A stretch of DNA of 64,000 nucleotides from Natranaerobius thermophilus JW/NM-WN-LF (GTDB taxonomy: Bacteria > Bacillota > Natranaerobiia > Natranaerobiales > Natranaerobiaceae). The notes beneath the pieces were generated by a model, which worked only from the letters and a program-made list of their open reading frames with translations, was not told where the DNA came from and searched no databases. This document shows positions 1 to 64,000 of this stretch, one piece after another. The translations under genes were made by a program, and so were the position numbers. Where the stretch lies: positions 811,001 through 875,000 of the forward strand of contig NC_010718.1 in the NCBI RefSeq assembly GCF_000020005.1. The letters run 5' to 3'. Position 1 is the stretch's first letter. Each line of letters starts with the position of its first letter.

Positions 1-134
1 AACACAAAGGTTTTATTACCTACGGAAAAGGTCGAAAGGGGGTAGAGTTAACTCATTCTGGGAAAAAACTAAATCATTAATGTATGTCTAAATTAAATGT
101 TAACTAACTTGTTTAATTTAATTAATTGATAATA

Positions 135-182
135 GTGGGTGTTTATTGGGCGCTGATTATCCCGGTAAGCATCCACTTTTTT
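135..182 (+). terminator. Rho-independent terminator of a gene left of the window
   Basis: A 16-bp stem (135-150 with 161-176) pairs completely if four G-U pairs are allowed. Its loop is 10 nt and a run of six T follows. It would end a transcript entering from the left and isolate the operon that starts downstream. An alternative reading is an activator-binding inverted repeat for the sigma-54 promoter about 50 bp further on, but the T-run favours a terminator. Confidence 0.7.
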
Positions 183-224
183 GATTTAGCGATTTAAAAC
201 ACTGATATAAATGGGCTCATATAT

Positions 225-240
225 TGGCACATTTATTGCA
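225..240 (+). promoter_or_regulatory. Sigma-54 (-24/-12) promoter
   Basis: The sequence is TGGCAC, five bases, then TTGCA, an exact match to the sigma-54 consensus. It lies about 110 bp upstream of the yjiH-like start and is the only obvious promoter for the four-gene operon. Transcription would need an enhancer-binding activator, and none is encoded in the window. This implies expression controlled by a specific nutrient signal. Confidence 0.75.
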
Positions 241-352
241 TAATAAAACTATATTCTAACTACCAAGTTTTTCAAAACCAATTGGGGGAGGTGACCTTAG
301 TAAATCTATCAAGTAGGACTAATTCAAATGTATATAATAGGGAGGTATTAAA

Positions 353-1048
353 ATGTCACAAGACAACAAAGTGGGAATAGGTGCTTATATAGCTCTAATT
401 TTAGCAGTAATGTTTTTTTCCGGTATTTTTGGAATGATTGATGGGCCAGAAGCACTGGGTCTATTAGATTTCTCAACTTTAAATGGTAGCTTTGGGGCCA
501 TTGAAAACGCTGATGGCTCAACAACCTTTCGAGGTGTTGAAGGTACAGGAGCAAGAGACGGATTTATGTTTGGTTTAAGTCTACTGCCAACAGTGATATT
601 TGCTTTGGCAATAGTAGAAATAGCTCAACATTACGGTGCTCTTGATGCCGCAAGGAAGCTTTTAACACCTCTTTTAAAACCACTTCTTGGTTTGCCAGGA
701 GCAGCTGGCCTTACATTAATTGCTAGTCTACAGAGTACTGATGCTGGTGGGGCAATGACAAAGTCTCTTTCTGAAGCAGAAGAAATTACTCAAAAACAAA
801 AAAGTGTTTTTGCATCCTTTCAGTTTTCAGCAGGTGCAACAATCACAAATGTATTTGCCTCAGGCGCGATCTTATATGGGTTAACAATGTCTGATGGTAG
901 TATGGCCATTACTGTTCCAATGATCATACCTTTGGCAGTTATTTTCATTATGAAGTTTGTTGGAGCTAATTTAATGCGATTAAATTTGATGAGAGATAAG
1001 GGGGATGCTGAATGGGAGCAAAACAAGAAACCAACGATGGCAGATTAG
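353..1048 (+). CDS. YjiH-like membrane protein (nucleoside-recognition/GATE domain)
   Basis: A 231-residue integral membrane protein with about four hydrophobic segments. A polar stretch near residues 35-65 is probably exposed. The conserved core holds a GLPGAAGLT segment and an SLQSTDAGG segment typical of the YjiH/SpmA-type nucleoside-recognition (GATE) family. In E. coli, yjiH and yjiG lie beside iadA, and the same grouping appears here. That suggests a two-part membrane unit serving uptake or export linked to isoaspartyl peptide use; the transported substrate is not known. The start has a GGGAGG site 5 nt upstream. The 3' end overlaps the next gene by 37 bp, so the two products are probably made together. 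Confidence 0.85.
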   Translation: MSQDNKVGIGAYIALILAVMFFSGIFGMIDGPEALGLLDFSTLNGSFGAIENADGSTTFRGVEGTGARDGFMFGLSLLPTVIFALAIVEIAQHYGALDAARKLLTPLLKPLLGLPGAAGLTLIASLQSTDAGGAMTKSLSEAEEITQKQKSVFASFQFSAGATITNVFASGAILYGLTMSDGSMAITVPMIIPLAVIFIMKFVGANLMRLNLMRDKGDAEWEQNKKPTMAD

Positions 1049-1497
1049 TAACACAGGTTTTTGTTGATGGTGCAAAGAAAGGTTGGAATGTTGGAGTATT
1101 TAACATGTTGCCAAATGTTGTTATGGCATTTGTAATCATACATGCTCTTAATATTGTTGGATTATTAGATCTACTTGGAAATGTGCTAGGACCGGTAATG
1201 GCGATTTTTGGAATACCGGGAGAAGGTGCGGCTGTTCTTGCTGGGGCCTGGTTATCAATGGGTGGAGGAATAGGCGTTGCAGCTAGCTTATTTGAACAAG
1301 GTGTATTAGATGGACAACACTTGGTAATCCTATTTCCAGCTATTTTTCTTATGGGTTCTCAAATTCAATATGCCGGACGTTTATTAGGTACGGCTCAAGT
1401 TAATGCTAATCACTGGCCAGTATTATTTGGGATTTGTATTTTAAATGGCTTGATTGCGATGTTAGTTATGAATTATTTAGCTTTACCTCTCTTTTAA
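1012..1497 (+). CDS. YjiG-like membrane protein (SpmB/GATE family)
   Basis: A 161-residue membrane protein, the partner of the YjiH-like product. Hydrophobic helices surround a GAWLSMGGGIGVAAS segment, which is typical of YjiG/SpmB-type proteins. The start at 1012 lies inside the previous gene and has an AAGGGGG site within it, a clear translational-coupling arrangement. The protein probably assembles with its neighbour in the cytoplasmic membrane. The family's biochemical role is unproven; the iadA context argues for peptide or amino-acid transport and not for spore maturation. Confidence 0.85.
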   Translation: MGAKQETNDGRLVTQVFVDGAKKGWNVGVFNMLPNVVMAFVIIHALNIVGLLDLLGNVLGPVMAIFGIPGEGAAVLAGAWLSMGGGIGVAASLFEQGVLDGQHLVILFPAIFLMGSQIQYAGRLLGTAQVNANHWPVLFGICILNGLIAMLVMNYLALPLF

Positions 1498-1548
1498 AAT
1501 GAATAATTATTTTCTTGTATCAAAATAGGGATGTGAAAGGAGTGTATT

Positions 1549-2715
1549 ATGCTAACACTAATTAAAAATGCTCAACTTTACACACCGGAATATTTAGGTA
1601 AGAAAGATATTTTATTGGCAAGTGATAAGATTCAGATGATATCAGATGAAATTAACTTGTCTGAAAACTCGGGGTTAGAGCTAGAAATAATTGATTCAGA
1701 GGGCTATTGGGTAGTACCAGGATTTATAGATAACCATGTACATCTGATTGGTGGCGGAGGTGAAGGAGGATATAATACTCGAACTCCTGAAATTCAGCTT
1801 TCAAAACTCACTGAAGCTGGCATTACAACAGTAATAGGTGTTTTGGGTACAGATGGAACCACTAGACATATGACCAGTCTTCTAGCAAAAGCTAGAGCTT
1901 TAGAGTCAGAAGGAATATCAACCTATATTCTGACCGGTTCATATCAAATACCCGTTCACACTATTACCGGTAATGTTAGAGATGATCTTGTAATAATTGA
2001 TAAAGTAATTGGTGTTGGTGAAATTGCTATTTCAGATCACAGATCTTCTAAGCCAACATTGGAAGAAATTAAAAAGCTTTCTGGAGAAGCAAGGGTAGGT
2101 GGCATGCTTTCTGGGAAACCAGGAGTAATAAATTTACACCTAGGTGATGAAAAGGATGGACTACGTTATTTGAACCAAATTGTAGAAAACACTGATATTC
2201 CATGCACTCAGTTTTTGCCAACTCACATTAATAGAAGCGAAAGACTGTTAGAAGAAGGTGTGGAGTATACAAGAAACGGTGGTTACATTGACTTAACCAC
2301 TAGTGGGGCCTCACAAAAAATAATGTTAAAACCAAGTAAAATATTGAGAAAATTGAAAGATAGTGGTGTAGATTTAAGTAAAGTCACCTTGAGTTCTGAT
2401 GGACAGGGAAGTTTACCATCCTTTGATGAAGAAGGGAATTTTAAGGGACTAGGGATTGGTTCTGTTAACTCCCTCTATTCTGAAGTTAGAGATGCAATAT
2501 TGCATGAAAAATTAGAACCTCAGGAAGCTATAAGTACTATCACCCAGAATGTAGCTGAGATTTATAAATTAGCTGACCAAGGAAGAATTTTAGAAGGTAA
2601 TCAAGCTAATTTGGTTTTCTTAGATCAGAATGATTTAACAATTGATTCAGTATATGCCAAAGGGGAGTTAATGGTATCTCACAAAAAAGTATTAAAGAAA
2701 GGGACATTTGAGTAA
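1549..2715 (+). CDS. iadA: Isoaspartyl dipeptidase (beta-aspartyl dipeptidase)
   Basis: A 388-residue amidohydrolase of the same length as E. coli IadA. It hydrolyses beta-linked L-isoaspartyl dipeptides left over after degradation of damaged proteins. Sequence support: the metal-binding HVH in the DNHVHLIGGGGEGG stretch near residue 63, the GEIAISDHRS region that in the family carries the metal-bridging lysine neighbourhood and active-site residues, and SSDGQGSLP near residue 285 with the catalytic aspartate. A clear AAAGGAG site precedes the ATG. It sits between the membrane pair and a second peptidase-like hydrolase, so the operon looks like a route for importing or recycling isoaspartyl peptides. 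Confidence 0.93.
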   Translation: MLTLIKNAQLYTPEYLGKKDILLASDKIQMISDEINLSENSGLELEIIDSEGYWVVPGFIDNHVHLIGGGGEGGYNTRTPEIQLSKLTEAGITTVIGVLGTDGTTRHMTSLLAKARALESEGISTYILTGSYQIPVHTITGNVRDDLVIIDKVIGVGEIAISDHRSSKPTLEEIKKLSGEARVGGMLSGKPGVINLHLGDEKDGLRYLNQIVENTDIPCTQFLPTHINRSERLLEEGVEYTRNGGYIDLTTSGASQKIMLKPSKILRKLKDSGVDLSKVTLSSDGQGSLPSFDEEGNFKGLGIGSVNSLYSEVRDAILHEKLEPQEAISTITQNVAEIYKLADQGRILEGNQANLVFLDQNDLTIDSVYAKGELMVSHKKVLKKGTFE

Positions 2716-2751
2716 TACTTTCTAGAGTAATCAAATGTCAAGGTGAAAATT

Positions 2752-3861
2752 ATGACTACAAATAAGTTAGAAGAATACGTGTTCAGGGTATTTGAAGAAC
2801 TTCATAATATGCCTGAAGTAGGATATGATGAGTATAAGACTTCTGCTTTTATAGCCAATGAATTAAAGGAAATGGGATATACTGTTTTAGATAAAATTAA
2901 TGGTACAGGTGTAATAGGTATATTGGATAGCAAAAATCCGGGTCCAATCTTTGCGTTAAGAGCTGATATGGATGCATTAGAATTTGAAAAGGATGGCGAG
3001 AAATATAATCTACATGCCTGTGGACATGATGCCAATGCGTCAATGGTTCTTGGGGCGGCCAAGCAGATTATCGAAACAGGAATTAGTACAGGCAAGATCT
3101 ATGTAGTCTTCCAACCTGCAGAAGAAAAATTAGGAGGCTCTAAAAGTATCATAGAAAGTGGTCACATTAATGAAGTTGAAGAAATGGTGGGTATCCATTT
3201 AAGACCTATTCAAGAGGCTAAGTTAGGGGAGGCTACTCCAGCACTGATACATGGATCAAGTAAAAGAGTAGATATAACTGTTAAAGGTTTAAACTCTCAT
3301 GGTGCAAGACCTCATTTAGGAGTGAATGCTGTTGACGCGGGTGTTGCAATAACTAACGCTATTAACAGTATAAAAGCTAATCCTGCTGTATCTTACTCTG
3401 TTAAAGTAACTTCATTTAAAGCCGGAGGAGAAGTATTTAATATTATTCCCGATAGAGCTGTGTTAACAGTTGATATTAGGGCTCAAACCAATGAAGTAAT
3501 GGATGATATTCGTACTAAGCTAGATTATGCCATAGAGAATGGTGCTAAAACTGTAGGAGCACAATCCCAAATTGACTTTGAAGGAGGAGTCCCAGCTGCC
3601 GAGCACAACGAGGATTTAATCCAGTTAGCAGATGAAGTTATTAAGGAAGAACTCGGCAAGTCACTAGATCCCATGCTTACACCGGGAGCTGAAGATTTTC
3701 ATTTTTATTCCCAAGATCTAGGGATAAAAACAACCTATATCGGCTTAGGTGCAGATTTGAAACCTGGGCTCCATCATCCCGATATGAGTTTTGACAAGTC
3801 AGCACTAATTAAAGGATGTAATATTCTCGTTAAAATGACCAAAAAAAGGCTGGAAGATTGA
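2752..3861 (+). CDS. M20-family amidohydrolase / aminoacyl peptidase
   Basis: A 369-residue cytosolic zinc-dependent hydrolase of the M20D (HipO/AbgA-like) type, which removes acyl or amino-acid groups from amides. Metal and catalytic motifs are visible: ALRADMDAL, HACGHDANAS, FQPAEEKLGG and GAEDFHFY near the end, with a dimerisation domain between them (GLNSHGARPHLG). The ATG at 2752 is chosen because AAGGTG lies 6 nt upstream; a GTG at 2743 would sit inside that binding site. It lies 36 bp after iadA, so it is co-transcribed and probably completes breakdown of the same peptides. The exact substrate cannot be read from the sequence. Confidence 0.88.
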   Translation: MTTNKLEEYVFRVFEELHNMPEVGYDEYKTSAFIANELKEMGYTVLDKINGTGVIGILDSKNPGPIFALRADMDALEFEKDGEKYNLHACGHDANASMVLGAAKQIIETGISTGKIYVVFQPAEEKLGGSKSIIESGHINEVEEMVGIHLRPIQEAKLGEATPALIHGSSKRVDITVKGLNSHGARPHLGVNAVDAGVAITNAINSIKANPAVSYSVKVTSFKAGGEVFNIIPDRAVLTVDIRAQTNEVMDDIRTKLDYAIENGAKTVGAQSQIDFEGGVPAAEHNEDLIQLADEVIKEELGKSLDPMLTPGAEDFHFYSQDLGIKTTYIGLGADLKPGLHHPDMSFDKSALIKGCNILVKMTKKRLED

Positions 3862-3930
3862 TATCTCAGCTCTGTATTTAAGATAAAGGGAACTATTGGA
3901 TGCTCAAAGGTTAAAAAATGATTATATAAA

Positions 3931-3972
3931 ATAAGGAAAGGACTCGCTAATTAAAGCGAGTCCTTTCCTTAT
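3931..3972. terminator. Perfect 18-bp hairpin ending the peptide operon
   Basis: An 18-bp perfect stem (3931-3948 with 3955-3972) around a 6-nt loop lies 70 bp after the M20 gene. There is no long T-run after it, although the 3' arm is pyrimidine-rich, so termination efficiency is uncertain. It marks the junction to the C-rich repeat. Confidence 0.6.
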
Positions 3973-3975
3973 CAA

Positions 3976-4345
3976 ACACGTTCATGTTCCACGTTCCCTT
4001 ACACGAACCCGGTTCACTTATACTTTCTACTTGCACCTTCCCAGTACACACGTTCCGTTTGCACGTTCCACTTGATACGTTACACGTACAGTTCACTTCA
4101 CTTCAAATTCCTATGCGTTCTACTTGCACTTCCGCTTGCACGTACCCCGTTCCAAACTGAACTTGACTTGCACGTTCCCGTTCCAAGTTCACCTGCACTT
4201 GCACGTACACGCTCCAAGCTCACCTGCACTTGCACGTACACGCTCCAAGCTCACCTGCACTTGCACGTACACGCTCCAAGCTCTCACGTACCATGTTCGT
4301 GTTACTAAAGTTTAATTGTGTTACACTAACGTGTTACATGTTTAT
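3976..4345. repeat. C-rich degenerate minisatellite with three 31-bp copies
   Basis: The + strand here is rich in C and T and poor in G. It consists of many variants of a short word such as ACTTGCACGTTCC. Order increases rightward to three consecutive 31-bp units (4188-4218, 4219-4249, 4250-4280); the last two are identical and the first differs by one base. It lies between convergent genes. Open frames across it encode only Leu/His/Thr/Ser-rich repeats without a ribosome binding site and are not counted as genes. The composition is unlike the surrounding AT-rich DNA. No function can be assigned. Confidence 0.85.
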
Positions 4346-4407
4346 TATACCATGAAAGAAATGAAAGCACAATCTTTTTTCAGAAAATTATCCAAAAATT
4401 TATCTCG

Positions 4408-5859
4408 TTAAAGTTGGATCTCTGTATTAGTCAATATTTCTAGGAAAGCTTGTACTAATTCTGGATCAAATTGAGAACCTGAACAACGTTTAAACTCTTC
4501 AATAATTTCCCCTTGGGTCATGGGTTTTTGATAAGGTCTTCCATTTGTCATCACTTCATAAGCATCGGCAATGGTAGTGATCCTTGCCAATAGAGGGATT
4601 TCTTTTTCCTTTAGTCCTTGAGGATACCCCTTACCGTCCCATCGCTCATGGTGAGATAAAATTCCCTCTGCCACATGGGCAAACTCTTCTGTAGCAAGGG
4701 CTATGCGATAACCGGTGAGGGGGTGAGTTTTGATAGTTTCCCATTCTTTTTCTGTTAACTTTCCCTGTTTACTCAAGATATCTTCCGGGATGTTAATCTT
4801 ACCTATGTCATGGAGAGTAATTAATAGATTTAGCTTGTTTAATTCCGAATCAGATAATCCGATTTTTTTACCTATTTGTTTAGCAATATTGCGCATACGT
4901 ACAGTATGACTTTCTGTTTCAAAACTTTTTGCTTCTAAGGTTTTTAACAAGGCGGTTAAAATAGAACTTCTTGCACTTCTACTGTTTGCTAATTTTTGTT
5001 TATACATATCATCTTCAGCTTCAATTAGTGTTTTAGTTAAATATTCATCATCATTTTCAGGTTTGGTTATTGTTGCTCTTCCTACAGCTAATGAGATGGG
5101 AACATCTTGAACATATTGATTTTTGCAACTATCTAAGAGCCGCTCGCTTAGTTTTTTTGCATCTTGTTTATTGGTCTGGGGTAAAAGTATCAAGAATTCA
5201 TCACCACCCCAGCGTGCAACGATATCATTCTTACGAATGGAATTTTTAATTGAGCTGGCAGCTTTTTTAAGCATTTCGTCCCCGGCTAAATGACCATAAG
5301 TATCGTTAACTAATTTTAGTCCGTTTAAATCAGCCATGATAACACTTAAGGGATAGAAGTGTTTATTATTTAATTGCTTGATTTGTTCATCTAAATAGGC
5401 TCTATTGTATAAACCAGTCAAGCTGTCATGAAAGCTTAAATAACGTATCTTACTTTCAGCTTCTTTTCTTAAGGTGATATCTCGAGCTACACCAAGTATC
5501 ACTACCCGATTTTCGTCACTTTCCATTATATTTATGCGAGAGGCATGCCATTTCCACTCGCCACTTTTATGTCTAACCCTGTACTCTATTTCGCTATCTA
5601 AAGTACCGGTTTCTAAAAGTTCTTTATGTTTAGCTATGACTTTTTCAATATCTTCACTATGTACAAATTCTTTATAATGGTTACCTACAACATTCTCCGG
5701 ATCATGGCCCAATAATTGTTTCCAGTTAGGGGAAACAAAGGTTAAATACCCTTCCTTGTCCAAAGTAAAGACTATATCACTGGCATTTTCGATAAATCGC
5801 CTGAATTTCTCTTCACTAAGACGTAGCTCTTCTTCTGCTTGTTTGTGTTCAATGGTCAT
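4408..5859 (-). CDS. PAS-GGDEF-HD-GYP c-di-GMP protein (downstream half of a split gene)
   Basis: This 483-residue protein carries a PAS sensor (about residues 12-130), a diguanylate cyclase domain and an HD-GYP c-di-GMP phosphodiesterase (about 310-480). The cyclase has intact WGGDEF preceded five residues earlier by RKND, a product-inhibition RxxD site. The HD-GYP domain has HDIGK and HHERWDGKGYP. Both catalytic domains look functional. The ATG overlaps the upstream stop as ATGA. The frame remains open upstream of that ATG and would read LKISADSTR before MTIEH, the kind of linker normally found after a GAF domain. This suggests that it and the neighbouring PAS-GAF frame were one sensor protein. 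Confidence 0.85.
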   Translation of the reverse strand: MTIEHKQAEEELRLSEEKFRRFIENASDIVFTLDKEGYLTFVSPNWKQLLGHDPENVVGNHYKEFVHSEDIEKVIAKHKELLETGTLDSEIEYRVRHKSGEWKWHASRINIMESDENRVVILGVARDITLRKEAESKIRYLSFHDSLTGLYNRAYLDEQIKQLNNKHFYPLSVIMADLNGLKLVNDTYGHLAGDEMLKKAASSIKNSIRKNDIVARWGGDEFLILLPQTNKQDAKKLSERLLDSCKNQYVQDVPISLAVGRATITKPENDDEYLTKTLIEAEDDMYKQKLANSRSARSSILTALLKTLEAKSFETESHTVRMRNIAKQIGKKIGLSDSELNKLNLLITLHDIGKINIPEDILSKQGKLTEKEWETIKTHPLTGYRIALATEEFAHVAEGILSHHERWDGKGYPQGLKEKEIPLLARITTIADAYEVMTNGRPYQKPMTQGEIIEEFKRCSGSQFDPELVQAFLEILTNTEIQL

Positions 5860-6761
5860 CCTGGTTGAGTCAGCAGAAATTTTAAGTCTTTCAGATCTTT
5901 TTCATCAGGGGATTTAGGCTTGTTATGATAAACAACGAAAGTCGCAATGATTTCACCTTGACTTGAATAGACCGGCTCTGACCAACAGGATCTGAGATTA
6001 AATTTTTGCGCCAGTTCTTTAAAGTGGTAATCTGGGTGAGTGAAAGTATCTTCTACAACTGATCTCTTGCCTGAATGCGCTGCGGCACTGCAAGCAACTC
6101 CGGCTTTTTCAATCCTTAATCCGTCAATCTCTTGTTTAAATTCATCCGGCAAACTAGGAGCAGCTGCTAGATGTAGCTTTTCTTTATTTTTATCTAATAA
6201 CATGATGGCACCTTTGGCCTGTGGATCTTCACTTTCTAGCCACTGAATAGTTAAACTAAGTACATCTGCCAGTTCTTCCTTATTTGCTAATGCTGTTAAG
6301 ATTTTGTTCCTGTACATTCTCCGGTTTTCCATTAATTTATGTTCTGTAATATCTTGAGAAAAACCCACAATTTGAATCACTTCACCGTTTTCAATTATCG
6401 GAGTAAGTGTTGTTGAATATGTTCTTGTTCCATTGGGAAATGGTAGTGTTTCTTCTAAGGTAATAACATCTTTAGTTTTACAGCACTTTTTGTAGTTATT
6501 GCATAAAAAATCGGCTATTTCTTGATCAAAAAGTTGGTACATGGTTTTTCCTGCAATTTTTTCTTGTGAGTACCCCGTGAGTTTTTGATATTGGTTATTC
6601 CCCTTCAAGAATCGAAAGGTACCATTCTTTTCCACACCTATGAAGAAAATGAGGTCATGAGTACTATTAAGGATGGTTTCGTATTCTTGCTGTAATTTTT
6701 GGTATTGATTCTGTAATTCCTTTAACTGTTTTTTACAATCATCCTGATTTTGGGATGACAT
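5856..6761 (-). CDS. PAS-GAF sensor protein (upstream half of a split c-di-GMP gene)
   Basis: About 301 residues: a short coiled coil (1-30), a PAS domain (about 35-150, with LTGYSQEKIAGK and the PAC segment VGFSQDITEHK) and a GAF domain (about 165-295). The frame ends abruptly with KFLLTQPG straight after the GAF domain and has no output domain. Adding one A to the AAAA run near 5881-5884 would continue the protein into the PAS-GGDEF-HD-GYP frame. The start is the ATG with GAGGAGGTG 4-5 nt upstream; an upstream frame extension would overlap that site. As it stands the halves could be translationally coupled and act together, or the gene could be a recent mutant or a sequencing artefact. Confidence 0.8.
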   Translation of the reverse strand: MSSQNQDDCKKQLKELQNQYQKLQQEYETILNSTHDLIFFIGVEKNGTFRFLKGNNQYQKLTGYSQEKIAGKTMYQLFDQEIADFLCNNYKKCCKTKDVITLEETLPFPNGTRTYSTTLTPIIENGEVIQIVGFSQDITEHKLMENRRMYRNKILTALANKEELADVLSLTIQWLESEDPQAKGAIMLLDKNKEKLHLAAAPSLPDEFKQEIDGLRIEKAGVACSAAAHSGKRSVVEDTFTHPDYHFKELAQKFNLRSCWSEPVYSSQGEIIATFVVYHNKPKSPDEKDLKDLKFLLTQPG

Positions 6762-6830
6762 AATGCACCTCCTCAATGTAGGAGTACACAGTTAGTCGAA
6801 AAACCAACTAAATTGTCGAATAATAAGCTA

Positions 6831-6852
6831 TAAAAAAAGCCCTGAGAAGGGC
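6831..6852 (-). terminator. Rho-independent terminator after the small membrane protein
   Basis: On the minus strand the stem GCCCT/AGGGC with a 4-nt loop is followed by seven T. It separates the 77-residue membrane protein gene from the sensor gene downstream. The leader between terminator and sensor gene contains TTGTCGAA, which resembles a Spo0A box. Confidence 0.75.
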
Positions 6853-6958
6853 ATTTAATACTAGTGTAGTGTATATAAAGACGTATACTGTATACTGGGT
6901 GGTATATTATGTGTCTTTGTTAAATTCTTCAATACGTCCTACAAACCCTTGGGACTTT

Positions 6959-7192
6959 TTACCTAAAAAGTCCCATAATGTTTAGCAAAATAATTGCACC
7001 CAGGGCTCTGTAAAGCACTTGCCTACTATTATTTGACAATTGTTCTCTTTCTTCATCTGTAATTTTTCCCTTGAAACGTTTCAACATAAGCCGATAAGAT
7101 TTGCTGTTAATTATATGGTAGAAAGCAGAAATGAGCAATCCTAGAGCAGCTAGGGTGAATATCAACTCTAAAATTATATGGTAGTCATTCAT
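6959..7192 (-). CDS. Small two-helix membrane protein, unknown function
   Basis: Encodes 77 residues with a hydrophobic helix at each end (about 8-28 and 58-75) and a charged middle (KRFKGKITDEEREQ), so a hairpin-like membrane protein with a polar cytoplasmic or external loop. A GGGGGAAG site lies 5 nt before the ATG and a terminator lies about 110 bp downstream, supporting a real monocistronic gene. I do not recognise the family. No link to the flanking genes is evident. Confidence 0.6.
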   Translation of the reverse strand: MNDYHIILELIFTLAALGLLISAFYHIINSKSYRLMLKRFKGKITDEEREQLSNNSRQVLYRALGAIILLNIMGLFR

Positions 7193-7305
7193 AGTGCTTC
7201 CCCCTTATACTTGACCCATAATAGACTTTATGGTTGTGTCTAAACTATATTTTTGAGCGCAAATGGTAATTTTATACAGATGGTTGTTAAGGTGAGAAAA
7301 GTGGT

Positions 7306-7632
7306 CTAATTTTTTTCTTTTACTTCTGATAAGACTATCCCTTGATCAAAACCTCCGCGTTCTTGTTCTTTTTTGGCCCGAATTTTTTCTATTTCTTCAA
7401 AATTCATTTCATGAATATTTTCAGTTATAGCTTTGATAACTTCCATGATATCAGCTAGTTCTTCTGGCTCTCCTGATTCTATGTATTCATCTATTTCTTC
7501 TTGTAATTTGTTAAGTAATTTGGCTTTAAGTTCTTCAGGGTTGGATAGTTTATATGTTACAGCTTTACTACCATTGTTATGAATTATTTTAGGTATGTTA
7601 TCTCTGATTAATTTGTCGTATTTAATTCTCAT
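7306..7632 (-). CDS. MazG-like house-cleaning NTP pyrophosphohydrolase
   Basis: A 108-residue all-alpha protein of the phosphoribosyl-ATP pyrophosphohydrolase-like / MazG superfamily (COG4997 type). It begins with the characteristic KYDKLIRDNIPKII. It continues with LQEEIDEYI and EELADIMEVIKAI, the ExxE and ExxD pairs that bind magnesium. Members hydrolyse non-canonical or modified nucleoside triphosphates to monophosphate and pyrophosphate. It carries the complete motif set at normal length. Its position at the edge of the defence island may be chance. A weak GAGGTG site precedes the ATG. Confidence 0.85.
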   Translation of the reverse strand: MRIKYDKLIRDNIPKIIHNNGSKAVTYKLSNPEELKAKLLNKLQEEIDEYIESGEPEELADIMEVIKAITENIHEMNFEEIEKIRAKKEQERGGFDQGIVLSEVKEKN

Positions 7633-7725
7633 TTTTATATCACCTCAAAGCGCATTATTAAAAAATGGAGGTTTTTTGGTTATTTTTGTCAAAATATATA
7701 ATTAAATATGTTATCTATAATTTAT

Positions 7726-7950
7726 ATGTTTAATTTTATTAGAGATGTCTTAAAGAGTGTTCTAGTTCAAGAGATTATTTCCTCCATCTTAAATAATACT
7801 CCAGAAGGGTGTGATTTTATTAAAGTTGCAGTTGGTGTGGTTTGTTTAGGGTTATTTTTGGTTATATTGATTCAAAGTATTGCACTAATGGGGATGTCTT
7901 ATTTAGAAATTGATAAAACGCAAGTATCTCAAATTCAAAGGGTTGCATAA
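7726..7950 (+). CDS. Possible small membrane protein before the McrB-like operon
   Basis: An open frame of about 74 residues with one strong hydrophobic helix (VGVVCLGLFLVILIQSIALMG) and a short polar tail. It ends 31 bp before the McrB-like start and points the same way. No convincing ribosome binding site is visible before either candidate ATG (7708 or 7726), so translation is doubtful. If real it might be a membrane component of the following system; nothing in the sequence shows this. Confidence 0.3.
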   Translation: MFNFIRDVLKSVLVQEIISSILNNTPEGCDFIKVAVGVVCLGLFLVILIQSIALMGMSYLEIDKTQVSQIQRVA

Positions 7951-7981
7951 TAAAATAATTTTAATATTTAGGAGTGTGATT

Positions 7982-9988
7982 ATGTCAATTGTTAATAGAT
8001 TTGATGAAAAGTTTAAACAACGGCAAACTTCATATAAGATGGTTACTGTTTTAGCATTATTGGAAAATGTAACTACAGATGGGAGTGCAGACTTCGATAA
8101 TGTTGTTAACAGTTTTTTGAACTTTTATTTAGATAGACAAGAGAAAGGTAAGAATCCAGAAATTGAAAGAGCTAAAATGTCTATACCTGAACAACTTTCT
8201 TCATCTCAAATTAAGAATACTATATTAAAAGGTCCTGTTACTCACTTAGAAGAGCTCATAGAATTTGATCCAGAAAACAATCAAATAAAATTTTCAGATA
8301 ATACATATAAAGATCTTAATCAAAATGATAACAGAATGGAGTTAAAAAAAGTAGCTTATAAGCATCTTTATCAATATTACAAAAATATAGATAATAATTG
8401 GATTAAGTTAGAAGATTTGTCTGACTTAGATCGTGGGTACCCAGTAAATGCAAATGACATTTCTTCATTATCAGAACAAAACTCAATTAAAGGAATTCAT
8501 CCAGTTGATTCACAAGAATTCCAAGGTACTATAATTTTATGTACAATTAGTGGACAAGAATATCCTAATGAGTGGCTGGATGCAAATAAACAGTTTTTAA
8601 AATATTATTTAGAGGGTCGAAGGGATAAAAATACTGGAATAAAAAAATATAACCAAAATTCCAAAAATAATCAATCTGTCATAAAGTCTAAAGAAGAAGG
8701 ATATCCTATTTTGGCATTTGTCAGATATTCTAAAAACTCATACTTTTACTATGAAGGTCAATTTGTATTTGAAGAAATCAGAAGAGATGAACAAGAACAT
8801 CCTTATTTTGTTTTAAAAAGACAAGATCAAGCGAGTAATGAAATAGAATTTAATCAATCTGTAAATACATGGGAGTCAATGAATTTTATTACAGAAGACA
8901 ACAGCGAATATAATGGCTATAGCGAATATAATAGCTTTGATGTTGAAAGTCTTAATGAAGTCTATCCCCATATTATTTCTTTCATTAGAAATAGAGGTTT
9001 TGTTTTCTCTGATGACTTAATAAAAAATTTTTTATTAGCTCTAAAAAGTAAACCTTTTGTTATATTAGCAGGTTTATCAGGAACAGGAAAAAGTAAATTA
9101 GTAGAATTAGTGGCCAATTCACTAGGAGCAACTAGAGAAAATGGACAGTTTACTCTTATTCCAGTACGTCCAGATTGGAATGATAGTACTGATTTACTAG
9201 GTTATAAAAACTTGCAAGGTGATTTTATTGAAGGTGAACTCACAAAAGTGATTAGAAAAGCGAAAGCAAATCAAGATCACCCTTATATTGTCTGTTTAGA
9301 TGAAATGAACTTAGCAAGAGTGGAATACTATTTTAGCGATATCTTAAGTGTTATGGAAACACGGAAAAAACAAGGTGAAAGAATAATAACTGCACCCATG
9401 CATGTTGAAGGATTAGATGATTCCCTAACTTTCCCGGACAATTTATACATTGTTGGTACTGTAAACATGGATGAAACTACTCATTCTTTTAGTCCTAAGG
9501 TTCTCGATCGAGCTAATACAATTGAATTTAATGAAGTAAATTTAGACTATCTCCCTGATCATGAAGGAGAAGAAATATTACCCAAAAAAGCTCATAACAA
9601 TATATTTAAAACTGAATATATAAAGTTAAAAGATTGCTATTATGGAAATGAAGATTTTATCAAACAGCAAGTAGAGTTTTTAAAACAATTAAACTCAATT
9701 CTTAATAAACCAGGTTTACAACTTCAAATAGGATATCGTATACGAGATGAATTTTGCTTTTATTTGTTAAATAATAATAAATTTAAATTACTTCCTGAAA
9801 ACACTGCTAAAGACTTTCAAATAATGCAAAAAATATTGCCAAGAATTCAGGGGAGCTCATTAAAAATTGAATCCGTATTAAAAGAACTGATAGAACTGTG
9901 TTCAGACAGTTTGCCACACAGTAAAGAAAAAGCAGAATTTATGTTAGAAAGGTTTGAAGAAGATGGCTTCACTTCATTCTGGCTCTAA
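7982..9988 (+). CDS. McrB-like AAA+ NTPase of a DUF2357-type restriction module
   Basis: About 668 residues. The N-terminal half (1-320) has no clear family, though a segment around 230-290 (PILAFVRYSKNSYFYYEG) looks like a compact beta-rich reader domain. The C-terminal half is an McrB-type AAA+ motor: Walker A GLSGTGKS at 364-371, a Walker-B-like DEMN at 440-443, and a GTVNMDETTHSF segment corresponding to the McrB signature. Such motors drive a partner nuclease on DNA carrying unusual bases. The ATG at 7982 has AGGAG 8 nt upstream; the longer frame from 7910 does not. The end overlaps the next gene by 26 bp, so the pair is one unit. Confidence 0.85.
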   Translation: MSIVNRFDEKFKQRQTSYKMVTVLALLENVTTDGSADFDNVVNSFLNFYLDRQEKGKNPEIERAKMSIPEQLSSSQIKNTILKGPVTHLEELIEFDPENNQIKFSDNTYKDLNQNDNRMELKKVAYKHLYQYYKNIDNNWIKLEDLSDLDRGYPVNANDISSLSEQNSIKGIHPVDSQEFQGTIILCTISGQEYPNEWLDANKQFLKYYLEGRRDKNTGIKKYNQNSKNNQSVIKSKEEGYPILAFVRYSKNSYFYYEGQFVFEEIRRDEQEHPYFVLKRQDQASNEIEFNQSVNTWESMNFITEDNSEYNGYSEYNSFDVESLNEVYPHIISFIRNRGFVFSDDLIKNFLLALKSKPFVILAGLSGTGKSKLVELVANSLGATRENGQFTLIPVRPDWNDSTDLLGYKNLQGDFIEGELTKVIRKAKANQDHPYIVCLDEMNLARVEYYFSDILSVMETRKKQGERIITAPMHVEGLDDSLTFPDNLYIVGTVNMDETTHSFSPKVLDRANTIEFNEVNLDYLPDHEGEEILPKKAHNNIFKTEYIKLKDCYYGNEDFIKQQVEFLKQLNSILNKPGLQLQIGYRIRDEFCFYLLNNNKFKLLPENTAKDFQIMQKILPRIQGSSLKIESVLKELIELCSDSLPHSKEKAEFMLERFEEDGFTSFWL

Positions 9989-12506
9989 ACTTAAAGAATT
10001 ACTAGTTATAGAAACTGATAGATTTACATTGTCAATCAAAGGCTTGCCTGTAAATAAAAATAACGATGGAAAGCTACATAATATCAAGCAAAAAAGAAGT
10101 TATGTTAGTGTAGAGTCCTTTGTAGATCAAAGCTATCAAGTGAAGATTTTTGATCCTAAAAGTCCTAGCGGATTAAGACCATATTACTATGAAGGAATGC
10201 CCCCGTGTTTTTTTGAGCAAACAAATTATGAAGTAGTTTTGGAAGTTAATGATGGTAACAATGATTATAAACTTACCCATGATAATCCTCATTTAGATAA
10301 TGCAGTTACCCCTACAGGAAGTAGTGGTCAGATATATACTGGAGTAATCAATTTCCACAATGACATCGGGTTTTCACGGTTTGTGCTAGAAGAAAATGGT
10401 GTTAAAATTTTTTCTTTTGAAATAGAAGTTTTTCCAAGTAAATTGGATTATATAGAGGATTTCTATCAGATGCTTCAAGAAGTTAACCAAGAAATTTATA
10501 ATTTGGCTTTTGATTTTCTTAGAAGGACATATTTTTCTGCACAGATAACAAAAGAAGAAACTCCATCTGAAGCAGAATTTTATACAATAATTTCAGCTAT
10601 TTTTAAGGAATTTTATAATTCCTTGGAGCGTGTTAAAAATCAACCCCATCATAAAATAGTTCCTTCAAATAAAGTTGTTAGACCTGAAAAAGCGAAAAAG
10701 AATAACAAAGATACTCTTAAATGGCTTCAAAAAAGACCTAATATAATGCAAAAGAGTTCTCATTCTGGCATAGCTATTAACAATAACAATTACATTCCAA
10801 GAAAAATTTTAGATACTAAAAAAGAATTTAGTTATGATACTTATGAGAACAGATTTTTGAAGTGGATTCTTCTAGTAATAGATAAAAAATTAAAGAGATT
10901 CTCAGAAAAACTGAATAATGAACAACTAGAAGTTAAAGAAGAAGTACAAAATGAAATTAATAAAATGAGATCTAAACTAAGACACTTTATTAACTATAGT
11001 TTTCTACAATTTGCAGGAAGATTAACTAGATTAGAAAGTAGTTCCTTAGTGATGCAGATGGGACAAGGATATCGTGATGTTTATAAATATTACCTTATGA
11101 TGAAAAAAGGCTTAAATCTAACCTCTGATTTTTTCGATATTTCAATAAAAGATGTGGCTTTACTTTATGAGTACTGGTGCTTTTTAAAGTTAAATTCTCT
11201 ACTTAGAAATAAGTATCAACTGGAATACAATGATCTAATTAGCTTAGATAGATCTGGGATTATAGTGAAATTAAAGAAGGGAAGGGAATCCCAGTTAACC
11301 TATCGAGATCCTAAAACAAACGAACAGTTTACTGTAGCTTATAATAGGGCTTTTAACAACTTGCCTACTGTTGGTCAACATCCAGATAACATCCTGTCTA
11401 TAAAGAAAAGTGACTCAAATGTCCGCTATCAGTACATTTTCGATGCAAAATATCGACTGGATACAAGTATTGAATATAAACAGAAGTTTAATCAAATCGG
11501 ACCACCAGTAGATACCATTAATGCTATGCATCGTTATCGTGACGCTATAGTAGCTAATAACAAACATAAAGAAGATTATACTAGGGATATTTTCGGAGCT
11601 TTTGTACTATTTCCTCATAATAATGAACAGAAATTTGCGGGATTAGAAGGCGGGAAGCCAAGCAAGTTTTATGATAGTATTTCTGAAATTAGTATTGGAG
11701 CTTTACCATTCTTACCAAGTCAAGCTAAACTAGTAAAATCTTTTCTTGATGATTTATTACTAGAGTCATCAGATACTGCTTTTGAGCGTTCTGTAATACA
11801 ACAGGGAACTAGAAATTACTTCGATAAACAACAACAAATTAGCGATGTCCTTATTGGACCTCTAAGACGAGCAGAACAACTTGAATTGTGTTTAAACAAT
11901 AATATGTACTATACCTACCTTGATCAGGTTAAAAATCAACTTGGTTTACTTCGATATATTGCACTCTACCAATCAAAGCGGAAATTTCAGAACCAACAAG
12001 AACAAGGGATTTTCTACTATGGAAAAATACAAGAGTATTATATTATTCCTAGAAAAGAAATCAAAGAGGTTAAAGCAGCCTCACAACCTAATGAATTAGC
12101 TGTTAAATTTATAGTTGATGAATGGAAAAAACTTGATAAACCTATAAAGCCTCAAGGTTATGGTCCTCAGGGTCCGCAATTTACTAACTGGTACCTCTTT
12201 AGAGAGGCTGAAACGTATCCAGAACTTCATCTGACTTGGGAAGAGATGCGGTTGTTGAAAGAGCTGAGACGTATAGAAAACCAAGCCCAATTTAAGTTTC
12301 CTACAGAGATGATTAAATCTGATGAACGATTTGAACTTATTGAATTTCCCGAGTTGATCATAGAAAGAGTAGATCAAGAAAGATTCAAGGTTATTACTGA
12401 TTATGATGAAGAAATTTTTAAGTTTCAAGATCTGCGAGGTCAAGCAAGAGTAATATTGAAAAATATAATAGAGATATGGAAATTGGGGGTTAGTAATAAA
12501 AAATAA
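9963..12506 (+). CDS. DUF2357 protein with PD-(D/E)XK nuclease (McrC-like partner)
   Basis: About 847 residues. The N-terminal part is beta-rich and matches the DUF2357 type of protein that accompanies McrB-like motors. The middle (about 290-400) is helical and charged. A nuclease core follows with D475 (PDN) and D494-A-K496 (FDAKYR), the D...(D/E)XK arrangement. It is therefore the likely DNA-cutting subunit for the AAA+ protein encoded just upstream. The start lies inside the upstream gene (ATG 9963 after GAAAGG; TTG 9954 is an alternative). A terminator follows at once, so the operon is these two genes, perhaps plus the small frame before them. Confidence 0.82.
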   Translation: MASLHSGSKLKELLVIETDRFTLSIKGLPVNKNNDGKLHNIKQKRSYVSVESFVDQSYQVKIFDPKSPSGLRPYYYEGMPPCFFEQTNYEVVLEVNDGNNDYKLTHDNPHLDNAVTPTGSSGQIYTGVINFHNDIGFSRFVLEENGVKIFSFEIEVFPSKLDYIEDFYQMLQEVNQEIYNLAFDFLRRTYFSAQITKEETPSEAEFYTIISAIFKEFYNSLERVKNQPHHKIVPSNKVVRPEKAKKNNKDTLKWLQKRPNIMQKSSHSGIAINNNNYIPRKILDTKKEFSYDTYENRFLKWILLVIDKKLKRFSEKLNNEQLEVKEEVQNEINKMRSKLRHFINYSFLQFAGRLTRLESSSLVMQMGQGYRDVYKYYLMMKKGLNLTSDFFDISIKDVALLYEYWCFLKLNSLLRNKYQLEYNDLISLDRSGIIVKLKKGRESQLTYRDPKTNEQFTVAYNRAFNNLPTVGQHPDNILSIKKSDSNVRYQYIFDAKYRLDTSIEYKQKFNQIGPPVDTINAMHRYRDAIVANNKHKEDYTRDIFGAFVLFPHNNEQKFAGLEGGKPSKFYDSISEISIGALPFLPSQAKLVKSFLDDLLLESSDTAFERSVIQQGTRNYFDKQQQISDVLIGPLRRAEQLELCLNNNMYYTYLDQVKNQLGLLRYIALYQSKRKFQNQQEQGIFYYGKIQEYYIIPRKEIKEVKAASQPNELAVKFIVDEWKKLDKPIKPQGYGPQGPQFTNWYLFREAETYPELHLTWEEMRLLKELRRIENQAQFKFPTEMIKSDERFELIEFPELIIERVDQERFKVITDYDEEIFKFQDLRGQARVILKNIIEIWKLGVSNKK

Positions 12507-12547
12507 ATCGACTTTTAAATCTTAATAATTTCAAGTCGATGATTTTT
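12507..12547 (+). terminator. Terminator of the McrB-like/DUF2357 operon
   Basis: The stem ATCGACTT/AAGTCGAT (12507-12514 with 12533-12540) has an 18-nt AT-rich loop and is followed by G, A and seven T. It begins immediately after the stop codon. Confidence 0.75.
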
Positions 12548-12663
12548 TTCGGTTCACTCCTTAAAATGAAAGAAAATTTTAACTATTATTCCAGGAATTT
12601 TAAAGCAAATTCTAGAAATATTGGTTAGGTATACTTAAAAATTTGAAATAAGAGGTGAATATT

Positions 12664-13644
12664 TTGAGTTATAAAGTATATGCAATTAAAGGAAACTCTG
12701 AATGGTGTGATGTGTACTTGTCGTTAAAAAAAGGAGAAGGAAGATTCGGTTGGAGTTATATTGAATCTGCAGATTTACGCAAATTGGACAAGAGAATAAA
12801 CGAAGAAGGATGGGGAAGTCTTACATATGAAGAAAAGAAATGTTATTATCCTTTTTTACTAGACATTAAGAACGGGGATTATGTAATTTATATAAATATA
12901 CCGGAATGGGGTAAATGCACTTTAGCTAGGGTAACAGGAGAATATTATTGGAGATTTGAAGATAAAGATTTTAACCATCGATTTCCAGTTGATCCTAACT
13001 CAATTTATATTTTTGATAGAAACAGTAATATAGTGCATCCTGCTCTGAGTACAAGGTTAAAATTACAAGGTGCATGGTGGCATATTTATTTAAAAGAAGA
13101 ATTTGAAGAATTACTTTATAACTTAAAAACAGGTCAATCTGAACTTGAATTAACTTCTGAGAGTAGGTTGAGCAAAGAGATTCAGCCGTTCCTACGTGAA
13201 ATTACGCGAAAAATTAAACATAATTACCCAAGCAAATCACTTGAAGATTTATGTGTAGAAGTTTTGCAGAATGTTCCAAGAGTAATTAGTGTTGAAAAAA
13301 AGGGGGGGAGGGCAGATGTAGGAGCAGATATTTTAGTTAAATTTGAAAGTGGTTTACCTATAACAGCTGTAGATAGAGAAGAAATTCTTATTGTACAAGT
13401 TAAATCTTATCAAGGAGAACATTGGGATACAACTTGTGTTGTAGATATTAAAAATGCTTTTGAGTACTATCCCGAAGCAAGTATGGGACTGATTATTTCA
13501 ACAGCTGATTGTTCTACTCCTAATTTAGATAAAGCTATTGATGAATTAAGAAATCATATTGATAAACATGTTGGTTTGCTCATTGGTGAAGATGTTGCCC
13601 GGTTTTTATTAAGATATGGATCTAATATATTAGAAGAGTTATGA
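12664..13644 (+). CDS. Mrr-like restriction endonuclease
   Basis: About 326 residues. The C-terminal third is an Mrr-type PD-(D/E)XK domain: GADILVKF with D222, then the variant motif Q245-V-K247 (IVQVKSY) typical of Mrr/McrA-like enzymes that cut modified DNA. The N-terminal 170 residues are rich in Trp/Tyr and may recognise DNA, but the family is unclear. The start is the TTG at 12664, 6 nt after GAGGTG; the GTG at 12655 lies inside that site. The gene is alone between a terminator and a 570-bp non-coding stretch. An imperfect sigma-H-like promoter (AGGAATT near 12593) lies upstream. Confidence 0.8.
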   Translation: MSYKVYAIKGNSEWCDVYLSLKKGEGRFGWSYIESADLRKLDKRINEEGWGSLTYEEKKCYYPFLLDIKNGDYVIYINIPEWGKCTLARVTGEYYWRFEDKDFNHRFPVDPNSIYIFDRNSNIVHPALSTRLKLQGAWWHIYLKEEFEELLYNLKTGQSELELTSESRLSKEIQPFLREITRKIKHNYPSKSLEDLCVEVLQNVPRVISVEKKGGRADVGADILVKFESGLPITAVDREEILIVQVKSYQGEHWDTTCVVDIKNAFEYYPEASMGLIISTADCSTPNLDKAIDELRNHIDKHVGLLIGEDVARFLLRYGSNILEEL

Positions 13645-13757
13645 AAGAATTCGGTAATATAAATATATGTTAATAAACCTACTGGTGTATTAAAGTGGAT
13701 TGTGACTGTCATTAAAAATACACAAGTATTAATATAAAGGCTGTGTTAAATTTGAAT

Positions 13758-13973
13758 GTTGATAGTTGAATTCTCAATTTCACATCAAAATTTCGGGCTG
13801 GTACATCTAAAACTTCCCAACAGTAGAATTAAAGCTTCCTGATCAACTGCTTATCCCTGAGCATGATCAGCAAATAACATCCTGTTATTTGACTTTAATT
13901 CTAATGTTGGATCGTTAAGATGTAATATCAACGCTACACAAAATTAGTTCAATCGAAGAGTTCAACTATCAAC
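13758..13973. repeat. Branched palindromic element (MITE-like or structured RNA)
   Basis: The outer ends form a 13-bp perfect inverted repeat (13758-13770 with 13961-13973). Inside are ACATCT/AGATGT (13803-13808 with 13918-13923), then CCAACA/TGTTGG and TAGAATTAAAG/CTTTAATTCTA (13817-13834 with 13893-13910, one mismatch). At the tip are two hairpins: CTGATCA/TGATCAG (13839-13870) and CAAATAACA/TGTTATTTG (13871-13891, 3-nt loop). No open frame is present. The nested Y-shaped fold fits a structured non-coding RNA or a non-autonomous mobile element. No target-site duplication was recognised. Confidence 0.7.
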
Positions 13974-14051
13974 AACGGAGTATAAGAGAGCCAATATAAA
14001 AGAAAAGTGATATCTATAAGAACTCATCCTATCATAAATACTAAATTTCAG

Positions 14052-14094
14052 CAATATTAATTTTTAGTAAAGAATATACTAAAAATTAATATTG
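14052..14094. repeat. Perfect 18-bp AT-rich hairpin
   Basis: The arms at 14052-14069 and 14077-14094 are perfect complements around a 7-nt loop. The remaining sequence between 13974 and 14232 holds no gene. It could be a bidirectional terminator or a regulator-binding palindrome upstream of the methylase-like operon. Confidence 0.75.
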
Positions 14095-14232
14095 AAAGTG
14101 TAATAGTTTTTTGATAGTCTATATGTGGATGAACAAATATTTTAATAAAATTTTTAAGCCTTAATTCTTAATAACGAGATTACTAAAATCGAGTAATTCC
14201 AATAAAACAAATTAATGGAGGGAGAGGTTTTA

Positions 14233-14730
14233 ATGTGTATTGTTAGAAAAGCGGATTATTATTATGGAGCTTTGCTTTCGGTTTTGGTTAACAACGAATT
14301 TTCACCAGTAATGATTGAAGCGGGAAACAAGCGTAAAATTTATGGTTTATTTACGGATAATGGGGATGAATACCAAATATACTCTAAATTTTTATCAAAA
14401 CCAAGTAGCAATGGACAAAACAGTTCTACTTGGAGCTTTGTTTTTTCAGACAATGAAATTGAAGAAATTAAAACCATTAAAGGTAAAAAACAGGGGAAAG
14501 ACACTATCTTTGCTTTTATCTGTAGTCAAAATAAACTGAATAACACTGAAATTGCCTTGATAAAGTTTGAAGAATTAGAAAAATGTATTGATTTAAATAG
14601 ACAATATCAAGGGCAATTATCAGTAAGTATTAGAAGAAAAAAAGGATCTCATGGACTTTGGGTATATGGAACTAATAGAAGTCTCGATTATGCTTTAAAA
14701 GTTTCTAGAGACGTAATAAAAAACTTATAA
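14233..14730 (+). CDS. Unknown protein coupled to the M-S methylase-like gene
   Basis: A 165-residue soluble protein. I do not recognise the family. The middle is beta-rich (KRKIYGLFTDNGDEYQIYSKF) and the C-terminal half is basic (SIRRKKGSHGLW, ending in a helix). The ATG at 14233 follows GGAGGGAGAGG; an in-frame ATG at 14215 lies inside that site. It lies 14 bp before the methylase-like gene, so it is probably made in step with it as a dedicated partner, for instance a small nuclease or DNA-binding subunit. That role is inferred from position only. Confidence 0.7.
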   Translation: MCIVRKADYYYGALLSVLVNNEFSPVMIEAGNKRKIYGLFTDNGDEYQIYSKFLSKPSSNGQNSSTWSFVFSDNEIEEIKTIKGKKQGKDTIFAFICSQNKLNNTEIALIKFEELEKCIDLNRQYQGQLSVSIRRKKGSHGLWVYGTNRSLDYALKVSRDVIKNL

Positions 14731-14744
14731 AGGGAGGATGTAAA

Positions 14745-16610
14745 ATGGAACATAAACATATTTTTCAGTTGTGTGAACATTTGCGAGGAGAGCTCCAACC
14801 TGAAGAATACTTAGATGTTATATTCCCAGTTTTAACTATAAAACACATCTCTGAGACTAAATCCCCTTACTATATTCCAGAAGACGCTACTTGGAATTGT
14901 TTGATAGCGAGTGGACTTAACTTGGTTAAAAGAGTTGAAAAAGCAATTGAATTGATAGAGGGAAATAATTATAGATTAAATAATGTCCTTAACATTTTTC
15001 CAGGTAAGTCGTTATCTGATGTTAATTTATATAATTTTATGCTAGGTATAGATGAGATTCAAGATCACAAACAGTTTTTAAAAACTGTAATTGACCACTT
15101 TTCTAAAAGGATAGGCAAAGCCTCCGGGGTATGGCACACTTCAAACACATTAAATGAACTAATAGTAAGGTTGATTGCCCCTATGGATGGTAGTTTTTAT
15201 GACGGAACAGCAGGGTTGTGTAATACTCTCATTGAAGCTTCTGAATTTGCAGAACAAGAGGGAGGTGCATTACAGTTATATGGGCAAGAAATAGATCCTA
15301 AAATCTGGGCACTTGGTAAAATAAACCTAATATTTAATGAATGTCATGATGTAGTATTAGAAAGAGAAGACTCATTAAGAAATCCTATGACTACAGAAGA
15401 TAATAATTTAAAAACTTTTGATTATATTGGGATGAATATTCCTTTTGGATTACGTGACTGGGGCGTTGAGGAAGCTAGAAGAGATCTTTTTGGTAGATTC
15501 CGATATGGTATTCCTAGTAAGCAGCATGGAGATATGGCTTTTATATTACATGCATTAACATCGTTAAACCGATCTGGTAAAGCTGCAATAGTTGTACCGC
15601 ACGGAGTATTATTTAGGGGAGGTAGAGAAGCTAAAATTAGAGAAAAATTAATCAATAATGACGTTATTGAAGGAGTCGTAGATTTACCGTCTGGATTATT
15701 AGCAGGAACTAATATTCCAGTTTCTATAATAATTTTAAATAAACTTAAACCTGAAGAATCAACTGAGAAAATTTTTATGGTTAATGCCAAAGATATTGAA
15801 CATAAGGGATTTGAATTACCTAGAGAAGATTTAGATATGATCATTGAAGCATACATTAGAAAGGATACTATTGATGGTTTTAGTATGTGGATCAATAGAG
15901 AAGATATAATAGATCACAGCTTATTAGTTAAAAATTACTTTGAAGATTGTGAAGTGACAACTCCTATTGGTAAGTTTGAGATTGATCGAAAGGATTATGA
16001 AAATAATACTGAAACTGTTTCTTTAAAAAGCTTAGGTACTTTCTATAGAGGATTAAATACTCATGCATACAAAACCCAGAAGTCTGAATCCCCAACCCAT
16101 AAAATACTTCAATTATCCAATGTAGAGAATGGTGAGATTTTTCTTGAAAATGCCGATTCTTATAATGCTAAAGAACTAAAAAATCCAAGTTCGTATGAAG
16201 TTCAGCCAGGTGATGTAATTATTTCAAGTCGAGGTAATTCTATTAAAATTGCTGTTATTCCAGAAGAAATTGAAAACACACTATTATCTCATAATTTTAT
16301 CGGTTTTAGGCCTAATGACAATGTCGACCCCTATTTTATTAAGTATTTCATGGAAAGTCCTATAGGTATTAAATACCTTTCCTTATATCAGAAGGGATCC
16401 GCTGTCTCTGTGTTGAAAGTTAAAGATATTGAGAAAATCTATATACCTAAGGTTTCATTAGAGGAACAAAAAGCAATCTCTAATAAGTTAAGAAATGCTG
16501 ATTTGACGTTACAAAGGAAAATACAAAAAGCTAAAGAGGAACATAAACAACTGTACCTTTATGCTTATAGAAGTTTAGGTATTCATGAAAGTATCACAGA
16601 GAAGAAGTGA
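14745..16610 (+). CDS. HsdM-like methylase fused to an HsdS-like recognition domain, atypical motifs
   Basis: A 621-residue protein. Residues about 100-400 follow the type I N6-adenine methylase (HsdM) fold, with GQEIDPKIWALGKINL, GRFRYGIPSKQHGD and VVPHGVLFRGG recognisable. The SAM-binding motif reads YDGTAGLCN where DPxCGTGG is usual. The catalytic motif reads NIPF where NPPF is usual. Residues about 425-600 are one HsdS-like target-recognition domain followed by a coiled coil. A modification-plus-specificity fusion with no HsdR beside it is unusual. It could be an active divergent methylase or a DNA reader that has lost methylation. GGGAGG precedes the ATG. Confidence 0.8.
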   Translation: MEHKHIFQLCEHLRGELQPEEYLDVIFPVLTIKHISETKSPYYIPEDATWNCLIASGLNLVKRVEKAIELIEGNNYRLNNVLNIFPGKSLSDVNLYNFMLGIDEIQDHKQFLKTVIDHFSKRIGKASGVWHTSNTLNELIVRLIAPMDGSFYDGTAGLCNTLIEASEFAEQEGGALQLYGQEIDPKIWALGKINLIFNECHDVVLEREDSLRNPMTTEDNNLKTFDYIGMNIPFGLRDWGVEEARRDLFGRFRYGIPSKQHGDMAFILHALTSLNRSGKAAIVVPHGVLFRGGREAKIREKLINNDVIEGVVDLPSGLLAGTNIPVSIIILNKLKPEESTEKIFMVNAKDIEHKGFELPREDLDMIIEAYIRKDTIDGFSMWINREDIIDHSLLVKNYFEDCEVTTPIGKFEIDRKDYENNTETVSLKSLGTFYRGLNTHAYKTQKSESPTHKILQLSNVENGEIFLENADSYNAKELKNPSSYEVQPGDVIISSRGNSIKIAVIPEEIENTLLSHNFIGFRPNDNVDPYFIKYFMESPIGIKYLSLYQKGSAVSVLKVKDIEKIYIPKVSLEEQKAISNKLRNADLTLQRKIQKAKEEHKQLYLYAYRSLGIHESITEKK

Positions 16611-16628
16611 CCCATTTATCTCTGTGAT
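16593..16628. promoter_or_regulatory. Inverted repeat spanning the M-S stop codon
   Basis: ATCACAGAGA (16593-16602) and its perfect complement (16619-16628) flank 16 nt containing the stop codon of the M-S gene. No T-run follows. It could reduce read-through into the small downstream gene or stabilise the 3' end of the message. Confidence 0.5.
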
Positions 16629-16630
16629 CA

Positions 16631-17076
16631 ATGAAGACAAAGGTATCTCTGTTAGATTCAATTACTGTAAAAATATGCTATAATTTTAGTTATGATGGGG
16701 TTATAGAACTATTAAACGATGCAGAGATAGATAAAAATGAAATTGACAACTTCAAAATAGATTTTTCCTTGATAGAGGAAATAGAGGATATTGAAAACGA
16801 CTTTTGCTTAGAGCGGTTAGAAAAGTTTAGCGAAAGTTTCCATTCTCATTTGGATATTGAAGGAATAGTTTTTGCTGGCCTTTATGCTCATGAAAACATA
16901 AAAAATTAGGTGAACAATTAATTGAAGACTATGAAGAAGAGGATATGGTTGATGAACTAGAAAAGCAAATGGAGTTAAGTAAGGATGAAATAATTGAGGT
17001 TTTTTCGGACATAGAAAACAATCCTTTTATGTTAAAAAAGATTAATGAGTTTTTGAGCAACAAATTTATAATATAA
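16631..17076 (+). pseudogene. Acidic coiled-coil protein, frameshifted in an A6 run
   Basis: The first frame (16631-16909, 92 residues) stops at HENIKN. If one A is added to the run of six A just before the stop, the protein continues as KKLGEQLIEDYEEEDMV and on to a natural stop at 17076, about 148 residues in all. The composition on both sides is equally acidic and helical, which supports one ancestral gene. No clear ribosome binding site precedes 16631, so expression may depend on the upstream gene. The family is not recognised. Slippage on the A-run could in principle produce the full protein. Confidence 0.6.
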
Positions 17077-17107
17077 TATTCTTGAAAAACTTTAGCCTTG
17101 GTTTTTT

Positions 17108-17150
17108 GTTCTTGAAAAATAGAACCTTTATAACTCCAAGGTGGTTATAA
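17108..17150. promoter_or_regulatory. Paired inverted repeats upstream of hsdM
   Basis: Two short palindromes lie in the 123-bp gap before hsdM: GTTCT...AGAAC (17108-17125) and TTATAAC/GTTATAA with a 9-nt loop (17128-17150). The word TTCTTGAAAAA also occurs twice (from 17079 and from 17109). These could be operators for control of the type I restriction genes; no regulator is encoded nearby. Confidence 0.35.
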
Positions 17151-17199
17151 CGAAAAAAGGTGTTTGGTTATTAACTGATATTAACGAGAGGTGATTTAT

Positions 17200-19221
17200 T
17201 TGAATATAGCAAGCTTTCAAGAAAAAGTTAATTTTATATGGAGTATAGCTGATTTACTCCGAGGAGATTATAAACGATCAGACTACGGAAAAGTAATTTT
17301 ACCTTTCACAGTTCTTAAGAGATTAGACTGTGCTTTGAAACCAACTAAAAATAAAGTTTTAGAAGAATATAAAATGCTAAAAGACTCGGGGATTCAAAAC
17401 CCTGAACCTGTACTTAATGATATTACGGGGCAACACTTTCACAACACCAGCCAGTTTGATTTTGAAAAAATGAAAAATGAGCCTGATAATATAGGAGATA
17501 ATCTCCGCCATTATATAAATGGTTTTTCTACAAATGCTCGTGACATTATTGAATATTTTAATTTTCATGATCACTTAGAAAGACTTGAGCAGTCAAATCT
17601 TCTTTATTTAATTGTTTCACGTTTTTCGGAAATAGATCTTAGCCCTGAAAAAGTTTCTAACTTAGAAATGGGGTATATCTTTGAAGAACTTATCAGGAAA
17701 TTTTCTGAGCAGTCAAATGAAACTGCGGGGGAACACTTTACTCCTAGAGAAGTAATACGGTTAATGGTCAATTTGTTATTCAACGAAGATTCGGACCTCT
17801 TACAAAAAGAAGGTTTGCTTCGAACAATTTATGACCCCGCCTGTGGAACTGGTGGAATGCTATCTGTTGCCCGCGATTACCTAAGAGAATTGAACAATGA
17901 TGCAAAGCTTGAAATGTTTGGACAAGAGCTAAATCCGGAATCGTATGCGATTTGTAAAGCTGACATGATGATTAAAGGATTAGACCCGGATAATATAAAG
18001 TTTGGTAATAGTTTTACTAATGACGGGTTTTCTGATAATACTTTTGATTATATGCTCTCTAATCCACCTTTCGGTGTAGAGTGGAAAAAGATAGAGAAAG
18101 AAATAAAAGAAGAACATGAAAACCTTGGTTTTTCAGGAAGGTATGGTGCTGGATTACCGAGGATTAATGACGGATCCATTTTATTTTTGCAGCATATGAT
18201 TTCCAAGATGCAGCACCAAAATGGTGGCTCCAGGATTGCAATTGTTTTAAATGGTTCACCTTTGTTTACTGGTGATGCAGGACAGGGAGAAAGTAACATA
18301 AGAAAATGGATTATAGAAAATGACCTATTAGAAGCAATTGTAGCTCTTCCAGAACAACTTTTCTATAACACAGGTATAAATACTTATGTATGGGTTTTAA
18401 CTAACAGAAAAAGACCTTGGCGAAAAGGTAAAATACAACTAATCAATGCAGTAGAGTTTTATAAGAAGATGAGAAAAAGCTTGGGTGAAAAAAGACATGA
18501 AATTTCTCCTGAACAAATAGACAAAATCAGTAAAATTTATGGAGAGTTTAAAGAAGGAGAATACAGTAAGATTTTTGATAATGAAGATTTTGGATACTAC
18601 AAAATTACAGTTGAGAGGCCTCTTAGACTTAATTTCCAGGCCTCCGATGAACGAATTGAACGCTTGAAAGAACAGAGAGCATTTCAAAACCTCGCGAAAT
18701 CAAAGAAAAAGGACCCAGCAAAAAAAGAAGAAGAGATTAATGAAGGGGAAGAACAACAGGAAGCCATAATCAATGTCTTGAAAAGCATGGACGAGACTGT
18801 CTATAAGAATAGGGAAGAATTCACTAAAATTTTAGATGAAGCTTTAAAAGATGCAGGAATAAAATTAAAAGCTTCTCTGAAAAAAGCTGTTTTAAAAGCC
18901 CTTTCTGAACAAGATGAAACTGCAGAAATATGTACTGACTCTAAAGGCAACCCGGAACCTGATCCAGATCTCAGGGATAATGAAATAGTGTCTTTAAAAG
19001 ACGATATTAATGGCTATTTTGAAAGAGAAGTGAAGCCTCATGTTCCAGACGCTTGGATAGACGAATCAAAAACCAAAATAGGTTATGAAATACCATTTAC
19101 AAGACATTTTTATAAGTATGAACCACCTAGAGAACCAGAGGTTATTATGGAAGAAATAATTGAATTGGAACATGACATCAAAGAAGAACTGAAGAAGGTG
19201 ATAGGCAATGGAGAAATTTAA
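17200..19221 (+). CDS. hsdM: Type I restriction-modification methylase subunit
   Basis: A 673-residue protein that makes N6-methyladenine within the HsdR2M2S complex, protecting host sites. The HsdM N-terminal helical domain begins with FIWSIADLLRGDYKRSDYGK. FTPREVIRLMV leads into the SAM motif YDPACGTGGML, and the catalytic SNPPFG is intact. The C-terminal 180 residues are charged and coiled-coil-like, making it longer than E. coli HsdM, as in many Firmicutes homologues. The TTG at 17200 lies 6 nt after GAGAGGTG; the GTG at 17191 is within that site. hsdS overlaps its end by 14 bp. Confidence 0.95.
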   Translation: MNIASFQEKVNFIWSIADLLRGDYKRSDYGKVILPFTVLKRLDCALKPTKNKVLEEYKMLKDSGIQNPEPVLNDITGQHFHNTSQFDFEKMKNEPDNIGDNLRHYINGFSTNARDIIEYFNFHDHLERLEQSNLLYLIVSRFSEIDLSPEKVSNLEMGYIFEELIRKFSEQSNETAGEHFTPREVIRLMVNLLFNEDSDLLQKEGLLRTIYDPACGTGGMLSVARDYLRELNNDAKLEMFGQELNPESYAICKADMMIKGLDPDNIKFGNSFTNDGFSDNTFDYMLSNPPFGVEWKKIEKEIKEEHENLGFSGRYGAGLPRINDGSILFLQHMISKMQHQNGGSRIAIVLNGSPLFTGDAGQGESNIRKWIIENDLLEAIVALPEQLFYNTGINTYVWVLTNRKRPWRKGKIQLINAVEFYKKMRKSLGEKRHEISPEQIDKISKIYGEFKEGEYSKIFDNEDFGYYKITVERPLRLNFQASDERIERLKEQRAFQNLAKSKKKDPAKKEEEINEGEEQQEAIINVLKSMDETVYKNREEFTKILDEALKDAGIKLKASLKKAVLKALSEQDETAEICTDSKGNPEPDPDLRDNEIVSLKDDINGYFEREVKPHVPDAWIDESKTKIGYEIPFTRHFYKYEPPREPEVIMEEIIELEHDIKEELKKVIGNGEI

Positions 19222-20533
19222 GCAATACAAAAAATACAAGGACTCTGGTATTGAATGGCTTGGAAAAGTTCCGAGTCACTGGGACATAAACCGGATGGAT
19301 GCTTATACAAAATATTACAAGAAAAGTATTGAACGAGAAGCACTTCGCGGAAAGACAGTTTTTTACTATAGTATTCCTGCAATTGAAGAAACAGGCGATG
19401 GTGTGGTAGAAGAAGGCTCAAACATTGATAGTAATAAATTACTACTTAAGGGAGAAGAATTACTGGTATCAAAGTTGAACCCAAGAAAAGGTAGAATAAT
19501 TCCTACTAAAGAAAAAGAAATGCCAATTATTTGCTCTTCAGAATTTGTTCCCCTGGTACCCCGCAATTGTAGTAGGGAATTTATTAGATATATATATCAG
19601 TCAGAACTAGTAAAACAAAAACTAAGTAGTGCTGTACAATCTGCTACTAATAGTCATCAAAGAGTTAACCCTAGAGATATATCAAAAATATATTTTGCGT
19701 TTCCAAGTAAAAGTGAACAGGATAATATAGTAAAATACTTAAATTCAAAAACATCTCAAATAGATTCCCTAATCAACAAAAAACAAAACCTCATCGAAAA
19801 ACTCCAAGAATACAAGCAATCCCTTATAACCCACACCGTCACCAAAGGACTTGACCCCAATGTAAAAATGAAAGATTCGGGTGTTGAATGGATAGGGGAA
19901 GTGCCGGAGCATTGGGAGATTTTAAAAGGGAAATATCTGCTAGATATTTATAACGGGTATCCTCCTGAAGAATTAAGTTTAAGTGCTAATGGTCAGGTGA
20001 AATATATTCAAGTGGATGACTTAAACACAGAAAATGATGAATTAGTAATAAAAGATTCTAAGTTAAAACTTAAAAATAAAAAGACAGAAGCATTAGATCA
20101 CCCAATTATATTGATACCTAAAAGAGGTGCTGCAATTTTTACAAATAAAGTCAAGATTTTAGTTGATAAAGGACTTATTGACTCTAATATAATGGGGTTA
20201 AAACCTAAGAAAAACTGTAATATACATTATTTAGTCTATATGATTAAGGCGAGGAAAGTAGATGATATTGCGGATACATCTACAATACCTCAAATTAACA
20301 ATAAGCATATTAACCCTCTACCACTAACTATACCACCCATCGAAGAACAAAATAAAATAGCAGAATATCTAGATGAAAAAGTTGATAATATAAATAATTG
20401 TATTCTTAATATAAAAGTAGCTATCCAAAAACTCAAAGAATACCGCCAATCCCTTATCACCCACGCAGTCACTGGCAAGATTGACGTCAGGGACTGGGCA
20501 GATGCAAAGGAAGGTGAAGATAATGTCTGTTGA
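19208..20533 (+). CDS. hsdS: Type I restriction-modification specificity subunit
   Basis: A 441-residue protein with two target-recognition domains, each opened by the same phrase: KDSGIEWLGKVPSHW near residue 9 and KDSGVEWIGEVPEHW near 222. Each is followed by a conserved helix (the SLITHTVTKGLDPN and SLITHAVTGKIDVR regions). The two halves read the two parts of a bipartite DNA site and position the HsdM subunits. GAAGGTG precedes the ATG. It overlaps hsdM by 14 bp and hsdR by 11 bp. Both domains look complete, so the system should have a defined specificity, which cannot be predicted by eye. Confidence 0.94.
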   Translation: MEKFKQYKKYKDSGIEWLGKVPSHWDINRMDAYTKYYKKSIEREALRGKTVFYYSIPAIEETGDGVVEEGSNIDSNKLLLKGEELLVSKLNPRKGRIIPTKEKEMPIICSSEFVPLVPRNCSREFIRYIYQSELVKQKLSSAVQSATNSHQRVNPRDISKIYFAFPSKSEQDNIVKYLNSKTSQIDSLINKKQNLIEKLQEYKQSLITHTVTKGLDPNVKMKDSGVEWIGEVPEHWEILKGKYLLDIYNGYPPEELSLSANGQVKYIQVDDLNTENDELVIKDSKLKLKNKKTEALDHPIILIPKRGAAIFTNKVKILVDKGLIDSNIMGLKPKKNCNIHYLVYMIKARKVDDIADTSTIPQINNKHINPLPLTIPPIEEQNKIAEYLDEKVDNINNCILNIKVAIQKLKEYRQSLITHAVTGKIDVRDWADAKEGEDNVC

Positions 20534-23525
20534 TCACAGTGAGATCTCCCTTGAAAAAACTATAGAATCTTATCTAATAAACCATGGTGGATATATTAAA
20601 GGTGACCCCTCTGAATTTGCTAGGGAAAAAGCACTATTTCCCAAAACCTTTATAGCATTCATCAAAGATACCCAACCAGATAAGTGGGAAAAACTAGAGA
20701 GAATGCACGGTGATCAAGTAGAAGAAAAAGTTATCTACCGTCTAACTAGAGAACTTTCACAGCGGGGAATGTTAGATGTACTGAGAAAAGGGATTACTGA
20801 TTTTGGTGTAAAACTAACAACAGCTTATTTTCCACCAGCCAGTGGATTAAATCCTGAAATACAAGAACTATATGATAAAAACAGGTTAACAGCTACCAGA
20901 CAAGTGAGATATTCTACTAAGAATGAAAACTCTTTAGATTTAGTGTTGAGCATTAATGGTTTACCAGTTGCAACAGCAGAGCTTAAAAACCCCTCCACCG
21001 GTCAGACATTCCAAGATGCAAAAAAACAATACAAAGAAGACCGTGACCCAAAAGAACCAATTTTCCAGTTTAAAAAACGAACCCTCGTTCATTTTGCTTT
21101 GGATACTGATGAAGTATATATGACAACAAAACTTGCAAAAGGGAATACTGTATTTCTCCCCTTTAACAAAGGAAAAGATGGCGGTAAAGGGAATCCTGAA
21201 AATCCTAATGGATACCGGACAGCTTATTTGTGGGAAGAAATATGGGAAAAAGATACCTGGATGAAGATTGTCTCCCGATTTATGAACTTAGAAGTTAAAA
21301 AAGAAGAAAAGGATGGCAAACAGATTACTAAGGAAAACATTATCTTTCCTAGATATCACCAATTAGAAGCAGTGTTTAATATAACAAATGATGCTCAAAA
21401 GAGAGGACCAGGTAAAAACTATTTAGTTCAACACTCCGCAGGAAGTGGAAAAAGTTTAACCATAGGGTGGCTTGCTCATCGATTATCAAATTTACATGAT
21501 GACAATAATGCTCCTGTCTTTAACAGTGTGATAGTTATTACCGATCGTGTTGTCCTTGATAAACAGCTTCAAGAAACTATATATCAGATTGACCATCAAC
21601 AGGGAGTAGTAGAGCGGATAGATAGACATTCATCTCAGTTAAAGGATGCCCTTGAAAAAGGAAAGAAAATAATAATCACCACACTGCAAAAATTCCCTGT
21701 GATATTAGATGAAATTAAAGGCTTGCCTGAAAGAAATTACGCGGTAATAGTAGATGAAGCCCACAGTTCACAAACCGGAAAATCCGCAAGAGCAGTCAGA
21801 GAAGTTCTATCTGCCGAAACATTAGAAGAGGCAGAACAAAGACAGCAGGACATAGAAGATGAATTTGATCCAGAAGAAGAAATTATAAAATCTATGAAAA
21901 AACAAGGCAAGCAGGAAAATCTTAGCTTTTTTGCATTCACAGCAACCCCAAAGGCTAAAACATTAGAAACCTTTGGCCATAAAGACAAAGAAGGGAAACC
22001 TGTTCCCTTTCATTTATATCCCATGAGACAAGCTATTGAAGAAGGGTTTATATTGGACGTATTGAAAAACTATACCACTTATAAAACCTATTTTAAACTG
22101 GCTAAAAGAATTGAAGATGATCCAAACTTAGATAAGAAAAAAGCAGCAAAAGAAGTAGCTAGATTTGTTAGCCTTCACCCGCACAATCTAGCGCAAAAAA
22201 CTGAAGTGATGATAGAACACTTCCGAAATGTAACTATGCACAAAATAAATGGTAAAGCTAAGGCAATGCTGGTGACAAGCTCTAGATTTCATGCACTAAG
22301 ATATAAATTTGAATTTGATAGATATTTAAAAGAAAACGGGTACGATGATATTAAAACCCTAGTTGCTTTTTCAGGAACAGTACAAGACCCTGAACTTGAT
22401 AAAGAATATACAGAATCGGAAATTAATCAGATAAGAGAATCTGAACTTCCACAAAAATTTGATACTGATGGATACCGTCTTCTTTTAGTTGCAGACAAAT
22501 ATCAAACTGGATTTGATCAGCCATTACTTCATACAATGTACGTTGATAAAAAACTGACTGATGTTAAAGCAGTCCAAACCCTGTCCAGGTTAAATCGCCC
22601 TTATCCAGGTAAAGATGATACATTTGTCCTCGATTTTGTCAATGAAGCGGATGATATTAAAAAAGCCTTTCAACCTTTTTATGAGCAAACAACCGTTGAA
22701 GAAACCACTGATCCCAATCTGCTTTATGACTTGAAGTATAAGCTGGATGATTTTCAGGTATATTGGCAAACTGAGATAGATAATTTCTGTAAAGTATTCT
22801 TTAAACCACCAGAAAAGCAAAATAAAGATAAAGATGCAGCTATGTTAAATTCATATGTAGATCCTGCGGTAGATAGATTTAAAAATAAACCAAAAGAAGA
22901 GCAGGAGGAATTTCACAAGACACTTACAAGCTTTATCAGAACTTATGCTTTTTTACTGCAAATCATCCCCTTTCAAGACCAAGAGCTTCATAAACTAGAT
23001 GCTTATGGACGATTTTTACTAACTAAACTACCTAGTCAAAGAAACCATGAAGATACAGTAGAATTAAATAATGAAATTGATTTAGAATATTACAGGTTAG
23101 AAAAAACCGGTGACCACAGTGTTGTATTGGAAGAACAAGGTGAATATGGAGTTAGGGGTACCACCCATGCAGGAACAGGACAAAATAAAGACAAAGAAGA
23201 TGAAAAAGCTCCTTTGTCAGAGATTATAGAAATAATTAATGAACGATTTGGAACTGACTTCACAGAAAATGACTGGCTATTCTTTGAACAAATTAAAAAT
23301 GACATGTTAGAGGATGAGGAATTAGAGAAGCATGCACGGAACAATAGGAAAGATAATTTTTACTACGCTTTTAAAGACCACTTTGATAAAAAGACTATAA
23401 AGAGAAGAACTCAGAATATGGAACTGTTTGCCATGTTGATGGATAATGAAGAATTCAAAGAAAAGGTAATGGACTTCTATATGAATGAAGTATTTAAGGA
23501 ATTTAAAAATAAAGCTAGTTCATAA
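20523..23525 (+). CDS. hsdR: Type I restriction endonuclease / translocase subunit
   Basis: A 1000-residue protein that pulls DNA through the complex and cuts unmodified DNA. The N-terminal nuclease has D in SLDLVLSINGL followed by AELKN, the D...ExK pattern. The motor has HSAGSGKSL (Walker A), VDEAH (Walker B) and FTATPKAKT, with the second RecA-like lobe around VADKYQTGFDQP and LSRLNR. The C-terminal helical part binds the core enzyme. The ATG at 20523 has GGAAGGTG about 7 nt upstream; an in-frame start at 20481 lacks a site. A terminator follows. With hsdM and hsdS intact this is a complete type I system. Confidence 0.95.
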   Translation: MSVDHSEISLEKTIESYLINHGGYIKGDPSEFAREKALFPKTFIAFIKDTQPDKWEKLERMHGDQVEEKVIYRLTRELSQRGMLDVLRKGITDFGVKLTTAYFPPASGLNPEIQELYDKNRLTATRQVRYSTKNENSLDLVLSINGLPVATAELKNPSTGQTFQDAKKQYKEDRDPKEPIFQFKKRTLVHFALDTDEVYMTTKLAKGNTVFLPFNKGKDGGKGNPENPNGYRTAYLWEEIWEKDTWMKIVSRFMNLEVKKEEKDGKQITKENIIFPRYHQLEAVFNITNDAQKRGPGKNYLVQHSAGSGKSLTIGWLAHRLSNLHDDNNAPVFNSVIVITDRVVLDKQLQETIYQIDHQQGVVERIDRHSSQLKDALEKGKKIIITTLQKFPVILDEIKGLPERNYAVIVDEAHSSQTGKSARAVREVLSAETLEEAEQRQQDIEDEFDPEEEIIKSMKKQGKQENLSFFAFTATPKAKTLETFGHKDKEGKPVPFHLYPMRQAIEEGFILDVLKNYTTYKTYFKLAKRIEDDPNLDKKKAAKEVARFVSLHPHNLAQKTEVMIEHFRNVTMHKINGKAKAMLVTSSRFHALRYKFEFDRYLKENGYDDIKTLVAFSGTVQDPELDKEYTESEINQIRESELPQKFDTDGYRLLLVADKYQTGFDQPLLHTMYVDKKLTDVKAVQTLSRLNRPYPGKDDTFVLDFVNEADDIKKAFQPFYEQTTVEETTDPNLLYDLKYKLDDFQVYWQTEIDNFCKVFFKPPEKQNKDKDAAMLNSYVDPAVDRFKNKPKEEQEEFHKTLTSFIRTYAFLLQIIPFQDQELHKLDAYGRFLLTKLPSQRNHEDTVELNNEIDLEYYRLEKTGDHSVVLEEQGEYGVRGTTHAGTGQNKDKEDEKAPLSEIIEIINERFGTDFTENDWLFFEQIKNDMLEDEELEKHARNNRKDNFYYAFKDHFDKKTIKRRTQNMELFAMLMDNEEFKEKVMDFYMNEVFKEFKNKASS

Positions 23526-23594
23526 TTGCTAAATTAATTAAAAAGTCCGGAAAGAACCAATTCGAGAAGAGTTTATGTTATTTTATTTATTTCT

Positions 23595-23626
23595 ATCCTG
23601 TCTCCTAAAGACAGGATTTTCTTTCT
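23595..23626 (+). terminator. Terminator of the hsdMSR operon
   Basis: The stem ATCCTGTC/GACAGGAT (23595-23602 with 23610-23617) has a 7-nt loop and is followed by TTTCTTTCTT. It lies 70 bp after hsdR. Confidence 0.8.
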
Positions 23627-23997
23627 TGAAGATAAATAAATATCATTAAACTTAGAGGTGAGGGGGGAATAAAATGCCTGAGGTTAATATTAAAGACAGG
23701 TATATAAAAATTTTATTAATAGTTTTGGAAGAGTATTTTTACTATTGGGCTAAATGCGATGATGAAATTTTTTTAGAAATAGAAGCTACAGATAAAATAG
23801 GAATTTTGGAAGAAATCATAGAAGAAATTGAAAGACAGATCAAATTCAACACGAGAGATATTGATTTTGAAAAATATGGAGATTTTAATAATAGAGTGAA
23901 TACTTTTTTAAATGTAAAGGTTGGTGTTAGTATAAATTCTTGGACACATCATGGTTAAGTCACTTACAATATTAATAACGAAAGGATGTGTCCAGTA

Positions 23998-24264
23998 ATG
24001 AGTAATAAGAGATATAATGAAGACTTCAAAAGAACAATTGTAGATTTATATAATTCAGGTAGTTCTGTGAAGGATTTGTCTAGCGAATATGGTGTGACAG
24101 AGGTTACTATTTATAAATGGATCAAAGATTTCTCTCCAAACCAACAATCTGGCAGTGAGGGAGCCACTTCAAAAGATGTGGAAGAAATGCAAAAAGAAAT
24201 GGCTCGCTTGAAAGAGGAGAATGAAATCTTAAAAAAGGCTATGACCATATTCGCCAAAAAGTAG
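23998..24264 (+). CDS. IS3-family transposase OrfA (helix-turn-helix subunit)
   Basis: An 88-residue DNA-binding subunit. The helix-turn-helix spans about residues 5-45 (DLSSEYGVTEVTIYKWIKDF) and a leucine-zipper-like coiled coil spans 60-80 (EEMQKEMARLKEENEILKKA). The ATG at 23998 gives the usual MSNKRY-type start; an in-frame ATG at 23986 lies in the AAAGGATG leader. The heptamer A AAA AAG at 24231-24237 lies near its end and would allow the -1 shift that makes the OrfAB transposase. Confidence 0.88.
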   Translation: MSNKRYNEDFKRTIVDLYNSGSSVKDLSSEYGVTEVTIYKWIKDFSPNQQSGSEGATSKDVEEMQKEMARLKEENEILKKAMTIFAKK

Positions 24265-25139
24265 ACAATACAGAGCTTACTGAATTTATAAAAGAACAAA
24301 AGGACGAGCATACTATCAAAGCTATTTGTGATGCTCTAGACTTTCCGAGAAGTACTTATTACGAAACAATAAATCGAGTTGAATCTAATCGTGACAAAGA
24401 AAACAGAGAACTATTAGATCAAATAACTCAAATTCATAAAAACAGTAAAAAGCGATATGGTGCACCAAAGATCCACGCTGTGCTAATCAATAAAGGATAC
24501 AAAGTCAGCTTAAAAAGAGTCCAACGATTAATGAGAAAAGAGGGTATCAAATCAATTGTCAGGAAAAAATATCGGCCTTATCCTAATAGAGAAAAAGTAG
24601 TCGAACGAGAGAATCTCCTAAAACAAGACTTTTCAACTACATTTGTCAATCAAAAGTGGGTTACTGATATTACATACATTGATACTGTTAAAGACGGCTG
24701 GTGCTACTTAGCCTCTGTAATGGATTTACACACCCATAAAATTGTTGGATACTCTTTTAGCAAGACCATGACAACAGATTTAGTTATTAAAGCTGTTAAA
24801 AATGCTTATGATACACAGAAACCTGGCAATGGACTTATTCTACATAGTGATCTAGGTACCCAGTACACTAGCGATGACTTTAAGCGTTTTTTAAGGTACA
24901 AAGGGATCAAGCAATCATTTAGCAGAAAAGGCTGCCCTTATGACAATGCACATATCGAATCATTTCATGCTACTTTGAAAAAGGAAGAAGTTAACCATGT
25001 TAAGTACTTAGACTTCAAATCGGCTGAAATTGCTCTATTTAGGTTCATTGAGAGCTGGTACAACAGAACAAGAATCCATGGAAGTTTGGAGTTTTTAACT
25101 CCTCAACATGTTGAGGATCTAGCAAAGCAATCTGCTTAA
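24237..25139 (+). CDS. IS3-family transposase OrfB (DDE catalytic part, made by -1 frameshift)
   Basis: About 300 residues, entered from orfA by a -1 shift at A AAA AAG (24231-24237), reading GYDHIRQKVDN directly after LKK. It has the HTH_21-like segment (RYGAPKIHAVL) and an rve-type catalytic core: D in WVTDITYIDTV, D in LILHSDLGTQY, and E in PYDNAHIESFHATLK with the following K/R-rich helix. These are the DDE residues of an active integrase-like enzyme. No independent start with a good site was found, supporting expression as an OrfAB fusion. Confidence 0.88.
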   Translation, partial: GYDHIRQKVDNTELTEFIKEQKDEHTIKAICDALDFPRSTYYETINRVESNRDKENRELLDQITQIHKNSKKRYGAPKIHAVLINKGYKVSLKRVQRLMRKEGIKSIVRKKYRPYPNREKVVERENLLKQDFSTTFVNQKWVTDITYIDTVKDGWCYLASVMDLHTHKIVGYSFSKTMTTDLVIKAVKNAYDTQKPGNGLILHSDLGTQYTSDDFKRFLRYKGIKQSFSRKGCPYDNAHIESFHATLKKEEVNHVKYLDFKSAEIALFRFIESWYNRTRIHGSLEFLTPQHVEDLAKQSA

Positions 25140-26180
25140 TACTTAACTTTTTGGTGTCCAAAATTTTGACCTAAGTCCAGGTATCTGAAGGTTTTAATAT
25201 TTATATTAAACTTTTGTTAATGTTAATCGAGATGGAAAATTCTAATAAAGAAAAAGAAAAGGGCAGTGATAATTTAGATTTCGAGCTTGTACTATTACGT
25301 TTACATATTAAAAATAAGAAGAATATAAAAGAAAAATTTTTGACACTAAAGCAATTAGAAATTCTAGATGAAATTATTGAAGAATTTATCTGGTTAGATA
25401 TTTTGAAATCGGATTTAAGAGATGGGTTATTTTCAATAGATGAATTGTTAGAAATTAAGGAATTTATAAAAAGTATGATTAAAACCTATTCAAATCAGTT
25501 TATAACTATAGAAGATCAAGTAACTATTAAAGATTTATTAGATGATAACATCTTTCAATTCAAGCTAACTGAAAATAACAAGGATACTGAAATTAAAACT
25601 ATAAGTCCTAAGTCTCCAGTTGGTCAAAAACTAATTGGTAAAACATATGGCGAAATAATTGAAGTTGAAGTATCTACTATAGGGAAGAAAGAACTTAATA
25701 AATATAAGGTTTTAGATTATGTTAAGAGTTCATATGTAGAAGAAATAAAGTTTAATATTATACAAGAAGAATTTTTTTATATTGAGGATTGGCCTAAAGA
25801 TGAGTTTGATGTTTCTAGCTTTGGAATTAATAATAATTGTTATGAAAAAATGGAAGAAACTCCTTTATATAAATGTGGCTACAAAATTTGGGAGAATGGA
25901 AGAGAACTTTCAGAAAATGAACGATGGGATCGTCTGATAAATAATGCGATACCGAAACTTGGCACAAAAGAAGTTGTAGGTACGATAATGAGTCATATCC
26001 GTTCGCGTAGTATAAGCGGAGAGGAAAAATATAAAAATGCTATAAATAAATGGAAGCTTGATTTAAGTAAACTCCAAAATGAATTTAATAAGAAGAAGAT
26101 TGATTTATTCAAATCAAAGAAAAGTATATAATTTAACTTAGAAGATTTGGAGGGCAATTTTAAAAGAAGAGGTGGATCTG

Positions 26181-27020
26181 ATGAACCCGAAAACAATACA
26201 AATTTTTTTACCGGATGGCTCTCCCAGTAGTATTAGGATAGCTGAAATAACTAGTAGTATAGTTAAATTGGTATCTGTACCTCGAAATAAACTTGATGCT
26301 GCAGATAAACGTGATGAACTAAAAAATGTGGGTGTATATTTTCTGATCGGTGATGACGAAGAAAAAGCTAAGCCGATTGTATATATTGGTGAAGCAGAAG
26401 ATTGCTATAAAAGATTAAAACAACATAATAAGAATAAAGATAATTGGAATAATGCAGTTGTAGCTATTTCTAAAACAAATAATTTCACAAAGGCTCATGT
26501 GAAATATTTAGAGTATTACTGTTATGTGAAAGCTCACGAAATAGGTCGGTGGGAAATAGATAATTCAAATATTCCTACAAAACCTTTTGTACCCGAACCA
26601 ATGGAAGCTGACCTTTTTGACGTTTATAATACTATTAAAATCTTGCTTTCTACTCTTGGTTTCCCGATTTTTGAAGAAATACCTAAATCTAAAAGGAAGA
26701 GCGTATTTGTATGTAAAGGAAAAGAAGCATACGCTGAAGGTGATTACATAGATGAAGGATTTGTAGTTTATAAAGGTTCGAAGGCTAATTTAACAGAAAC
26801 TCAGAGTGCAGGTGAATGGTTGATAAACTTAAGAAAACAGTTAATTGAAAGTGGTGTTCTTGTAAAAAGGGATGAGATCTATGAATTTTCATCAAATTAT
26901 ATTTTTAGTTCTCCTAGCGCCGCAGCTGCCACGGTTTTGGCACGGAGAGCTAATGGGTGGACGGAATGGAAGAATAAAGATGGTAAAACTCTTGATGATG
27001 TGAAGAGAAAAAGTGATTAA
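26181..27020 (+). CDS. GIY-YIG nuclease-family protein with DUF4357
   Basis: A 279-residue protein. A GIY-YIG-type domain spans about residues 45-135: VGVYFLIGDD for the GIY part, PIVYIGEAEDCYKRLKQHN for the YIG part with its following arginine, and a distal conserved E in KYLEYYCY. A DUF4357 domain is at the C-terminus (about 185-275, YAEGDYIDEGFVVYKGS and the WTEWKNKDGKTL ending). Such proteins are common in restriction islands and are presumed DNA nucleases or DNA-binding accessories. AGAGGTG lies 6 nt before the ATG at 26181; the GTG at 26172 is inside that site. Confidence 0.85.
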   Translation: MNPKTIQIFLPDGSPSSIRIAEITSSIVKLVSVPRNKLDAADKRDELKNVGVYFLIGDDEEKAKPIVYIGEAEDCYKRLKQHNKNKDNWNNAVVAISKTNNFTKAHVKYLEYYCYVKAHEIGRWEIDNSNIPTKPFVPEPMEADLFDVYNTIKILLSTLGFPIFEEIPKSKRKSVFVCKGKEAYAEGDYIDEGFVVYKGSKANLTETQSAGEWLINLRKQLIESGVLVKRDEIYEFSSNYIFSSPSAAAATVLARRANGWTEWKNKDGKTLDDVKRKSD

Positions 27021-27071
27021 AATTAATTAAGCAACTCTCGATCGAACAGAAGATCGAAAGGAGGTTAGTTC

Positions 27072-27770
27072 GTGAGGACATTTTTATTGACCTGGAATCC
27101 AAGTAAATGGGATTGGGATAGTCTTGAAAATAATACAATTCCAGAAGAAAAATACGGTGAAATAGGAGAGGGCTTTATTCACATTCATCATATCGTCCCA
27201 ATAAAGAATAAAGGTGGGAACTATACATTAGATCCCGTAAGAGACCTTAGACCCGTATGCCCTAACTGCCATGCAATGTTACATCGGGAAGATCCACCAC
27301 TAAAGATAGATGAATTAAAAAAACAATTAGAAAATAGATCTTCTTGGGTCCTTATGAGTACTTTAGGCTCTAAAAAGAAAACTTTTTGGTGGAAACTCAA
27401 AGATGACTTTACGTTATGTATTTACCGTGAGTTTAAAAACGATATAAAAGCTAATAAAGAAATCTCTGTTCAAGAGCTAGAATCCTTAATTAACTATGTT
27501 AAAAAACAAGATTGGGTAGACTTGGCTAATAATGTTCAAAAAATTTCAGAAGGCATGGAAAAAGAAGGGTTAGGGAAGTTTTTATATGAAAAACTAAACT
27601 GGCAAATTGCAGAAGCGCAACTTGCAAGCCATTTGGGGTCAATTTTCACTCAAGCTGGGATATGGGAATATAATGGACAAGTAAGAGGGATAAAATTCAA
27701 ACATAAAACTGATGATTGGAAAAATAAATTACAAAAGTTATATACAGAGCAGTTGGACCAAAATAATTAA
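27072..27770 (+). CDS. HNH endonuclease, probably lacking its recognition domain
   Basis: A 232-residue protein. It opens with MRTFLLTWNPSKWDWDSLEN, a phrase typical of the first strand of EVE-like or similar reader domains in larger HNH restriction proteins. It passes almost directly to the HNH core (IHIHHIVPIKNKGG, DPVRDLRPVCPNCHAMLHR) near residues 38-75. The roughly 100 residues normally between them appear to be missing. The C-terminal 130 residues are of unknown type. A strong AAAGGAGG site lies 7 nt before the GTG. The HNH catalytic residues remain, so it may still cut DNA, perhaps with altered specificity. Confidence 0.75.
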   Translation: MRTFLLTWNPSKWDWDSLENNTIPEEKYGEIGEGFIHIHHIVPIKNKGGNYTLDPVRDLRPVCPNCHAMLHREDPPLKIDELKKQLENRSSWVLMSTLGSKKKTFWWKLKDDFTLCIYREFKNDIKANKEISVQELESLINYVKKQDWVDLANNVQKISEGMEKEGLGKFLYEKLNWQIAEAQLASHLGSIFTQAGIWEYNGQVRGIKFKHKTDDWKNKLQKLYTEQLDQNN

Positions 27771-27783
27771 AGGGGGTGTTTTT

Positions 27784-29458
27784 TTGAACGAAGCAATCAA
27801 AGAGGAAATAAGACAAAGTATTAACAATCTGGATTTCAACTTCTTCACAATGGAGCTAGAAAGAAGGGAAAATGCCGAAAGGGAAATGCGAGAACTAATA
27901 GAAAAGACTAATTTACTTCATGGAGGTATCTGGACAAGCGAGCACTTATGTGAATCCATTAAAATACAAAAGAAAAGTCCAAAACATAAACAATGTAGTG
28001 CTACCTAAATTAGTAGGTAATTATCAATACAATGTTTATTTCAAGGGATATAATAAATCAAAGGAAGATTTTATAGAGGAAAATCCAGAATATGGGGGTG
28101 GCTCAGGGCATCCTGGAGTAGATCTGGATAAGTTCTCTAACGATTTAGCTAACTTGTTAAATGCAGATGGCGATTCATTTCAAGAAGCTTATATTCAATT
28201 TAGTAAACATATTGGTGTTGGTAAGGCCATTATATCTGGCTATTTGCACTTATATGATCCTAATAAGTTTCCGTTAATAAATGGTGCGTCAATAAGTGGT
28301 ATTGAAAAATACATAGGTAAACAAGATCATCTGGCATTGAAAAACTATGCTGAAAAAGAGAGGAAAAGACAAAATATTACCCAGCCAATTAATAATTCTG
28401 ATTTTAGAAATTATCTTGCTTATTATAATTTGTTAAAGGAATTGTTAACTTTGGAAGAACTGAAAAACTATCATTATGTAGATGCTTTCCTCTGGTATGT
28501 CAGTAAATACGGCAAACCTGATGCTAGCGATGTTACTGTGCCAACAGGAGCAATAACCGAAGTAGTTGAAGAACAAGATGGGGAAGCTCCATTTGAACAA
28601 TCAATAAGTAATTTAACTGAGGAGATTAGTTTTGAGCAAGATGTTACAGAAGAAATCTTGAACTTACTTAAGTTGAAGAAAAATGTTGTATTCTACGGAC
28701 CACCAGGAACAGGAAAGACGTATGTAGCCAAAAAAATTGCTAATTACTTAGTTGGGGGTCAATCTAAAAATATTAAATTTATTCAATTTCATCAGAACTA
28801 TTCTTATGAGGATTTTATAGAAGGAATCAGACCTGAATCAAAGAAGGTAAATGGAACTCATATTATTGACTATCCTATTAGACCTGGAGTTTTCAAAACC
28901 TTATGTGACAATGCCAAAGAAAACCCTGAGGAAAAATATGTACTCATTATCGACGAATTTAACAGAGGTAATATTTCTAAAATATTTGGTGAACTGTTGT
29001 ATTCTTTAGAATACAGATCTGAAGATAATTCAATTCAACTACCTTATTCAAAGGAAAAAGAGTTATTTTATATACCCGATAATCTTTATATTATAGCCAC
29101 AATGAATACAGCGGATAAATCCTTGACTAGGATTGACTTTGCAATGAGAAGAAGATTTGCCTTCTATAAATTTAACGTAGATACTAAGATATTGATTAAT
29201 TGGGGTGAAAAACAAGGTCTAGTCATGGACTCTCTGGCAACTTTAATTGAAGATGTAAATAATGAAATAGGAGATGAAAATTTCTTTATTGGAATATCCT
29301 TTTTTATGAGAGAAGACTTACCCGAGACTATTAAATACATTTGGAAATCTGAAATTTATCCTTATTTAGAAGAGTACTTCATTGATGATATGAATTCAAA
29401 TATTGATAAATTCAAATGGGAAAATGTCAAGCATAGATTAAAGGAATTGATAGAATGA
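27784..29458 (+). pseudogene. mcrB: McrB-type GTPase, frameshifted near its N-terminus
   Basis: The only good ribosome site (AAAGGGGGTG) serves the TTG at 27784. That frame runs through a coiled coil and stops at 28008. The rest of the protein is in the +1 frame from about 27920 to 29458. It has a reader-like domain, Walker A GPPGTGKTYV, Walker-B-like IIDEFNRGN and the McrB signature MNTADKS. The GTPase half is intact. No ribosome site precedes the ATG at 27920. One extra base somewhere in 27920-28008 would explain the break, and a sequencing error or start-site ambiguity is possible. mcrC overlaps the end as ATGA. Confidence 0.72.
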
Positions 29459-30606
29459 TGGATAATACTCTAAAGCTAAAAGAGTATGATGAAAGTAATA
29501 AACTTCAATTAAGACAGGACCATCTGGATTTATTACTAGCTAAATTTGATAATCAACTAAAGGTCAAGTCAGCTATTGATAGATCAGGATATATTATATG
29601 TAGTAACAGTTATGTGGGAGTTTACGATTTAGATGACTTTAAAATCGTAGTAGAGCCTAAAATTGATACAGCCAATGTGTTTAAAATGCTTTCCTACTCT
29701 TATGATTTAATTTTTTGGCATGATGAAAAAGCACAATTCGCTAATATTCAGGAACTACTAGATTATTTAGTGTTGGTATTTTGTAATCAGGTTAATAGGC
29801 TTATCAAAAAAGGACTACATGCTGATTATGTACTTGTTAATGATAAATTAAGCTATGCTAAAGGGCGCATGAATGTTAGAGAATTGGTAGAAAAGCCTTG
29901 GGAAAAGCATAAAATTGATTGTTATTATGACAATTATCAAGTTGATATTTTAGAGAATCAAATTATAAAGTTTACAATTGATTTGTTAAAAAGGTATATC
30001 CAAAATAATTGGATAAGAAGATCACTGTTAAATACAAACAGATACTTTGATTCTGTTTCCTTAAGGCCTATTACAGTAGAAGATATTGATCAAGTTCAGT
30101 ACACCACATTAAATAAACATTACAAACACATTCATAACTTCTGTAAAATGTTTTTAGAGTTAATGGGTATAAATGAACAAATTGGAGAAACTCTTTTTAA
30201 TCAGTTTCACTTAGAAATGAACAACCTATATGAAAAATATGTAGGGAAATTATTAAAGGAAGAGTTACCAAATAATTATTGTGTTATTCTCCAGGATAAG
30301 CTTCACTTAGATGAATATGATCAGATAAGCATTAGGCCGGATATTGTAATTTATAATGATGTAAAGCCTTATTTAGTTATTGATACCAAGTATAAGGGTT
30401 CCAAAGATATTACGAATAATGACATTTACCAAATGGCAGCTTATATGAGTAAAACAAAAACAGATGGTGTATTATTGTATCCTGCTCAAGAAGTGGCTGA
30501 AACAGAATATATTATAAATGGTAGGAGCCTCAATATAAAAACTATTGACTTACAAAACCTTGATGATGGTGCAAAGGATTTAATAAACTGGATAATTAAA
30601 GTTTGA
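29455..30606 (+). CDS. mcrC: McrC nuclease subunit of McrBC-type type IV restriction
   Basis: A 383-residue McrC protein. The N-terminal beta-rich domain (about 1-100) contacts the McrB ring. The C-terminal part is a PD-(D/E)XK nuclease with RPDIVIYND followed by LVIDTKYKG (D...D-T-K). McrBC cuts DNA carrying modified cytosines, with McrB hydrolysing GTP and McrC cutting. The start codon overlaps the mcrB stop, the usual coupling for this pair. The gene is intact even though mcrB has an N-terminal lesion. Confidence 0.9.
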   Translation: MMDNTLKLKEYDESNKLQLRQDHLDLLLAKFDNQLKVKSAIDRSGYIICSNSYVGVYDLDDFKIVVEPKIDTANVFKMLSYSYDLIFWHDEKAQFANIQELLDYLVLVFCNQVNRLIKKGLHADYVLVNDKLSYAKGRMNVRELVEKPWEKHKIDCYYDNYQVDILENQIIKFTIDLLKRYIQNNWIRRSLLNTNRYFDSVSLRPITVEDIDQVQYTTLNKHYKHIHNFCKMFLELMGINEQIGETLFNQFHLEMNNLYEKYVGKLLKEELPNNYCVILQDKLHLDEYDQISIRPDIVIYNDVKPYLVIDTKYKGSKDITNNDIYQMAAYMSKTKTDGVLLYPAQEVAETEYIINGRSLNIKTIDLQNLDDGAKDLINWIIKV

Positions 30607-30627
30607 TATTTTGTGGAGGGGTGTATT

Positions 30628-31836
30628 ATGGTGGAAGATGGTGAAAAGATCTCTGGGCATCCTATATTAATAAAAAGCGATGAAAATATATCTGATATTG
30701 AAAAAATCTCTTTTACCAGTAAAGAATTTGATGAGAATTGGATTCAAGAACTTATTCGTAAATATCCAAATATTTTACCAGTTGCAGATATTGAAGCTAT
30801 ATTTGATCCATTAATACCTATTGGACGTGAAGTGCCAACTAATTCTGGAGCCATAGATAATATGTTTATAAATACAGAAGGTTACTTGACAATAGTTGAA
30901 ACTAAGCTTTGGAGGAATCCAGAAGCTAGACGGGAAGTAGTCGGTCAAATAATTGATTATGCCAAAGAAGTATGTGAATGGAGCTTTGATGAACTTAATG
31001 AAAGAGTTAAAGCATATAATTATAATTATCATGGAACGAGAGCTGGAATTATTGAAACCATTCGTAAACATAATCCTGAAATTAATGAATCAGAGCTCGT
31101 GGATAGTATTTGTAAAAATATGCAACGCGGAAGATTTTTATTACTTATTGTTGGGGATGGTATTAGAGAGAGTGTAGAAGAAATGGTGAATTATTTAAAC
31201 CAAACCCCAAGCATTTTATTTACATTAGCATTAGTGGAACTTCAAATGTACAAGCTAGATCAAAATGATTATTTAGTAATTCCTCAGATAATTACTAGAA
31301 CTCGAGAAATAACTCGAGCTGTAGTGAAAATAGATGGAGTATCTATTGATAAAGTAGAGGTAGATGTTGATACTAGTGAAGATAAATCGAAGAAAAAGAA
31401 AAGAAGGAAACTAGATGAAGAAGAGTTTTATGAAAAACTGAGTGAACATGTGAGTGAAGAAAACATAGATTTTGTAAAAAGAATTTTTGAAGATATGCAA
31501 AACTTAGGTTGTATTATTCAATGGCGACAAAGTAGTGCTATGATTAGATTGAAAGACCCCTCTGGCACGAAACAAAAATTTACAATGTTTGGTATTAGTA
31601 CTAATGGAGAAATTATAACTGGTTGGCTTTCAGACCAGTTGAGAAAGTACGGTATAAGCAGAAAACTAGCGACTTCTCATTTTTCTAAAATCGCAACATT
31701 ATTCGGGTATAATTTCGATGAAACTTTAGGACTGAAAGAAAGTATTAAATTGGATGAAATGAAAGATAATTATGAAGAGTTTATTGACATTGTATCTGAA
31801 ACCATCAATAAAATTGAAGAAATAATTGAAAGCTGA
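30628..31836 (+). CDS. DUF91/NucS-like PD-(D/E)XK nuclease-family protein
   Basis: A 402-residue protein. The core at about residues 60-115 reads GAIDNMFINTEGYLTIVETKLWRN in part, giving D, then E-T-K, then the helix EARREVVGQIIDYAKE, the classic order of a RecB/NucS-type nuclease fold. The rest is helical with a lysine-rich linker near 255 (KKKKRRK). GGAGGGG precedes the ATG at 30628. It follows mcrC by 21 bp and is probably in the same operon as an extra DNA-cleaving component. The precise family beyond DUF91-like is not certain. Confidence 0.75.
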   Translation: MVEDGEKISGHPILIKSDENISDIEKISFTSKEFDENWIQELIRKYPNILPVADIEAIFDPLIPIGREVPTNSGAIDNMFINTEGYLTIVETKLWRNPEARREVVGQIIDYAKEVCEWSFDELNERVKAYNYNYHGTRAGIIETIRKHNPEINESELVDSICKNMQRGRFLLLIVGDGIRESVEEMVNYLNQTPSILFTLALVELQMYKLDQNDYLVIPQIITRTREITRAVVKIDGVSIDKVEVDVDTSEDKSKKKKRRKLDEEEFYEKLSEHVSEENIDFVKRIFEDMQNLGCIIQWRQSSAMIRLKDPSGTKQKFTMFGISTNGEIITGWLSDQLRKYGISRKLATSHFSKIATLFGYNFDETLGLKESIKLDEMKDNYEEFIDIVSETINKIEEIIES

Positions 31837-31912
31837 TGGCTATATCCGTATAGTAAAGCGTTTATAGACAGTTTTAAAACACAAATATAATTGCTTGGAT
31901 GAGGTGAATGTC

Positions 31913-32134
31913 ATGTGGGAACATATGACTTTTGACAAAACCATTCAAGGTCTAAATTTCTGTTTGCACAAATTTTCAGGATGGGCTGATGCAGTAAAAG
32001 GGAGCCTATATAATACTATACATACTAAAAAAACTCATGCAAATATGGGAAATTTATTTGGTTGGATATACGGTGATCAACCTAAAGAATTCAAAGAAGA
32101 AACTTGGAAGAGATATATTGAAAATTCTAATTAA
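31913..32134 (+). CDS. Small soluble protein ending the McrBC operon, unknown
   Basis: A 73-residue protein rich in Trp, His and Lys (FCLHKFSGWADAVKGS, GNLFGWIYGDQP). No known family recognised. GAGGTG lies 8 nt before the ATG at 31913 and a strong terminator begins at its stop codon, both consistent with a genuine gene at the end of an operon. Confidence 0.6.
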   Translation: MWEHMTFDKTIQGLNFCLHKFSGWADAVKGSLYNTIHTKKTHANMGNLFGWIYGDQPKEFKEETWKRYIENSN

Positions 32135-32165
32135 TAGCTCCTCATAAAACAGGAGCTATTTTTTT
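32133..32165 (+). terminator. Strong terminator closing the McrBC operon
   Basis: The stem AATAGCTCCT/AGGAGCTATT (32133-32142 with 32151-32160) has an 8-nt loop and is followed by further T. It overlaps the stop codon of the small gene. Confidence 0.88.
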
Positions 32166-32283
32166 ATATCACACAGACAAAAGTATCAGGAAGTTCTAGG
32201 TACGAAGTATCACACCATATCACCCACTCATGCCCTCTAATACTATCAAACCAATATATATTTAGTCTAGAATTACGAAATTT

Positions 32284-32311
32284 GTAGGATTTCCTGAAGA
32301 ATTGTAGAAGA
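32284..32311 (+). promoter_or_regulatory. Sigma-H-like promoter of the helicase-LexA gene
   Basis: GTAGGATTT, 11 nt, then GTAGAAG. The B. subtilis sigma-H consensus is RnAGGAwWW-N11/12-RnnGAATww, so the only mismatch is G for T at the last key position. It lies about 50 bp upstream of the start, and two similar copies occur elsewhere in the window (36873 and 57687). Confidence 0.5.
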
Positions 32312-32361
32312 AATAAAACAAGGCATTACCAAAAAATTGAAACTATGAATTGGGTGATTAC

Positions 32362-34809
32362 ATGGAACTAAATGTTGATCAGAAGCGGATTATTGAAACC
32401 AAACCTGGTGGACACATGTTGATAAGAGGAGTGGCAGGAAGCGGGAAAACAACTGTAGCTGTACATAAAATTCCTCATTTACTCAATCACTATTGCTCTC
32501 AGGATGACAAGGTCCTGGTTATTACCTTTACTAAAACTTTAATAAACTACATTAATTATATATACAACAATATAGAACATGAAACCACCTTATTTTCTAT
32601 GATAAATAGTGATCAAAATTTACAGATCTCAACTGCAGATAAAATCATCTTTCACCTTTATCGAAAGTATGAAGAAAAAGCAGGGATAGAAGAGCGAGAG
32701 ATCATACCTCAAAAAGAAAAATATAGATTATTAAACCAAGCTATTAAATATATTTCAAAGAAATATCCAGATCAGACTGTTGTTTCTGATAGGAATGTTA
32801 ATTTCTTAATTGATGAAATCGAGTGGATCAAAAGCAATAGATACACTGAGCTAGAAGTATATCAAAATGTAGATAGATTAGGTAGAAGCAGGAATATGGA
32901 AGAAGACGGTCCTCAAAGAATACTAAAAAACTCCACTAACAGAGAAGCCATATTTAAGACTATGGTGCTTTACGATGAATTGATGGACAAGGAAGGTTAT
33001 ACTGATTTTAAAAACATGGCCCTTCAGGTGTTGAAGGGAATAGAAGAAGGTGTAATCACTTGCGATAAATTCACTCATATATTGGTAGATGAAAGTCAAG
33101 ATCTCAGCAGAGTCCAGTTAGAAATTATTAAAAATATGTTTAAAAATGATAAGAATTACTCAAGTGTTATTTTCATAGCCGATACAGCTCAGAGTATTTA
33201 CCTCCAGTCCTGGCTGTCTCATCAAAGTTTTAAAAGTATTGGCTTTGATATGTCAGGTAGGGCCAGAACTTTATCTAAGAATTATAGGACAACAGCTGAA
33301 ATAGCTGAAGCAGCCTATAGTTTAATTGAAGATGATCAAACCATTGTTAATAACGAAAATTATGTAGAACCAGCAATTATTGATCGAAGGGGAGAACACC
33401 CTGTTTATAAGCAATTTGACTCTGATGGAGAAGAGTTAGATTATGTCTGTGATATGATTAAAAATAATTTATATAAACACTATGATCTCAAGGATATAGC
33501 CATAATAGCTAAAACCAGGAGACAATTAGAAAATGCTAAAAGATATCTACTAAATAATAAAGTTGATTGCAAGATTTTGAGTAAACGGGAAAATCATTTT
33601 TCCGATGATAAGGTTAAATTGTTGACCATGCATTCTATCAAAGGCCTGGAATATAAAGTTGTGTTCATTATTGGTATTAATGAAAATGTGATTCCATATA
33701 GCCCTGATGGTAATATTGACCTGGAACAAGAGTCCATGGAACGAAGGTTATTATATGTAGGAATGACCCGGGCCAAAGACAAGCTATTTTTAACCTCTAG
33801 TGGAAACCCCTCCAAATTCATTAATGATATCAATCCCAAGTACCTTAAACTAAATAATGAAAATGGGTTTTCCAGGTTTAATCATATTGGTATAGATAGT
33901 TACAGGTTTAAGGAAAAAATAGTGGATCTATACAGCCATGAAGAAGTGGTTAGACAATGGGTGATAGAAGAGCTAATCAATACTTTAAATTATCCCTTAG
34001 AACTAATAGACATAGAATATGAAATTCAATTGTTTTCAGCCACGGGATATGTAGATATCGTTGTCTTTAAAAATATGAAAGGAAAAATTGTCCCCTATAT
34101 ATTCATAGAGGCTAAACATTATAATACCAGCTTAGATAAACAAGATGTCAACCAGCTGAAATCGTACCTAGAAGGAAATAGTAGTGTAGAATATGGTATG
34201 CTGACAAATGGTAAAGATTTCAAGATACTAAAAAAGCAAAGTAAAAAGGGTGAATTTGAATATATTGATTCATTACCGGATTATCAAGGGGATATCAATA
34301 GTCTCTTTGAAGAATTTGAATATATAGACCTGAAGCGAGATAAAAAATACAAGCTCCATCGAAATCTAGAAGATAAATCATTGATTCATGTATATGATGA
34401 AAAAATAGATAATTCTCTAGAAGTTTCGGAGTATGTAAAACTAAATGTCTATGGAGAACTGACAGCTGGAGAGTTGAAATATGCTCATCAAGATATCCAG
34501 GGGGATGTGGAACTACCTAAAGAGATTGTACCTAATCCAGATAACTGTTTCATGTTAGAAGTGACGGGGGATAGTATGATTAATGCTGGTATCGATAAAG
34601 GTGACTATGTAATAGTCCAAAAACAAAATTATGCCGAAAACCTGGATATAGTAGTTGCGGTGATAGATCAAGAAGCGACCTTGAAGAAGTATAGCCGGAT
34701 GGGAGATACGATCCTGCTAATGCCTGAGAATAAGAACTATGAACCAATTATTGTTAGTGAGGAAGATTTAATAATTAATGGAAAGGTGATTGGGGTGTTG
34801 AAGACATAA
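32362..34809 (+). CDS. SF1 helicase - PD-(D/E)XK domain - LexA-type self-cleavage domain fusion
   Basis: An 815-residue protein. Residues 1-490 are a UvrD/Rep-like helicase: GVAGSGKTT at 23-31, LVDESQDLS, DTAQSIYL, TMHSIKGLEYK, VGMTRAKD. Residues about 530-620 are an HsdR_N-like nuclease fold with D565 and E583-A-K585. Residues about 690-815 match LexA/UmuD peptidases: cleavage-type Ala702-Gly703 (GELTAGEL), catalytic-type Ser738 (GDSM) and Lys775 (ATLKKY), then LLMPENKNYEPI. Ser and Lys are 37 residues apart, exactly as in E. coli LexA. No helix-turn-helix precedes the peptidase domain. This predicts a DNA-processing enzyme cut by RecA filaments during DNA damage. The ATG at 32362 follows TGGGTGA. 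A GmrSD-like gene lies 62 bp downstream. Confidence 0.9.
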   Translation: MELNVDQKRIIETKPGGHMLIRGVAGSGKTTVAVHKIPHLLNHYCSQDDKVLVITFTKTLINYINYIYNNIEHETTLFSMINSDQNLQISTADKIIFHLYRKYEEKAGIEEREIIPQKEKYRLLNQAIKYISKKYPDQTVVSDRNVNFLIDEIEWIKSNRYTELEVYQNVDRLGRSRNMEEDGPQRILKNSTNREAIFKTMVLYDELMDKEGYTDFKNMALQVLKGIEEGVITCDKFTHILVDESQDLSRVQLEIIKNMFKNDKNYSSVIFIADTAQSIYLQSWLSHQSFKSIGFDMSGRARTLSKNYRTTAEIAEAAYSLIEDDQTIVNNENYVEPAIIDRRGEHPVYKQFDSDGEELDYVCDMIKNNLYKHYDLKDIAIIAKTRRQLENAKRYLLNNKVDCKILSKRENHFSDDKVKLLTMHSIKGLEYKVVFIIGINENVIPYSPDGNIDLEQESMERRLLYVGMTRAKDKLFLTSSGNPSKFINDINPKYLKLNNENGFSRFNHIGIDSYRFKEKIVDLYSHEEVVRQWVIEELINTLNYPLELIDIEYEIQLFSATGYVDIVVFKNMKGKIVPYIFIEAKHYNTSLDKQDVNQLKSYLEGNSSVEYGMLTNGKDFKILKKQSKKGEFEYIDSLPDYQGDINSLFEEFEYIDLKRDKKYKLHRNLEDKSLIHVYDEKIDNSLEVSEYVKLNVYGELTAGELKYAHQDIQGDVELPKEIVPNPDNCFMLEVTGDSMINAGIDKGDYVIVQKQNYAENLDIVVAVIDQEATLKKYSRMGDTILLMPENKNYEPIIVSEEDLIINGKVIGVLKT

Positions 34810-34871
34810 ATATATGTGAATCATTATAATTCAGATAGAACAAATTAGTTTGGAGAAGGGAGAGAGTTTAA

Positions 34872-36629
34872 TTGGATAACTCTAATATTAAAGCCGGTGA
34901 AATTTATGTAAATGATCTTTTAGGAGAAAAATACCTGTTCAATATCCCAGATTATCAACGGCCTTTTTCATGGGAGAAAGAAAATTTTGAACAATTATGT
35001 GAGGATATACATAGTTTTATTGAACCAGTTTATGAAATTTTAAAAGAGAAAGATCACTATCAAGACGGTATTGAACCCTATTTTATAGGAAGTGTAATAC
35101 TATGCAACAATGAAGATAGCTCTGCTAGTTCTGGGATATATGATATTATTGATGGTCAACAGAGATTGACTTCATTTACTATATTAATGGCAGTTATGAG
35201 AGATTTAACGGAAAATAATGATGCAGAACAAGCTCTTCAAAGATATATTTATCAAAAAGGTAACGAATTTATAGGGACTAGGGAAAGAATAAAATTATCA
35301 GTTAGAGAGCGTGAATTTGATTTTTATAGAAATAACATTCTTACCGTTGATGCAACATGGGAACTACTTGAAATGGCTACAAGCGGTTTGACTGAACCCA
35401 AAATTCGTATGATAGAAGCTACAAAAGTGTTTCATAACTTTTTTAAAGATGAGGATGGTCAAGTTGACCAAGAGTACTTAGATGTTTTTATAAAGTATTT
35501 CTTGCAAAAGGTTGTTTTAGTTGTAGTTCGGACAGATTCTCTTTCTTCGGCATTTCGTCTTTTTAATGTTATTAACGCTCGAGGGTTACCGCTTACAAAC
35601 GCTGATTTATTAAAAAGTGAAAACTTAAGAGTCATTCCTTCTGAAAGAAGAGAGAAATATACTGAAAAATGGGAGAGTATAGAAGAGGAATTTGGTAGTG
35701 AAGATTTGGAAATGCTTATTAGATTTATAAGGTCTATAAAATTAAAAAAGAAAGCAGATAGAGCAGTCTCCGAAGAATTTAACAGGAAAGTTTTTCCTGA
35801 AAACCCCAATTTAAAAGGGGAACACTTTATTGATTATTTAGAATTAATTAGTGACTTATATGGAAGAAGAATTTTGGATGGCAACCTTAGTTCTATGGAC
35901 GTACGCAAAAATGCTTATTTCTATAATTTGATTTCTATCATGAAAAACTTCCTTCCATTTGATGATTGGATGACAGCTCTTATAAAATTTGATGAGACCT
36001 ATCAAGATGAGGACAAACTTTATGAATTTTTAATAAAGTATGAGAAGAAAATAGTCGTCGATTGGATTACGCGCTTATCTTTTACTGAGCGACTCACTAG
36101 AATTTACAAAGTGATAGAATTAATAGAAGAATTCCCTAATGATCCTAATACAATTTTGAGACACTCTTTATTAAACCAGGATGTATCTAATCAAAAAGAT
36201 GCATTCAAAGACTCGTTAAATGATATTAATTTTTACAAAATTGGTAGATATCAAATCTCTAAATATGTTCTCCTACGACTAGACATGGAATCGCGAGATA
36301 ACAATAGTTTAAGAGAATATATGAAAAATGTAAGTGTAGAACATATATTACCCAGAAATCCCCGGGAAAGCTATTGGTTGGACCGTTTTTCTCAAAACGA
36401 TAGAATAGAATGGACCAATAGATTAGGCAATTTAGTCCTATTAGAAGGTAGAAAAAATTCTAAAGCCAGTAATAAAGCCTTTTATAATAAAGTTAATGAA
36501 TACTTTGAGAAAAAGAGTGACTTTCATATCACAAATGAATTACAAGATTATACAGACTGGACGCTCGATAAATTAGAGAATAGACATAAGCAATTAATTG
36601 ATAGGGCTCTTGATATCTGGGTTCATTAA
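34872..36629 (+). CDS. GmrSD-like DUF262-DUF1524 protein
   Basis: A 585-residue single-chain protein. The N-terminal DUF262 domain (ParB/Srx-like NTPase-type fold) has IPDYQRPFSW at about 24-33 and DGQQR at 94-98. The C-terminal DUF1524 HNH-like nuclease has VEHILPRNP near 490 and the NRLGNLVLLEGR...NSKASN segment. GmrSD enzymes cut glucosylated or otherwise modified phage DNA. The TTG start follows GGAGAAGGGAGAG. Only 62 bp separate it from the helicase-LexA gene and no terminator lies between, so the two are probably one operon. A terminator follows about 165 bp downstream. Confidence 0.87.
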   Translation: MDNSNIKAGEIYVNDLLGEKYLFNIPDYQRPFSWEKENFEQLCEDIHSFIEPVYEILKEKDHYQDGIEPYFIGSVILCNNEDSSASSGIYDIIDGQQRLTSFTILMAVMRDLTENNDAEQALQRYIYQKGNEFIGTRERIKLSVREREFDFYRNNILTVDATWELLEMATSGLTEPKIRMIEATKVFHNFFKDEDGQVDQEYLDVFIKYFLQKVVLVVVRTDSLSSAFRLFNVINARGLPLTNADLLKSENLRVIPSERREKYTEKWESIEEEFGSEDLEMLIRFIRSIKLKKKADRAVSEEFNRKVFPENPNLKGEHFIDYLELISDLYGRRILDGNLSSMDVRKNAYFYNLISIMKNFLPFDDWMTALIKFDETYQDEDKLYEFLIKYEKKIVVDWITRLSFTERLTRIYKVIELIEEFPNDPNTILRHSLLNQDVSNQKDAFKDSLNDINFYKIGRYQISKYVLLRLDMESRDNNSLREYMKNVSVEHILPRNPRESYWLDRFSQNDRIEWTNRLGNLVLLEGRKNSKASNKAFYNKVNEYFEKKSDFHITNELQDYTDWTLDKLENRHKQLIDRALDIWVH

Positions 36630-36793
36630 GGGAATTAAGGACATATTAGCTAAGAAATTTGTTTACTTAATACTGTTGCATTTTCAAATCGCAAAGTGAC
36701 AGCCAGGTGTTACAAATAAACTAGAGTCAACAGATTTTGATAAATAAGACTGAACTACACGAACAACCTATTCCAACTTGAAACAAACTTGCT

Positions 36794-36847
36794 AAGGGGA
36801 ATCTTCATGTTGAGTAACGAGTGGAGGTTCCTTTTTTTAATGTACTG
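36794..36847 (+). terminator. Terminator after the GmrSD-like gene
   Basis: GGAATCTTC pairs with GGAGGTTCC (36798-36806 with 36833-36841) using two G-U pairs, and the stem extends into the following run of seven T. The stretch 36630-36793 before it holds no gene that I can see. Confidence 0.75.
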
Positions 36848-36872
36848 AAAAATTGAATCGTTGATAATAATT

Positions 36873-36901
36873 GTAGGATTTTTCAGATAAATATAGAATA
36901 A
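36873..36901 (+). promoter_or_regulatory. Sigma-H consensus promoter of the glycosylase-YaaA gene
   Basis: GTAGGATTT, 11 nt, then ATAGAATAA: a full match to the sigma-H consensus RnAGGAwWW-N11-RnnGAATww. It is placed 36 bp before the start codon and after a terminator. This suggests expression in stationary phase or early sporulation. Confidence 0.65.
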
Positions 36902-36936
36902 AATAAAAAATTAATTTATTATTAGAGGTGTCTACC

Positions 36937-38934
36937 GTGTCTAGCAAATATGATATTTATTGGAAAAAAAGAATAAATGATATAGCAAAGTTAATTCAAG
37001 AAGCTAAAAAATTTAGATATAGCAGTAAATTAAGTGTAAATGATTTAGTAAACTACGGAAAAAGAAAAAATTGGTATGGCGTAGTTGAAGTCCATCAGGA
37101 AGGAGTTAATAAGGGAGAAATGGCTCATGCAAGGTCGCTTGGTAATATTGTTTATGATGAGCTTAATTATATTTTGGATGATAAAACTCTAAAGTTAACT
37201 GTAACTTCAGATTTACAGCTTATGATAGAATTAGTAATAGCAGCGAATACAAAAGTTAGTAAGGGACCAGGTGAATTTAATTGTGAAAATAATGATCAGA
37301 TTCAAGAGGACTATCAACAAAAAGCTTATCAAACAAAAGAAGAAATCCAAGTAAACCAAAATAAGGTTGTAGATATATTTAAAGATATACCTTGGGATGT
37401 TTGGGAGTGTATAGTGAAAGTTGAACCAGAGTGGGTGAACATGATTGATTTACTGAGATATTATGATTTTGGCACTTTTTCAACCTTAATGGTTGTTGCT
37501 GGTTTAAATGATTTTCAGTTGAAAGGAAAAGCAGAAAAAGCTTATTGGATGCCATTAAGGGAACAAATTACAAATACTTCTATTCCTTCTACACCATATC
37601 AGTTAGCTAAAACCTTAGAACCCTTTTACCGAAAAGAACGACATGGTCAATTAAAGATTGAACGACTACACAAGTTCTTAAACAGTAATTTAGCCAACTT
37701 ATTATGGAATAATCAAGCACAGAATGTGGCTAAAATTTTACCTTATATTTGGCGGGAATTAGCTAAAACCATGAATCAAGATTATAATGCAAAAACTATT
37801 GTTTTTGCTATGAAGTGCTTAGGTTTAAGCTTATTAATGGTAGGAGAAAATGGTTTTGATTTTGCTAGGGTTCCTATTCCTGTAGATATACGAGTCTTAA
37901 AACTAACTAAAAATCTTGGACTCTGTAAAGAATGCAATGAATCAGAAGTTCAACGAATTTGGAGTGATGCCCTTAAGCAGTTAAGGAACTACTACCCAGA
38001 AATAACAATGATACATTTGGATAGCTTAGTTTGGCAAATTGCTTCACTTGATAAAGACCAGCTTAAGACTTATTTTGAAGATCTTGGGATTCTGAAAGTA
38101 GCAAATAATTTGTTAGCATTTCAAGGGATGTCTAACTTGACTGAAAATAATTACAAAATCATAAGTAATCATAAAACAATAGAAGCGCCAAAATTAAGCC
38201 AAAATAAGATTTTTAAAAACTTTAATCAGAAAGAAAATATTGTCTGTGTAATTCCCTGTTGCAAGAGTAAAAAACCATCTGGAGATCTTGTTAAACCTGA
38301 AAGGTCTATTAAGCCGCAAGATATTCCAGAGACTTGGGGACAACTTCGAAATGGTAGAAAAGGCATGGAATATAGTATTGATTTTGGTACTTCTTTGACT
38401 ACAGCAATTCATTTATATACCGGACACTTTTATAAACCTTTATTTTCTATAAAAGAACAGATTATAAATAAAATCCAAAAAGGCGAGATAAGTATTTTAA
38501 TTATATCAGCTGGTTATGGAATTTTGAATGCACTTGAACCTATTCATAATTATGATGAACTAATGAAAGGAAGAGTGGCTTCATGGTGGAAAAAAAATAG
38601 ATTAGAAAACGTATTATCAGAATATTTATTAAAAAAACAACCAGATAAAGTATACGGATTCTTTGCAGGGGGAGAAAATTGGAATTTTAACTCTTCTAGC
38701 TACAGATTTTTCTATACGGAAGGGGTTAAAATTGCGCTAAGAAAAGGTTTAAAATCAGATGTAGGTTGTTTTTACAGAAAAGAGGGAATGGGAGCTTCAT
38801 CAATTTTAGGTGTCTTAGGACATACAATGAAAAAATTTTTAGAATATGAATTTGATGACAATTTTGTTAAGGATGTCATGCAGCATGATAGGAAAGAGAA
38901 AGGAATCGTTATAGGTTATCGCCCTTTTGTATAA
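36937..38934 (+). CDS. AGOG-like DNA glycosylase/lyase fused to a YaaA/DUF6884-like domain
   Basis: A 665-residue protein. The middle (about 150-400) resembles archaeal AGOG 8-oxoguanine glycosylases of the HhH-GPD superfamily: K293 in TIVFAMKCLG as the candidate Schiff-base lysine, D317 in IPIPVDIRVLKLT, then IHLDSLVWQIA. The C-terminal part (about 435-600) resembles YaaA/DUF6884: IPCCKSKKP, AIHLYTGHFYKPL, ISAGYGILNALEPIHNYDEL. The N-terminal 100 residues are unassigned. Glycosylases that remove modified bases are a known type of phage defence, so this may detect altered guanine or other bases. The GTG at 36937 follows GAGGTG; another GTG at 36928 lies within it. Confidence 0.78.
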   Translation: MSSKYDIYWKKRINDIAKLIQEAKKFRYSSKLSVNDLVNYGKRKNWYGVVEVHQEGVNKGEMAHARSLGNIVYDELNYILDDKTLKLTVTSDLQLMIELVIAANTKVSKGPGEFNCENNDQIQEDYQQKAYQTKEEIQVNQNKVVDIFKDIPWDVWECIVKVEPEWVNMIDLLRYYDFGTFSTLMVVAGLNDFQLKGKAEKAYWMPLREQITNTSIPSTPYQLAKTLEPFYRKERHGQLKIERLHKFLNSNLANLLWNNQAQNVAKILPYIWRELAKTMNQDYNAKTIVFAMKCLGLSLLMVGENGFDFARVPIPVDIRVLKLTKNLGLCKECNESEVQRIWSDALKQLRNYYPEITMIHLDSLVWQIASLDKDQLKTYFEDLGILKVANNLLAFQGMSNLTENNYKIISNHKTIEAPKLSQNKIFKNFNQKENIVCVIPCCKSKKPSGDLVKPERSIKPQDIPETWGQLRNGRKGMEYSIDFGTSLTTAIHLYTGHFYKPLFSIKEQIINKIQKGEISILIISAGYGILNALEPIHNYDELMKGRVASWWKKNRLENVLSEYLLKKQPDKVYGFFAGGENWNFNSSSYRFFYTEGVKIALRKGLKSDVGCFYRKEGMGASSILGVLGHTMKKFLEYEFDDNFVKDVMQHDRKEKGIVIGYRPFV

Positions 38935-38966
38935 AATCTCTTTGAAATTAATTAAAAAGAGTTCTG

Positions 38967-39011
38967 GGGAGGGGAACTTTCATCTCGCGCTAGGTGGAGT
39001 TCCCTTCTTTT
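38967..39011 (+). terminator. Terminator after the glycosylase-YaaA gene
   Basis: An AGGGGAACT arm pairs with AGTTCCCTT (38970-38978 with 38998-39006) and is followed by CTTTT. It lies about 35 bp after the stop. Confidence 0.65.
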
Positions 39012-39036
39012 GATTAATGGATATGCTTACTTTTGG

Positions 39037-39070
39037 AAAACTGAGGACAAAATTTGTCCTCAGTTTTTTA
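39037..39070 (+). terminator. Terminator hairpin that is the insertion target of the intron
   Basis: AAAACTGAGGACA and its complement form a stem with a short loop, followed by a T-run that ends 3 nt before the intron. A near-identical hairpin lies at 46686-46720. It stands alone after another terminator, so it may have been carried along with the intron target. Confidence 0.8.
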
Positions 39071-39072
39071 TT

Positions 39073-40987
39073 GTGCGCCATGCATGACGATTAGCTAGGT
39101 GGTGTAAGTCCACTATGGGGGTTTGTAGTTACCAACCATTAGCCAAGAGCAAGGGTGCCCATCGTGAGGTGGGATCTGAAGGAAGCTTAAGGCAAAATTC
39201 CGACCCAAGGCACACGAACATCATCAGGCATAAGGTATGGGATGAGTTTGCAATACAAAACGAAGTCCAATCAACTACACGGACATACCAGTGTAAATGA
39301 TGTGGGTACATGGAATGAAAGTTAATCGTCTTACCGTGGGAGGTCTCATGGACGTGGCAAGATGAACTTCGAACCACGGTTGAAATAAGATTTGTCATGA
39401 GAAGTCAGCAGATTCCATAGTACTTGATGAGGTCGACATCATTAAGGAAGGGATGAACCTAGGAGGAGATCAGTAAATGACTGTTACCAATAAAGGAATG
39501 AAGTGCCGCCAACTTCTGACAGGCGAAAGCTGCAAAGAAGGCTCACCGCAGAAGAATAGTGCGGAACACGAAGGATATGCGGGAGTGCACAGTTCTTTAA
39601 GGATAACTGAAAACAACATCTCCAATGCAAACTTGTCGAAGGGGAATTTGCTAGAGGAAATTTTGGATAGAGACAACATGAATAAAGCATTCAAGAAAAT
39701 AAAATCCAACAAAGGCTCTCACGGGATTGATGGGATGGGAGTAGATGAACTTCTACAATATCTCAAAGAAAACGGGGACCACCTCAGGCAAAGAGTCCTG
39801 GACGGTAAATACCGCCCTAATCCCGTCAGAAGGGTAGAGATACCTAAAGAAGATGGGAAGAAAAGAAAATTAGGCATACCTACAGTGGTAGACAGGGTAA
39901 TCCAACAAGCAATAGCCCAAGTACTATCTCCAATATATGAGGAGCAATTCTCAGATAACAGCTATGGTTTTCGCCCTGGACGCAGTACTCATGATGCAAT
40001 TAAGAAAAGTCAACAAAACATAAATGAAGGATACAAATATGTAGTAGATATGGACTTGGAGAAATACTTTGACACAGTAAACCAGAGCAAATTGATAGAA
40101 GTGCTATCTAAGACAATAAAAGACGGTCGAGTAATATCTCTTATCAACAAATATCTAAGAGCAGGAGTAATGATCAAACACACCTATAAGGATACAGAAG
40201 TTGGCGTGCCCCAGGGCGGGCCTCTTAGCCCTATCCTCAGTAACATAATGCTCCACGAATTGGATAAAGAACTTGAGAAAAGGGGGCACGAATTCGTCCG
40301 CTATGCGGACGACCTGCTAATCTTTTGTAAAAGCAGAAGAAGTGCCGGACGCACCTTGAAGAACATACTACCCTTCATCGAAAATAAACTATTTCTCAAA
40401 GTAAATAAAGATAAAACTGTAGTTGCCTATGTAGGAAAGGTAAGATTTCTTGGGTTTGGCTTTTACAGACATAAAGGAAAAGCCAGATTAAGAGTTCATC
40501 TTAAATCAGTTACAAAGATGAGAACGAGAATAAAAGAACTCACATCTAGAAGTTATGGAATAAGCAACGAAGCCAGAGCAAAGAAACTTAGCCGATACAT
40601 TATGGGTTGGGTTAACTACTTTAAACCAGCTGATATGAAGAATCTGTTAATAAATACTGACAGTTGGATGAGAAGGCGTATTCGCATGATTTACTGGAAA
40701 CAATGGAAGAAAGTGAGAACAAAATTTAAAATGCTCAAGTTCTTTGGAGCCAATAAATACAAAGCATGGGAATATGCAAACACAAGAAAGGGCTACTGGA
40801 GAATTTCCAATAGCCCCGTCTTATCCAAATCCCTTGGAAATGATGTAATCAAAGGATTTGGTTTCCTATTCTTTTCGGAATATTATCGACAAGTTAAAGC
40901 GTAAACTAGGAACCGCCGTGTACCGAACGGTTTGCTCGGTGGTGTGAGAGGTCGGTAGATAAAATAATTATCTACCTCCTACTCGAT
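39073..40987 (+). mobile_element. Group II intron (group IIC-like), about 1.9 kb
   Basis: It begins with GTGCGCC at 39073, a standard group II 5' end, and ends with a domain V-like hairpin (about 40911-40946, AACCGCCGTG...GGTGGTG) and a domain VI stem up to CTACTCGAT. It encodes a reverse transcriptase. Insertion directly after a terminator hairpin, the small size and the lack of an HNH domain in the protein all point to group IIC. Short frames in its first 400 bp are ribozyme sequence and not genes. Confidence 0.9.
39477..40904 (+). CDS. ltrA: Group II intron reverse transcriptase/maturase
   Basis: A 475-residue protein with the RT core (about 60-310): LGIPTVVDRVIQQAIAQVL, SYGFRPGRSTHDAI, VPQGGPLSPILSN and the active-site RYADD. 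The maturase X domain follows (about 345-430, RYIMGWVNYF), and the C-terminal helical region ends at GFLFFSEYYRQVKA. There is no HNH endonuclease. It helps the intron fold for splicing and copies it into new sites. GGAGGAGATC precedes the ATG. The frame is intact, so the intron may be mobile. Confidence 0.94.
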   Translation: MTVTNKGMKCRQLLTGESCKEGSPQKNSAEHEGYAGVHSSLRITENNISNANLSKGNLLEEILDRDNMNKAFKKIKSNKGSHGIDGMGVDELLQYLKENGDHLRQRVLDGKYRPNPVRRVEIPKEDGKKRKLGIPTVVDRVIQQAIAQVLSPIYEEQFSDNSYGFRPGRSTHDAIKKSQQNINEGYKYVVDMDLEKYFDTVNQSKLIEVLSKTIKDGRVISLINKYLRAGVMIKHTYKDTEVGVPQGGPLSPILSNIMLHELDKELEKRGHEFVRYADDLLIFCKSRRSAGRTLKNILPFIENKLFLKVNKDKTVVAYVGKVRFLGFGFYRHKGKARLRVHLKSVTKMRTRIKELTSRSYGISNEARAKKLSRYIMGWVNYFKPADMKNLLINTDSWMRRRIRMIYWKQWKKVRTKFKMLKFFGANKYKAWEYANTRKGYWRISNSPVLSKSLGNDVIKGFGFLFFSEYYRQVKA

Positions 40988-41084
40988 TTGACAGACAGTT
41001 GTCAAAGGAAATAGTTAAAATATTAGTACAATACTTAACTGAGCATATAAAGTTTGAACACTTTTACGAGTTGGAGCTGTTAAG

Positions 41085-41519
41085 ATGATTTTTAAGACAG
41101 TTATTGTCACTATACCACTTATAATTGGCAGTATGATATATATTGGCTGGCGTCCAGAAAGCACATTGATGTTTTTCTGGTTTGATAGAGTTGGGCTTTT
41201 AGAATTAATTATGCAATTACGGGAGTTGCTTTCATATTACACTATACCGGATTGGTTACTGTATTGGGGTCCTAATGGATTATGGACCTTATCTTTTACA
41301 GCAATTATGGGTTTTATTTGGTTTACAGATGAACCAAAACTCGGGAAATTGTGGTTATTAGTACCTATTATTTTTGGAATAACTATTGAATTAGGTCAGC
41401 TAATGAATATTTTACCGGGAACCTTTTGTTATGGTGATTTAATTGCTCACGGTATTGGGGCTTTTACAGCCTTTATAATACTTAAAATATCTTTTTTAAG
41501 GGGGAGGTCCACATGTTAA
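41085..41519 (+). CDS. VanZ-like membrane protein
   Basis: A 144-residue protein with four predicted membrane helices. GPNGLWTLSFTAIMGFIW and GDLIAHGIGAFTAFI fit the VanZ/RDD-like small membrane family (the latter resembles the conserved D-x-x-x-N/H-x-x-G pattern). The function is not established; VanZ relatives affect glycopeptide sensitivity. It overlaps the next gene by 7 bp. A weak GGAG site lies before the ATG. Confidence 0.65.
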   Translation: MIFKTVIVTIPLIIGSMIYIGWRPESTLMFFWFDRVGLLELIMQLRELLSYYTIPDWLLYWGPNGLWTLSFTAIMGFIWFTDEPKLGKLWLLVPIIFGITIELGQLMNILPGTFCYGDLIAHGIGAFTAFIILKISFLRGRSTC

Positions 41520-42109
41520 TTAAAAGACATGTAATTACAATCTTAGTTGTTTGCTTATTTTTAGTATTGGCCATTGGTAGTGCTGATGAAGAAGAGCCAG
41601 AAGCTGTTGATAATGGAGAAGCAGAGGTTAAGGAAGAGGATGAACAGGATGAAGCTAAAGATGAGGGAGAAAAAGATATAGAGGAAGATGAAGAACCTGA
41701 ACAGGCTGATGAGGTATTTAATATCGGCGATACAGTTAAGATGGGAGAGCTAGAATTTACCGTAAATAGTGCTCGTTGGGATACAGGAGATGAATTTATG
41801 GGACCAGATGAAGGAGAGAGATGGTTAGTAATTGATTGTACCATTGAAAACTTGTCTGATGAGTCAACGTCTATCTCTAGTATGATGATGTTTGATTTAA
41901 TTGATGAAGAACATTATTCTAATGATCTGTCTATGGGTGCTGATACTGAAGGCCAACTTGATGGAGAACTGGGTGGCGGTCGAACTATGCGCGGAGAAAT
42001 TGCTTATAGTGTTTCGGAAGATCATAGTGAATGGGAGTTTATTTTTGAACCGGAATTATTTGGATTTGGTCAGGCGATTTATGCTATTAGTGAAGATGAG
42101 GTTCAGTAG
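41513..42109 (+). CDS. Exported acidic protein with DUF4352 domain
   Basis: A 198-residue protein. An N-terminal signal-type helix (residues 5-22) has no convincing lipobox. An extremely acidic linker follows (about 24-65, mostly Glu and Asp). A DUF4352 (telokin-like, Ig-fold) domain then begins at FNIGDTVKMGELEFTV. The extreme negative charge is what one expects of a protein exposed to high salt. Function unknown; DUF4352 proteins are typically cell-envelope associated. GGGGGAGG precedes the ATG and overlaps the VanZ-like gene. Confidence 0.78.
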   Translation: MLIKRHVITILVVCLFLVLAIGSADEEEPEAVDNGEAEVKEEDEQDEAKDEGEKDIEEDEEPEQADEVFNIGDTVKMGELEFTVNSARWDTGDEFMGPDEGERWLVIDCTIENLSDESTSISSMMMFDLIDEEHYSNDLSMGADTEGQLDGELGGGRTMRGEIAYSVSEDHSEWEFIFEPELFGFGQAIYAISEDEVQ

Positions 42110-42141
42110 GAGCCGGTAGCTCTATTGCAGGTGATGAAGAC

Positions 42142-42276
42142 TTGTCTAATGTTGCAGCTGTGGGAGTATTGGTTGCATTCCTATTCTGGGGAGTGATTTC
42201 GATAATCCTTGCAATTCTAAGCTATATTAGTCATAGTAGGATAAATCACACAAATGATCAGGTAGTAGAAAAGTAG
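42142..42276 (+). CDS. Possible 44-residue single-helix membrane peptide
   Basis: A frame from TTG with a weak AGGTGATG site encodes one strong hydrophobic helix (VLVAFLFWGVISIILAIL) and a polar tail. The frame is open further upstream without a start codon, so it may instead be the end of a decayed gene. Confidence 0.35.
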   Translation: MSNVAAVGVLVAFLFWGVISIILAILSYISHSRINHTNDQVVEK

Positions 42277-42350
42277 TATCAGGAAGGGATTTACAAGTTA
42301 AATGAAGAACTAGTAAATTTAGTTGACGTAAACAGGTAAGAGGTGGGGTT

Positions 42351-43289
42351 ATGAAACTTGATCGGTTGGTACGGGTGATGTCAGTAGCTGAAAAGATCAG
42401 GAAAGAACCTGGTATTACCTATAATGAATTGGCCCAGGAATTTGATGTATCTGTGAGAACAGTTAGAAGAGATGTCAGTGTTTTAGAACAAGCTGGATTG
42501 CCAGTGCAAAATTATCATGGACTTAGATTTATGTCCGATGTTGAGCTGCCAAAAGTACAATTTGAACCTGATGAAGTCATACTTTTATTGTTAATGGTAA
42601 ATTTCATATCGAGATATGAAATAGATAATCAGATCCCTAATAGCTTATATGAAAAGTTAAAACAATATCTTCCTGAAAAAATGATGGATAAATATCAGCA
42701 TATTCAAAAGAGTGTATTAATCCACCCCCATGACAATGAACAAGATGGAAGAAATATAGTCCGGAGATTTAAAGATATTATAGAATGTAAAAACCGTGTA
42801 AAAATTTATTATCAATCCCATTCATCAAAACAAGAAAACTGGCGAATGGTTGATCCTTATGGGGTGTTTTTCAAAAAACGGGCGTGGTATATGGTAGGGT
42901 ACTGTCATAGGCATTTAGATATTAGAATATTCAAATGTAATAGAATTAAAAAAATTAAATCATTACCAGATATGTATGATATTCCTAACGATTTTGATTT
43001 GGAAGAGTTTTTGTCAGATAGTTTTGAACTGATGAAAGGTGAACCCACCAAAATCAAGATAAAATTCACACAAGAAGTGGCATCATTAATTGAAGAGACG
43101 GTGTTCTATAAAAAAGAAAAGAAATTTAGAAATAATGGAGATATTATTTATGAGTTAGAAGTAGCTAACTGGCGGGAAGTATTTTCATGGGTACTATCTT
43201 TCGGTAGAAAGGCAGAAATCTTAGAACCTGGATGGATGCGGGAAAAAATGATTAATGAACTTGAGTTAATGAAAGTTATGTATGACTAA
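42351..43289 (+). CDS. WYL-domain transcriptional regulator
   Basis: A 312-residue protein. The N-terminal winged helix-turn-helix (about 10-60) includes ITYNELAQEFDVSVRTVRRD. The WYL domain (about 140-230) has the core AWYMVGYCHRHLDIRIFKCNRI, with WYM in place of WYL. A WCX-like C-terminal extension ends LEPGWMREKMINEL. WYL proteins sense nucleic-acid ligands and control defence or repair genes. Here it could regulate the genes around it, but no operator was identified. GAGGTGGGG precedes the ATG. Confidence 0.87.
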   Translation: MKLDRLVRVMSVAEKIRKEPGITYNELAQEFDVSVRTVRRDVSVLEQAGLPVQNYHGLRFMSDVELPKVQFEPDEVILLLLMVNFISRYEIDNQIPNSLYEKLKQYLPEKMMDKYQHIQKSVLIHPHDNEQDGRNIVRRFKDIIECKNRVKIYYQSHSSKQENWRMVDPYGVFFKKRAWYMVGYCHRHLDIRIFKCNRIKKIKSLPDMYDIPNDFDLEEFLSDSFELMKGEPTKIKIKFTQEVASLIEETVFYKKEKKFRNNGDIIYELEVANWREVFSWVLSFGRKAEILEPGWMREKMINELELMKVMYD

Positions 43290-43319
43290 AAGTTGGTTAG
43301 ATGGGGAGGGGGTGTTATT

Positions 43320-43751
43320 ATGAAAACTATTATTGATCCTGATCCAAGAAACATTGATAGAGGATGGTTAAAGCATTCCATTATTTTATATGCAAAACTT
43401 GATAATGAGGAATTAACCTCTAATAAAGATCATATTCCATCAGCGTAACTTTTGTATTTTGCACTTAAAAAAGCGTTTAAGGTAGGGAAAAGTGAGCAAG
43501 CCAAACAGATTATGGAAGATTCTTCATTTCGCAAATCAGTTAGAACAATAATCAGTGATGAAGAAAAAAATGGATATAAATTGGTTCCAGATACTAATAT
43601 ATTAATCTACAAAAATAGTCTGACTTTAGGTACAAACTTCAGTAAAACAATAGCAATAGCCCAAGAATTGGATGTAAAATTGAAACTGATAATTACTTGG
43701 AAAAAGGGTCCAAACCAGGGTGAAAAGGTTGAAGTTATTGTAAATGAATAA
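43320..43751 (+). pseudogene. Unknown small gene interrupted by one in-frame TAA
   Basis: A strong GGGGAGGGGG site precedes ATG 43320. The frame gives 42 residues (MKTIIDPDPRN...), hits TAA at 43446-43448 and continues in the same frame for 100 more residues to 43751 (ending KKGPNQGEKVEVIVNE). No shift is needed, so a single base change explains the break. The family is not recognised. The second part could only be translated alone from TTG 43452, which has no ribosome site. Confidence 0.65.
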
Positions 43752-43929
43752 TTTTTCTTATGGCGGTAAGGAGCTGCTTCGATATTTTACTAGGAAGAAA
43801 AAGTCTTACGACGAAATAATTGGAATAACTATACTATTTGATTGGGATTTTCATGATCTTAAATTTGAAGTAGTCGCCACGCACTCTCGTGACTTCAGTC
43901 ATGAGTTAGTGGCGACATATACAGTATAA
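43744..43929 (+). CDS. Possible 61-residue protein, probably truncated
   Basis: The ATG overlaps the end of the previous frame. The first 45 residues look protein-like (RYFTRKKKSYDEIIGIT), but the last 18 are encoded by a hairpin related to an IS605 end, so the true C-terminus has probably been lost. No family recognised. Confidence 0.35.
   Translation: MNNFSYGGKELLRYFTRKKKSYDEIIGITILFDWDFHDLKFEVVATHSRDFSHELVATYTV
43873..43916. repeat. Solo IS605-type end hairpin
   Basis: GTCGCCAC/GTGGCGAC (43873-43880 with 43909-43916) encloses CTCGTGAC-loop-GTCATGAG (43886-43905). The inner hairpin is the same, apart from one loop base, as the right-end hairpin of the element at 45478-45497. It is therefore likely a footprint of a related element. 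Confidence 0.6.
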
Positions 43930-44093
43930 AACACAACTTCATCTCCCAAAATACCCTTTTTATACTGGAATTATATAACTACATACTGAATCTTTGATTC
44001 AGTGGTGGGATGAAGTGCTAATTTTTTGTGACATAATAGAACTTATGTTCGGTATGTGGTATAATATAGATATAGCCCAAAGAGAGGTTATTT

Positions 44094-44246
44094 AAGTGGA
44101 ACCATGATAAAAACCATGTTCACATTCTGTTCAAAGCAAAATCGAAAAGTGAATTATCAAAATTTATCAACACATATAAAAGCTACAGTATCAGAAAATA
44201 CGCAAGAGCGATGACAGATTATATAAAAAGTCAAAAAATCAAATAG
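44094..44246 (+). pseudogene. Relic of the Y1 transposase TnpA
   Basis: About 50 codons: WNHDKNHVHILFKAKSKSEL retains the HUH metal site (H-V-H), and YIKSQKIK at the end resembles the C-terminal tyrosine helix. The N-terminus and most of the middle are missing and there is no start codon, so it is an internal-deletion remnant. Confidence 0.7.
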
Positions 44247-44264
44247 AAAGCGAGGCGAACTATC

Positions 44265-45375
44265 CTGTTAAAGGCATATAATTATCGACTATACCCAAAT
44301 GAAATACAGAAAGAACAATTAGCTAAAACTTTCGGGTGTGTTAGATTTGTGTATAATCATTACTTAGACAAGAAAATAAATCTGTATGAAGACAAACAAG
44401 GATCTCTATCTAAAATAGATTGCAACAACCACTTAAACCGAGAACTAAAGAAAGAATTTATGTGGCTTAAGGAAGTAGATAAGTTTGCCTTGACTAACTC
44501 TATTTACAATCTTGATAATGCTTTTTAGACGAGTTAACAAAGGAAATGAAAAAGCTGGATTTCCTAAATTCAAGAGTAAGCACAGCAATAAATTCAGCTA
44601 TACAACCAATTTCACCAATAACAATATAGAAGTTGATTTTTCAGAAAATAGAATCAAACTACCTAAACTAAAGTGGGTAGAAGCAAAAGTACATAGAGAA
44701 TTTGATGGAAAAATAAAGTCAGCAACAATATCTCAAAACCCCAGTGGCAGATATTTTGTAAGTATTCTTGTGGATGTAGAGAAAAAGGCTTTGCCGAGAG
44801 TGGACAAGAATATAGGTTTTGACCTGGGTATTAGTGATTTTCTAATCGATAGCGATGGGAATAAGATACCTAATCCTAAAAACCTATCCAAATACGAAAG
44901 GAAATTAGCCAAACTACAAAGGCAACTATTCAAGAAGCAAAAAGGCAGTAACAATAGAAAAAAGATGAGAATTAAAATTGCAAGGCTTCATGAGAAGATT
45001 TTAGATGCCAGAAAAGACTTCTTACATAAATTGTCTTCACAGATTATAAACGAAAACCAAGTTATAGTTAGTGAAGACTTAAAAGTAAGTGGTATGATCA
45101 AAAATTCTAAACTAGCTAAATCAATATCAGATGTATCTTGGTCAGAACTTGCCAGACAACTAGAATATAAAGCTAACTGGTATTCTAGAACTTATATCCA
45201 GATAGATAGATTTTTCCCATCAAGTCAATTATGTTCTAGTTGTACAGCGAAGAACACAGAAGTTAAAAATCTTTCAATTAGAGAATGGACTTGTGATAAC
45301 TGTGGAACCCATCATGATAGGGACGTAAATTCTAGTAAAAACATTCTTTAAGAAGGACTTAGAACGTTAGCCTAA
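44265..45375 (+). pseudogene. tnpB: TnpB RNA-guided nuclease gene with frameshift and early stop
   Basis: The N-terminal part (LLKAYNYRLYPNEIQKEQLA) stops at 44526, just before RRVNKGNEKAGFPKFKSKHS, which continues in another frame. Several residues normally between AF and FFRRV are missing. The RuvC residues (D in FDLGISDF, E in VSEDLKVSGM, D in HDRDVNSSKN) and the zinc ribbon (CSSC, CDNC) remain. A TAA at 45349 replaces the codon after NIL; the frame then reads EGLRTLA to the natural stop. TnpB enzymes are transposon-encoded, RNA-guided nucleases; this copy looks inactive unless read through. Confidence 0.8.
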
Positions 45376-45505
45376 CAATAAATGTAGGGTAGGAACTATC
45401 CAAATTAACGCCTGTGGAGAATACGGTGCAACAAGGCCGGTCTGAGAAGCAGGAAATTCTAGTAGTGATACTAGAAGCTCGTGACTTTAGTCATGAGAGG
45501 TTCAC
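45300..45505 (+). ncRNA. Candidate omega RNA of the TnpB element
   Basis: TnpB guide RNAs come from the 3' end of tnpB and the right end of the element. Here the stretch after tnpB is conserved-looking and structured: TTCTAGTA/TACTAGAA (45457-45476) is followed by the end hairpin 45478-45497. The guide would be read from the flank after 45505. The exact limits are guesses. Confidence 0.4.
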
Positions 45506-45595
45506 AGAAGGAGTAATGAATAAACATAGAATATAGTGATTAGGATATCTAATATATTAAGATTAGCACATATTATTTTGGGTTATAATAATTTA

Positions 45596-45643
45596 TTACC
45601 AATAGCTATAAAAACTGTTATAATATAAAGTAACACACAGTTT
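45596..45643 (+). promoter_or_regulatory. Promoter with overlapping operator of the GNAT pair
   Basis: TTACCA, 17 nt, TATAAT (45619-45624) forms a sigma-A promoter. AAACTGT (45612-45618) and its complement (45637-45643) bracket the -10 region, as in self-repressed toxin-antitoxin operons. Operator function is inferred. Confidence 0.55.
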
Positions 45644-45661
45644 ACTAGGAAGGTGAAATGT

Positions 45662-45838
45662 ATGGCAACAAAAAGTATTTTAAAAAATATTAATATAAGA
45701 AGAAAGTCTTTTTGCCGCAATTTTATAAATGCTTTAGAAAATGCAAAAGGAAGAAAATCTAAAGAAGTAAAATTAAGTAGACCTGTTACCGAAATTAAAG
45801 GAGAAAAAATAAAAGAAATATTCGGTAATGAAAGATGA
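45662..45838 (+). CDS. Small basic protein, antitoxin-like
   Basis: A 58-residue, lysine/arginine-rich protein (ILKNINIRRKSFCRNFINALENAKGRKSKEV) with a helical first half and a short tail. GGAAGGTG precedes ATG 45662. The stop overlaps the next start as ATGA. Placement and size fit the antitoxin of a GNAT-type pair; the sequence itself is not diagnostic. Confidence 0.7.
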   Translation: MATKSILKNINIRRKSFCRNFINALENAKGRKSKEVKLSRPVTEIKGEKIKEIFGNER

Positions 45839-46443
45839 CAGGATACAATTTAATAAACCTACACGATATGATAAATGAGCTAGGAGAGGATAGAGTAAAA
45901 TCTATCCTCTCCGAATTTTATTGTCCATTAAATATAGATGTAGAGAACTTCTTAAGAAGTGGAAAAGCTATTGAATTTGCTAAACAAAGGATAGCTGCAA
46001 CACATTTAGTATTCACTTCTTATAAAGACTCTCCAGTTATAGTTGGATATTTTACGCTAGCATCAAAAGTAATAGTTATATCTAAAAAAAGTTTAAGTAA
46101 AAACCTACAAAAAAGAATCAGAAAATTTGCTCAATACGATGAACATTTGAGGCAATATACAATGTCTGCTCCTTTAATAGCTCAACTAGGGAAAAACTTT
46201 AACAATAGATATAATAGATTAATTACCGGTGATGAATTACTAAATATCGCCTGTGAAAAAGTAGAAAAAACACAACTTGATTTAGGAGGTAAAGTAGTAT
46301 ATTTAGAATGTGAGGACAAGCCTAAGTTAAGAAGTTTTTACGAAGATAATGGATTTGTTGTTTTCGGTATTAGACGATTAGATCCTGATGAAAGAAACTT
46401 ATTTGAAGGTGATTATTTAATTCAACTGCTCAAATATTTGTAA
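45835..46443 (+). CDS. GNAT-fold acetyltransferase, toxin-like
   Basis: A 202-residue protein with an acetyltransferase-like fold: LNIDVENFLRSGKAIEFAKQ at the start, THLVFTSYKDSPVIVGYFTL as the central strands, LIAQLGKNF in the CoA-binding region, and VVYLECEDKPKLRSFYEDNGFVVFG at the end, the usual GNAT closing motif. Proteins of this type occur on plasmids and in islands, paired with a short upstream protein. TacAT-type toxins of this fold acetylate aminoacyl-tRNA. Whether this one is toxic is inference. It overlaps its partner by 4 bp. Confidence 0.78.
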   Translation: MTGYNLINLHDMINELGEDRVKSILSEFYCPLNIDVENFLRSGKAIEFAKQRIAATHLVFTSYKDSPVIVGYFTLASKVIVISKKSLSKNLQKRIRKFAQYDEHLRQYTMSAPLIAQLGKNFNNRYNRLITGDELLNIACEKVEKTQLDLGGKVVYLECEDKPKLRSFYEDNGFVVFGIRRLDPDERNLFEGDYLIQLLKYL

Positions 46444-46469
46444 TATCATAATTCTCAGGAGTGATAATT

Positions 46470-46623
46470 ATGAGTGATGGGATATTTTTGCTTCAAGATA
46501 ATGGGGAACTTTTAAAGATGACTGAATTGCGAATATAACCATACTGTTCCCGAGGGAGTTTTAGAAAACTTCTTGGATGAAGCTATTTCCTATGAAGAAT
46601 TTTGGGATAAAGTTGAGTTCTAA
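46470..46623 (+). pseudogene. Remnant of a DUF91-type nuclease-family gene
   Basis: CAGGAG precedes an ATG that encodes MSDGIFLLQDNGELLKMTE, a typical start for these nuclease-like proteins. The frame soon stops; a shifted frame then gives EYNHTVPEGVLENFLDEAI and ends at 46623. Most of the body is deleted. Confidence 0.55.
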
Positions 46624-46685
46624 TGAATATCATAATTTAGTTTACTAGTTAGAACTTTTTTGCAGAGCATTATGTATCTTATAGT

Positions 46686-46720
46686 AAAAAACTGAGGACA
46701 AAAATTGTCCTCAGTTTTTT
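46686..46720. terminator. Bidirectional terminator between island and ABC exporter
   Basis: A perfect stem around ACTGAGGACA with A-runs on the left and T-runs on the right serves both converging directions. It is nearly identical to the hairpin at 39037-39070. Confidence 0.85.
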
Positions 46721-46765
46721 AGTGGGTGCCCTGCATATTTTCCGCGCTGAGTGGTTGAGAGTATG

Positions 46766-48688
46766 TCACAAAGCATCTGCCTCATCAAAGTTTGCTTCAT
46801 CAAAAGAATTAGAGCTTCCTTTATAAAGCTGATAGTATGCACCTTTATTTGCTACTAGTTCTTTATGGTTGCCGCTTTCAATTATCCTACCTTGGTCAAG
46901 GACTAATATTTTATCGGAATTTCGTATTGTAGATAGCCGATGGGCGATCACGAATACAGTTCTACCTTTCATCAGTTCATCCATTCCCCTCTGTACAATG
47001 GCCTCTGTACGGCTGTCAATACTTGAAGTGGCTTCATCTAAGATCATAACTGGAGCATCAGTTAACTGGGCCCTGGTTATTGACAGTAACTGTCTTTGCC
47101 CCTGAGATAGATTGGAGCTTTCCTCAGAGAGGATGGTTTCATAGCCATCAGGCAGCATTGAGATAAAGCTATCTGCTTGTGATCTCCTGGCTGCTTCATA
47201 AATCTCTTCATCGGTAGCATCTAATTTGCCAAAGCGAATATTTTCTTTAACAGTTCCGGTAAATAGTGATGTATCTTGCAGAACCACACCAAGGGAACGG
47301 CGTAGATCAGCTTTTTTAATATCATTTATATTTATCCCGTCATAACGGATTTTACCATCATCAAGATCATAGAACCGGTTAATTAGATTGGAAATAGTGG
47401 TTTTACCAGCACCGGTTGCACCCACTAGAGCTATTTTCTGACCAGGTTTTGCATGAACAGAAACATTATGCAGGACTGGTGTTTCGCCATCATAACTGAA
47501 ATCAATATTATTTAGGCGAATATCTCCTTTTAGTTCAGTGTAGTTGAAGGAACCGTCGGGTTGTGGTTGTTTCCATGCCAGGATACCTGTTCTTTCTTCT
47601 GTTTCCACTAGTTTGTCGTCTTCGTACTTTGCATTTACCAGTGTAACAGAACCCTTATCTGCTTCAACTTCTTGATCAAGAAGGTCAAAAATCCGCTCTG
47701 CACCTGCCAGGGCCTTAACTATTGACTGTAATTGTTGGGAAATTTGGGCAATTGGCATTGCCAACGTTCTACTCAATTGTAAAAATGCTGCTATTGTTCC
47801 CAGAGTAAGAGCGCCAATACCGTTAATATAGAGTATTCCACCTGTTATAGCAATTAAAACATATTGAATATGAGAGAAGTTTATCATTATCGGCATTAAA
47901 ATATTGGCATAACGGTGTGCATCTGTAGAGTGTTGACAGAGCTTATCATTTAATTCATCAAATTTTGCTTTAGCTTCTTCTTCATGGCAGAACACTTTAA
48001 CTACCTTTTGTCCGCTGATCATTTCTTCAACATAACCGTTTGTTTTGCCTAAAGTTTCTTGTTGCCGGGAAAAATTTTTACCGCTTAATCCCACTACTTT
48101 CCTGACAACAACTAAATTTATAATTACGGTTAATATTGCTACTAGAGTTAGATGGGGGCTTAAAATTAACATTGTTGTGAAAACACCGACAATAGTGACA
48201 ATGGATACAGCCATTTGCGGCAATCCCTGGGTTATAAACTGTCGCAGTGTGTCAGTATCGTTTGTATACCTGCTCATTAAATTACCATGGGTGTTACTAT
48301 CAAAATAGCTTAAGGGTAATTTTTGCATATGAGAAAACATACTATCTCGCAATTCTCTAAGAGTGCCCTGGGAAATTGAGACCATTAACAAATTAAAAGT
48401 CAATGTCCCAATAACACCTGCTAAAAAAATACCTCCCATAATGAACAGGGCCGAGATAAGGCTGCTGAAATCAGGATCGGAAACACCAACTAAGGGGGTA
48501 ATATATTCGTCTATTAAAACCTCTAGAAAAACGGACATTCCCAGTCGAGCGCCGGTGCTTAACATTATGCCGATAAAAACTATTGGTAAAAGTAGTTTAT
48601 ATCTAACAAATATAAATGAAAGAAGTCTTTTAAAAGTCTTGATGGGATCTTTGGCTTTTCTTCGTTTGCTCACATTATGCGACGCCAT
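46766..48688 (-). CDS. ABC exporter half-transporter with canonical ATP site
   Basis: A 640-residue protein: six membrane helices (about 35-320), then an ATPase domain with GATGAGKTT (Walker A), LSQGQRQ (signature) and ILDEATSSID (Walker B with catalytic Glu). It pairs with the gene just upstream to form a heterodimeric exporter of the BmrCD/TM287-288 type for drugs, lipids or peptides. An unusual 60-residue stretch between the membrane and ATPase parts (EEVEADKGSVTL...GSFNYTEL) is an insertion. The ATG at 48688 follows AAAGGGGG and lies inside the upstream gene's end. Confidence 0.92.
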   Translation of the reverse strand: MASHNVSKRRKAKDPIKTFKRLLSFIFVRYKLLLPIVFIGIMLSTGARLGMSVFLEVLIDEYITPLVGVSDPDFSSLISALFIMGGIFLAGVIGTLTFNLLMVSISQGTLRELRDSMFSHMQKLPLSYFDSNTHGNLMSRYTNDTDTLRQFITQGLPQMAVSIVTIVGVFTTMLILSPHLTLVAILTVIINLVVVRKVVGLSGKNFSRQQETLGKTNGYVEEMISGQKVVKVFCHEEEAKAKFDELNDKLCQHSTDAHRYANILMPIMINFSHIQYVLIAITGGILYINGIGALTLGTIAAFLQLSRTLAMPIAQISQQLQSIVKALAGAERIFDLLDQEVEADKGSVTLVNAKYEDDKLVETEERTGILAWKQPQPDGSFNYTELKGDIRLNNIDFSYDGETPVLHNVSVHAKPGQKIALVGATGAGKTTISNLINRFYDLDDGKIRYDGININDIKKADLRRSLGVVLQDTSLFTGTVKENIRFGKLDATDEEIYEAARRSQADSFISMLPDGYETILSEESSNLSQGQRQLLSITRAQLTDAPVMILDEATSSIDSRTEAIVQRGMDELMKGRTVFVIAHRLSTIRNSDKILVLDQGRIIESGNHKELVANKGAYYQLYKGSSNSFDEANFDEADAL

Positions 48689-50414
48689 TATCTGTACCCC
48701 CTTTGAGTTGAGTGTCATAAACCTCCTGGTAAATTTGGTTGTTCTCTAGTAGCTCGTCATGGGTGCCGATTGCGTCAATTTTACCACCATCCATAACGAC
48801 AATCTTGTCTGCATCCATAACTGATGTTATACGTTGAGCAATTATGATTTTTGTTGTCTGGGGGATTTCGTCTAGAAAAGCTTTACGCAAGTATGACTCG
48901 GTTTTTGTGTCCACAGCACTTGTTGAATCGTCAAGGATAAGAATATGAGGTTTTTTAAGTAATGCTCTAGCAATACATAACCGCTGTTTCTGTCCACCGG
49001 AGACGTTTGACCCACCCTGTTCAATATGTGTGTCATATCCATTTGGTAACTCTTGGATAAAGCCATGGGCCTGAGCCAATTTACAAACCCGGATCAATTC
49101 TTCATCGCTAGCTTCTTTGTTACCCCAGCGTAAATTTTCCTTAATTGTACCTGAAAATAAAGTATTGTTTTGCAGCACAACGGATACCTTGTTCCGCAAT
49201 GCCTTGATATCATATTCTCGAACATCTCTTCCGCCAACTAATAAACTTCCTTCAGTAACATCGTACAACCTAGGAATTAGCTGGATTAAGCTGGTTTTAC
49301 CACTACCTGTTCCTCCTAATATTCCGACAGTTTCGCCTTCTTTAATATTAAGATTTATATTGTTTAAGCATAAATTATCCATACTTTTGTAGTAGCTAAA
49401 GCTTACATTTTGGAAACTGATATCACCGCTTTTGACCTCTTTAATGGGATTTTCGCTGTTGTTTAAGTCAATCTCTTCGTCTAATACTTCAACAATACGT
49501 TTAGCGGAAGCCCGTGATATACTGATTAAGACCAAAATCATTGACAGCATCATCAAGCCCATAAGTATTTGAGTGGTATAAGCAACCATACTTACCAATT
49601 GTCCTGTTGTCATTACACCCTCAACAATCATATTTGCACCTAACCAGCCAATTAATATTATACTGGTATAGACAGAAAGTTGCATTAATGGAGCATTGAG
49701 GCTAATAATTCTTTCCGCTTTGGAGAAGAGTTTGTAAATTGTCTCAGAAACATCATTGAATTTTTCCTTCTCATATTCTTCTCGGGCATATGATTTAACA
49801 ACACGTATACCGCGTAAATTTTCCTGTACCACATTATTCAGTTTATCGTAAATCCGAAAAACTTTATGAAAAAGCGGATCTGCATTACTAATAATTAAAT
49901 ATAGCCCTATGGCCAAAAAGGGTAGAACTGCCAGGTAAACCAATGAAAGCTGTGGATTGATATTAAAAGCCATCACGAGAGCAAAAATGAGCATAATAGG
50001 TGCTCTGAATGAAACTCGAAGCATCATCTGATAGGCATTTTGGATGTTTGTTATGTCTGTCGTTGATCGTGTAACTAAGCCTGAAGCCGAGATTTTGTCA
50101 ATATTGTAAAAAGAAAAGTCCTGAACTTTATAGAATACTTTTCGTCTCAAGTTACGTGAGAACCCTGCCGCGGCACGTGCTGCATATGTACCGGAAATAA
50201 TACCAAAAAGCATAGAAAGCAGGGCTGATAATAGTAATACGCCACCGAGCCTGATAACTAAATCAATATTGCCTCTTTCAACCCCGAAGTCAATTAAGTA
50301 AGCAATTAAAAACGGAATCAGAACTTGCATAATTACTTCTAAAATAACAAAAATTGGTGCTATAATAGTATCTTTTTTATATTCTCCTATACAGCTTAAC
50401 AAATGTTTTAACAT
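48675..50414 (-). CDS. ABC exporter half-transporter with degenerate ATP site
   Basis: A 579-residue protein: six membrane helices (about 15-310) and an ATPase domain with GGTGSGKTS, VSGGQKQR and ILDDSTSAVD. The Asp after ILD in place of Glu marks the degenerate site normal for one subunit of heterodimeric exporters. The ATG at 50414 is preceded by GGGGGAGGG at a longer spacing than usual; a start 9-30 nt upstream cannot be excluded. It overlaps its partner gene by 14 bp. A palindrome overlapping the promoter suggests control by a repressor not encoded here. Confidence 0.9.
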   Translation of the reverse strand: MLKHLLSCIGEYKKDTIIAPIFVILEVIMQVLIPFLIAYLIDFGVERGNIDLVIRLGGVLLLSALLSMLFGIISGTYAARAAAGFSRNLRRKVFYKVQDFSFYNIDKISASGLVTRSTTDITNIQNAYQMMLRVSFRAPIMLIFALVMAFNINPQLSLVYLAVLPFLAIGLYLIISNADPLFHKVFRIYDKLNNVVQENLRGIRVVKSYAREEYEKEKFNDVSETIYKLFSKAERIISLNAPLMQLSVYTSIILIGWLGANMIVEGVMTTGQLVSMVAYTTQILMGLMMLSMILVLISISRASAKRIVEVLDEEIDLNNSENPIKEVKSGDISFQNVSFSYYKSMDNLCLNNINLNIKEGETVGILGGTGSGKTSLIQLIPRLYDVTEGSLLVGGRDVREYDIKALRNKVSVVLQNNTLFSGTIKENLRWGNKEASDEELIRVCKLAQAHGFIQELPNGYDTHIEQGGSNVSGGQKQRLCIARALLKKPHILILDDSTSAVDTKTESYLRKAFLDEIPQTTKIIIAQRITSVMDADKIVVMDGGKIDAIGTHDELLENNQIYQEVYDTQLKGGTDNGVA

Positions 50415-50487
50415 ATCTACTTGAATAGCCCTCCCCCTGTGCAAAAATACAAAAAAACATCTCTATCAAAATTAATTTTGGGACACT

Positions 50488-50523
50488 AATAATTATTATA
50501 GCATAATTATTATAACTTCATAA
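50488..50523 (-). promoter_or_regulatory. ABC exporter promoter overlapped by a palindromic operator
   Basis: On the minus strand TATAAT (50495-50500) lies 17 nt after a weak TTATGA. The 9-bp perfect palindrome AATAATTAT/ATAATTATT (50488-50496 with 50503-50511, 6-nt gap) covers the -10 box, as expected of a MarR-type operator. Confidence 0.5.
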
Positions 50524-50541
50524 AATAAACTTCATAAAATA

Positions 50542-50574
50542 AAGGCCAATCCTAATTTTACTTGGATTGGCCTT
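50542..50574. terminator. Terminator after spoVS
   Basis: AAGGCCAATCC pairs perfectly with GGATTGGCCTT around an 11-nt loop, and on the minus strand it is followed by TATTTTAT. It lies 16 bp after the spoVS stop. Confidence 0.85.
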
Positions 50575-50590
50575 AAAACTTTGCTAAAAA

Positions 50591-50857
50591 CTATTGTCTT
50601 AACGGTCCTACCAGTAATTTGATAGCTGTTCTTTCTTCACCATCGATTTCAACATCAATAAAAGCTGGAACAAAGGCTATATCAATACCGCTTGGGGCTA
50701 AAAACCCCCGAGCAATCGCTATAGCTTTAATTCCCTGATTGGTGGCTCCTGCTCCAATAGCTTGTAACTCAGCTTTTCCTTGTTCTCTTATTACTCCTGC
50801 AAGTGCACCTGCTACTTTGTTGGGATTCGATTTTGCTGACACTTTTAATGTTTCCAT
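50591..50857 (-). CDS. spoVS: Stage V sporulation protein S
   Basis: An 88-residue small Alba-like protein, complete and very conserved (LKVSAKSNPNKVAGALAGVI, GAGATNQGIKAIAIARGF). In B. subtilis SpoVS affects septation and coat assembly during sporulation. It shows that the host belongs to a spore-forming lineage, although some non-spore-formers also keep it. AGGAGG precedes the ATG, and TATAAT lies about 30 bp further upstream on the minus strand. Confidence 0.95.
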   Translation of the reverse strand: METLKVSAKSNPNKVAGALAGVIREQGKAELQAIGAGATNQGIKAIAIARGFLAPSGIDIAFVPAFIDVEIDGEERTAIKLLVGPLRQ

Positions 50858-50954
50858 AGTTTAAACCTCCTAAATTTAATGGACCGTATTATATACTATT
50901 TTACATTTAGTAAAAAATACCTTTTTATTTAGGAATACTTTTCGGGTGGAATTG

Positions 50955-52109
50955 TTACGGACACAGAATTATCTGACGATACCAGAGGCAATCGGCACAG
51001 GTGGGGGTGTTTCCCCAGCAGTCCAATTGATTGTCGTCGGTCATGGAACATCCTTCTAAATACTTACAATCAGTGCAGGAGGGAAATCTCCCTTCCATGA
51101 CCTGGGAGCGGAACTTAATAAATTCTCTTTGCTTCCAGATTTCCGCTATACTCTGTTGGGACAGATCACCGACATGGTAGGCGTAATTGAATTTTTTCCT
51201 ACCGTAAATATAAGCTGTGTGATTGTGCATGCCTGGATAACACGGAGAAACCTTGCCCAAGTAATTGATTACTAGGGACTTAGACTCCACAAAATTACAG
51301 TAGCGGTGGGTGCGGAGTTTCATTTCGGGAAGTTGGGATCTGAAGTAGATAAACCCGGCACCGCTTCCCACTGCTAAATTGTCCTCATCGGCATCGTACA
51401 GAACCTCATCAATCATGTCTTCGGTGTAGGGGAGCAAATTGGTGACTATTACTGAATCCACCTGCAGTTTTCCTGCTAATTCCACTAGGTTCGGCAGTAA
51501 ATGGTAATTTGACTGCATGGCCACGAATTCGAACCACAGATGGGGCTTGTTAATTCGGTAGTTTACTTTTTGGTGGTATATGTGCTCTAGATTTTTCAGC
51601 AGTAAATTAAAATCCGAGTTTTTGCGGATCTGCTGGTACTCTTTTTCTCTGGGGGCGTCCATGGAGACAATAATCTTATCGGCTTGCAGTCCTATCAACT
51701 GATCTACCCGTTCAGGGGTGAGGTAGTAGCCATTGGTGATAAACTCCAATTCAAGTCCCAGCTCCTTAACCTTAGTCGCGACTTCAAAGAAGCGGGGATG
51801 CACCATTGGCTCGCCAAACCCACCCAGGTGTACTGTTTTTAGCCCATTTTTGGCCAGCTCGGGGAGTTCAGCCAATATTTTATTCAATATATCGTTGCTC
51901 ATATTGTCAGGGGTTCTAAACCAGGCGTTTCTAATGCAGGTGATGCAGTCAAAATTACATCTAGTGGTCAGTTCTAAATATAGCTTTTTCAAGTCCAACT
52001 GTACGGGTAGGTACTTAATTCCGTCCCTGTATTGTACCTTTATCCAATCTTCGGGATTATCAAAGTTATATTGAGAATCATTTTTTTCGTATCCAGTTAT
52101 TTTACTCAT
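50955..52109 (-). CDS. Radical SAM/SPASM protein, probable tungsten-oxidoreductase maturase
   Basis: A 384-residue protein. The radical SAM cluster motif CNFDCITC (C-x3-C-x2-C) is near residue 52, followed by GGFGEPMVHPRF. The C-terminal SPASM-type region has many cysteines (CYPGMHN, CTDCKYLEGC, CWGNTPTCADC). Genes of this type lie beside a MoaD-like protein and an AOR and are thought to mature the tungsten cofactor enzyme; that exact layout occurs here. The role is inferred from family and context. Confidence 0.85.
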   Translation of the reverse strand: MSKITGYEKNDSQYNFDNPEDWIKVQYRDGIKYLPVQLDLKKLYLELTTRCNFDCITCIRNAWFRTPDNMSNDILNKILAELPELAKNGLKTVHLGGFGEPMVHPRFFEVATKVKELGLELEFITNGYYLTPERVDQLIGLQADKIIVSMDAPREKEYQQIRKNSDFNLLLKNLEHIYHQKVNYRINKPHLWFEFVAMQSNYHLLPNLVELAGKLQVDSVIVTNLLPYTEDMIDEVLYDADEDNLAVGSGAGFIYFRSQLPEMKLRTHRYCNFVESKSLVINYLGKVSPCYPGMHNHTAYIYGRKKFNYAYHVGDLSQQSIAEIWKQREFIKFRSQVMEGRFPSCTDCKYLEGCSMTDDNQLDCWGNTPTCADCLWYRQIILCP

Positions 52110-52137
52110 AATATCACATCCTAATTTCTAAGCAAAA

Positions 52138-52377
52138 TTAACCTCCGCCAATTGGTGGGAAAAAACCAATTCTGTCGCCATCTTCCACAGTTTCCTCTAA
52201 GTCTACATTGATGCCGTTTTTAATGATTAAATGCAAATCCTCCCTGGGTAGTCCCAATTCATCAACAATCTCACCGATGGTATGTTTCGCGGTTTCATAT
52301 TGGTATACCCCGGCTTCAGCACCTTGAGGCAGGTACTCTCGCAGGGTAGCATAGCAGCGAACTTCTATATTTGCCAA
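52138..52377 (-). CDS. MoaD/ThiS-like sulfur carrier of the tungsten enzyme module
   Basis: A 79-residue ubiquitin-like protein ending in IGGG, the di-glycine tail that carries sulfur as a thiocarboxylate. EDGDRIGFFPPIGGG is the classic C-terminal block. It would supply sulfur for pyranopterin cofactor assembly for the adjacent oxidoreductase. It lies 28 bp before the radical SAM gene in transcription order. GGCGGTGAT precedes the ATG. Confidence 0.88.
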   Translation of the reverse strand: MANIEVRCYATLREYLPQGAEAGVYQYETAKHTIGEIVDELGLPREDLHLIIKNGINVDLEETVEDGDRIGFFPPIGGG

Positions 52378-52469
52378 AGTTTATCACCGCCTTCAATTTC
52401 ATTATTAAGCAAATATTATGGGCAAAAATATCGATTAGGTATCCTTAAGCCTGTGAGAATTATTATAAG

Positions 52470-52502
52470 CGATGCGGGCCAGAGTTTATCTGACCCGCAT
52501 CG
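52470..52502. terminator. Strong GC-rich hairpin between AOR and MoaD-like genes
   Basis: CGATGCGGG...CCCGCATCG extends inward with CAGA/TCTG around one mismatch. There is no T-run, so it is more likely an mRNA-processing or partial-termination structure setting the ratio of the abundant oxidoreductase to its maturation proteins. Confidence 0.55.
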
Positions 52503-52566
52503 TAGATGACATAGATGACAATTTACATGTTCAAAAATTATGCTTTTCCCGTCAATGGCGTCAAAA

Positions 52567-54300
52567 TTATGAGAAGTTGTACAGGCTATCCAATTCTTCT
52601 TCCGATAGGTCGAATTTAACATCGTGGGGTGGTAATTCTTCTTTTTCGAAAAATTCGGGCAGTCTGTCGTGAGCCTTGGTGAATCCGGCTTTTTCGTTAA
52701 ATTTGCGCTCTACATTTAAGATTTGCTGTCCTAATTCGTTTACATCGTCAACTGTCAAGTTTGTTCCGTACTGGGCGTTAATCATATCGACGACAGTAGG
52801 AAGCGCTTCATCACTATCCAGAACAGCAAATGCGACAAACAGGCAAAGCCCTGTGCTGTCGATTGAAGCCGTGGCAACCTGTAGATCTCTGGAAAGGTCT
52901 ACCTGGCCTTCTTTTTTCAGTGGATTGATTTCTCCACCTACTTTAAGGATATTGGCAGTGACAGAGTATCCTGCTGTGTGATCGGCACCTTGTGTACTGG
53001 TAGCGTAAGTTACACCAACACCTTTGACAGCTCTGGGATCATAAGCGGGGATACTTTGTCTCTTTACAGTCGGCACTCGATCTATTCCGAATACTCTACC
53101 GGTCGTTTCAGAACCTGAACCTAGGATCTGACCCAGGGGCGTCCCCTTGCGGATTTCTTCGTCGAAAATGCGTTTTACTTCTTCTTTATCGCCAAATTCT
53201 ATCATATCAGTTTCCATGAATACGCCAAAAGTGACACCAGTTTCGATGGTATCAAGACCTAAATCGTCACAGCATCTATCAAAATAGGCGATGTAGTCCA
53301 AATCATCGATATTACAGTGGGCGCCAAAGGCCCAGATTGTTTCATACTCAAAACCTGCGGTTAAATACTCGCCTTTGTCATCGTGATAGACGTTGGAACA
53401 TCCCATAATACAGCCGGGATGGCAGGAGTGACCTGGCTTACCGTCTCTTTCTTTAATGGTTTCAGTCATAGTTTCGCCACTGATTTTATTGGCAGTTTCA
53501 AATCTTCCGCTGCGGAAGTTTTCAGTAGGTAGACCGCCGGCCTCGTTTAGAATGTTAATTAACACTGCTGTGCCGTAATTTCTCAAAGCCTCACCGGAAA
53601 CAGGGTGATCTAGAATGATTTTGGAGAACTTGCGGCTGGCTTCTTTGAATGCGTCTTCATCGGTCAACTCTACGCCAGGGGCCCCTTCGTCGTCAATGAC
53701 GATGGCTTTTAACCCTTTGGCACCCATGACGGCACCCAGGCCGCCGCGACCAAAAGCCCTTACCGGACGATCATCAGTATCGGTGACTGCTATACTGGCT
53801 GCAGTCATCTTATATTCTCCAGCCGGTCCTATGGACATGATTGTGACTTTTTCTCCGTACTTTTGGCGCAATTTATCGCCTACCTCGTAATTGCCGAGGC
53901 CTGCTAAACTATTATCTTCTTCTAATCGGACTCCATCCTTATCTATAACTAAGACTTGATTGTCTTGCTCTGCTTTGCCCTCTATCACTAGCGCTTTTAA
54001 CCCCAGTTTGGCCAAGTCCTGGGCAGCTGTACCTCCGGAATTACTCTCCTTGATACCTTTAGTAAGTGGACTGATGCTACCGACAGACAAACGACCTGAA
54101 CTGGGGGCTCTAGTACCTGACAACAACCCTGGAGCAAACACCAATTTATTGTTTTCTCCTAGGGGGTGAGAAGTGGGCTTAACTTCATCGTAAATAATTT
54201 GTGAAGTTAAAGCTCTACCGCCGAGGGCCTGATAACTTTCAGGGACCTCTACTTGGTTGACACTTCTCTCAGACAAATTCACGCGAAAAATATTGTTCAC
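52567..54300 (-). CDS. aor: Tungsten-dependent aldehyde:ferredoxin oxidoreductase
   Basis: About 577 residues. Domain 1 (residues 1-200) has ALGGRALTSQIIYDEV and SGRLSVGSISPLTKG, which bind the bis-pterin tungsten cofactor. The [4Fe-4S] cysteines lie in GHSCHPGCIMGCSN, with the distal cysteine in STGLCLFVAF. It oxidises aldehydes to acids and passes electrons to ferredoxin in the cytoplasm. Preferred start is GTG 54300 after GGGAGGG; TTG 54303 is possible. The downstream MoaD-like and radical SAM genes support a dedicated maturation set. Confidence 0.93.
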   Translation of the reverse strand: MNNIFRVNLSERSVNQVEVPESYQALGGRALTSQIIYDEVKPTSHPLGENNKLVFAPGLLSGTRAPSSGRLSVGSISPLTKGIKESNSGGTAAQDLAKLGLKALVIEGKAEQDNQVLVIDKDGVRLEEDNSLAGLGNYEVGDKLRQKYGEKVTIMSIGPAGEYKMTAASIAVTDTDDRPVRAFGRGGLGAVMGAKGLKAIVIDDEGAPGVELTDEDAFKEASRKFSKIILDHPVSGEALRNYGTAVLINILNEAGGLPTENFRSGRFETANKISGETMTETIKERDGKPGHSCHPGCIMGCSNVYHDDKGEYLTAGFEYETIWAFGAHCNIDDLDYIAYFDRCCDDLGLDTIETGVTFGVFMETDMIEFGDKEEVKRIFDEEIRKGTPLGQILGSGSETTGRVFGIDRVPTVKRQSIPAYDPRAVKGVGVTYATSTQGADHTAGYSVTANILKVGGEINPLKKEGQVDLSRDLQVATASIDSTGLCLFVAFAVLDSDEALPTVVDMINAQYGTNLTVDDVNELGQQILNVERKFNEKAGFTKAHDRLPEFFEKEELPPHDVKFDLSEEELDSLYNFS

Positions 54301-54475
54301 CAAAATCCCTCCCTTTTATAGAATAAAAACTTTATCCAACTATAGTTTACCATGATAATAGAATTTTGAAAATGTTTTTTCTTTTTTGACTGTAACCAGT
54401 TTTAATAAGGGTATTGTAGTTTTTCAAGCCGTACTTCGAAATAACTATAGCAAGATTCTATAATGAAAGATTAAA

Positions 54476-54512
54476 ACCCCCTACTTAGACGGCAAGATTC
54501 TAAGCAGGGGGT
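54476..54512 (-). terminator. Terminator of the double-cubane reductase operon
   Basis: On the minus strand a long stem (CCCCCT and CTTAG blocks pairing with CTAAG and AGGGGG) is followed by TTTTAATC. It ends the operon whose last stop is at 54557. The remaining 54304-54475 holds no gene. Confidence 0.8.
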
Positions 54513-54556
54513 CATACAAAATACTTATTCGAAGGATAGTTTGATATTATTTAAAT

Positions 54557-55705
54557 TTAAGACAACATTTCTAAAAAAGAGTCTACGCGAAGTTTAATCT
54601 GTTCAACATCTGTATCTGTATAGTCAGTTTCTATCTGAAGCATAGGTATGTCATGATTTTTTTGGAGATGTTCTTTTAGTAAATAAGATTCAATATTATA
54701 AGTGTGACATGCTTGTAAAGTTATATCTATTACTCCATCAATTTGATAGTCTTTTACTAACTCACTAATGAGCTCAAATCTTCCATCATTTGGTGAAATA
54801 CATGAGCAAGGAAGTTCCATGTATTTTTCAGCTATAGCAGCTAATGGCTCTTCTGTTTCACTAATATTTTTAACTAGACCCTTCACACCTGAACAGGCTT
54901 CTTTAAGAACAACTTGTCCACCTTGTTGTTCTATAATATTCAGGGTTTTTTCTTGCCCAACACCAGTAGGGGAGCCGGTAACTAGTATTCGCGGTTTTTT
55001 TGCCAAACTATCGTCAAAGGACTGATTATTTATTATTTCTTTGGTTTCATTAATAATATTTTGTATTTTTTCAAGATATTCATCACGATTTAGTTGAAAC
55101 TGCCGTGCCCAAATAACTTTTAAAAGGTCTTGCCCTGATAATGGTGCGGGGTTGTGCTGGTTTAGAGAAACAAGCTCCATTAACTTCGTTCTCTCCTGAT
55201 TATGGCCTTTAATGGCTTTTTCCAAGCTCTCTTGAGTAACCTCCACATCAAACTGTTCTTCTAGATATGATTTGGCACGTTTTAATTCTTGGATCCAGTG
55301 TTCTTGCTTTTTTTCATATGTCGATGAATTTGGAATATCTAATACCATCATAGGTTTATATTCATTTAGCATTTCATACATTTTTTTCTTACCATCACAT
55401 GTGGTCTCTGCCATTACCACATCGGAAAAATAAAAGAACGGACAAGTATCAGTTTTAGCAAAACCATAACTTGACTTAATCAAAGGACACAGATTTCTCG
55501 GTAGATCTTCCTCAGCTGCTGGTATAGGGTCCTGTTTTGTAGCACAAAGTCCAACTGGAATTGCTCCAGAAGCTTCTATCAGTTCAACCGGTGTAAAAAC
55601 ACAATAATATCCTACGACATTTCTTCCAGCTTCCTTTAATTCTTTGATTTTAGCCATATTCTCTGGAATCAAACTATCAAAAAACTCCATGGTTTGTGGT
55701 CTCAA
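54557..55705 (-). CDS. Double-cubane-cluster reductase (2-hydroxyacyl-CoA dehydratase family)
   Basis: A 382-residue protein of the HgdB/YjiM type. Cysteines for the double-cubane cluster occur in VVGYYCVFTPVELIEASG, PRNLCPLIKSS, AETTCDGKKKMYE and further on (ELPCSCIS, LQACHTYN). These proteins, switched on by an ATP-driven activase, carry out low-potential reductions of small molecules; the natural substrate is unknown. The TTG at 55705 is chosen because AAGGGAGGG lies 6 nt upstream, overlapping the activase stop. A longer frame to 55738 would place that site inside the gene. Confidence 0.87.
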   Translation of the reverse strand: MRPQTMEFFDSLIPENMAKIKELKEAGRNVVGYYCVFTPVELIEASGAIPVGLCATKQDPIPAAEEDLPRNLCPLIKSSYGFAKTDTCPFFYFSDVVMAETTCDGKKKMYEMLNEYKPMMVLDIPNSSTYEKKQEHWIQELKRAKSYLEEQFDVEVTQESLEKAIKGHNQERTKLMELVSLNQHNPAPLSGQDLLKVIWARQFQLNRDEYLEKIQNIINETKEIINNQSFDDSLAKKPRILVTGSPTGVGQEKTLNIIEQQGGQVVLKEACSGVKGLVKNISETEEPLAAIAEKYMELPCSCISPNDGRFELISELVKDYQIDGVIDITLQACHTYNIESYLLKEHLQKNHDIPMLQIETDYTDTDVEQIKLRVDSFLEMLS

Positions 55706-55718
55706 ATAAAGCCCTCCC

Positions 55719-56483
55719 TTAAGTGTTTTCATGGCCAATGATAGCGGCTCCTAATGCTGCAGTAATCATTGGCTCATTAATAGTATAAATTTGAAAATTA
55801 CCTGCTTCTTGCAAAAATGTACGAAGTACATGACTTTTTGCTATACCACCTGTGAAAACAAGTTCTCTTTTTGCGCCAACCTTTTTAGCCATAGTTGCCA
55901 CTCTATTGGCAATAGATTTTAACAAACCGGCTGCAATATTACCCTTTTCTTCTCCTTGCATCATCAAATTAAGGACTTCTGTCTCACAAAAAACGCTACA
56001 CATACTTCCTATTTCCACGGGATGTGCATCTTTTGCTAAATCATCAAGATTTTTGAGAGAAATACCAAGGGCTTGAACTGACATTTCTAAAAAACGTCCC
56101 GTTCCGGCAGCACATTTGTCGTTCAGAACAAAATCACGCACCTTACCTTGATCATTGACTAACATAGCTTTGCTGTCTTGGCCGCCTACGTCCAAGATGG
56201 CTTTTACATCAGGAAAAAGATAATTACATCCACGTCCCTGGCAAGTAATTTCGCTTGTAACTTCGTCAGCAAAAGGCAAATGTATTCGACCATATCCTGT
56301 TCCTACAACCGTGGATATTTGGTTTTTATCGATACTATAACGAATACACAAATCTTCTAATATACTGTCACCTATTGTGGTAGGATCAAAACCAGTCGGC
56401 TTATACAAAGACAAGTAGTTAGAGCCATCAAACAAAACTCCTTTTGTGGTAACTGAACCAATATCTATGCCAACACTATACAT
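55719..56483 (-). CDS. ATP-dependent activase of the dehydratase/reductase (BadF/HgdC/YjiL type)
   Basis: A 254-residue ASKHA-fold ATPase. GIDIGSVTTKGVLFDG and ILDVGGQDSK are the phosphate-binding loops. KCAAGTGRFLEM and SMCSVFCETEV provide the two cysteines per subunit that hold a [4Fe-4S] cluster between two monomers. VFTGGIAKS is the adenosine motif. It injects a low-potential electron into the double-cubane protein encoded directly after it. Confidence 0.93.
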   Translation of the reverse strand: MYSVGIDIGSVTTKGVLFDGSNYLSLYKPTGFDPTTIGDSILEDLCIRYSIDKNQISTVVGTGYGRIHLPFADEVTSEITCQGRGCNYLFPDVKAILDVGGQDSKAMLVNDQGKVRDFVLNDKCAAGTGRFLEMSVQALGISLKNLDDLAKDAHPVEIGSMCSVFCETEVLNLMMQGEEKGNIAAGLLKSIANRVATMAKKVGAKRELVFTGGIAKSHVLRTFLQEAGNFQIYTINEPMITAALGAAIIGHENT

Positions 56484-56499
56484 ATCAATTCCTCCAAGA

Positions 56500-56844
56500 T
56501 TAGCAAATCGTTATCACTTTATCAGCTTCGCTCATAAGTTCCATATTTGAATACATATTCCCAATATTTCCAACTGCAACTTTTTCTTCAAGGGAAAAGT
56601 ATTCTACACATATTCCACAAGCCATTAACGTAACTCTTTTATCTTCTAAAGCTTTTAAATTGTCTAAGGAATTAGAGTCATTTGTCACGAGATTTACACC
56701 TGAATTTAGAAATAATATATGTGTAGGTAGTTGATCTGCTTCTGTCAGTGTATAAAGATAACTATCCATTAATTTTTTACCTAAAGTTTTATCGCCTTTT
56801 CCAAAACTATCAGAAGTGATTAAAATAACATAATTATCCGTCAT
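56500..56844 (-). CDS. DsrE/YedF-like sulfur-relay protein
   Basis: A 114-residue protein resembling the C-terminal DsrE-like domain of YedF (ILITSDSFGKGDKTLGKKLM, HILFLNSGVNL, MACGICVEYF with its candidate reactive cysteine, GNIGNMY). The N-terminal TusA/SirA domain of full YedF is absent. It is probably involved in sulfur or selenium handling within the reductase operon. The spacing of 16 bp to the activase gene indicates co-transcription. Confidence 0.8.
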   Translation of the reverse strand: MTDNYVILITSDSFGKGDKTLGKKLMDSYLYTLTEADQLPTHILFLNSGVNLVTNDSNSLDNLKALEDKRVTLMACGICVEYFSLEEKVAVGNIGNMYSNMELMSEADKVITIC

Positions 56845-56861
56845 ATATTACACCACCCTTA

Positions 56862-57326
56862 TTATTGGTGATATTTAAAAATAAGCTCTATCGTTTTTTC
56901 AGCAACTTGACCGGTGAAATATATACATTGTTTTAAATGATCTTCACTACCAAACTCAAAATCCTTGATAAGCACTCTGCAGCAATTACTGTCGTTTTCT
57001 TGAATAAACCAGTCATGTAATTCTTTTGATGCTTTCATGACAGTCTCATTATTTTCACCAGGATTAGACCTACCAAATGCTAGGCCAAGTGCCATGACTC
57101 CACCAGAAACAGCACCACAAGAACAACCTGAACCGCCAAATCCTACTGGAAAACCGGATGCTAATTTTACTATATCCTTTTGAAATGGTTTATCGAGTAA
57201 ATCATTAATTGTCAACAGAACAGCTTCTGAACACAAATAATCCCCGTTTCGATAGAGTTTCTCCGCTTGCTCTCTAGCTTTGGTTTGCATGTCTTCACGG
57301 TTAAGCTTCTTGAAATCTAATTCCAA
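56862..57326 (-). CDS. C_GCAxxG_C_C family redox protein
   Basis: A 154-residue protein with cysteines in YLCSEAVLLT, then GGSGCSCGAVSGGVMALG (the GCAxxG-type block, here GCSCGAVSG), then NCCRVL and QCIYFTG. The family occurs in anaerobes and is thought to bind a metal or cluster. First gene of the reductase operon. The TTG at 57326 follows GGAGGTGATTGG. Confidence 0.87.
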   Translation of the reverse strand: MELDFKKLNREDMQTKAREQAEKLYRNGDYLCSEAVLLTINDLLDKPFQKDIVKLASGFPVGFGGSGCSCGAVSGGVMALGLAFGRSNPGENNETVMKASKELHDWFIQENDSNCCRVLIKDFEFGSEDHLKQCIYFTGQVAEKTIELIFKYHQ

Positions 57327-57605
57327 CCAATCACCTCCAATTTAATGCTAATGCTAAAAGGTTTCTATTTAATTATATCGGGCCTTATAAACGCTAACAA
57401 ATTGTTTTTATTAATACAACTAATACAATGTATAAAAATAATCTATACAGGTTTTATAAGGACACTCTAATCTTTATCTATTAATAAATTTTATTGGGGT
57501 GTAGGATTTATCCTGTATATGTAGAATTTAGAAATTATTTGATTATATACCATTAAATACTAAAATTATTATTAATCTTTGGCTAGGGTGTTGAGGGGGA
57601 ATTCA

Positions 57606-57710
57606 ATGCTAAAAACCTTGTCTGAGAAATTCGGCTATATATCTACAAGTGACCATGAATATTTTTGGTTTAGTAATGCGAAATTCGTAGGATTTTTGGA
57701 CGAATTGTAG
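57606..57710 (+). CDS. Possible 34-residue peptide
   Basis: GAGGGGG precedes an ATG and a frame encoding MLKTLSEKFGYISTSDHEYF and a short tail ending FVGFLDEL. It overlaps the sigma-H-like promoter of the next gene, so one of the two readings may be accidental. The rest of 57327-57605 has no visible gene and should hold divergent promoters. Confidence 0.3.
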   Translation: MLKTLSEKFGYISTSDHEYFWFSNAKFVGFLDEL

Positions 57711-57715
57711 AAGTG
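57687..57715 (+). promoter_or_regulatory. Sigma-H-like promoter of the MBL-fold gene
   Basis: GTAGGATTT, 11 nt, then GTAGAAG, the same pattern and spacing as at 32284, about 45 bp before the start. The surrounding 45 bp are also clearly similar between the two sites. Confidence 0.5.
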
Positions 57716-57756
57716 ATATTAAGACATATCAGACTATTGAAATAGGAGGGTAATTG

Positions 57757-58731
57757 ATGCCAGAAGAAATTTTGAAAGATATTTATAGAATTGAAGTACC
57801 ATTGCCACGTAACCCATTAAAAGCAATCAATTCTTACTTAATCAAAGGTCAAGAGAGGAACCTACTCATCGATACAGGAATGAATAGACAGGAGTGTAGC
57901 AAAGCACTTACCACAGCTCTTGATACTTTAAAGGTGGATATGACAAAAACCGACCTTTTAATAACACATTTGCATGCCGATCACATAGGGCTTGCTTTTA
58001 ATCTTGCATTCGAGGATTCAAACATCTATTTCAACCCTTTGGATGCCAAGATACTTGGTGATAATAACTTCTGGAACAAAAATCAGCAACTAGCTTCTAA
58101 GAACGGCTTTCCAAAAGATCTACTTGAAGAAGCCGTAAAAAAACACCCGGGTTACAAATATACCCCTGAGATATCAAAAGAATTTACTTTTATACAAGAA
58201 GATGAAGTGATAGAAGTCGGTGACTACCAACTAAAGTGTATTGAAACACCAGGTCATACTCCTGGAAATATTTGTCTCTACGATGATGATAAAAAGATCC
58301 TTTTTTCGGGTGATCACGTCTTGTGGAATATCACCCCAAATATATCAGCCTCTATAGATCCCAATGGTAACCCTTTAAAGGATTACATTAATAGTCTAGA
58401 TAAAGTCCGGGATTTAGAAGTAGAGTTAGTCTTACCAGCTCATCGAAGCCTATTTTATGATTTGAGTAAAAGAGTAGATCAACTTAAACTTCATCATCAG
58501 ATGAGGGAAAAGGAGATTGAAGAAATACTACATGATAATAAAAAGCTAACTGCATATCAATTGGCTTCACTTATGAGTTGGGAGATAAAATGTAATTCAT
58601 GGGAAGATTTTCCCCTTGTACAGAAATGGTTTGCAACAGAAGAGGCCCTTGCTCACTTAAAGTATATGGAAGATAAGGGCACTATAGGGAAAAAAGTGAC
58701 TGAAAGTATTATCCATTACCACCTTAATTAA
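57757..58731 (+). CDS. MBL-fold metallo-hydrolase with C-terminal helical domain
   Basis: A 324-residue protein. The metallo-beta-lactamase core (1-225) has THLHADHIG (HxHxDH), ETPGHTPGNICLY and LFSGDHVLW, and the final metal ligand in LPAHRSL, so two zinc ions can bind. The C-terminal 90 residues are a LACTB2-like winged-helix region. The substrate is not clear from sequence; RNA, thioesters or lactones are possible for this subgroup. GGAGGGTAAT precedes the ATG. Confidence 0.85.
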   Translation: MPEEILKDIYRIEVPLPRNPLKAINSYLIKGQERNLLIDTGMNRQECSKALTTALDTLKVDMTKTDLLITHLHADHIGLAFNLAFEDSNIYFNPLDAKILGDNNFWNKNQQLASKNGFPKDLLEEAVKKHPGYKYTPEISKEFTFIQEDEVIEVGDYQLKCIETPGHTPGNICLYDDDKKILFSGDHVLWNITPNISASIDPNGNPLKDYINSLDKVRDLEVELVLPAHRSLFYDLSKRVDQLKLHHQMREKEIEEILHDNKKLTAYQLASLMSWEIKCNSWEDFPLVQKWFATEEALAHLKYMEDKGTIGKKVTESIIHYHLN

Positions 58732-58794
58732 TGATAATGAATTTAGGTAGCTAATCATTTGAGGAGTTAACAGCTATGGAAATAAAAATGAGAC

Positions 58795-58832
58795 TATAGC
58801 CACAACCAGTTTTTGGTTATGGCTATTATTTT
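58795..58832. terminator. Bidirectional terminator between convergent genes
   Basis: TATAGCC...AACC pairs with GGTT...GGCTATT with one mismatch around a 7-nt loop. T-rich sequence follows on the + strand. It lies between the MBL gene and the converging small membrane gene. Confidence 0.7.
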
Positions 58833-59077
58833 CTTTGTGAATTTTCTTCTCCAGGAGGTGACTTACGGGAATTTGTGTTATCACCTTTAAAATAATATAA
58901 GATTAGCAACACACCTATCAGTATCCCATAATCGTATTCTCCAAAAGAGTAAGTTCCTGCAACTAAAGTGCTAATAATACCGTAGCTTGAAGTTAGAATT
59001 GCCAAAATTCCTACACCTAAAATGAAATAATGAAATTTTGAAAAACGCATACTTTTACCCAAATCCTCATCTCCCAT
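58826..59077 (-). CDS. Small two-helix membrane protein, unknown
   Basis: Up to 83 residues with helices at about 16-40 and 48-63 and a basic, serine-rich tail (KGDNTNSRKSPPGEENSQRK). The start is uncertain: ATG 59077 lacks a ribosome site, while TTG 59062 has GATGAGG 4 nt upstream. Family not recognised. Confidence 0.5.
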   Translation of the reverse strand: MGDEDLGKSMRFSKFHYFILGVGILAILTSSYGIISTLVAGTYSFGEYDYGILIGVLLILYYFKGDNTNSRKSPPGEENSQRK

Positions 59078-59213
59078 CGTTATTTGTGATTATCATGGTT
59101 TGTGATTGTTGATTATTATTTTATTCTTTAATATGGTATTATTCTATCATTATATAATACTAACAACAACCGCTCGGGTTTTTATCACATTTCCAAGGAA
59201 AAATAAGGAGGTT

Positions 59214-59220
59214 TGTCGAA
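59214..59220. promoter_or_regulatory. Possible Spo0A box upstream of the large helicase gene
   Basis: TGTCGAA at 59214-59220 matches the Spo0A box. It lies within AAGGAAAA-N-GTCGAAA, which also faintly resembles a sigma-H promoter. A single 7-bp match is weak evidence. The remainder of 59078-59389 shows no gene. Confidence 0.25.
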
Positions 59221-59389
59221 ACTTTTTCACTGTATAAAATTTATGCGTTTTAGTGAAAATTACATGTCAAAGATCACTCATTGGAAATAATAAGAAAATA
59301 AGAGAATATTTTTCAAAAACCTTTCAAAATCATATTATATTACATAATGGAAAATAATTAATTGAAAGCCTGTAATGGAGGTATAAATT

Positions 59390-62300
59390 ATGAACACAGA
59401 ACAAGGCACTCAAGAACATGTTCAGGAATATGAGATTAATGACAAGACTTCCGAAGAAGTCACTGATATAAGCAAAAAAAGTAGCTATAAAAAAATTATT
59501 AATCTATTTGAATATCTAAAAGCATATTATTCTTTAACACGAAAACAAATATATGATGTTGCCAGTTATGACACTATTTACTGGTATGATGAATTGCCCA
59601 GTGCTCCGGGTTGTTCTTTTGAATCAACTTCTGAAGGTGAAAAACTGATAATTCAAAAGCAGAGTATTTCTGATCCTAAGGAACCTCCTGCCAGTATCGA
59701 GTCATGGATAGAGGGGGATTGGAAAGATCCGTCTGAGGAAATAAGTGTACTAAAACATAAAACTTCTCCTACAGAAGAGTTTACAGATGACCTTAAACGT
59801 GTTGAGGACTTTAGAGATTGGTATCAACACTGGGAAGAGTGGCGTGAACAAGCTTTACATAAGCAGAGAGTACATCAGCTATATCAAGAAATGTTTTTAC
59901 TCAGCCAAAATTTAGAGAGACAACAAGATGAGCTCGAACTGGTTTGGGGTCATGGGATTCTATATTGGAAGGACGAAGGTAAAAAAATACGCCATCCGGT
60001 TGTAACTACTAATGCCATTCTCAATTTCGATGAAAAGAATGGTCAAATTGAAATTATATCTCAAGATGTGGAAAACACTTCATTAGAGCTTGAATTTTTG
60101 AATAGTATTAAAAACTCACAAATCAGAGATCTGTCAAAGCTTAAGGACGAAGTTAATAAAATGCAGTTAAATCCTTGGGAAAAGACAGCTATGGAAGAGC
60201 TATGTGAAAAACTGGTCAATTTATTGAGTCCTAATGGCAGGATACAATTCGACAGTAAAAAATTAACTTCGGATAAAGATCCGATGATCACTTATGAACC
60301 TGTGTTAATTCTCAGGAAAAAACGGGTAGGGTATAGACAAGATCTAGATGATATCTTAGAAGGTTTGCAACAAGGAAAAGAACTTCCCCAAACAATCCAG
60401 AGCATCTTTGATAAAGATCAAAACACTACATCAACTGCAACTATGAATATTGCTTCCGAAGAACTGATGTTTCCACTGGCTTCTAATGAGGAACAAAACC
60501 AAATAGTAAAACGGCTTTCTGAAAATACCGGGGTTACAGTTCAGGGACCACCTGGGACCGGAAAGAGCCATACAATAGCAAATTTGGTTTCTCATATGCT
60601 AGCCCATGGAAAGCGAGTCCTGGTTACAGCAAAATCCGAACGACCTCTGCGTGTTTTAAGGGAGATGATTCCTAAAAATATTCAACCACTATGTGTCAAT
60701 GTGTTCACAGATGAGAGTAATTCTAAGCTGGAACTGGAAGAGGCAGTGAGAAGTATTTCCGAAACTATGGGGTCATTGGACATTTCAAGGGAAGAGAACA
60801 AACTCAAGAAACTAAAGAACACTTTAAAATCCATTAGAGAAAAAAGGGCTAGCTTACAAAATAAGATGAAACAGATCTCAGAATTTGAAACTTCTACTTA
60901 TACAATAAATGGCCAAGAATTCACACTTCCTCAACTTAGTTCTTGGCTGACGGAAACCGAAGAGGAGCTTGGCTGGATCAAAGATGAAATTCCTCAAGAT
61001 GCAGAGTTTCCTTTAGATAAACTTGAACTAAACCGTTTGTATGAATTGATAGGCGAGTTAATACATGAAGATAGAGAAAAGCTCCAGGAAGAAATTCCCG
61101 ATATCGCGTTTCTTCCTAAAAGTCAAAGTTTAAAAGAGTTACATAATAAACTGGATAAACTATCAAATGAGATGTCAGATGAACAAGCAGGTGAACAGTT
61201 AGGTGAACAAGCAGTTGAATTGAAAAATGAAGCCAGTGACAGTTCAACTGATAAGTGGTTTGAAATTCCTGAAGATTTGGATGTGGAGACCGTATCAGAC
61301 TTAATGGCTGAACTGGAAAAGGTAACTTCAGATTTAAAAATCAGAATAGATAGCGACTGGTTAAATACTATTTTTCAAGATGGCAAAAGTGAGGGTATAC
61401 GAAGACAACAGTGGATAGATTTAATAGAAGGCGGTCGAGAGTATGTTAATAAATTATACGAACTGAGAGAAAGGACTGCAGAATATGAAATTGATATACC
61501 ATATGAAAGTAATGTAGGAAAATTACTGGAAACAGTCATGGAACTTGAAACAGATTTGCAGAAAAAAGAGAAAATCGGGTTATTGCAAAAGGTTTTAAAT
61601 TCTGATGTAAGATATCTACAACAAAACTGTACAATAGACGGGCTAGCTCCTAAAACTTTACAAGATATTCAGATACTCAAAGCAGAGCTTGAAAAAGGGT
61701 TAACCGCAAGCAAATTGCTAAAGCGTTGGGATAAACAAGTAGTCGCCATTAATGGACCGGAGTTCAATGAAGATGATCCCAGATTGATTGAAAAAATAGA
61801 TGATCAGCTGAAAGTTATTGAAACAGTAATTTATTGGAATGAGACAACTTGGAAACCTTTAAAGGAAAAAATGAAGGAAAACAATATACCTGTGATCTTA
61901 GAAGATGTAGATATAGAAAAGCTAGAAACTTTGATCGAAAATTTAAAGTCAACTATTAACAACATTAAATTGAGAGATGTGCGTAAACAACTGGATAAGA
62001 TAACTGAACTCATCAATGAAAACTTAGAGAACAACCACAAGTTTTATTATCTATGGGAACAGTTAGCTTCGGGAATGCGTCATCGTAATTATGAACTGTG
62101 GGATAATACTATTGAAGAAATTATTCGCTTAAAAAACCTAGAAGATGATTATCAGGAGTTTAAGCAGTTATTAGATAAAGTCAAAAAAACATCACCTACT
62201 TTAGCAAAAGACTTAGAGCGACAGGGAGGGGATGGGGGCCCCCTTTCTCCTCCTAGTAATATTAAACAAGCTTGGGAGTGGCGAAAGGCAGATACTTGGT

Positions 62301-63814
62301 TGTCCGAGGTATTATCAGAAGACCCCATTAAATTGAGTAAACAAGTAGATGAGTTGAGGCATAAAGAGAAAAAAATCCTAGAACAAGTAGTTTCTACTTC
62401 AACATGGCTTAATCTTTCGAAGAATGTAACAGAAGGGAATCGGAAAAATTTAATAGCTTGGCAACAAACTATGAAAAGGATAGGAAAGGGAACTGGAAAG
62501 TACGCAGGTTATTATCGAAAACAGGCTAGAGAAAAAATGGATAAAGCTAAAGGTGCCGTACCGGTGTGGGTAATGCCTTTTAACAAAGTGATTGAAAACT
62601 TTCCGGCTTGGAGCGATAAATTTGATCTAGTTATTGTAGACGAGAGTAGCCAGGTAGATATTTTTGGTTTACTATCTTTTTTCCGCGGAAATCAGTTATT
62701 GGTTGTGGGTGATGATAAACAAATTAGCCCACAAGGGGTAGGGCAGAATCTACAAGCAGTCCATAGGATTATGAAAACCTATTTGAGTGATGTGGAACAC
62801 GGGGATTTATTTGAACCTAAATACAGCCTGTACGATTTATCCAAACAAGTATTTCCTGGTGTGATTATGCTCAAAGAACATTTCCGCTGTCTACCTGAAA
62901 TAATTCAGTTTAGCAATGACTTGATGTATCAGGGAGAAATACTACCCTTAAGAGAGAAGATGGGCAGTGTGGGACAAGAATGGTCTTCAATTGTCAGAGT
63001 ACCTATTGAAAATGGTTATAGAATGGTGAACTCGAAAAGCAATGAACCTGAAGCTAAGAAAATTGTAGAAACTATCATCCAATGCTGTGAGCGAGAAGAA
63101 TACGCTGATAAAACTATGGGTGTTATCTCTTTACTAGGAGATGAACAGGCAAACTTAATTGAAAAAATGCTCATGGAAGAACTGGGACCTGAAGAAATGA
63201 AAAGAAGAAAACTGCATGCCGGTGATGCTTATTACTTTCAAGGTGATGAACGAGATGTTATTTTCCTTTCAATGGTAGAAGCAAAAGGAGAACATAGACC
63301 TGCAGTGCTAAACAAAGAAGACGATTTCAAGCGATTCAATGTTGCCATGAGTAGGGCTAAAGATCAAGTGTGGCTTTTTCATTCCATTGATACTGATAAT
63401 TTGAATCCACAAGATGTTAGATACAAACTAATTCATTACTTCAAGTCTCCCCATAGATTGCAAAAAGAGTCTGCTGAATTGGAAGAGTTATGTGATTCAA
63501 AATTTGAAAAAGATGTGTTAAAAGACTTATTAAGACTTGGATATACAGTAGAACCACAGTATCAGGTGGGCACTAAAAGAATCGATTTAGTGGTGTTGGG
63601 CATGGACGGCAGTAAATTAGCAGTTGAGTGTGACGGAGATGCATATCATGGGATAGAAAACTGGGAATATGACTGGAATCGTCAAATTCAATTAGAACGA
63701 CTTGGCTGGAAATTCTTTAGAATTAGAGGTAGTGCTTATTATAGAGCCCCTGAAAAAGAAATTAACGATTTAGCTTCGGTCCTTGAGGAGATGGGAATTT
63801 ATCCACATTATTAG
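59390..63814 (+). CDS. UPF1-type SF1 helicase with C-terminal nuclease domain
   Basis: A 1474-residue protein. The N-terminal 370 residues are of unknown type. GPPGTGKSH (386-394) opens the helicase, followed by about 600 residues of coiled coil and helical insertion (about 440-1030). The core then resumes with VIVDESSQVDIFG, VVGDDKQISP, LKEHFRCLPE, YFQGDERDVIF and NVAMSRAKDQVW. The last 110 residues are an MTES_1575/DUF559-like nuclease fold with D1399 (RIDLVVLG) and E1413-C-D1415 (VECDGDAYHG). Large helicase-nucleases of this build occur in defence islands. It stands alone with a GGAGG site before the ATG. Confidence 0.9.
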   Translation: MNTEQGTQEHVQEYEINDKTSEEVTDISKKSSYKKIINLFEYLKAYYSLTRKQIYDVASYDTIYWYDELPSAPGCSFESTSEGEKLIIQKQSISDPKEPPASIESWIEGDWKDPSEEISVLKHKTSPTEEFTDDLKRVEDFRDWYQHWEEWREQALHKQRVHQLYQEMFLLSQNLERQQDELELVWGHGILYWKDEGKKIRHPVVTTNAILNFDEKNGQIEIISQDVENTSLELEFLNSIKNSQIRDLSKLKDEVNKMQLNPWEKTAMEELCEKLVNLLSPNGRIQFDSKKLTSDKDPMITYEPVLILRKKRVGYRQDLDDILEGLQQGKELPQTIQSIFDKDQNTTSTATMNIASEELMFPLASNEEQNQIVKRLSENTGVTVQGPPGTGKSHTIANLVSHMLAHGKRVLVTAKSERPLRVLREMIPKNIQPLCVNVFTDESNSKLELEEAVRSISETMGSLDISREENKLKKLKNTLKSIREKRASLQNKMKQISEFETSTYTINGQEFTLPQLSSWLTETEEELGWIKDEIPQDAEFPLDKLELNRLYELIGELIHEDREKLQEEIPDIAFLPKSQSLKELHNKLDKLSNEMSDEQAGEQLGEQAVELKNEASDSSTDKWFEIPEDLDVETVSDLMAELEKVTSDLKIRIDSDWLNTIFQDGKSEGIRRQQWIDLIEGGREYVNKLYELRERTAEYEIDIPYESNVGKLLETVMELETDLQKKEKIGLLQKVLNSDVRYLQQNCTIDGLAPKTLQDIQILKAELEKGLTASKLLKRWDKQVVAINGPEFNEDDPRLIEKIDDQLKVIETVIYWNETTWKPLKEKMKENNIPVILEDVDIEKLETLIENLKSTINNIKLRDVRKQLDKITELINENLENNHKFYYLWEQLASGMRHRNYELWDNTIEEIIRLKNLEDDYQEFKQLLDKVKKTSPTLAKDLERQGGDGGPLSPPSNIKQAWEWRKADTWLSEVLSEDPIKLSKQVDELRHKEKKILEQVVSTSTWLNLSKNVTEGNRKNLIAWQQTMKRIGKGTGKYAGYYRKQAREKMDKAKGAVPVWVMPFNKVIENFPAWSDKFDLVIVDESSQVDIFGLLSFFRGNQLLVVGDDKQISPQGVGQNLQAVHRIMKTYLSDVEHGDLFEPKYSLYDLSKQVFPGVIMLKEHFRCLPEIIQFSNDLMYQGEILPLREKMGSVGQEWSSIVRVPIENGYRMVNSKSNEPEAKKIVETIIQCCEREEYADKTMGVISLLGDEQANLIEKMLMEELGPEEMKRRKLHAGDAYYFQGDERDVIFLSMVEAKGEHRPAVLNKEDDFKRFNVAMSRAKDQVWLFHSIDTDNLNPQDVRYKLIHYFKSPHRLQKESAELEELCDSKFEKDVLKDLLRLGYTVEPQYQVGTKRIDLVVLGMDGSKLAVECDGDAYHGIENWEYDWNRQIQLERLGWKFFRIRGSAYYRAPEKEINDLASVLEEMGIYPHY

Positions 63815-63987
63815 TAGGTTGATAGGTTGAAATTGAAAGAAAAATAAGAGGAATGGAGTAAAAGAAAATGACAGCAAAAATTTCTAAACCCCTAATATCT
63901 GGAATTTATTGACCAATAAAAAGTTTTTATGATATGCTTGTACATATGATATCAATCACAAAAAAAGATTTAGGGGGGGGACGAACT

Positions 63988-64000
63988 ATGAAAAGATTTA
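63988..64000 (+). CDS. Start of a gene cut by the window edge
   Basis: An ATG preceded by a run of eight G at about 8 nt begins MKRF before the sequence ends. A TTGACC box at 63910-63915 could be part of its promoter. Nothing can be said of the product. Confidence 0.6.

Follow-up and report, generated by a model that had tools for sequence, protein, structure and literature searches.

A Helicase-Nuclease Carrying a LexA-Type S24 Peptidase Domain in a Defense Island of Natranaerobius thermophilus: a Candidate RecA-Responsive Switch

The genome of Natranaerobius thermophilus JW/NM-WN-LF comprises 3,191,453 bp in three contigs, and the 64,000-nucleotide stretch analyzed here, called the window, corresponds to positions 811001 to 875000 of the 3,165,557-bp contig. 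A reading frame at window positions 32362 to 34809 on the forward strand begins with ATG at 32362, has a stop codon ending at 34809, and encodes 815 amino acids. Domain searches and full-length homologs define its architecture as UvrD helicase, HSDR_N_2 nuclease, linker, and LexA-type S24 peptidase. The ATG, not the TTG at 32350, is the likely start because homologs share the same M-x-L-N beginning. A terminator-like hairpin with a T tail upstream of the gene (32133 to 32165, forward strand) suggests that the gene has its own transcription start.

The gene is embedded in a defense island that reads, in order, type I restriction-modification genes (HsdM, HsdS, and HsdR-like; 17191 to 23525), a PDC-S14-like candidate defense protein (GIY-YIG/DUF4357; 26172 to 27020), an HNH protein, a type IV restriction pair of McrB-like AAA ATPase and McrC (27920 to 30606), a PDC-S11-like candidate defense protein (30613 to 31836), the helicase-nuclease-S24 gene, and a GmrSD (DUF262/DUF1524) restriction gene (34872 to 36629), all of these coordinates being on the forward strand. 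The GmrSD gene starts 63 bp downstream of the helicase-nuclease-S24 gene and is probably cotranscribed with it. Also in the island are a 305-residue protein with a GreA/GreB C-terminal domain adjoining PDC-S14 (25214 to 26131) and a 668-residue protein (36928 to 38934) that combines DUF7664, an AGOG-like N-glycosylase/DNA lyase stretch, and a YaaA-like tail and is possibly a base-modification-sensing defense protein.

Pfam returned four matches, all exceeding the curated cut-offs: UvrD-helicase (5.4e-26), UvrD_C (6.7e-27), HSDR_N_2 (2.6e-30; residues 526 to 639), and Peptidase_S24 (9.5e-31; residues 696 to 810). The three kinds of domain that an initial annotation had proposed from the sequence alone, beginning with UvrD-type helicase motifs, were thus all recovered. 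The SF1 UvrD/Rep helicase core spans residues 3 to 480 (32368 to 33801, forward strand), with Walker A at G23 to T31, the DExQD motif II at D243-E244-x-Q246-D247, and motifs IV to VI, of which motif VI (Y465-VGMTRA471) is invariant. The UvrD_C profile is matched mainly over its C-terminal part, which is consistent with a shortened 2B region. Next follows a PD-(D/E)xK-type nuclease domain of the HSDR_N_2 type (33937 to 34278, forward strand), recognized by Pfam and by the alignment, in which the D...ExK...Q core consists of D565, E583, K585, and Q598; the first three lie exactly where the initial annotation had placed them. A variable linker (residues 641 to 690; 34282 to 34431, forward strand), delimited by alignment and AlphaFold2 and containing a small predicted β-hairpin, leads to the LexA-type S24 domain (residues 696 to 810; 34447 to 34791, forward strand), which Pfam, NCBIfam, AlphaFold2, and Foldseek all identify.

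Within the S24 domain, position and conservation predict a scissile bond at Ala702|Gly703 (LTA|G; 34465 to 34470) and, as the catalytic dyad, Ser738 (34573 to 34575) and Lys775 (34684 to 34686), all on the forward strand and each at the residue number originally claimed. The fold, the dyad, and a small-residue/Gly bond together mark an S24 peptidase. Serine and lysine are separated by 37 residues, as claimed, which is also the S119-K156 spacing of Escherichia coli LexA. Cleavage at the predicted bond would release a C-terminal fragment of 113 residues (G703 to T815), one more than the 112 given initially. The protein tail scored 122.8 bits against the NCBIfam LexA equivalog model TIGR00498, above its cut-off of 110.95; the protein is nonetheless no LexA repressor, having a helicase in place of an N-terminal winged helix and matching only positions 78 to 200 of that 203-position model.

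Structure prediction gave the same picture of the peptidase. An AlphaFold2 model of residues 640 to 815 had a mean pLDDT of 81.6, with a core above 90, and Foldseek matched it best to solved LexA structures, including RecA-filament-bound LexA (8trg and 8gms, the latter with a TM score of 0.89 on the target), with UmuD and lambda CI also among the matches. The full-length model (mean pLDDT, 73.8) was good in the helicase, fair in S24, and poor in the nuclease (42 to 76), and its top Foldseek matches were PcrA/UvrD; it is too weak across the nuclease for the models to be informative on how the domains dock.

Full-length homologs share about 41 to 48% identity with the window protein. They include one in Clostridium sp. 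ZS2-4 and one on a plasmid of Ilyobacter polytropus, a member of another phylum (Fusobacteriota), which is annotated only as "S24 family peptidase." Matches occur in 17 of the 398 genomes sampled from the phylum of N. thermophilus and, with broken and S24-less copies counted, in 35 of 207 genomes (about 1 in 6) of a Clostridiaceae-like family. Broken copies were seen at four homologous loci (L031, L043, L082, and L132), while one genus (g128) carries copies at a near-constant position in five species. A phage origin was rejected: no phage record goes beyond the helicase or the S24 portion, and viral contigs gave helicase-like matches only.

About 50 homologs were aligned, 43 of them with S24 (one of these frame-broken upstream). 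Ser738 and Lys775 are kept in 43/43, and the scissile dipeptide is A-G in 39, S-G in 2, A-D in 1 (L129), and G-D in 1 (L028), so that [A/S]-G accounts for 41/43. Only L115, which has E583V and retains S24, departs from the D-E-K-Q nuclease core that the other 42 of the 43 keep intact. In the linker (residues 641 to 690), no alignment column is shared by 42 or more of the 43. Values of dN/dS for S24 are as low as those for the helicase (0.02 to 0.11 in most close pairs and 0.23 in one), and because pairwise helicase and S24 distances correlate (r = 0.89), the data point to a single old fusion behind the family. By these measures, purifying selection keeps the helicase, the nuclease core, and S24 joined across families of Bacillota and on one Fusobacteriota plasmid.

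A LexA-model search of the same genomes revealed a second family, of about 480 to 550 residues, in which a degenerate UvrD N-terminal half is joined through a β-linker to S24 (L169:1125-2561; L170:2458-3906, reverse strand; L171:2534-4168, reverse strand; L172:1704-3152; L173:2503-4071, reverse strand; and L174 to L203). This paralog is present in about half of the 207 Clostridiaceae-like genomes; the query found matches in 129 genomes, some of them through the full-length family. In the 34 aligned paralogs, motifs IV to VI and the nuclease are always missing and the motif II glutamate is missing from most; Ser, Lys, and A-G are invariant, and P3 to P1 read IAA in all 34. Paralog genes often occupy ordinary chromosomal sites, close to rimP/nusA-like or uppS/cdsA/dxr-like genes. 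For the two families pooled, Ser/Lys is conserved in 77/77 and a small-residue/Gly bond in 75/77. Random loss of the Ser/Lys pair, named in the initial annotation as a refuting observation, was found in neither family (43/43 and 34/34 retain it), and this invariance excludes chance. Since the nuclease-less paralogs retain Ser/Lys/A-G and L115 retains S24 beside a mutated nuclease, S24 does not serve the nuclease solely; the idea that it exists only for nuclease control was ruled out, and the switch, if these residues are a guide, is useful even without a nuclease. The paralog is likely an undescribed DNA damage-responsive protein.

Six intact homologs lack S24, and all six have a dead or missing nuclease: L076, L133, and L134 carry E583K, K585N, and Q598H, and L077, L079, and L135 have no nuclease at all. 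Conversely, among the roughly 50 aligned sequences, we found no homolog with an intact nuclease core and a readable C terminus that lacks S24. S24 and an active nuclease are associated in a Fisher test (5e-7); this is not counted as evidence by itself because the helicase tree resolves S24 absence into only two independent losses, each arising within S24-bearing lineages. A truncation that takes away the nuclease necessarily takes S24 with it, and a dead nuclease without S24 is kept only in the L076/L133/L134 clade. There, dN/dS in the leftover nuclease is 0.23 to 0.39 versus 0.10 to 0.20 in the helicase, indicating that selection on that remnant is relaxed. With two events, part of which truncation accounts for, the joint loss is suggestive. 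We considered whether the paralog acts in trans for the S24-less helicases; it is present in the first S24-less clade and absent from the second.

LexA-like regulation at the level of transcription was also evaluated. No LexA box was found in the stretch upstream of the window gene, and boxes with at most one mismatch precede 2 of 51 family genes (about 3 expected) and 0 of 11 genes for a NERD-HRDC partner described below, with no enrichment among the 34 paralogs, while the positive control detected a box at 10 of 15 lexA genes. SOS-box control was therefore rejected, and SOS probably does not govern transcription of the gene; because no SOS box lies upstream, control, if any, is probably posttranslational. 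An ordinary LexA is encoded elsewhere in the same genome. The window contains one perfect LexA-box-like palindrome, GAACTTATGTTC (44039 to 44050), about 460 bp upstream of an IS605 OrfB/TnpB-like gene (44512 to 45351); it may be a chance occurrence.

Restriction and defense genes are frequent neighbors of the family, in line with the defense association proposed initially. Members of a defense-neighbor panel lie within 1.5 kb at 20/49 family loci, compared with 2/30 paralog loci and 0/15 lexA loci, a somewhat circular contrast in that the panel was drawn from this family's own neighbors, each time leaving out the locus scored. GmrSD recurs near three homologs (L032, L113, and L117), PLD or MTES/ResIII(-DUF3427) restriction helicases stand beside homologs in 14 loci, and PDC-M26A and SIR2 proteins are further neighbors. 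An HNH_4 protein of about 390 residues, often accompanied by a small MazG-like protein, also recurs near the gene (L112:9928-11109, L114:5748-6908, L117:6239-7396, and L119:10021-11175). Obvious defense neighbors are absent at Ilyobacter and at some other loci (L118, L120, L121, L131, and L136), and the L028 copy sits in an ordinary neighborhood. By guilt by association, the family may have an antiphage role.

At 10 loci a NERD-HRDC gene (about 360 to 475 residues) lies 4 to 55 bp from the family gene on the same strand, upstream in L080, L122 to L128, and L130 and downstream in L003 (10468 to 11895); one further copy lies at 3.3 kb. The two genes probably form a two-gene system in one Clostridiaceae clade. 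A strict requirement for this partner was rejected, as the window has none. In L003 (8001 to 14979) the genes for helicase-nuclease-S24, NERD-HRDC, ZorA2, ZorB2, and ZorE2 run head to tail, no gap exceeding 17 bp, as though the module had merged into a Zorya II operon. This is the only homolog with a complete Zorya II set beside it; ZorA-ZorB-ZorE is absent from the window, and identity with Zorya II was rejected. RecA on single-stranded DNA (ssDNA) has been reported to be inhibitory for Zorya II (preprint PMC13192584).

The initial annotation knew of no named defense system with this architecture, and we likewise found none: no Pfam, NCBIfam, or PADLOC model covers the whole of it, and no description was found in the open-access literature searched. 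The family is real, conserved, and built from known parts, and it is apparently undescribed. The best PADLOC matches (1e-40 to 1e-37) were Gabija GajB and candidate C3a187 (NERD plus UvrD), which likewise place a UvrD-like helicase in defense islands, and the pairing of some members with a separate NERD protein recalls C3a187. However, GajB has neither a nuclease nor an S24 domain and works with the OLD nuclease GajA, and no GajA OLD-family gene is found beside the window gene (where McrC, PDC-S11, and GmrSD lie) or among the neighbor families identified, so this identity was rejected. AddAB, AdnAB, and RecBCD resemble the protein in having an SF1 motor followed by a PD-(D/E)xK-type nuclease, whereas here the nuclease is of the HSDR_N_2 type in a single 815-residue chain with S24; AddA and RecB models scored 67.5 of 707.65 and 66 of 696.05 bits, far below their cut-offs, and these identities too were rejected. 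Hachiman (HamAB/HamMAB) and AVAST also combine helicase and nuclease, and HamMAB and AVAST use proteolysis for control (PMC12799240), although there the components are separate proteins and a trypsin-like protease acts on a separate nuclease, whereas the window protein unites SF1 helicase, nuclease, and S24 in one chain. Type I HsdR, which is subject to ClpXP-mediated restriction alleviation, likewise has an HSDR_N-type nuclease with a motor, and for the window protein too we propose removal by Clp when host DNA is endangered; unlike HsdR, the window protein has an SF1 rather than SF2 motor and no HsdM/HsdS partner of its own, and its trigger would be self-cleavage. With LexA, its best structural match, and with UmuD and lambda CI it shares the S24 domain, Ser-Lys dyad, spacing, and Ala-Gly site; it differs in lacking a helix-turn-helix and an upstream LexA box, in carrying a helicase-nuclease cargo at its N terminus, and in the predominance of Ala at P2, where host LexAs have Thr.

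We tentatively interpret the protein, with a little less than even confidence, as an immune helicase-nuclease whose cis-acting LexA-type domain would let the RecA filament directly set the presence or activity of the nuclease without transcription, the degenerate-helicase-S24 family using the same switch for another output. The initial annotation had left open whether cleavage turns the enzyme on or off. The natural variants lean toward off, and the direction we prefer, although with less than even confidence, is that RecA-filament-triggered self-cleavage ends helicase-nuclease activity, a built-in restriction alleviation in a defense-associated enzyme whose target is probably invading DNA and which in some lineages would work with the NERD-HRDC partner. 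The S24 domain would keep the protein in working order, probably by dimerizing as LexA does; RecA filaments on host ssDNA, formed upon DNA damage or fork collapse, would induce cleavage at Ala702|Gly703; and the helicase-nuclease, having lost its S24 half, would expose a new C terminus (usually -IAA or -VAA in the family, -LTA here) that could be taken by Clp proteases, like the N-terminal half of LexA. Removal of the enzyme, timed by RecA, would spare chromosomal repair intermediates. Clp proteases remove the LexA N-terminal half after self-cleavage (PMC11442139), and hosts are protected from EcoKI by restriction alleviation through ClpXP (PMC11109961). Ala stands at P2 in 37/43 members of the family versus 5/30 host LexAs (Fisher test, 2e-9, relatedness ignored), so the end left by cleavage would usually be of the -AA kind. 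Such ends are of the kind favored by Clp proteases; against this argument, many LexA proteins share an -AA end, and the window copy (LTA) lacks it.

The preference for off has as its basis two natural variants and two loss events. L028 (11531 to 13963; G|D) and L129 (7466 to 9904, reverse strand; A|D) have Asp in place of Gly at P1', as does the G85D LexA mutant crystallized as 1jhf, which is presumably uncleavable and of the lexA3 type. Locked-off enzymes would be expected to decay, yet all enzyme motifs of both are intact, which is easier to understand if the uncut form is the working one; the two offer a natural test of which way the switch works. Were the nuclease dependent on S24, for example as a dimer interface, loss of S24 should be accompanied by nuclease loss and relaxed nuclease dN/dS, the pattern described above. 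That pattern would be just as likely if the nuclease became toxic once S24 was lost, as with a brake, and activation by release is a close rival: S24 would restrain the nuclease or helicase until RecA-triggered self-cleavage freed the active enzyme to kill the cell or the phage in an abortive infection. There are precedents in the nuclease proenzymes freed by partner proteases in Hachiman and AVAST (PMC12799240), and Hachiman is reported to sense DNA damage. We nonetheless consider release somewhat less likely than the off-switch: the two Gly-to-Asp variants should be locked off yet keep nuclease and helicase motifs complete, the linker beside S24, with no conserved column, is not suggestive of a rigid brake, and replication accidents would trigger suicide from a chromosomal gene that occurs in many species, about one in six Clostridiaceae genomes matching when broken and S24-less copies are counted. 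That S24 only dimerizes the enzyme or docks it on RecA filaments at ssDNA, self-cleavage being incidental, is quite improbable; the S24 part of LexA is indeed its dimerization and RecA-binding domain (PMC9578287), and the two members with a probably uncleavable site persist, but invariance of Ser/Lys across both families and near invariance of the small-residue/Gly bond would not be expected without peptidase function. Least likely, with only a slim chance by our estimate, is a housekeeping repair or recombination helicase-nuclease tuned by SOS. The resemblance of the helicase to PcrA/UvrD and AddA/RecB, copies in ordinary neighborhoods such as L028, and the near-constant position in the five g128 species speak for such a role, whereas the patchy spread, the several broken copies, the enrichment beside restriction genes relative to lexA or paralog loci, and the lack of a LexA box speak against it.

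Repressors and UmuD-type polymerase subunits are known to carry self-cleaving S24 domains; here such a domain is fused to a DNA-destroying enzyme in defense islands. If the cleavage is real, a single bond wires host DNA damage to immunity and offers a direct way to ask how immune nucleases spare the cell's own repair intermediates. The finding also points to an unstudied S24 paralog in about half of Clostridiaceae genomes.
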